From positions 1-22,097 of the IMG/VR virus record IMGVR_UViG_3300007640_010367: 22,097 nucleotides of DNA; one strand, given 5' to 3'. The notes below the pieces were generated by a model. It saw nothing but the letters and a program-made list of their open reading frames with translations. It had not been told where the DNA came from and did no database searches. Source of the DNA: a virus. Within the stretch, counting starts at the first letter, position 1. Every line of letters begins with the position of its first letter. Below are positions 1 through 22,097 of this stretch, piece after piece. The translations under genes were made by a program, and so were the position numbers.

Positions 1-21
1 ATATAACTATACCAATATACG

Positions 22-40
22 AAAAGAGTATGACTACTCC
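22..40 (-). terminator. Weak hairpin plus T-tract after the leftmost gene
   Basis: On the minus strand, five bases after the stop of the 129-residue gene, GAGTA (39-35) can pair with TACTC (30-26) around a four-base loop. A short run of T follows (25-22). This is the shape of a small intrinsic terminator. The stem has only five Watson-Crick pairs, two of them G-C, so it would be weak. The rest of bases 1-44 holds no recognisable gene. Confidence 0.35.
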
Positions 41-44
41 AAAC

Positions 45-434
45 TTATTTATTAGATTTATATTTAATAAAACTCCAAAGATCATTAGAGTCTTTAAGAA
101 TAAATTCTTTTCCGCTAGGTCCTTCTAAAGGAACAATACTACCATCTGGGTTGAATCTATCATAGATATACCAGATTATTATTTCACAAGCTTCTTCCCC
201 ATATAACATTTTAAATGTGTTTTCAACAACAAACCATAACCCATCAGTTACTTTAGTTAAATCTATCCCACCAGCTTCAAATACTTCATTTTCAATTTTG
301 TAAGAATTTTCTAATTTTTTTATAAAACTTTTAAAAACAAGTTCTTCAGTTTCATCAATATTATCTTTAACATTAATATTAGTTCCAAGAACAATATTAA
401 ATAATTTTTTTAATCCTTCATTATCTGCATCCAT
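45..434 (-). CDS. Conserved-type phage hypothetical protein, 129 aa
   Basis: This is a small soluble acidic protein with no signal peptide or membrane segment. The C-terminal half contains a hydrophobic and aromatic stretch (LYGEEACEIIIWYIYDRF, about residues 78-95). It is followed by a PDGSIVPLEGPSG turn region and a terminal LWSFIKYK helix. I recall similar proteins from T4-like marine phages, without a known function; that is memory and not a search result. The start at 434 lies two bases after the stop of the upstream 52-residue ORF (TAA TT ATG), so the genes appear co-transcribed and translationally coupled. It is the last gene before a weak terminator-like hairpin. No function is assigned. 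Confidence 0.8.
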   Translation of the reverse strand: MDADNEGLKKLFNIVLGTNINVKDNIDETEELVFKSFIKKLENSYKIENEVFEAGGIDLTKVTDGLWFVVENTFKMLYGEEACEIIIWYIYDRFNPDGSIVPLEGPSGKEFILKDSNDLWSFIKYKSNK

Positions 435-436
435 AA

Positions 437-595
437 TTATAACTTTTTAATTCCAAATAATTCTATAAACTTATCAATATCCAATTTTTTTATCCTACTA
501 GCAATTGCTAATGCTTCATGTTTATTTGCAGCATAACAAGTTCCGACTGTTTCTTCTTTTTTATCGTTTAAGTAATAATATTTGTATTGGATCAT
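437..595 (-). CDS. Small hypothetical protein, 52 aa
   Basis: An uninterrupted 52-codon frame (begins MIQYKYYYLNDKKEE, ends FIELFGIKKL) fills what would otherwise be a 157-base gap. Its ATG overlaps the stop of the upstream 111-residue gene as ATGA (595-592), and its TAA stop lies two bases before the ATG of the next gene. This start/stop geometry is the same as at most other junctions in the window, which is the main evidence that it is real. The sequence looks like a short beta hairpin followed by a helix (NKHEALAIASRIKKL). It has no membrane segment and a single cysteine. Function is unknown. Confidence 0.7.
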   Translation of the reverse strand: MIQYKYYYLNDKKEETVGTCYAANKHEALAIASRIKKLDIDKFIELFGIKKL

Positions 596-927
596 AATTT
601 ATATTCTTTTATTAGGTTAGCTAATTGAGTACATCTTTCATACTCTTCATTTTGTATAAACATCCCATTTATTCTATTTAAAACATCTTTAAATTGGGAT
701 TTATTTATTTCAATAATAACTGACATATTAAATATGTTAAATAGTTCAGCTACTGTTTTTTCATTTTTTAAAGCATCTATAATTGCTTTTAAACTTTCTT
801 CTAGAATAAAATGGGAAAATTGTTCGCTGTTAGCTAAACTAAGTAGATCTTCTTGATCATCCCAAGTTAATTCTATATAAGTAACCTCTCTCTTTTCAGT
901 CATTTTTTTATCTTTTTTTTCATCCAT
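592..927 (-). CDS. Hypothetical protein with a UVR-like C-terminal motif, 111 aa
   Basis: A charged N-terminus (MDEKKDKKMTEKRE) leads into a mostly helical protein. The C-terminal segment NEEYERCTQLANLIKEY (about residues 92-108) resembles the UVR motif of UvrB, UvrC and Clp proteins (EYExAAxLRDxIK), a helical hairpin used for protein-protein contacts. I infer only a possible interaction role; the motif is short and the match is by eye. The start at 927 is the first Met of the frame. Met9 is an alternative, since the lysine-rich beginning is weakly constrained. The preceding 40 bases (928-967) hold no gene and no clear promoter. The stop overlaps the next ATG as ATGA. Confidence 0.75.
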   Translation of the reverse strand: MDEKKDKKMTEKREVTYIELTWDDQEDLLSLANSEQFSHFILEESLKAIIDALKNEKTVAELFNIFNMSVIIEINKSQFKDVLNRINGMFIQNEEYERCTQLANLIKEYKL

Positions 928-967
928 AATTTGAGGGGTATTAGTAGGTTAGAATCAATTATAAATA

Positions 968-1759
968 TTAAAATTTAATTCCTCTAATAACATTCCCTTT
1001 AGGACTATGTGAATTATTTTCAAACAATTGAGGATTCATTCCCCACTTATACCTAAATACCTCAGCAGCTGGGCCTTCAGTTGCTCTAAACTTATTGCCT
1101 TCTTTTCCATTTTTAGTAGCTGTACTTCCAAAATGGTATAGGTGGGCTTTATGTGTTCTAGAAAAACCTAACCCTATTAAATCTAACTTTAAGAAAAAAT
1201 CCCAATCACATATAAATGGAGATTGATACATTATATCAAACCCCCCAACAGCCATGTAATATTTTTTATACATTGCAAATGGGAAAATACCACCATCTAG
1301 AGTCAATGTATCTTTTTTAATTACATTTTCATATTTAATAAATTCTTTATATTCAAACTCACTAGGATTTCTTCCAAAATCATTAACAGGAAAATTAAAT
1401 ATACCCGGACCTGTTGGTTCAATTTGATTTAGAGTTAATACTGATTTTTCTTTTAGTGATTTTTTAATTTCTTCATCCCACCCAGAACAAAACACATTAT
1501 CATCGTTTACGATAAAAATTATTTCATTAGTAGCATTCATAACCCCTAAATTAAGGGCTGTTTGCATTCCTTGGTTTTCACCTAAATCTAATACTTTAAT
1601 ATTATCTTTATATTTATCTAATACTTCTTGGCTTTCTTCAATAAAACCGTCTACAGCAACAATTATCTCATTTTCATAAGATTGTTGATCAATTGCTGAG
1701 AATAAACATAAATCTAAATATGCAGAATTTCTATATGTAGGAATAATTACACTTATCAT
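968..1759 (-). CDS. Family 2 glycosyltransferase (GT-A fold)
   Basis: The N-terminus MISVIIPTYRN is the classic GT2 nucleotide-binding strand. Asp37 in IVAVDG is the likely base-contacting acidic residue. NDDN at residues 85-88 (FIVNDDN) is the metal-binding DxD-type motif. A GGFD-type acceptor loop (VGGFDIMYQSPFICDWDFF) follows. These features predict transfer of a sugar from a nucleotide-sugar donor in the cytoplasm. At 263 residues it has a complete GT-A domain without added domains or membrane anchors. The start at 1759 overlaps the stop of the upstream methyltransferase as ATGA, so the two are translationally coupled. It is the last enzyme of the glycan cassette. Donor and acceptor are unknown. 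Confidence 0.88.
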   Translation of the reverse strand: MISVIIPTYRNSAYLDLCLFSAIDQQSYENEIIVAVDGFIEESQEVLDKYKDNIKVLDLGENQGMQTALNLGVMNATNEIIFIVNDDNVFCSGWDEEIKKSLKEKSVLTLNQIEPTGPGIFNFPVNDFGRNPSEFEYKEFIKYENVIKKDTLTLDGGIFPFAMYKKYYMAVGGFDIMYQSPFICDWDFFLKLDLIGLGFSRTHKAHLYHFGSTATKNGKEGNKFRATEGPAAEVFRYKWGMNPQLFENNSHSPKGNVIRGIKF

Positions 1760-2325
1760 ACTTTATAATGTGGATTTTTAGTAATAGCTTGACCTACATC
1801 AACTTTATATTCTTCTAACACTTCTAACTCAAAATGTTTAATTACCCTTTGAGTATCATGTCCATGAGCTCTATGAAAATAATCATCAAAAGCTATAAAT
1901 TTTGGATTCATCCTTAAAGCATTTTCTGTATCCCTAAATATACCATTATAGGTGTGATCACCATCTATAAAAATTAAATCATACTTATTTACCATCCCAG
2001 CCATCTCTACAAAATCTTCAGTTAGTACACTGTGATCTAAATGAGAATAATTAAATCTATCTCCAAAAAGACTATTAATATATTCTAAAGATTTAGATAC
2101 TGTTTCTTTACTTCTTAAATCTATACTATGTAGTTTACATTCATCTGATGTGTTAAATAACCACATAAGGGCACTAACCCCTCTATTAAACCCTAATTCC
2201 AAAATAGATGTTGGAGAAGCTAATTGAGTCATTTTTGTAAAATTTTCAAAATGTCCATAATGCATTTCTCCTACTGTTTGGGGGGATAAATTACTTACAT
2301 GCTTTTCAAATTGTTCTTTTGTCAT
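1756..2325 (-). CDS. SAM-dependent methyltransferase (Methyltransf_24-like)
   Basis: This is a class I methyltransferase of 189 residues. LELGFNRG at 42-49 is the glycine-rich SAM-binding motif I. FIDGDHTY at 119-126 is the acidic motif typical of the Methyltransf_24 and cephalosporin-hydroxylase-like group. FDDYFH at 146-151 follows as a probable metal or substrate motif. Enzymes of this group methylate small molecules or sugars, and the position among glycosyltransferases suggests a glycan or its precursor as substrate (inference). The start at 2325 follows the stop of the upstream gene by one base. The stop overlaps the next glycosyltransferase start by four bases. Confidence 0.85.
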   Translation of the reverse strand: MTKEQFEKHVSNLSPQTVGEMHYGHFENFTKMTQLASPTSILELGFNRGVSALMWLFNTSDECKLHSIDLRSKETVSKSLEYINSLFGDRFNYSHLDHSVLTEDFVEMAGMVNKYDLIFIDGDHTYNGIFRDTENALRMNPKFIAFDDYFHRAHGHDTQRVIKHFELEVLEEYKVDVGQAITKNPHYKV

Positions 2326-2326
2326 T

Positions 2327-3013
2327 TTATTTACTTTTATAGTTTATATTTTTCCAATTAATTGTAGGAGATAACAACCCCTGCATACAGTGAGTTGATA
2401 ATCCTGGAATAGGTGTTATTACTAATCTTTGCCGTTGGTTATAAAGATCAATAAATTTGTTGTGATCTCCACGAGTAGTTGTGTGGATATCATAATCTAA
2501 TTCAAATAATTGTTTCTTTATGATAAAACTACCACAAGTACTAGGTGATGTTCTCCAATGGTGGGTATTTGTTGTTATAATTTTAGATACTAAATCAGCA
2601 TAATTAGGAAAGTATTTATCATTATGGTCATATAAAGAAACATAATGTAATAAATTATAATTATCAAACAACTCATTTATTTTATCTACCCAATTTTTTT
2701 CGTGTAAATAATCATTTTCTAAAAAGTATATTAAATCATTTTCACCTATTTTAGTATTTTTAGCTATTTCCCAAGTCTTCCAAAATGATTTTTGATCTCC
2801 ATTAGCTTCTATTTCATGGAATGTATATTGGTTTTTATAATTAAAAATCCAATTATTCTCAATTTTACCATCAAAGACTATGTGGAGATTTACATCTTTA
2901 TCTTTAATTGTTTCTAATAAATTTTTAAAACAATTCTCAAAATTAAACCAAGATGGTCTTCCCCTATAATCAGTACCTTCAATATTATAATGTCTATAAA
3001 ATATATGAATCAT
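2327..3013 (-). CDS. Putative GT-A-like glycosyltransferase, 228 aa
   Basis: The protein starts with a short beta strand (MIHIFYRHYN). It contains LIYFLENDYLHEKNW (about 94-108), in which END (99-101) sits where GT-A enzymes carry their DxD motif. The pattern LHIVFDGK (43-50) resembles the GT2 donor-binding Asp. A C-terminal loop PGLSTHCM could contact the acceptor. No clear family signature beyond the general GT-A pattern is visible, so the call relies on this motif plus the glycosyltransferase-rich neighbourhood. The start at 3013 shares one base with the stop of the acyltransferase gene (TAATG). A non-catalytic glycan-binding homologue cannot be excluded. Confidence 0.6.
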   Translation of the reverse strand: MIHIFYRHYNIEGTDYRGRPSWFNFENCFKNLLETIKDKDVNLHIVFDGKIENNWIFNYKNQYTFHEIEANGDQKSFWKTWEIAKNTKIGENDLIYFLENDYLHEKNWVDKINELFDNYNLLHYVSLYDHNDKYFPNYADLVSKIITTNTHHWRTSPSTCGSFIIKKQLFELDYDIHTTTRGDHNKFIDLYNQRQRLVITPIPGLSTHCMQGLLSPTINWKNINYKSK

Positions 3014-3591
3014 TATTTAATTTTTTTAGCTGGGCAGCCCCCAAATATTCCTTCTTTATTTATATCTTTAACAACCCCTGAATTAAGACCTATAGTAACT
3101 CCGTTTGAAATATTTAATTTTTCTTTAATTGATGAATTTGTTCCTAAATAAACACAATCACCTATTGTAACATTTCCAGATACTATAGCTCCGGGCATAG
3201 CACTAAAATAATCTCCTATAATACAGTCATGTCCAATTTGATTACCTCTATTTAATATAGTATGCTCACCTAATTCTATATTGGTAGTTAAAATAGTATT
3301 CATTCCTATAAAACTCCCAACTCCAACTTTAATATCATCACCCATAATTTGAACTGTGGGGTGAATGAAGGTAAAATATTGAGTGTTGGGGGGTAATTTC
3401 TTTATAATTTTTTTTCTATCTTTGCTATTAGCAACTGCTACAATTAAACCCTCTTCTTCTGGGTTGAATTTTGAAATAGGTTTAGCAATATCATTTGCGT
3501 ATTGATCATCAACATAAAATGTTACTGGTTTTCCAATTTGGGCTGCCACTTCTCTAGCATGTCCCCCATATCCAAATATTGCTAATTTCAT
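3013..3591 (-). CDS. NeuD/PglD-like sugar O- or N-acyltransferase
   Basis: Residues 1-75 form a small Rossmann-like domain (LAIFGYGGHAREVA, a PglD/NeuD hallmark for UDP-sugar binding). It is followed by a left-handed beta helix of hexapeptide repeats (about 85-180). Within it, H121 in QIGHDCIIGDY matches the catalytic His of PglD-type acyltransferases. The terminal CPAKKIK matches the usual G-x-PAK end. Such enzymes transfer acetyl or another acyl group from acyl-CoA to an amino sugar or sialic acid-like sugar. Its neighbour is a DegT-type aminotransferase, and the two steps (amination, then N-acylation) are commonly paired in bacillosamine, QuiNAc and legionaminic-type pathways. The exact sugar is not determinable. 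The start overlaps the aminotransferase stop by four bases. Confidence 0.88.
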   Translation of the reverse strand: MKLAIFGYGGHAREVAAQIGKPVTFYVDDQYANDIAKPISKFNPEEEGLIVAVANSKDRKKIIKKLPPNTQYFTFIHPTVQIMGDDIKVGVGSFIGMNTILTTNIELGEHTILNRGNQIGHDCIIGDYFSAMPGAIVSGNVTIGDCVYLGTNSSIKEKLNISNGVTIGLNSGVVKDINKEGIFGGCPAKKIK

Positions 3592-4250
3592 TGATTATAT
3601 ATTTTAAATTTTGATAAATCAGGATAAGGTAAAGTTAAATCTTCCTGATGTTTTTTAGTTCCATCCATATTATAAAATTGTCCCATAAGTAATACACCAC
3701 GAGCTGCTAGTTCAGGCATCATATAAAAATTCCAACCTAACATATCAAATTCATCATCATGGTATGAACATTCATTCCTACCTGAGTACCTAGCTCGTTT
3801 AAACCAACTATAAGCTTCTTCATCATCAGTTAATATAGCACCACCTTTACTTAATTTAAAATGTTTGTAAGGACCTGTAAAGGATACACACATATGAGTA
3901 CCTTTCAGATGCATATCTGCGGTAAATCTAAGTGCTGAATCATATACATTACTATTACCCAATTCATAAGCACCTTTCAATGTACCCTCTTTCATATCCA
4001 AACATCCATAGTTTTCGGTAAACTCCACCTTCAACCCAGCATGAATGATTTCACAAGGTACTGAGGGATATGTTCTCTTAGGACAGTAAACGAACCCACC
4101 TTTGATACTTTTCTTAATATGATTTTCGTAATACAATGCAAGAAATAATGCATTACTCATATTATCTACTGTCACAGCATATTTAGCTCCTGTATAATCT
4201 GCTAATTGCTGTTCAAATAATTCTGTGACTTCATAAATTCCGTGTGCCAT
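3588..4250 (-). CDS. Short DegT/DnrJ/EryC1/StrS-type aminotransferase homologue
   Basis: This is a PLP-dependent sugar aminotransferase fold. The N-terminus LADYTGAKYAVTVDNMSNAL matches the cofactor-phosphate region. D104 in NVYDSALRF matches the Asp that contacts the PLP ring nitrogen. K129 in SFTGPYKHFKLSKGGAI is the likely Schiff-base lysine. The frame ends soon after MMPELAARGVLLMGQFYN, at 220 residues against roughly 360-400 for the family, so nearly the whole C-terminal domain is missing. My recollection is that some T4-like marine phages carry similarly short versions, so it may be a phage subfamily and not a fresh truncation. The start at 4250 lies 49 bases inside the upstream gene. 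Later Met codons would remove the conserved GAKYAVTVDN segment. Confidence 0.78.
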   Translation of the reverse strand: MAHGIYEVTELFEQQLADYTGAKYAVTVDNMSNALFLALYYENHIKKSIKGGFVYCPKRTYPSVPCEIIHAGLKVEFTENYGCLDMKEGTLKGAYELGNSNVYDSALRFTADMHLKGTHMCVSFTGPYKHFKLSKGGAILTDDEEAYSWFKRARYSGRNECSYHDDEFDMLGWNFYMMPELAARGVLLMGQFYNMDGTKKHQEDLTLPYPDLSKFKIYNQ

Positions 4251-5056
4251 CTTCTTTCTTTTAATTCTAAATCCAGTATTTCTTTACCAGGGTTATGGTA
4301 ATGACAAATACCTTCTATTAATATGTTTTTATGACTACTATCTTGTATTCGATAATTATCAACTATTTGTAATAATATATGAAATTTTTCTGGGGATACC
4401 AAATGATGTTTGGTGATATTATTTCTAATGATGCATTTTTTTAAGAAATCTTCACAAGTCCAATCTTTAATATATTCCCAAACTCTTCCATTATATTCAT
4501 CTAAATTTTGAATATAATTATAAGTTTCATTTATATATTCTTTATCATAAAGATAATCTATTTTAGATGTGTTTAGAAAGTAGAAATTTGTTTGTGGGTA
4601 AAAATAATCACCATTAAAAAATTGTTTAATTTTGTACTCATCAAAACACCCAATACCAACTCCTTCTAAATAATAAAAATCCTTATTTTCAGGAATTTTT
4701 AATTGGAGAGAATATTCTTCTATAGTAATATCATGAGTTGATTTACATATCCAATCAATATTATTTTCTTTACAGTAATCTATAATAGCATTTTCTTGAT
4801 CAGCAATACCAAAAGAATGACCTCTGTTTTTCTCTAGATCTATTAATATACAATCTGGGAAGTATTCTTTCCACAAATCTTCATTTTCTTTTTGAAAATC
4901 CCCAGAGTAGTTAGTTACTATAATAAGATTTTTAAATTCTATAAGGATAGGTAAGTTATGGTTAATATAAACTTCTAATCTGTTTAAATCTTCATAACTA
5001 CCTATATAACCTATAGAACAATAATAACTTTTATTTATTAGTTTTTGTAAAATCAT
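4202..5056 (-). CDS. Putative glycosyltransferase-like protein of the glycan cassette, 284 aa
   Basis: I do not recognise a definite family. Visible features are an N-terminal region rich in beta strands with LIIVTNYSGDF (about 44-54), a KNRGHSFGIADQENAIIDYC segment, and DWICKSTHDITIEEY. The last two resemble the way GT-A enzymes present a donor-binding site (N-x-G followed by an acidic motif). The remainder is rich in Tyr, Asn and Asp with no membrane helix. Its place among glycosyltransferases is the main reason for the call. The start at 5056 lies 26 bases inside the upstream epimerase, and the stop lies 49 bases inside the downstream aminotransferase. It therefore overlaps at both ends, unusually deeply for this genome. 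Confidence 0.55.
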   Translation of the reverse strand: MILQKLINKSYYCSIGYIGSYEDLNRLEVYINHNLPILIEFKNLIIVTNYSGDFQKENEDLWKEYFPDCILIDLEKNRGHSFGIADQENAIIDYCKENNIDWICKSTHDITIEEYSLQLKIPENKDFYYLEGVGIGCFDEYKIKQFFNGDYFYPQTNFYFLNTSKIDYLYDKEYINETYNYIQNLDEYNGRVWEYIKDWTCEDFLKKCIIRNNITKHHLVSPEKFHILLQIVDNYRIQDSSHKNILIEGICHYHNPGKEILDLELKERRWHTEFMKSQNYLNSN

Positions 5057-6083
5057 CTTTCCAAAAAGAATATATTCCCTTATCTAGTTCATACTTTTCC
5101 CAAATAAATCTATCTCTCATTGGTTGTTTTTTAGCCCATTCCCACATTTTAGCTAAACCTTCTTCTAGTGTTGTTTTATATTCAAACCCTAAAATGTCAA
5201 TTGACTTTTGGTAAGTAGGAACAGCATGTTTTACTTCATGTCTACCTTCTAAGAATAAAGTTTCAGGTCTTTTACCTGTGTCTCTTTCTATAACATTTTT
5301 TAAAGCTTCATTTGCTCCTGATATGCTAATTTCTTCAATACCCCCCAAATTGATTATTTGTTTTGATGCTTTAGGTTCAATATGAGCATTAAATAAAGGT
5401 TCTAAAGAATCATCTATATAACTAAAGGCTCTAGTTTGGGAACCATCACCAAAAATAGATAAAGGTTGGTCATGTAAATGTTGGAACATCCAAATACCTA
5501 ACACATTTCTATATTTATCCCAAATGTTTTGTTTCATCCCATATACATTATGAGGTCTAATAATACAATAATCTAATCCATGTTGTTCATTAGCAATTTC
5601 AATATCTCTTTCACAACCCATTTTAGCTACACCATAAGGATCAATTGGGTTTCTACGCATATCTTCGTGGAAGATTCCACCTTCACCATGACCGTACACA
5701 GCCATTGTAGACGTGAATACTAAACGTTTTATATCGTGTTTAATACATTGAGTAACTATACGTGATGTTGCTACTAAATTGTTCTGATAATTATGTGTTC
5801 TAATAAAAGGTGATAAACCCTCAGCTGCATAAGCTGCAAAATGATAAACGTAATCAATTTTATGAGATTCAAATATATTTTCAATTGGGTGATTAACTAA
5901 ATCCATTTGCCAAAAATTAACCTTTGGGTTTATGTTTTCTTCAAACCCACCACTCAAATCATCAACTCCAATTACTTGATATTCGTCTCCTTTATTTTCA
6001 ATAATCCAGTCAGCTAATCTACTTCCTAATAAACCTGCTACTCCTGTTATTAATACTTTCTTTTTATTTTTCACTTCTTTCAT
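5031..6083 (-). CDS. Extended-SDR NAD-dependent sugar epimerase/dehydratase (GalE-like), 350 aa
   Basis: The NAD-binding Rossmann motif GVAGLLG is at residues 14-20. The catalytic triad is recognisable as S125/T126 in FTSTMAVYG plus Y150-x3-K154 (DPYGVAK). The substrate-binding RPHNVYG follows. These place it among extended short-chain dehydrogenases that epimerise or dehydrate NDP-hexoses. I chose the start at 6083 (MKEVKNKKK). It puts the Rossmann strand at the usual position and lies two bases after the stop of the 49-residue ORF. The longer frame to 6158 adds 25 residues that only shadow that small gene. A second, shorter epimerase lies at 7327-8199, so two different sugar interconversions are likely. 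The C-terminus overlaps the next frame by 26 bases. Confidence 0.88.
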   Translation of the reverse strand: MKEVKNKKKVLITGVAGLLGSRLADWIIENKGDEYQVIGVDDLSGGFEENINPKVNFWQMDLVNHPIENIFESHKIDYVYHFAAYAAEGLSPFIRTHNYQNNLVATSRIVTQCIKHDIKRLVFTSTMAVYGHGEGGIFHEDMRRNPIDPYGVAKMGCERDIEIANEQHGLDYCIIRPHNVYGMKQNIWDKYRNVLGIWMFQHLHDQPLSIFGDGSQTRAFSYIDDSLEPLFNAHIEPKASKQIINLGGIEEISISGANEALKNVIERDTGKRPETLFLEGRHEVKHAVPTYQKSIDILGFEYKTTLEEGLAKMWEWAKKQPMRDRFIWEKYELDKGIYSFWKDDFTKTNK

Positions 6084-6085
6084 AA

Positions 6086-6235
6086 TTATATTGCTTCTTT
6101 TTTTATAATTTTCCAATTTAAAGGTTGGCGATTTCTCTGATATTGTTCCATGGACCATTCCAACCTATCAGTTTTTAATTCCATTTGGTAAGATGACCCA
6201 TTAGGTAAAGTAACTTCAATTTTATATTTATTCAT
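6086..6235 (-). CDS. Small hypothetical phage protein, 49 aa
   Basis: This short frame (begins MNKYKIEVTLPNGSSYQMEL, ends NWKIIKKEAI) fills the interval between the nucleotidyltransferase and the epimerase. Its ATG lies within the last eight bases of the upstream gene, and its stop is two bases before the ATG at 6083. The sequence suggests a small beta sheet followed by an amphipathic helix containing DRLEWSMEQYQRNRQ. I have an impression of similar short proteins in T4-like marine phages but cannot verify it here. The fit into the operon geometry and the plausible composition support a real gene. Function is unknown. Confidence 0.7.
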   Translation of the reverse strand: MNKYKIEVTLPNGSSYQMELKTDRLEWSMEQYQRNRQPLNWKIIKKEAI

Positions 6236-6701
6236 CCATTTTTAATTTACGTTCAAAATATTGAGCTGCGTCTATTACCTCAGGGTTTTGCTTTACTGTC
6301 TGCATGGTAATCATATCTTTCATTTTAGTTGTTGACCAACCATGAGCTCTAGTTGTATAAACTATTTTAGGAGGTAAATCATCACCTGTAAAAGATTTAC
6401 CAATATAATCTTCACCTAATATTCTAATATCTGGTTTGAAAAAATTTATTAATTCGTATAATTCATCTTCAGTTTGATATACATAAACTTCATCAATATA
6501 TTTTATAGCCATTAAAGTTCTATACCTTTCATGTATAGGGATTACTGGTTTATATTTTGAATTTCTATGTAATGAAGGATCTCTTTGTAAGAATACAATA
6601 AATTTATCACAATGTTGTTTTGCTGCTTCAAATGTGTAAATATAACCAGGGTGGATTAAATCAAAGTTACCAGCTGTGAACCCTACAATTTCTTTTGCCA
6701 T
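6228..6701 (-). CDS. TagD/RfaE-like nucleotidyltransferase with an altered HxGH motif
   Basis: This is a single-domain HIGH-type nucleotidyltransferase of 157 residues, the family of glycerol-3-phosphate cytidylyltransferase and the heptose ADP-transferase domain. GNFDLIHPGY (11-20) is motif I. ERYRTLMAIKYIDEV (58-72) is the conserved middle. GWSTTKMKD (121-129) carries the STT-K signature that binds the nucleotide phosphates. Such enzymes activate a phosphorylated polyol or sugar with CTP or ATP. The second His of HxGH, important for catalysis in characterised members, is Tyr20 here. Activity may therefore be altered, or the reading may reflect a phage-specific subfamily. It lies one base downstream of a GT2 gene and overlaps the 49-residue ORF. 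Confidence 0.83.
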   Translation of the reverse strand: MAKEIVGFTAGNFDLIHPGYIYTFEAAKQHCDKFIVFLQRDPSLHRNSKYKPVIPIHERYRTLMAIKYIDEVYVYQTEDELYELINFFKPDIRILGEDYIGKSFTGDDLPPKIVYTTRAHGWSTTKMKDMITMQTVKQNPEVIDAAQYFERKLKMDE

Positions 6702-6702
6702 A

Positions 6703-7326
6703 TTAAAGAGTATTATAATAATTATTTTGTTTTACTTGTCTTTCTATATCTTTGGGGTGGTATAATGAAAATTCCTCAGTTTCCTGCAAATTGGACCATG
6801 TTTCATACCCCTCTAGTACTTCATGTACTTTATTCTTCCATTGAATCTTAGGATGATTTTTATAAATTCTCCATTGAAAATCAGGCCAATTAACCCAACC
6901 TTCTTCATTGATTCTCCATCCCCATTGTCTAACATATTCTTCAGTTAAACCAAATACTGTGTTGACACGAGGTACTCTAATTACTTCATTATTAGGATTA
7001 CTTAAAATAATTTCTGGTAGATATTCAATTAGGGTTTGGTGAGGAATTTCATCAGCATCAATTTGAAATATCCAATCCCCATTACAAAGTGAGGTTAAAT
7101 AATTTTTCCAATCAGCAAAATGACCATCAAAATCTTTTTTATACCAAACAAACTCCCCATTAATAGAATGGGATTGTAAATACTCTTCAACAGTATTACT
7201 CCCATTTTTGGAATCAAATAATATTACTATTTCATCTTCATATCTTTTATTTTCTAGAAGAAAGGATACCAATCTTTGAATTTCTACAGCTTCATTACAA
7301 ACTGTTATAGCATAACTAATTTTCAT
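6703..7326 (-). CDS. Family 2 glycosyltransferase (WaaE/KdtX-like)
   Basis: The N-terminus ISYAITVCNEAVEI is a typical GT2 start. DWIFQIDADEIP (84-95) supplies the DxD motif (D90-A-D92-E93). WPDFQWRIYKNHPKIQWKNKVHEVLEGY matches the acceptor-side pattern of WaaE-type LPS core glycosyltransferases (PD-x-Q-x-R plus KVHE). At 207 residues it is compact but has both halves of the GT-A domain. It probably adds a sugar to a core-like or protein acceptor in the cytoplasm. The start abuts the stop of the epimerase at 7327 with no intervening base. It is followed after one base by the nucleotidyltransferase, suggesting one polycistronic unit. Confidence 0.87.
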   Translation of the reverse strand: MKISYAITVCNEAVEIQRLVSFLLENKRYEDEIVILFDSKNGSNTVEEYLQSHSINGEFVWYKKDFDGHFADWKNYLTSLCNGDWIFQIDADEIPHQTLIEYLPEIILSNPNNEVIRVPRVNTVFGLTEEYVRQWGWRINEEGWVNWPDFQWRIYKNHPKIQWKNKVHEVLEGYETWSNLQETEEFSLYHPKDIERQVKQNNYYNTL

Positions 7327-8199
7327 TTAATATAAATTTTGAATGTAATCTAATAATCTATCTTGGGGTTTCCAACCTAAAATATCTTGTGCTGTAGTAT
7401 CAGTACATAAAGTTAGTCTGTAATTACCAGGTTGGTCTGTAATATATTTTATAGGGCATCCTGTTTTATTTTGAAACATTTCTGCTAATTCTTTAATAGA
7501 GTAATTAACACCTGTACCTAATTCCCAAGCTTCAATACTTGAAGATGTTTGGAAAAATTCTGGTGCTTTTTGGAACCATTGTCTTCCTATTCTCCATAAA
7601 CCATCTACAATATCATCTACATGAGTAAAATCTCTTCTTTGTTCACCATCACCTACAATTTTAATGTGAGATTTTCTTGCTATTCTAGATCTCCAAATAC
7701 CAATCACATTACCATTTACTTCATCTAATGCTTCACCAGGACCATAAACATTATAAAATCTACATATTTCAGCATTTAAACCAAATGATTCTTTATATAA
7801 ATTAATTACTCCTTCACCTAAATACTTATACATAGCATAAGGTGAAGTTGCTGGGTTATGGTGTTTAGAGGATGAACCAGCATATACTACTTTAGCTCCT
7901 ATACGAGAAGCAAATTTACAAACTTCTTCAGTTCCTTTTACATTTACTCTAAATGTTTCTGTTGGGTTTTCAAATGATGGTTGTACACGAGATTGAGCAG
8001 CTAGATGAAATATTAAATCATAATCTTTATGAATTGTATCTATTTCTTCAATATCACCCTCAAAGTACTCACAACCTTTTATTTTAGTATTACCTGTAGA
8101 ATAATTATCTAAGGAATGTACATTATGTTCCTCATTTAATAATCGTTTCACTAAATTACTTCCTATGAAACCAGCTCCACCTGTAACTAATATTTTCAT
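7327..8199 (-). CDS. UDP-sugar 4-epimerase-like extended SDR, 290 aa
   Basis: ILVTGGAGFIGSN (3-15) is a perfect GalE-type Rossmann motif. SSSKHH lies at the catalytic Ser position (109-114), and Y121-x3-K125 (SPYAMYK) gives the catalytic pair. RFYNVYGPGE and the RDFTHVDDI motif are substrate and cofactor signatures of UDP-glucose or UDP-GlcNAc 4-epimerases. The length is slightly short of the usual 310-340 residues, but both N- and C-terminal hallmarks are present. It would interconvert an NDP-hexose for the glycosyltransferases around it. It differs clearly in sequence from the epimerase at 5031-6083, so they are not a recent duplication. The start overlaps the upstream zinc-ribbon gene as ATGA. 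Confidence 0.9.
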   Translation of the reverse strand: MKILVTGGAGFIGSNLVKRLLNEEHNVHSLDNYSTGNTKIKGCEYFEGDIEEIDTIHKDYDLIFHLAAQSRVQPSFENPTETFRVNVKGTEEVCKFASRIGAKVVYAGSSSKHHNPATSPYAMYKYLGEGVINLYKESFGLNAEICRFYNVYGPGEALDEVNGNVIGIWRSRIARKSHIKIVGDGEQRRDFTHVDDIVDGLWRIGRQWFQKAPEFFQTSSSIEAWELGTGVNYSIKELAEMFQNKTGCPIKYITDQPGNYRLTLCTDTTAQDILGWKPQDRLLDYIQNLY

Positions 8200-8660
8200 T
8201 TTTCTTCTGCTGTAAATATTCCTATATAATCTAATGCTTCTATATAATCCTTTTCTTCAAATTCTTTAATAGTATCCATATCCATTCTCCATTCATAAAA
8301 TTCTCCTTCCTTATGAGGGTTTGGATATTTCTCTTTTTCGTCCTCTTTAACAGGAACGGCTAATACAGCTGCCCATTTCCAATTTAATGAATTTTTACCA
8401 TTAGCAAATATCATTCCTTTAGTAGGCATATTTACTGTTGAAGGCATCCAAACTTTACCTTCTTCATCTTCACCCATTAATTCCTTATAAAGGTTAGGCA
8501 AAAGCTCCATTTGCTCATCAAAGAATCTAGTATCCTTTTTTAGTAATGAATTAGTTATAAAACCACAACCATAACATTGGTAGTTTTTTATTTCACTATT
8601 TACTTCTTGAACATAACAAGCATCAGAACCACATCTATCACATTTAACTAAATTATCCAT
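8196..8660 (-). CDS. Phage protein with an N-terminal zinc ribbon, 154 aa
   Basis: Cysteines C7-x2-C10 (KCDRCGS) and C29-x2-C32 (YQCYGCGF) form a textbook zinc-ribbon knuckle pair spaced by a beta hairpin. The remaining 120 residues are acidic and Trp-rich (GKVWMPSTVNMPTKGMIF, NSLNWKWAAVLAVPV) and end in a helical EEKDYIEALDYIG segment. I associate this arrangement with conserved uncharacterised proteins of T4-like marine phages, from memory. Zinc ribbons often bind nucleic acid or mediate protein contacts. No enzymatic motif is visible. It sits between glycosyltransferase and epimerase genes, yet nothing in the sequence indicates a role in sugar metabolism. Confidence 0.8.
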   Translation of the reverse strand: MDNLVKCDRCGSDACYVQEVNSEIKNYQCYGCGFITNSLLKKDTRFFDEQMELLPNLYKELMGEDEEGKVWMPSTVNMPTKGMIFANGKNSLNWKWAAVLAVPVKEDEKEKYPNPHKEGEFYEWRMDMDTIKEFEEKDYIEALDYIGIFTAEEK

Positions 8661-8662
8661 AA

Positions 8663-9949
8663 TTATTGTATTGTTGGTAGTTTTTTGCCTTTTAACTCAG
8701 GCATTTTGAGTTGAACTTGAGTAGGAACATCTACATTATCATCTAATAACTTTATAATTAGATTTTTCATAGCATCATAGCTAAAATTCTTTTTTAATCT
8801 ACTACTTTGTGTTTTACTCTTTTTCAACCATTGTTTATAATTTTTCTTAACATCAACTAAAAAATGTCCTAAATGTTGATGGTCAACATCAAACCATTGT
8901 GAACCTTCAATTAACATATCTTTTTGTTGGGAAGATGGGTGGATTGGATTTACTTTTCCTCCCATTAAAGCCGTTAGTTTGGGATTTAAAAAATCTACTT
9001 GTCCTGACCATCCTGATGCTATAATTGGCTTTCCAGTTAATGCAAATTCTAATAAAGGTCTACCAAATCCTTCTCCCTTAGTAGCTGATACCATGGATTT
9101 GATTTTAGGATGATTGTACAATTCATTCATTTCATCATCTGAAAAGTCTCCATGAATTAAATATACATTAGGAAGTTTGTTTGATGGTACAGATTTTCTT
9201 ATAGAATTAATTCTTTTCATTACCTCTCTTTTATCCATCTTTGATCCTCTCCCACAACTAGCTTTTAAAATTAATGCAGGGGCATTAGATTTATTTTTAA
9301 ACACTTCATAAAAAGCTTTAATTAACAATCCAACATTTTTTCTATCATGTCCTATTTCTCCTTGTAACCAGTGACCTACAAACAAATAAGCAAATTTTTC
9401 AGGGATTGTATTTATATGATTAAATAGTTCTTTATTAGTAAATTCTTTAATTCCTTTATAAACATCTAAATTAGCACCTTCAAATAATACTTTAACAGGT
9501 GTTGATAATTTTAAAATTTGTTTTTCTCCCGTTTGTTGGTGTTGTACTTCATATGATGATGTTTCAAAAACATGTTTTGAATGTTTTGATGAAGTTAAAA
9601 CTAAATCCATTCTATTACATCCCTCAATCCATTGGGGGGCACAAGCTGTTGTTTCAATCCCAGCTGTAAGTCCAATATTATACACCCCAACCTGTTGGAA
9701 TTCATTAGGTACCGTAATTTGACACCAAATGTCTGGTTTAGATGTTAGATTAGGGATAATATGATTTTTCATAAAACCCCACTCAGGAAAATCATCTAAA
9801 AATCCTTTTCTTGTATTCCCCCATCTTTGAGATAAAATTTTTACTTCATATTTATCTGATTCAATTAATGATTTAATAAAATCTCTTGATCTAGCACCAT
9901 AGCCTGAGTAAGTATCTACGGGTGCGCTTATAACAAATGTATTTTTCAT
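8663..9949 (-). CDS. GT4-type glycosyltransferase (GT-B fold), 428 aa
   Basis: The N-terminal acceptor domain starts FVISAPVDTYSGYGARSRDF, in which the glycine-rich loop typical of GT-B enzymes is visible. The C-terminal donor domain contains VGHWLQGEIGHDRKNVGLLIKAF and the retaining-GT4 signature E293-x7-E301 (GEGFGRPLLE), where the two glutamates contact the nucleotide sugar. Length and domain order are normal for the family. It is expected to act in the cytoplasm on an NDP-sugar donor. It is adjacent, without intervening bases, to a second GT4 enzyme. The two share general architecture but not close sequence, so they probably catalyse successive linkages. The acceptor is unknown. Confidence 0.88.
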   Translation of the reverse strand: MKNTFVISAPVDTYSGYGARSRDFIKSLIESDKYEVKILSQRWGNTRKGFLDDFPEWGFMKNHIIPNLTSKPDIWCQITVPNEFQQVGVYNIGLTAGIETTACAPQWIEGCNRMDLVLTSSKHSKHVFETSSYEVQHQQTGEKQILKLSTPVKVLFEGANLDVYKGIKEFTNKELFNHINTIPEKFAYLFVGHWLQGEIGHDRKNVGLLIKAFYEVFKNKSNAPALILKASCGRGSKMDKREVMKRINSIRKSVPSNKLPNVYLIHGDFSDDEMNELYNHPKIKSMVSATKGEGFGRPLLEFALTGKPIIASGWSGQVDFLNPKLTALMGGKVNPIHPSSQQKDMLIEGSQWFDVDHQHLGHFLVDVKKNYKQWLKKSKTQSSRLKKNFSYDAMKNLIIKLLDDNVDVPTQVQLKMPELKGKKLPTIQ

Positions 9950-11380
9950 TTAATATTCTAATTTATGGTTTAAAACTCTAGGTTTAAAATCTGTATCTTT
10001 GGAAAATGTGAATTTTTTTCTAGGTTTCCAAGTTGAGAATAACTCATCTACCCCATCAATAAATTTCTTACCCATTTTTTCTGCTGTAAATCCTGCTTCA
10101 TCTCCTATAGCCCATTTTCTACCAGCATTACCTATTTTTTGTCTTTTTTCTTTAGACATTTTATATAATTCAATAATCTTATCTCTTGCATCTCTAAAAT
10201 CACATCTACTATCCCAAATATAAGGTGTAACTGGTGAACCTACTAACCCCATAGCTTTAGGGAAAACCGGTAGTACCCATTCACCATGTTCTTTATAAGT
10301 ACCAAATTGATTTGAAGGTATTTCTTTTGAATTTGTATACCAATCTCCTTTTTCATTTACAAATCTCATTTGATCTTGCATACCACCTGTTACATTGGCA
10401 ATAAATGGAGTACCTGTTAATAAAGATTCAGTTAAGGCTAATCCCCACCCTTCAGCTGAAGATAGTAAAATCACACCATCCGCCATATTATAAAGATAGT
10501 TCATATGTTGGTGTGGGATTTTTTGACTTGAAATAACTACTGTTTCATCATCTTCTCCTAACAAGTATTCTACTACAGATGGTAAATCTGTACCATGATC
10601 ACTTACAGGGTCTGTATGGAGTGTAAACTGAACTCTTGACTTTTCTTCATCACTAAGCGTATCAATAAATAATTTCCACGCTGCTAAAGCATCTGGGATA
10701 GATTTACGTCTAATATTTCTAGAATTGAAAAATAAAATAAAATCTTTATCTTGACCTCTAGTTATATGTGTTTTGAACTTTTCGTACTCATCATCCTTTT
10801 CTGTAATTGGGAAAAATTTCTTAGTATCTAAACCATGAGGGACATATTTAATAACTTTATCATTTGCTTTATCATCTAAAACAATTTTATTAATAATAAC
10901 TGTTTGTTTTGAAATACCAAATAAAGCATCACACGAATCGTAAAATTCTTCATTATATTGAGGTGCTGGTAAATCATCCCAAATATTTAAATATATAATT
11001 GGTGTATTTACACGAATTTCTTCCTCCATATTAAATAACCATTGAAAATATCTAGGATCCGTAATTAAGAAAATGGCATCTGGTTTTTCAATTTTAAGAA
11101 TTTCTCTTAAAACATTTTCATCACCATACCCATCAACTGGGTATAATTTACAATAAGCGTCATCAATCCCTGCTTCCTTATTAATATCAGAACTTATATC
11201 TGAAATTTTCCCCTTATCTGGGTGTTTGATTGAACCTGCTATTTGACACCAATCATAATGATGAGCTGTGTTTAATACAAGTTCTCGTCCTATCTGAGCA
11301 ACTCCTGAATGAACTCTAATGTCATCCGTAAGCAATAGAATTTTTTTTCTATCACCAGATTTAATATAACCTTCTTTCAT
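9950..11380 (-). CDS. GT4-type glycosyltransferase (GT-B fold), 476 aa
   Basis: The first strand and loop (KILLLTDDIRVHSGVAQIGREL, about 13-34) is the GT-B N-terminal glycine-loop pattern. The interdomain region carries VIKYVPHGLDTKKFFP, a standard GT4 landmark. The donor-binding E310-x7-E318 motif (SAEGWGLALTES) follows, then TGTPFIANVTGG. The C-terminal extension of about 40 basic and aromatic residues (STWKPRKKFTFSKD onward) is unusual and might dock to a partner. It is the first gene of the glycan cassette in transcription order. It begins six bases after the stop of the ribbon-helix-helix-like gene, so the late promoter upstream of that gene could drive this whole cassette. Confidence 0.88.
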   Translation of the reverse strand: MKEGYIKSGDRKKILLLTDDIRVHSGVAQIGRELVLNTAHHYDWCQIAGSIKHPDKGKISDISSDINKEAGIDDAYCKLYPVDGYGDENVLREILKIEKPDAIFLITDPRYFQWLFNMEEEIRVNTPIIYLNIWDDLPAPQYNEEFYDSCDALFGISKQTVIINKIVLDDKANDKVIKYVPHGLDTKKFFPITEKDDEYEKFKTHITRGQDKDFILFFNSRNIRRKSIPDALAAWKLFIDTLSDEEKSRVQFTLHTDPVSDHGTDLPSVVEYLLGEDDETVVISSQKIPHQHMNYLYNMADGVILLSSAEGWGLALTESLLTGTPFIANVTGGMQDQMRFVNEKGDWYTNSKEIPSNQFGTYKEHGEWVLPVFPKAMGLVGSPVTPYIWDSRCDFRDARDKIIELYKMSKEKRQKIGNAGRKWAIGDEAGFTAEKMGKKFIDGVDELFSTWKPRKKFTFSKDTDFKPRVLNHKLEY

Positions 11381-11386
11381 TTTTTT

Positions 11387-11581
11387 TTAGTCTTTAATTT
11401 CTAAGTTTGTTTGGTTGTTAATTTGTTTTCTAAAATTTTCATCTGTAAGATACAAATAAATTGAACGATCAGCAAGTTTTTGGAAAGAAAACTTACGTTT
11501 TACACATTCAATTTTAAAATTTTCAAACAAATCACTTTTTACTTTTACACTTGTTAGTGTCATATCTTTTGCATTTGCCAT
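11387..11581 (-). CDS. Putative ribbon-helix-helix (Arc/MetJ-type) DNA-binding protein, 64 aa
   Basis: The segment DMTLTSVKVKSDLFENFKIECVKRKFSFQKLADRSIYLYL fits the beta strand-helix-helix layout of the ribbon-helix-helix superfamily. It has alternating polar and hydrophobic residues in the strand (TLTSVKV), a first helix (LFENFKIECVKR), a turn (KFS) and a second helix (FQKLADRSIYLYL). Such proteins dimerise and insert the ribbon into the major groove. The gene has its own upstream region of 45 bases. That region contains a T4-type late box and an adjacent 8-base palindrome, a plausible self-regulatory operator (inference). It could control the glycan genes that follow. The family call is by eye from a short protein, hence the moderate confidence. 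Confidence 0.6.
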   Translation of the reverse strand: MANAKDMTLTSVKVKSDLFENFKIECVKRKFSFQKLADRSIYLYLTDENFRKQINNQTNLEIKD

Positions 11582-11604
11582 AATTTATTTATTTTATATT
11601 AATA

Positions 11605-11621
11605 TATTTATACATACGTAT
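11605..11621 (-). promoter_or_regulatory. T4-like late promoter box with an abutting 8-base palindrome
   Basis: Minus-strand TATAAATA (11612-11605) is an exact match to the T4 late promoter -10 element recognised by the gp55 sigma factor. It lies 23 bases upstream of the ATG at 11581, a sensible distance for a short leader, and it is in one of the few intergenic gaps. Just upstream is ATACGTAT (11621-11614), a perfect palindrome, separated from the box by one base. A ribbon-helix-helix-like protein is the first product downstream, so the palindrome could be its operator. Late use is inferred from the box alone. Confidence 0.6.
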
Positions 11622-11626
11622 AATTT

Positions 11627-12571
11627 TTAAAATGTTGCTGAACATAAATGGGTTTTGTGGAAAGGGCACCAATTACAATTATTATTAGGGTTGTCAGGGG
11701 TTGGAAGATGATTAACTTCAGCATATCCCTTTTGATCAAATGCTTTAGTAATAAATTCATCTAAAGCCTTTGTAGCCCTATTCATTTTTACTTTACCTGA
11801 AGCTGGTATGAATTGTTGTATTCTAGGAATTACATAATCCTCGCTTTCATAAAGTCTACGTTTGACTATAAAAAACTCAATATCTATATTTTCTAAAGGT
11901 ACATTGAATGTTTCACTAAAGAATTTTTTATATAGAATTAATTGAAATTGTTTGTCTTCATCTTTTTTTGCCTTCGCATTCCATCCAGATGTTGATGTTT
12001 TTATATCAAGTATATGGAATTTATTGGTTGGTTCATGGTATAACACGACATCCAAAAAACCTTGGTATAATACGTTGTTATAACGTTTATTAGGCGATAC
12101 CATAATTGGTACCTCACAACCTGCAAGATACCAACCACGTTTACTAAAATATTTACCTCTATTTTTCTTTAAATAATTAATAATAGTAACTCCATCGTCA
12201 TAAAATTCTCTCAACTGTTCAGGGGTACTGAAGTGTGTTTCTCCATTTTTTTTATACTGTTTAGCATATTCTTCCCTTAAACATTCTTCAAACATATTTA
12301 CAATATCTTCTCTATCAGCAGCTGCTGCACTTTTATCATACATTACTGTCAAATAATGTTGAACTGCTTCATGTAAAGCAGTACCAAATATTGTATGAAT
12401 TGTTGGTGTGTACTGTTTATGGCCTTCTTTATATTGAAGTGACCATTTTTTAGGACATTGCCTAAACATAGAAAGTTGAGAAAAAGAAACATTTTTCTGA
12501 TACCCGTAATTTAAGGGTTCAGGTTTATAATTTCTAATCTGTTTTACTATTGATGGAATTTTTTTAGCCAT
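11627..12571 (-). CDS. Cas4/AddB-like PD-(D/E)XK nuclease with Fe-S cysteines
   Basis: Domain landmarks in order are FSQLSMFRQCPKKW (30-43) with C39, GTALHE with H67, GFLDVV with D174, ILDIKT with D189 and K191, and QFQLILY (Q208-Y214). These are the RecB-type PD-(D/E)XK active-site motifs. C299-x2-C302-x6-C310 near the end, together with C39, matches the four-cysteine iron-sulphur layout of Cas4 and AddB nucleases. It is probably a single-strand exonuclease acting in phage recombination, replication or host DNA turnover. I chose the start at 12571, which forms the TAATG junction common in this genome. A start at 12583 would add four residues. There is no CRISPR array nearby, so an adaptation role is not indicated. 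Confidence 0.85.
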   Translation of the reverse strand: MAKKIPSIVKQIRNYKPEPLNYGYQKNVSFSQLSMFRQCPKKWSLQYKEGHKQYTPTIHTIFGTALHEAVQHYLTVMYDKSAAAADREDIVNMFEECLREEYAKQYKKNGETHFSTPEQLREFYDDGVTIINYLKKNRGKYFSKRGWYLAGCEVPIMVSPNKRYNNVLYQGFLDVVLYHEPTNKFHILDIKTSTSGWNAKAKKDEDKQFQLILYKKFFSETFNVPLENIDIEFFIVKRRLYESEDYVIPRIQQFIPASGKVKMNRATKALDEFITKAFDQKGYAEVNHLPTPDNPNNNCNWCPFHKTHLCSATF

Positions 12572-12969
12572 TATTTTTTCCACTTGTTACGTCCTACTAG
12601 CAAACCAATTATTCCATAATTAGCTACATCAATGAACGTATCTTCCATTCCTTCCCCCTTAACAAAATTTTTACCATTAAGTAAAAGATTCTTTAATCTA
12701 GAGATTTTGTCTGTAAGTCTAATTGCTAAGCCTGTTAGGGAGAATTTTTTATCATCTTCATTATTCAAAATATCACCACCTAAAGCAATGTTGTTTAGAC
12801 CATAATCCATATGTTTAGCAGCAAACATTTCATACATTTCTTCAGTAATTCTTTTAAATTCTTCAGATAATTCTGGGTATTCGGTTTCAAATAATTCTAC
12901 GGTTGGGGATGTTTTTACAGCCTCAACTGTTTCTTTTCTTAATTCGTATTCTTTAATTGCGTTACTCAT
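12571..12969 (-). CDS. DUF1599-like (nucleotide modification associated domain 1) protein
   Basis: The C-terminal two thirds carry the features of the DUF1599/Nmad1 family. These are KHMDYGLNNI (53-62), then LTGLAIRLTDKISRLKNLLLNGKNFVKGEGMEDTFIDVANYGIIGLLV (about 78-125), an all-helical pattern reminiscent of MazG-like nucleotide pyrophosphohydrolases. Acidic residues (E107, D108, D112) could bind metal. Family members are found in phages, often near nucleotide metabolism or base-modification genes; the activity is not well defined. The first 40 residues are a helical, acidic extension. It shares one base with the upstream 73-residue gene and with the nuclease downstream (TAATG at both ends). 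Confidence 0.65.
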   Translation of the reverse strand: MSNAIKEYELRKETVEAVKTSPTVELFETEYPELSEEFKRITEEMYEMFAAKHMDYGLNNIALGGDILNNEDDKKFSLTGLAIRLTDKISRLKNLLLNGKNFVKGEGMEDTFIDVANYGIIGLLVGRNKWKK

Positions 12970-13190
12970 TAAATTACTTTTTTATTGTTAAAATATAATT
13001 TTAAAGTATTAATTCTATCATCAGCATCTACTAACATAGTAAGAGCTTCTTCAGCATTTTTATAAAAATCTTCAGTTGAATGATCTCCAATACCTACAGC
13101 TTTACTACCTAATAAATTTAATGATAACATGGCTTTTGATTTATCAGCTTCAGCTGATTTCATAAGCATATCATATAATTCTGGACTCAT
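12969..13190 (-). CDS. Small helical hypothetical protein, 73 aa
   Basis: The protein looks mostly helical (SPELYDMLMKSAEADKSKAM, then FYKNAEEALTMLVDADDRI) with a glycine-containing loop LLGSKAVGIGDHS between the helices. It has no cysteine, membrane segment or recognisable enzymatic motif. The ATG overlaps the stop of the gp62-like gene as ATGA, and its stop forms TAATG with the DUF1599-like gene. It therefore belongs to the replication operon, and an accessory replication role is possible only by association. I do not recognise the family. Confidence 0.75.
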   Translation of the reverse strand: MSPELYDMLMKSAEADKSKAMLSLNLLGSKAVGIGDHSTEDFYKNAEEALTMLVDADDRINTLKLYFNNKKVI

Positions 13191-13600
13191 GTTTTAAATA
13201 ATTTGGTTATTTCTTTTTTTTCTTTACCTAATGAAGTTAGAATATTTTTTACTTCATTTTTACCTATGATGTCAATATAATGATCTGCTTCATGGGATCC
13301 AACTTCAAAATAATTAGCTATTAATTCAACTAATTCTTTGTTTTTAGATTTTGTTTTAGATTTAATATATTTGTTCCATACTTTTTCCTTAGGAATCATA
13401 TTACAATAAAAATTATAAATTCCTATTTTATCTGTGGGGTGCATTCTTTGAGCAATATTAGAAATTTCTATATTACTTTGCCCCATAGATATAAATCTAT
13501 GAACCATATAAGAATTCCAACTCTCCCAATCTTTTTCATTAAATTGAGAGGCTGGAGTCTTCTTAACTGTTATTTCATCTAACCAATCCCAGAGTTTCAT
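13187..13600 (-). CDS. 62: Clamp-loader small subunit, T4 gp62-like
   Basis: The central segment YNFYCNMIPKEKVWNKYIKS, followed by LVELIANYFEVGSHEADHYIDII (about residues 63-108), aligns well by eye with the matching part of T4 gp62. In gp62 a NYLMAAVPRGKRYGKWAK segment precedes IIKLLAKRYQVNTNDAINYKSIL. In T4, one gp62 and four gp44 subunits form the loader that opens the gp45 clamp and places it on primer-template DNA. At 137 residues it is shorter than T4 gp62 (187). The sequence is poorly conserved across phages, so the call also uses position: it lies downstream of gp44 in the same order as T4, but with two small genes in between. Confidence 0.78.
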   Translation of the reverse strand: MKLWDWLDEITVKKTPASQFNEKDWESWNSYMVHRFISMGQSNIEISNIAQRMHPTDKIGIYNFYCNMIPKEKVWNKYIKSKTKSKNKELVELIANYFEVGSHEADHYIDIIGKNEVKNILTSLGKEKKEITKLFKT

Positions 13601-13848
13601 TAGGCAATAGTATAATCTTTATATTCTTCTCTTAAATCTGGAGGTAAAGTATCTACAAGAATTTTACCTGTTTTAGGGTCAAAAAACACAGGAATAGGCA
13701 TTACAGCATCTTCATCCGCTCCTACTACAAATTTAGAAACTTTACGAAGTACTACTCCTTGTTGGAAAACAACCCCACCATCAGGGGTTTCGACTGATGT
13801 AGTATTTTTTAAATCTACATTCAATTGCATTTGTTGTTGTTGTGACAT
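13600..13848 (-). CDS. Conserved-type phage hypothetical protein, 82 aa
   Basis: A glutamine-rich start (MSQQQQMQLNVDLKN) is followed by a predicted all-beta domain with VETPDGGVVFQQGVVLRKVSKF. The C-terminal segment is PIPVFFDPKTGKILVDTLPPDLREEY. There are no cysteines and no membrane segment. I associate this type of sequence with T4-like marine phages but know of no function. It lies between the gp44 and gp62 genes, sharing one base with gp62 (TAATG), and so is probably made together with the clamp loader. The start at 13848 has the A-rich leader (AAGTAAAA) typical of this genome and no Shine-Dalgarno sequence. Confidence 0.78.
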   Translation of the reverse strand: MSQQQQMQLNVDLKNTTSVETPDGGVVFQQGVVLRKVSKFVVGADEDAVMPIPVFFDPKTGKILVDTLPPDLREEYKDYTIA

Positions 13849-13850
13849 TT

Positions 13851-14051
13851 TTACTTGTTTTTATTATTATTACTTTGTTTATAATCTATTAAAAATCCTA
13901 TCGCTACTAAAATATTTAAGCCTACACTAGCGATTATTTCATGTAGGTCTTGATATGTATTTAAAGATAAATGAACATGCCCAATCATCCAAAAGGGAAT
14001 AGCCATTTGTTGGCTATACCAAATAAGGGAAAATTCAATAAATCTTCTCAT
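13851..14051 (-). CDS. Small predicted membrane protein, 66 aa
   Basis: The segment IIASVGLNILVAIGFLIDY (about 39-57) is a good transmembrane helix. It is followed by a polar, basic tail (KQSNNNKNK) that would stay in the cytoplasm. The N-terminal part (FIEFSLIWYSQQMAIPFWMIGHVHL, about 4-28) is hydrophobic and Trp-rich and could be a second, shorter membrane segment or an amphipathic helix. The ATG shares one base with the gp44 stop (TAATG), and the 82-residue gene follows after two bases. A small membrane protein inside a clamp-loader operon is unexpected. Function is unknown; membrane tethering or superinfection-related roles are only conjecture. Confidence 0.7.
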   Translation of the reverse strand: MRRFIEFSLIWYSQQMAIPFWMIGHVHLSLNTYQDLHEIIASVGLNILVAIGFLIDYKQSNNNKNK

Positions 14052-14956
14052 TATAAATTAATTAATTGGTTAATTAAGGCCATACAATTTATTTCTTTAT
14101 CAATCCTAAAATTAGATTGGTATGAATATTCATTAATATGGTATGCTACCATTCCTTCTTTACCAGGAGCATATTTATCAGCATTATCATAAAGATAACG
14201 ATATAATTCTTCAAAATCTTGAATATTAGCATCTGCAATAATTTGTCTAATTGTTTTCCAAGATTTTTTACCTGCTAATTCTTTAAGCACTTGAGTCATA
14301 TAATTAGATGATACAAGTACTGATTTATCAATTACTACTTCACTATCTTGAATTGATAGTTGGATAGTATTAAGCATTTTACGAATATCAGGGTAGTATT
14401 GATTTACAATAATTTTTAAATCATCAGCACTACAATCAACTTCTTCACTTTTAAACACATCCATAAGATGATAAGCAATATCTTGTTTTGATGGAGGAAT
14501 AACTTTAAGTGTTTGACATCTAGATTGTAATGGATCAATAATACGCTCTATGTAATTACAAGTTAAAATAAACCTTGTCGTACGCGAAAACGTTTCAATG
14601 ACATTACGGAGAGAAGCCTGCGCTTGAATAGTAAGAAAATCAGCTTCATCCAAAATGACCACTTTAAGTGGTTTAAAGCTAGCTGACGAAGCAAATCCTG
14701 ATACTTTATCTCTAATCGTTTCAATACCACGCTCATCTGAGGCATTAATATAAAGATGCTCACAATCAAGATTTTTAACAATGAGTTTAGCAAGAGTTGT
14801 TTTTCCCGTTCCTGCAGGTCCATAAAATATTAGATTTTGGATATCATTTTGTCCAATGTATTGTGAAATACTTTTTTTAATATGTTCGTTTCCTACATAA
14901 TTTTCTAAATTAATAGGACGATATTTTTCTACTAAAAGACTATGATTTTTATTCAT
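14051..14956 (-). CDS. 44: Clamp-loader large subunit, T4 gp44-like AAA+ ATPase
   Basis: Walker A FYGPAGTGKTT lies at residues 44-54. Walker B ILDEAD is at 101-106. Sensor 1 is in FILTCNY (129-135), and the RFC-type SRC motif is at 145-147, giving the arginine finger. Length (301) is close to T4 gp44 (319). The protein hydrolyses ATP to load the gp45-type sliding clamp (gene at 18719-19453) with its gp62 partner (13187-13600). The start at 14956 has no Shine-Dalgarno sequence. The 36-base gap upstream contains a sigma70-like element that ends almost at the ATG. In T4 this start region is a target of the RegA repressor, but no regA gene is seen here. Confidence 0.93.
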   Translation of the reverse strand: MNKNHSLLVEKYRPINLENYVGNEHIKKSISQYIGQNDIQNLIFYGPAGTGKTTLAKLIVKNLDCEHLYINASDERGIETIRDKVSGFASSASFKPLKVVILDEADFLTIQAQASLRNVIETFSRTTRFILTCNYIERIIDPLQSRCQTLKVIPPSKQDIAYHLMDVFKSEEVDCSADDLKIIVNQYYPDIRKMLNTIQLSIQDSEVVIDKSVLVSSNYMTQVLKELAGKKSWKTIRQIIADANIQDFEELYRYLYDNADKYAPGKEGMVAYHINEYSYQSNFRIDKEINCMALINQLINL

Positions 14957-14992
14957 ACGTGAATATAATAACTTTTATTTAAATAACCAAGT
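14957..14992 (-). promoter_or_regulatory. Possible sigma70-like promoter or translational operator ahead of gp44
   Basis: On the minus strand TTGGTT (14990-14985) is followed after 17 bases by TATATT (14967-14962), acceptable -35 and -10 elements with standard spacing. The -10 lies only five bases from the ATG, so a transcript from here would be nearly leaderless, which weakens the promoter reading. The 11-mer ATTATATTCAC (14969-14959) recurs exactly upstream of the DNA polymerase gene (22097-22087). The alternative is a shared RNA-level control site. Confidence 0.3.
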
Positions 14993-15265
14993 TTAAACAC
15001 CTTGTCTAAATTCTCCATACATACTATATACTTTTGGTGCTTCTTTTTTAACTTCTACTTCTGAGGATTGAATAGCATATAATTTACTATTCATAGGATC
15101 TAATCTAAAAGCTCCATTAAAGTTTGATTGGTGGAAAAATGCTTCTAAGGCATCAGTTAAAGTATTAAAAACTTCTTTAGTTGGATCACCAACTAGAGAC
15201 CACCTGTCTCCAGGAGGTACTCTAGTAGCAATCAATTCATTATGTTCTACAACCTTTTTTTCCAT
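14993..15265 (-). CDS. Hypothetical protein, 90 aa, between groEL and gp44
   Basis: A mixed alpha/beta small protein with ATRVPPGDRWSLVGDPTKEVFNTLTDALEAFFHQ in the first half and FNGAFRLDPMNSKLYAIQSSEVEVKK in the second. It ends in KVYSMYGEFRQGV. There are no cysteines, no membrane segment and no recognised motif. The start shares one base with the GroEL stop (TAATG), so its translation is likely coupled to GroEL. It could be a chaperonin accessory or substrate-related protein by association only. The family is not recognised. Confidence 0.75.
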   Translation of the reverse strand: MEKKVVEHNELIATRVPPGDRWSLVGDPTKEVFNTLTDALEAFFHQSNFNGAFRLDPMNSKLYAIQSSEVEVKKEAPKVYSMYGEFRQGV

Positions 15266-16899
15266 TACATCATTTGCATAGAATTTGGTTGAGGATCATT
15301 CTGTTCAGGATGATCAACAACAACACATTCAGTTAATAATATTGTTCCCGCAACTGAGGCTGCATTCGCAAGTGCTGTACAAGTTACTTTAGTTGGATCG
15401 ATGATTCCATCTTCTCTCATATCAACTACTTCATCTTTTTTAAGGTTATATCCTGCCCAATAATCATTACCTGATTCACATAATTTGTTTGCTAACATTT
15501 CTGCTTGAGTATTATCATAACCAGCATTTGAAAGAATTTGAACAAATGGTTTTCTACATGCCTTTTTTACAATTTGATATCCTAATGAATTAGCATCTAA
15601 ACCATTAGAACTATACAATAAAGCAGCTCCACCACCAGGTACAATACCTTTATCTAATGCTGCTTTTGTTGCATGTAACGCATCATCTACTCTATCTTTC
15701 TTTTCTCCAATTTCAGTTTCAGTTAATCCACCTACATGAATAATAGAAACACCACCAATCATTTTTGCTAAACGATTTTGTAAATGTTCAACAATATACG
15801 GAGTATCTTCTTTATCAATTTGAGATTGAAGATCATTTACTCTATTATTAATAGCATCTTCTTCACCTTTACCATCTACAATTGTAGTTTGTTCTTTAGT
15901 AACAGTAACTGTTCGAGCTTGACCAAACCAATCATAAGAAAACTTATCAAGTTTCATTCCCTTATCTTTATCAAATACGGTTCCACCTGTTAAAGTAGCA
16001 ATATCTTCAAGTAATAATTTTTTTCTATCCCCAAAATCAGGAGCTTTTACAGCAGCAACTTTAAGAATACCTCTTGCTTTATTAACAATAAGTGTTGCTA
16101 AAGCTTCGCCATCAATATCATCGGCAATAATAAGTAATGATTTATTAGCATTTGAAACTCCTTCTAAAATCGGAAGTAATTCTTTAACTTGTGTAAATTT
16201 ATGATCTGCAATTAATACATAAGGATCTTCTAATGTACAACTCATATCTGAATTATTAGTAACAAAGAAATGTGACTTATAACCTCTATCAAATTGCATA
16301 CCTTCTACTGTTTCAAGATAAGTTTCACCTGATTTGCTTTCTTCAATATGAACAACACCTTCTCTACCTACCTTTTCAATAGCTGTAGCGATTAATTTAC
16401 CTACTTCAATATCATTATTAGCTGATATAGTTGCAATTTGTTGTAATTGTTCTTCAGAAGAAATCTCTTGAGAAATTGATGATTCAATTACATCAATAAC
16501 TTCTTTAACAGCACCTTCAATTTGTCTTTTGATTTCAACTGCATTTTCTCCGTTATTCAAATGTTTAAGACCTTCTCTAATTAATTCACGAGCCAACAAT
16601 GTAGATGTGGTTGTACCATCACCTGCTTTATCTGCTGTTTTAAGTGCAGCTTGTTTTACCATTTGAGCACCTAAATTTTTAACTAAACCATTTACAGTAA
16701 TATTTTTAGCTACTGTAACTCCATCTTTAGTATGAGTTGGTTTTTGCATATTATCATAACCTGATTGGTCAATTAATACATTTCTACCATTAGGTCCTAA
16801 TGTGCAAACTACAGCATCAGCTAATGTATTAATTCCTTCCATTAGTTCAGCCCTAGCTTCAGGACCAAAATGAACTTCTTTTTTAAAATCTATTGGCAT
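15265..16899 (-). CDS. groEL: Phage-encoded GroEL chaperonin (HSP60)
   Basis: This is a full-length group I chaperonin of 544 residues. LGPNGRNV (34-41), KDGVTVAK with D59 and DKAGDGTTT with D94 form the ATP site. RVDDALHAT with D406 supplies the catalytic Asp equivalent to E. coli D398. VPGGGAAL follows. Equatorial, intermediate and apical regions are all present without gaps. The C-terminus ends PNSMQMM and lacks the repeated GGM tail of bacterial GroEL. With GroES it would form a folding cage, presumably for phage structural proteins. T4 itself encodes only the co-chaperonin gp31. The gene follows GroES after 13 bases of AT-rich sequence and is preceded by an AAAAAGAA leader. A late box upstream of the 98-residue gene probably serves this group. 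Confidence 0.97.
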   Translation of the reverse strand: MPIDFKKEVHFGPEARAELMEGINTLADAVVCTLGPNGRNVLIDQSGYDNMQKPTHTKDGVTVAKNITVNGLVKNLGAQMVKQAALKTADKAGDGTTTSTLLARELIREGLKHLNNGENAVEIKRQIEGAVKEVIDVIESSISQEISSEEQLQQIATISANNDIEVGKLIATAIEKVGREGVVHIEESKSGETYLETVEGMQFDRGYKSHFFVTNNSDMSCTLEDPYVLIADHKFTQVKELLPILEGVSNANKSLLIIADDIDGEALATLIVNKARGILKVAAVKAPDFGDRKKLLLEDIATLTGGTVFDKDKGMKLDKFSYDWFGQARTVTVTKEQTTIVDGKGEEDAINNRVNDLQSQIDKEDTPYIVEHLQNRLAKMIGGVSIIHVGGLTETEIGEKKDRVDDALHATKAALDKGIVPGGGAALLYSSNGLDANSLGYQIVKKACRKPFVQILSNAGYDNTQAEMLANKLCESGNDYWAGYNLKKDEVVDMREDGIIDPTKVTCTALANAASVAGTILLTECVVVDHPEQNDPQPNSMQMM

Positions 16900-16913
16900 T
16901 TCTTTTTATTTAT

Positions 16914-17204
16914 TTATTTATTAATTTTTGCTAAAATTTGATTCTCTGGACCTACCCAATATTCTTCTCCTTCATATGGAAGTTTTGTAAATCCTTGGGT
17001 TGGTAATACTACTATATCACCTACTTTACTAATAGTTTCAATAAATGAACCCATAAGTGTATTTTGTCCTGGGCCAACTGCTATAATTTCACCCATTTGG
17101 TTTTTGTCATTACCCATATCTGGTACAATAATATTACCATGTTGGGTTTCTTCTGCTTCTATTGGTTTTACAATAACAGCATTAAATAGTGCTTCTAATT
17201 TCAT
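16914..17204 (-). CDS. groES: Phage-encoded GroES co-chaperonin
   Basis: The sequence follows the GroES beta barrel. It has LFNAVIVKPIEAEE at the start, then a mobile loop region (HGNIIVPD, about 22-29) that binds GroEL. MGEIIAVGPG comes next, then KVGDIVVLP and a terminal ILAKINK. The length, 96, is normal. The mobile-loop IIV stands where bacterial GroES has the hydrophobic IVL tripeptide. The pair with the adjacent GroEL argues that the phage chaperonin works as its own two-component machine. The start overlaps the stop of the 98-residue gene as ATGA, so translation is coupled. AAAGGA lies directly upstream but only two bases from the ATG, too close for a standard Shine-Dalgarno site. Confidence 0.94.
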   Translation of the reverse strand: MKLEALFNAVIVKPIEAEETQHGNIIVPDMGNDKNQMGEIIAVGPGQNTLMGSFIETISKVGDIVVLPTQGFTKLPYEGEEYWVGPENQILAKINK

Positions 17205-17497
17205 AATCCTTTGTAATTTTGTAATTTTTTTAATTCAACTAATAATTCATCCCATCTTTCAACATACTCTTTGATACTAACATAATGTTCTTTCTCATTA
17301 TTTAGTTTTTCTTTAGCTACCCTTTGCAGTGCAGCACCAAATGAAGAATAATGTCCTTGGGGTTTTTCATATTTCTTACCTTCACTACCTTCTGCTAAAT
17401 ATTTCTCTTGAGGAGTAACAACTTCATATACTGTATAACAGTATGAATCTTTTCCTATAAAATAGGGTTCTAATAGGGGATCTGTAATTCTTGCCAT
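17201..17497 (-). CDS. Hypothetical protein co-encoded with GroES, 98 aa
   Basis: The N-terminus ARITDPLLEPYFIGKDSYCYTVYEVVTPQEKYL looks like a small beta sheet. The middle has GHYSSFGAALQRVAKEKLN, and the C-terminus is a helix (VSIKEYVERWDELLVELKKL). The layout GHYS-FG-AL followed by a helix resembles small phage proteins of the DUF5405 type. I offer that only as a weak possibility. It is the first gene after the late-promoter box at 17514-17521. It overlaps GroES by four bases, so it appears to be part of a late chaperonin transcript. No catalytic motif is visible. Confidence 0.75.
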   Translation of the reverse strand: MARITDPLLEPYFIGKDSYCYTVYEVVTPQEKYLAEGSEGKKYEKPQGHYSSFGAALQRVAKEKLNNEKEHYVSIKEYVERWDELLVELKKLQNYKGL

Positions 17498-17513
17498 ATA
17501 ACTTATTTATTTT

Positions 17514-17521
17514 TATTTATA
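17514..17521 (-). promoter_or_regulatory. T4-like late promoter box upstream of the GroES/GroEL group
   Basis: Minus-strand TATAAATA is an exact T4 late -10 match, 16 bases before the ATG at 17497, in the 76-base gap after hsp20. The same gap also contains TTG (17555-17553), 20 bases and then TATATTTA (17532-17525), which resembles the Bacteroidetes -33/-7 arrangement (TTG, TAnnTTTG) with one mismatch. Either could start a chaperonin transcript. The late box is the stronger match and occurs again at 11605-11612. Confidence 0.58.
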
Positions 17522-17546
17522 ACGTAAATATACGAAAACATATAAT

Positions 17547-17566
17547 GTAAACCAACCTAAGGGCGC
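17547..17566 (+). repeat. Left arm of the 20-base inverted repeat bracketing hsp20
   Basis: Plus-strand GTAAACCAACCTAAGGGCGC is matched at 17 of 20 positions by the reverse complement of 18050-18069. It includes GGGCGC, which is striking in so AT-rich a genome. This arm lies just beyond the hsp20 stop and overlaps a local hairpin. Confidence 0.7.
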
Positions 17567-17575
17567 TTTTAGGTT
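17554..17575 (-). terminator. Hairpin at the hsp20 stop codon, possible terminator
   Basis: AACCTAA (minus, 17575-17569) pairs perfectly with TTAGGTT (17560-17554) around an eight-base loop AAGCGCCC. The stem begins within the hsp20 stop codon. The following minus-strand bases (GGTTTACATT) are only moderately T-rich, so this is not a canonical intrinsic terminator. It may pause transcription or protect the hsp20 mRNA. Its 3' part also belongs to the long inverted repeat, so the two structures would compete. Confidence 0.4.
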
Positions 17576-17996
17576 ACTTAATTTTAATTGTTTTCGGTTT
17601 TGATTCTTCAGCTAGAGGGATTAAAATGTCTAGCAATCCATTTTCTAAAATAGCATCTGTTTTTGATAAATCAAATTTAGGAGCTATCTTATATCTTAAA
17701 TCAAAAGACTTTTTTGATAATCCATTATAGATAGTACCTTCATGGAATTTTTCTTCCTCTGGCTTTTTATAACTAATTTTTAAAATATCTCCTTCAATGT
17801 CAAGTTCAACATCTTTTTTAGTTAGCCCAGTACAGGCAACTTCAAAATGAAGTCCTTCATCATCATAAAAAATATTAAGGGGGTGGGGTTGTTTAGTGTC
17901 TAATGCAGGTTGAAATGTGCTGTCAGACTTAAAGTGATTCCTAAAAAGGATGTCGAAAGGACTTATATGCCTCTCTAATAATTGTAATGTACTCAT
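17574..17996 (-). CDS. hsp20: Small heat-shock protein, Hsp20/alpha-crystallin family
   Basis: The alpha-crystallin domain spans about residues 38-130 and shows the family signatures. These are GLHFEVACTGLTKKDVELDIEGDILKIS (strands 2-5) and AILENGLLDILIP (A115 to P127, the conserved A-x-L-x-x-G-x-L-type motif). The C-terminal I137-x-I139 motif is the oligomerisation anchor. The N-terminus (LLERHISPFDILFRN) is a typical amphipathic arm. It is an ATP-independent holdase that would keep unfolded proteins ready for the GroES/GroEL pair encoded just downstream. T4-like cyanophages are known to carry hsp20, so the gene fits an aquatic T4-like phage. No Shine-Dalgarno sequence precedes the ATG. The gene has its own leader with a tetraloop hairpin and lies inside a long inverted repeat. 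Confidence 0.95.
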   Translation of the reverse strand: MSTLQLLERHISPFDILFRNHFKSDSTFQPALDTKQPHPLNIFYDDEGLHFEVACTGLTKKDVELDIEGDILKISYKKPEEEKFHEGTIYNGLSKKSFDLRYKIAPKFDLSKTDAILENGLLDILIPLAEESKPKTIKIK

Positions 17997-18011
17997 ATCA
18001 TTTAGTTTTGT

Positions 18012-18028
18012 GCTGTCTTTCGATCAGC
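18012..18028 (-). promoter_or_regulatory. GNRA-tetraloop hairpin in the hsp20 leader
   Basis: Minus-strand GCTGATCGAAAGACAGC folds as GCTG/CAGC, one bulged A, then TC/GA closed by a GAAA tetraloop. GAAA closed by C-G is an especially stable loop. It ends 15 bases before the hsp20 ATG, so it could modulate initiation, for example by temperature-dependent opening, or stabilise the mRNA 5' region. The role is inference. The fold is read directly from the sequence. Confidence 0.45.
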
Positions 18029-18049
18029 GGTTAATAAAATATAAAACGT

Positions 18050-18069
18050 GCGCCCTTGGGTCGATTTAC
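18050..18069 (-). repeat. Right arm of the 20-base inverted repeat bracketing hsp20
   Basis: Minus-strand GTAAATCGACCCAAGGGCGC differs from the left arm (17547-17566, plus strand) only by three transitions. In the sense RNA the two arms could form 17 Watson-Crick pairs, two G-U pairs and one C-A mismatch. This arm lies between the FkbM gene and hsp20. TATAGT directly upstream might be a weak -10 element. Confidence 0.7.
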
Positions 18070-18085
18070 TATACATATATTAAGA

Positions 18086-18709
18086 TTAAGGAGTTAATAA
18101 ATAATTTTTATATGCTTCTTTTATTTGGATTTTATAATTTAAATTATTAACTAAATAATCAATAGTTTCTCCTGTAAAATCTTCTATCCATATTATTGGT
18201 TTTGATTGGATTATAGTTTTAATAGCTCCTTCTATAGCAGATAACTCATGACCTTCAATATCTATCTTAATAAATGAAATATTTTTAATATTTAAAGAAT
18301 CTAAAGCCATTACAGGACATTTTTCTCCTTTAATTGATAGAGATGCTCCTCCTTTATTTGTATTATTATCACTAGAGATATGAACTATACCTTCATTACT
18401 CCCTAAAGCTAATTTAAGGGGGTGTATTTTAGGATAAAATCTAGTATTATATGATAATAATTCGTAGTTTGAAAGGAATGGTTCAAATGAAAAAACTTCA
18501 ATATCATTGTAATAAGAAGAAAACATTATAGAATGATTACCAATATTAGCTCCAATATCTAAAAATATACCCTTTTTAGGAATAAAATTTTTAAAACTAT
18601 TAAAAATATCAATCTCATAAAAATCATTTGTTTTTTCTATTATAGAAGAAATAAGATCATTTTCGTGAATCTTGAATTTTTGACCTTTAAAATTAATTTT
18701 TTTATACAT
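18086..18709 (-). CDS. FkbM-family SAM-dependent methyltransferase
   Basis: DIGANIGNHS (51-60) is the FkbM SAM-binding motif I. SFEPF (74-78) holds the acidic residue for the ribose. IKIDIEGHE (147-155) is the conserved motif of the family, and GAIKTIIQSKPIIWIE completes the fold. Family members methylate hydroxyl groups of sugars, lipids and other metabolites. It is complete (207 residues) and lacks membrane segments. Its location between the sliding clamp and hsp20 is odd, because such genes normally sit with glycan genes, which here lie more than 6 kb downstream. It may be an independent insertion. It starts nine bases after the clamp stop and is followed by the 89-base hsp20 leader. Confidence 0.9.
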   Translation of the reverse strand: MYKKINFKGQKFKIHENDLISSIIEKTNDFYEIDIFNSFKNFIPKKGIFLDIGANIGNHSIMFSSYYNDIEVFSFEPFLSNYELLSYNTRFYPKIHPLKLALGSNEGIVHISSDNNTNKGGASLSIKGEKCPVMALDSLNIKNISFIKIDIEGHELSAIEGAIKTIIQSKPIIWIEDFTGETIDYLVNNLNYKIQIKEAYKNYLLTP

Positions 18710-18718
18710 TTTATTATT

Positions 18719-19453
18719 TTAAAATTCTGCCTCTGCTTTTCTTACCATAAAATATTTTGATCTAGTATTATCTAAATTAAAATCTAATCTCATTAATCCC
18801 ATACTACTTAATAATAATTTACCACCTCCCATATCTTTATTTGCTTGGAGGATTGTTTTAAAAGTATCAGAGTTAAAAGGTAGTTTTATGTCTGTTTCTT
18901 TAATATCCCCTGATATTTGGTATGTAATTTTATTATTATGTCCTGACTCATCTCCAAATACAAACTCAACTACATCTTCTCCATCTAAATTTGTTGTTGT
19001 TGTTACTAACATATTATCAATTTGTGCTAATGCACTTTTTGCTTTAATAATATTATCAACATCTTCTTGTGTTAAATTTAATTCAACAACCCACTCGGCT
19101 TCATTTACTTCTCCTACTTTATTAATTAGTAAAGGATCAGATAAAGCATAATTTAAATTAAAATTTAAGTCTGATATTTTGAGTTTAGTATAAATTGCAT
19201 TATTTTTTTCTAGTTCTAGGAGTAAATCCCCGTTACATATACTAACTAAACTGTTTAATTTTTTAGTATCATAAATTGCTAACTTACTATCTTCTAATTG
19301 AAAATCAGTACAAGTTACATTCCCAATAACATCCTTTGTAGGGGTCATGAAATCAATACTTAGGGTATTGTTTTCAATTATCCATTTTACTGATTCATTG
19401 GTTCCAAGATAATACTTGTTAATAATACTTTGTATTGTTGATTTATTTATCAT
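18719..19453 (-). CDS. 45: DNA polymerase sliding clamp, T4 gp45-like
   Basis: The 244-residue protein has the two-domain clamp pattern. Its N-terminal half has VTCTDFQLEDSKLAIYDTKKLNSLVSIC, matching the VIDFDVAIYDLNGFLGILSLV region of T4 gp45. The second half contains LTQEDVDNIIKAKSALAQIDNM and the strand pattern VEFVFGDESG. The terminal LMRLDFNLDNTRSKYFMVRKAEAEF resembles the last strands of gp45. In T4, gp45 is a trimeric ring that tethers the polymerase and activates late transcription with gp33 and gp55. This is relevant because late boxes occur in the window. It starts four bases after the second polymerase ORF. Sequence identity to T4 looks low, but order and pattern agree. Confidence 0.9.
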   Translation of the reverse strand: MINKSTIQSIINKYYLGTNESVKWIIENNTLSIDFMTPTKDVIGNVTCTDFQLEDSKLAIYDTKKLNSLVSICNGDLLLELEKNNAIYTKLKISDLNFNLNYALSDPLLINKVGEVNEAEWVVELNLTQEDVDNIIKAKSALAQIDNMLVTTTTNLDGEDVVEFVFGDESGHNNKITYQISGDIKETDIKLPFNSDTFKTILQANKDMGGGKLLLSSMGLMRLDFNLDNTRSKYFMVRKAEAEF

Positions 19454-19457
19454 TTAT

Positions 19458-20390
19458 TTAAAATTTAAAAAACATTTCTTTATAAGGGTTTAAGTTTAAA
19501 GTCCACCCTAAATCATTATAAAATCCTTCTAATTTATTTAACAAAATCGATTCAAATATTTTTTTTCTATCTGCATTTTGCTCAATGAATGTACGAATTT
19601 TTTCTGGTAAATCCCACTCTAAAAATGCTATTGCATCAATTTGGTATGGGTTTGGTTTTAGATAAATCCATTTAATTTTATCACCTTGGGTTATTTGACT
19701 GTGTGTTTTATTTAAACCCCAAAAGTTTAATAAATCATTGTATCTAATAACGGCTCTTACAGCTGCGGGGGCTCCTTTAGCTACTACAGTAAACATTTCA
19801 CCTGCTCTTGCTTTCCTTTCAGTATATTTATTTAATGTTTTTACTGATGTTGGATTACCTAATTCTGTAAGAGGAATACTACCATCTAATATTTGGGTTT
19901 TAAACTCTTTTAATCGTTTATCTATTTCGTTTTGTTCAGTTCCTTTTAATACATCAACTAAAGTCTTATGGAAGAATTTACCTAATACAGGTGGGAAATT
20001 TGCTTTTTTAAATTCAAGGCCTTTAACATCAAGTGATTCTTTTACAATACCTTCTTGTTTTGTAATCCATTGGGCATATCTTCTTGTAGCTCTAAAATAT
20101 GCTGAACGAATAACACATTCAGTTTTCATTTCTAATCTATGTTTACCTTTAGCATTAAAACAATCTGTAGCTAAAATATCATAAGAATCAGTAATAATAT
20201 CTTGATACTTAAGAGCAACTTCTTCTAATTTATCATCTTTATCTTCACTTGACATTTCATCAAAATCAGAATATAAATGTCTAAGTAAAGGTTCTGCATG
20301 AATATAAATTGAATCCGTATCAGAATATGCTACATAATTTGTGTCTTCAGGATCACATATCCACCAAGGAGTATCTTCTAAATGTTTCAT
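19458..20390 (-). CDS. 43B: DNA polymerase family B, C-terminal piece (palm motif C and thumb)
   Basis: The frame begins 10-30 residues before the catalytic motif C YSDTDSIYI (D24-T25-D26, matching D621/D623 of RB69 gp43). It continues through the rest of the palm and the thumb to the end. LEMKTECVIRSAYFRATRRYAQW is the KKRY-like region. The C-terminal YKEMFFKF resembles the LFDMFDF clamp-binding tail of T4/RB69 polymerase. The ATG overlaps the stop of the N-terminal piece as ATGA, the same coupling seen elsewhere in this operon. The two chains must associate to work, since motifs A and B are on one and motif C on the other. T4-like Aeromonas phages are known to have split gene 43. No intron or homing endonuclease lies between the pieces. 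Confidence 0.93.
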   Translation of the reverse strand: MKHLEDTPWWICDPEDTNYVAYSDTDSIYIHAEPLLRHLYSDFDEMSSEDKDDKLEEVALKYQDIITDSYDILATDCFNAKGKHRLEMKTECVIRSAYFRATRRYAQWITKQEGIVKESLDVKGLEFKKANFPPVLGKFFHKTLVDVLKGTEQNEIDKRLKEFKTQILDGSIPLTELGNPTSVKTLNKYTERKARAGEMFTVVAKGAPAAVRAVIRYNDLLNFWGLNKTHSQITQGDKIKWIYLKPNPYQIDAIAFLEWDLPEKIRTFIEQNADRKKIFESILLNKLEGFYNDLGWTLNLNPYKEMFFKF

Positions 20391-22069
20391 AATTCTATTT
20401 CATTTTTCATTACACGATTCATATGTCTATTTGCGGCTAATGCAGATTCTTGTATAATACGTTGTCCACTAAGTGTTATAGCTTCAGACAGTATAACATT
20501 CCCATAACGAAATGATCCAAGAGCAGTGGCACCATATAACGAATTAAGTAAAATTTTCATTGTATACTGTTTCATATGGAATGCTGCACCTAATTCTTTA
20601 TTCCCAGATTTATATGCTTTTTTCATTTCATTTTTGTATAAAACTCTTTCATCAAACCATTTTTTAAGTATAGTAGATAATACTGATTCACGATTTGTAT
20701 TAAATAATACTCCATTTGCTGATACTGAAAGGTCATTTTGTTCTATCATAGCTACTAATCTACCAGCATTAACTTTAGTTCTACTTCGTTTAGCATTTTC
20801 AACAATTAATTCTTCCTCAGGATCTCTACATTTTAAATCATTTAATCCTAAACGGTTATTCCTATCATCAGCATCTATAATTCTCCCAACCATTGTTTCT
20901 TTACCAATGTTAATAGTCATAATAATTGAAGGGTATAGTGAAGTTAAATCCTCATCAAATACATAATTGTAAATACCAGCTTTAGGACAAAATAAATAAC
21001 CACCAGCATAATTCTTTTTAGATAAAGGATTACGATCTTTAGCAGGGGGAATTATTTTTTTACTCAATAAATAAGCTGAGATAGCTCCGTCTTGTGTTTT
21101 AGTATTTGCATATACTTCACTATAATTATGTTTACCTTTATGAGCCAAGTTTTTAACTAACGATAAATACTCTAATTTCTCATCTAATACTTTTAGAATT
21201 TCAACATCCCTAAAGTTATACTGGATGAATTTCAGTGGATCTTCTTCGAATAATTTATCTAAATTTCCATCATATTCGATTTTATTAATACCAGCATATT
21301 TTTCCCCAATAGCATCTAATTTAAATGATGGTTCATCTTTCCAACTGAATTTTTTATGTAATCTCATATAATCTAAAGACTCAACCCCTGCAATTTGCAC
21401 ATATTGATCTTTAAACCAAGGTGTTTCTCTAACATAACCAATTGGGGATAAATAACGAGCAACATCATCACCCAATACATTACACATTCTATAATAAAGA
21501 TATGGGATATCAAAATAATCGCTATTCCACCCTACTACAATATCAGGATCTATTTCTCTGAATCGTTCTAGAAATTTAAGTAATAATTCTTCTTCAGTTG
21601 CACACGGAATAATTTCTTTTGTTTTTGCTTTAGTTCTTTTTAGGTTTGATTTTGGATCTAAAATTAAAATAGCCCACTCATCTACCTGTTTATCATACCA
21701 AGCAATTGATGTTACTTTTTTAGGTGCTGATTTAATATAATCTTCAGTTAGAGCATCACCCATTTCGGTTTCAATATCAAAAAATAATTCTCTGTGAGTT
21801 TGAGAGGGTTCATCATTTATACCATATTTTTCAACTAAAAATTTCTGGTATGGAGTCATATCATGAAAGTGAAGTTTTGAGTTATCTGACTTCCAATTAG
21901 CTACTTTTTTTAAAGATTCTCCATTTAGACCAGTATGTGTAGATTGAGATTCATCACATTCAATATAAGCTTGATTAGTCCATTCAACTTTACTATAACC
22001 TGTGTCCTCCCAAAGGTGAATTAAGAATTGGTTTCCCTTTTTTCTTTGTGCGAAACATTTTTTGTACAT
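20387..22069 (-). CDS. 43A: DNA polymerase family B, N-terminal piece (exonuclease, palm motif A, fingers)
   Basis: The N-terminal domain (1-90) precedes the 3'-5' exonuclease. Exo I is FFDIETEMG (D98, E100), Exo II is GWNSDYFD (N182, D187), and Exo III is YNFRD (Y284, D288). Polymerase motif A is DLTSLYPSII (D374-I383). Fingers motif B is KILLNSLYGA (K505, N509, Y512). All proofreading and nucleotide-binding residues are intact. The frame stops at residue 560, just where intact T4 gp43 would lead to motif C, and the remainder is encoded by the next ORF. Both pieces together total 870 residues, against 898 in T4. The start at 22069 follows CAGGTTATAA. The weak AGG there is one of the better Shine-Dalgarno candidates in the window. 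Confidence 0.95.
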   Translation of the reverse strand: MYKKCFAQRKKGNQFLIHLWEDTGYSKVEWTNQAYIECDESQSTHTGLNGESLKKVANWKSDNSKLHFHDMTPYQKFLVEKYGINDEPSQTHRELFFDIETEMGDALTEDYIKSAPKKVTSIAWYDKQVDEWAILILDPKSNLKRTKAKTKEIIPCATEEELLLKFLERFREIDPDIVVGWNSDYFDIPYLYYRMCNVLGDDVARYLSPIGYVRETPWFKDQYVQIAGVESLDYMRLHKKFSWKDEPSFKLDAIGEKYAGINKIEYDGNLDKLFEEDPLKFIQYNFRDVEILKVLDEKLEYLSLVKNLAHKGKHNYSEVYANTKTQDGAISAYLLSKKIIPPAKDRNPLSKKNYAGGYLFCPKAGIYNYVFDEDLTSLYPSIIMTINIGKETMVGRIIDADDRNNRLGLNDLKCRDPEEELIVENAKRSRTKVNAGRLVAMIEQNDLSVSANGVLFNTNRESVLSTILKKWFDERVLYKNEMKKAYKSGNKELGAAFHMKQYTMKILLNSLYGATALGSFRYGNVILSEAITLSGQRIIQESALAANRHMNRVMKNEIEL

Positions 22070-22086
22070 TTATAACCTGTTTTGAT

Positions 22087-22097
22087 GTGAATATAAT
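22087..22097 (-). promoter_or_regulatory. 11-mer shared by the leaders of the polymerase and gp44 genes
   Basis: ATTATATTCAC on the minus strand lies 17 bases before the polymerase ATG and recurs exactly two bases before the gp44 ATG (14969-14959). TATATT within it could be a -10 element. The window ends here, so any -35 element is out of view. The two copies lie at different distances from their starts, which speaks against a simple initiation-site operator. Confidence 0.25.

Follow-up and report, generated by a model that had tools for sequence, protein, structure and literature searches.

Long helices formed by the two flanks of a functional RNA are familiar from the processing stems of 16S and 23S rRNA. 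Helices that close a whole cistron have, to our knowledge, rarely been shown in bacteria or their viruses. Leader structures are well established on genes of the hsp20 family, where RNA thermometers of the ROSE and Hsp17 types control small heat-shock genes, and the coat operator of MS2-type phages consists of a stem, a bulged A, two base pairs and a tetraloop. In Staphylococcus aureus, the 3' UTR of the icaR message pairs with its 5' UTR, covering the ribosome site, lowering expression and exposing the mRNA to RNase III (PMC3868564). The 5' end of a message also bears on its decay, as RppH and RNase E require an unpaired 5' end, and structured 5' regions make mRNA more stable (PMC3997798). 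An example is the gene 32 mRNA of phage T4, which is stabilised by a 5' CUUCGG hairpin according to work cited in PMC8948821. Here we describe complementary arms that flank the hsp20 gene across a large group of phages that are uncultured and for the most part marine, together with a hairpin in the leader of the same gene.

The stretch of DNA analysed (the window) is a virus record of 22,097 bases, with nearly all genes on the minus strand. The gene order is a family B DNA polymerase (two ORFs), a 244-aa ORF, an FkbM methyltransferase, hsp20, a 98-aa ORF, groES and groEL, beyond which lie clamp-loader genes and a block of sugar/glycosyl transferase genes. The two ORFs into which the polymerase is split (19458-20390 and 20387-22069) overlap by 4 nt, and the FkbM-type methyltransferase between hsp20 and the 244-aa ORF occupies 18086-18709. 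The long block at 968-11380 consists of glycosyltransferase, epimerase, acetyltransferase-like and aminotransferase-like ORFs, assigned by eye from their translations, and probably makes or alters a surface sugar.

The hsp20 cistron is enclosed by two 20-base arms, which form the closing helix P1, and carries the hairpin P2 in its leader (Table 1). An earlier note on this DNA had described the arms as reverse complements at 17 of 20 positions, and we confirmed this. All three differences are transitions, which in the hsp20 sense become two G-U pairs and one C-A mismatch, so that 19 of 20 positions pair when G-U is allowed. A local hairpin overlapping the 3' arm, likewise described there, is also present in the window. 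With thresholds set at 17 or more of 20 matches, a GC content of 50% or higher and a distance of 300-700 nt between the arms, the hsp20 pair is the sole 20-base inverted repeat of the window, and comparable repeats were absent from 20 locally shuffled windows. A search of the window for further copies of the arm returned the consensus only at its two sites (0 expected).

Table 1. Features of the hsp20 locus and the chaperonin genes that follow it, in window coordinates.
Feature	Position	Strand	Remarks
hsp20 CDS, the enclosed cistron, 140 aa	17574..17996	-	Pfam PF00011 (HSP20), E=2.9e-11; PHROG 432 Hsp20
5' arm of closing helix P1, sense GTAAATCGACCCAAGGGCGC	18050..18069	-	complementary to 17547-17566; counterpart in all of at least 164 relatives
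3' arm of P1, sense GCGCCCTTAGGTTGGTTTAC	17547..17566	-	7 nt past the hsp20 stop codon
Leader hairpin P2	18012..18028	-	between 5' arm and start codon; covariation
Local hairpin that would compete with P1	17554..17575	-	not conserved in relatives
Promoter-like box TATATGTATA, adjoining the 5' arm on its upstream side	18070..18079	-	putative promoter
Further promoter-like motif TTTCGTATATTTACG, between the 3' arm and 98aa-groES-groEL	17523..17537	-	putative role
98-aa ORF, downstream of hsp20	17201..17497	-	
groES (Cpn10)	16914..17204	-	Pfam PF00166, E=1.3e-17
groEL (Cpn60)	15265..16899	-	Pfam PF00118, E=1.5e-67

Relatives of the locus were collected by Hsp20 protein similarity, and the set was therefore not picked for its arms; one contig from a Flavobacteriaceae MAG was included. 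The best 80 loci of each of two collection scans were kept, and removal of duplicates left at least 164 distinct loci. Complementary arms flank hsp20 in all 117 distinct loci first tested and in every one of the at least 164 distinct loci among the matches listed. Relatives with non-complementary hsp20 flanks, which the earlier note had named as the observation that would speak against a paired element, were thus not encountered among these matches. Very distant hsp20 relatives without arms may exist. The arms themselves differ between lineages, with pairs of the types CUAGGGCAC/GUGUCCUAG, AAGGCGCGC/GCGCGCCUU, CUCGAGAGCG/CGCUCUCGAG, CCUUCCGGG/CCCGGAAGG, CCUAGGAGGCA/UGCCUCCUAGG, CAGGGACC/GGUCCCUG and others. 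By GroEL, the closest cultured phage is Flavobacterium phage immuto (58.9%), which has groES-groEL with no adjoining hsp20. This match and the Flavobacteriaceae MAG contig make a flavobacterial host likely, though not certain. The immuto region 31603-51183 has a gene order in common with the window (groES-groEL ... PD-(D/E)XK nuclease, small ORF, glycosyltransferases); a family A polymerase lies upstream, and hsp20 is absent there.

P1 comprises about 15-25 base pairs, usually arranged as an outer and an inner helix separated by a small bulge or internal loop. Comparison of the loci indicates that it joins the leader to the sequence just past the stop codon, enclosing the whole cistron of ~420 nt in one loop. 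The distance from the 5' arm to the AUG has a median of 54 nt (48-72), and the 3' arm follows the stop codon by 4-23 nt. Like the rRNA processing stems, P1 is formed by two flanks; in contrast to them, it encloses a single protein-coding cistron. As in icaR, the two UTRs of one message pair with each other and thereby close the cistron, for hsp20 as judged by comparison and folding. Whereas the 7-nt icaR motif covers the Shine-Dalgarno site, the hsp20 arm ends 48-72 nt before the AUG, and the hsp20 helix is long, covarying, universal in the phage clade (among the matches listed) and accompanied by a second hairpin.

The pairing is specific to the arms of each locus. Leader-trailer duplexes of cognate arms have a predicted mean energy of -32.0 kcal/mol over the 117 loci, compared with -16.8 (sd 4.3) for leaders combined with trailers of dissimilar loci and -14.7 for shuffled trailers. 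A dissimilar trailer matched the pairing strength of the locus's own trailer in only six of the 117 loci, and among more distant loci the z-scores of arm pairing range from -3.2 to -8.0. Covariation of the arms, scored across the relatives as the earlier note had suggested, shows that the sequence diverges between lineages and that the pairing is kept by compensatory changes. In 50 representative loci, columns of the inner helix often contain two or more Watson-Crick types, for example GC in 18, CG in 15 and TA in 15 loci; a second P1 column has TA in 28, CG in 9, GC in 7 and AT in 2. Since this table was built on fitted duplexes, it only describes the helix, unlike the comparison of cognate with non-cognate duplexes, which constitutes unbiased evidence. 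Both analyses replaced RNAalifold, which returned no structure on a MAFFT alignment, as that alignment had put the downstream arms from different lineages out of register.

Mismatches within the paired cores were counted under a scoring scheme that treats all transitions alike. Read in the mRNA sense, 249 of them are G-U and 71 are A-C, so that G-U makes up 77.8%, against 54.7% expected from base composition; an earlier, looser count had given 130 G-U and 42 A-C. The formal p-value of this bias is not to be taken literally, as the loci are related. A DNA-only element would have no reason for such a bias, and the preference for G-U in the mRNA sense therefore points to selection at the RNA level. 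When the transcript was folded from -80 to +45, the helix between leader and trailer was present in the minimum-energy structure of all 24 loci folded; the expected number of cross pairs was about 18-26. Compensatory changes for specific helices, the mark of a conserved structured RNA, are found in both P1 and P2. Of the meanings proposed in the earlier note, a long-range RNA structure is thus strongly supported by the cognate-specific pairing, the compensatory changes, the wobble bias of the sense strand and the predicted fold. From these sequence comparisons, P1 is almost certainly a real structure that acts at the RNA level, and the many compensating mutations indicate that evolution maintains the end-to-end pairing of the hsp20 message.

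P2 is a second feature at hsp20, absent from the earlier note. In the window it reads GCUG-A-UC-GAAA-GA-CAGC, corresponding to four base pairs, a bulged A at 18024, two further base pairs and a tetraloop. In an alignment of 49 leaders, standard pairs occupy 94% of the cells, compared with 67% in shuffles, and the covariation score of 0.581 (0.140 in shuffles) was reached by none of 500 shuffles. Sliding the partner by one to three columns destroyed the signal. The bulged A and the loop-closing C-G pair never vary in this alignment. The loops are mostly UUAG or UUCG, with GAAA, UAAG, CUAG and others also present; C(UUCG)G is present in 38 of the 106 loci parsed by pattern, with different loops elsewhere, and two subgroups carry loops of 3 and 5 nt. 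P2 is located at about -33 to -16 relative to the AUG in most lineages, and ~50 nt before the AUG, adjoining the 5' arm, in loci L242, L269, L271, L279, L290 and L294. Across 17 long contigs, a covariance model of the leader gave one strong match per genome, at hsp20. One contig showed two leader matches close to its two ends, most likely a repeated end. In locus L040 (5001-5575), the leader hairpin and start region are repeated after an early stop in hsp20, which suggests a local duplication or an assembly error.

The geometry of P2, and the geometry alone, likens it to the MS2-type operator, with a bulged A, two base pairs and a 4-nt loop (loops of 3 and 5 nt also occur). The P2 loop is not conserved, however, and its carrier is a tailed DNA phage; the resemblance is probably convergent. 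P2 differs from ROSE-like thermometers in that it covers neither the Shine-Dalgarno site nor the AUG, and a thermometer match in Rfam was not obtained. With the T4-like CUUCGG leader hairpins (gene 32; cited in PMC8948821), it shares the character of a stable 5' hairpin in a large tailed phage, often with C(UUCG)G. It departs from them in its variable loop, its constantly bulged A and the closing helix that links the leader to the 3' side.

Both structures appear confined to hsp20. Within the window, no P1-like enclosure was seen at the 98-aa ORF, at groES, at groEL or at either of two upstream genes (z about 0 to +1), and no other enclosed genuine gene was found in a 170-kb relative. One stronger pairing elsewhere in that relative was caused by flanking tRNA genes, and another enclosed candidate proved to be a spurious ORF. 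Arm pairing is absent at the hsp20 genes of Pelagibacter phage HTVC008M, cyanophages P-RSM1 and S-CRM01, and Vibrio phage PWH3a-P1 (z 0.1 to 0.8). In IMG/VR, the arm pattern matched hsp20 leaders plus two unrelated sites by chance. Rfam 15 gave 0 matches at the gathering cut-off in the window and five relatives, a relaxed search gave chance-level matches only, and we found no published description of an hsp20 closing element in the open-access literature. The hsp20 element is a new structured RNA, long-range UTR pairing itself being already known.

The surroundings of hsp20 are constant on one side only. Genes upstream belong to many unrelated families among the loci, whereas the longest ORF just downstream encodes a GroES-like, GroEL-like or 98-aa protein in 116 of 117 loci, the 98-aa family accounting for 22 of the 117. 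In L003, L004, L006 and others, the nearest upstream gene is a relative of the window's 244-aa ORF. A TATATnTATAAT-like (TATA-type) box is found in 112 of 117 loci at a median of 89 nt before the ATG, ending near the 5' arm; past the 3' arm, 115 of the 117 loci have a TATATT box. Words of the TATTTATA and TTCGTATA types are enriched upstream of genes in the 170-kb relative. The sequence TTTCGTATATT, present at 17523-17537 of the window and in relatives, recurs near gene starts and may represent a promoter class of these phages alongside the TATTTATA class. The promoter-like boxes on both sides suggest, without proving, that hsp20 is transcribed as a separate unit bordered by the two arms. In loci L180, L188 and L279, the 3' arm is present although no promoter motif lies downstream, which assigns this arm to hsp20 and not to the downstream promoter; hsp20 may be read through into the next gene in these three loci. 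In the window, the outermost P1 pairs touch the promoter-like box, so that some of them are possibly untranscribed.

At the start of hsp20, the motif XTGAT precedes the start codon in the window (17993-18001, minus strand) and in 148 of 164 relatives (from the set of at least 164 loci), with X being A in 126, G in 21, T in one and never C. The hsp20 ATG is thereby overlapped by a frame of two codons, XTG-ATA-TGA. Among the lineages that lack XTGAT are ones with AAGGA-type Shine-Dalgarno-like sequences.

Our best explanation, which the sequence evidence makes somewhat more probable than all others together, is an RNA element that closes the hsp20 message by pairing its 5' and 3' sides and would most likely shield or define the ends of the mRNA, while the hairpin would bind a protein or add stability. 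As the promoter-like box ends beside the 5' arm, transcription of hsp20 would begin at the outer end of P1 or close to it. The 5' end of the mRNA would become paired once the 3' arm is transcribed, and such a paired end would be a poor substrate for 5'-end-dependent decay. P1 might also block 3' exonucleases, or offer an RNase III duplex for excising hsp20 from longer transcripts. With one arm ~54 nt ahead of the AUG and the other 4-23 nt past the stop codon, neither is reached by ribosomes during initiation or termination; hsp20 would therefore be translatable while closed, and P2 would serve as a stabilising or protein-binding site. The net effect would be a long-lived, self-contained hsp20 message, separate from neighbouring messages. 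By analogy with icaR, where 5'-3' UTR pairing feeds RNase III, P1 could equally shorten the life of the mRNA.

We give roughly an even chance that P1 and P2 act mainly on the ends, stability or processing of the mRNA; a main action on translation and some other main role are each less likely, and equally so. End protection or definition, at about evenly balanced confidence, is accordingly favoured over translational control, a possible but doubtful reading. In the latter, P1 and the bulged-A hairpin would hold the leader in a shape for a phage or host protein, possibly Hsp20, that tunes translation up or down. The invariant bulged A and conserved shape with variable stem sequence, as in protein-binding operators, the closeness of P2 to the AUG in most lineages and its occurrence once per genome, at hsp20 only, agree with such a role. 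On the other hand, loop sequence and size vary, P1 ends well before the AUG, and the position of P2 ~50 nt upstream in six loci means that start-site blocking by position is not the general mode. A fairly unlikely alternative on this sequence evidence, overlapping the best explanation, is that P1 would be an RNase III processing stem, cut on both strands and freeing hsp20 from longer transcripts. Its duplex of near two turns with an internal loop stands at both cistron borders, and loci that lack a visible downstream promoter motif still have the 3' arm; an upstream cut nevertheless seems unnecessary, because the promoter-like box adjoins the 5' arm in 112 of 117 loci.

It is quite improbable that P1 is a split intrinsic terminator, in which the nascent 3' arm would pair to the 5' arm and, together with a U-run, end transcription after hsp20. 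Many loci with CUAGGGCAC arms have A-tract, GC stem and U-tract in the correct order, but the window, L004, L008, L069, L184 and many others have a broken U-tract or none at all, whereas the helix is universal among the matches listed; a GC stem directly followed by a U-tract, as in an intrinsic terminator, is thus not seen in the window and several lineages. The inverted repeats around a single gene and the varying upstream neighbours might instead bring to mind a DNA-level element, with the arms as paired regulator-binding sites or as the terminal repeats of a mobile hsp20 cassette, both suggested in the earlier note. The wobble bias specific to the mRNA sense makes this highly improbable, as do arm sequences that differ by lineage with complementarity kept within each locus. 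Arm copies were not found elsewhere, and the arm pattern matches only hsp20 in IMG/VR, barring the two chance matches. Instead of ends shared at several sites or genes, as a mobile cassette would have, the arms are lineage-specific and restricted to hsp20, and the downstream chaperonin region is constant while the upstream region varies freely; the cassette is accordingly not supported. The same note had conceived a two-state switch, with P1 and the local hairpin as its alternative states. The window allows either to be drawn, but the local hairpin is present only there and in L003, takes a similar form in L004-L006 and is absent elsewhere, and the switch is extremely improbable.

Backed by unusually strong covariation, the hsp20 element that closes the message end to end offers a testable model for how a phage could isolate and protect one message, and a clean system for the effects of an end-to-end closed mRNA on decay and translation. 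It also indicates that these phages have a particular need of Hsp20 in addition to GroES/GroEL of their own, and P2 may lead to a novel RNA-binding protein. It is very improbable that the closed message is circularised by an RNA ligase, or forms a structured ribonucleoprotein bound through the bulged-A hairpin; if true, DNA phages would thereby provide their first clade-wide case of a closed-loop monocistronic mRNA.
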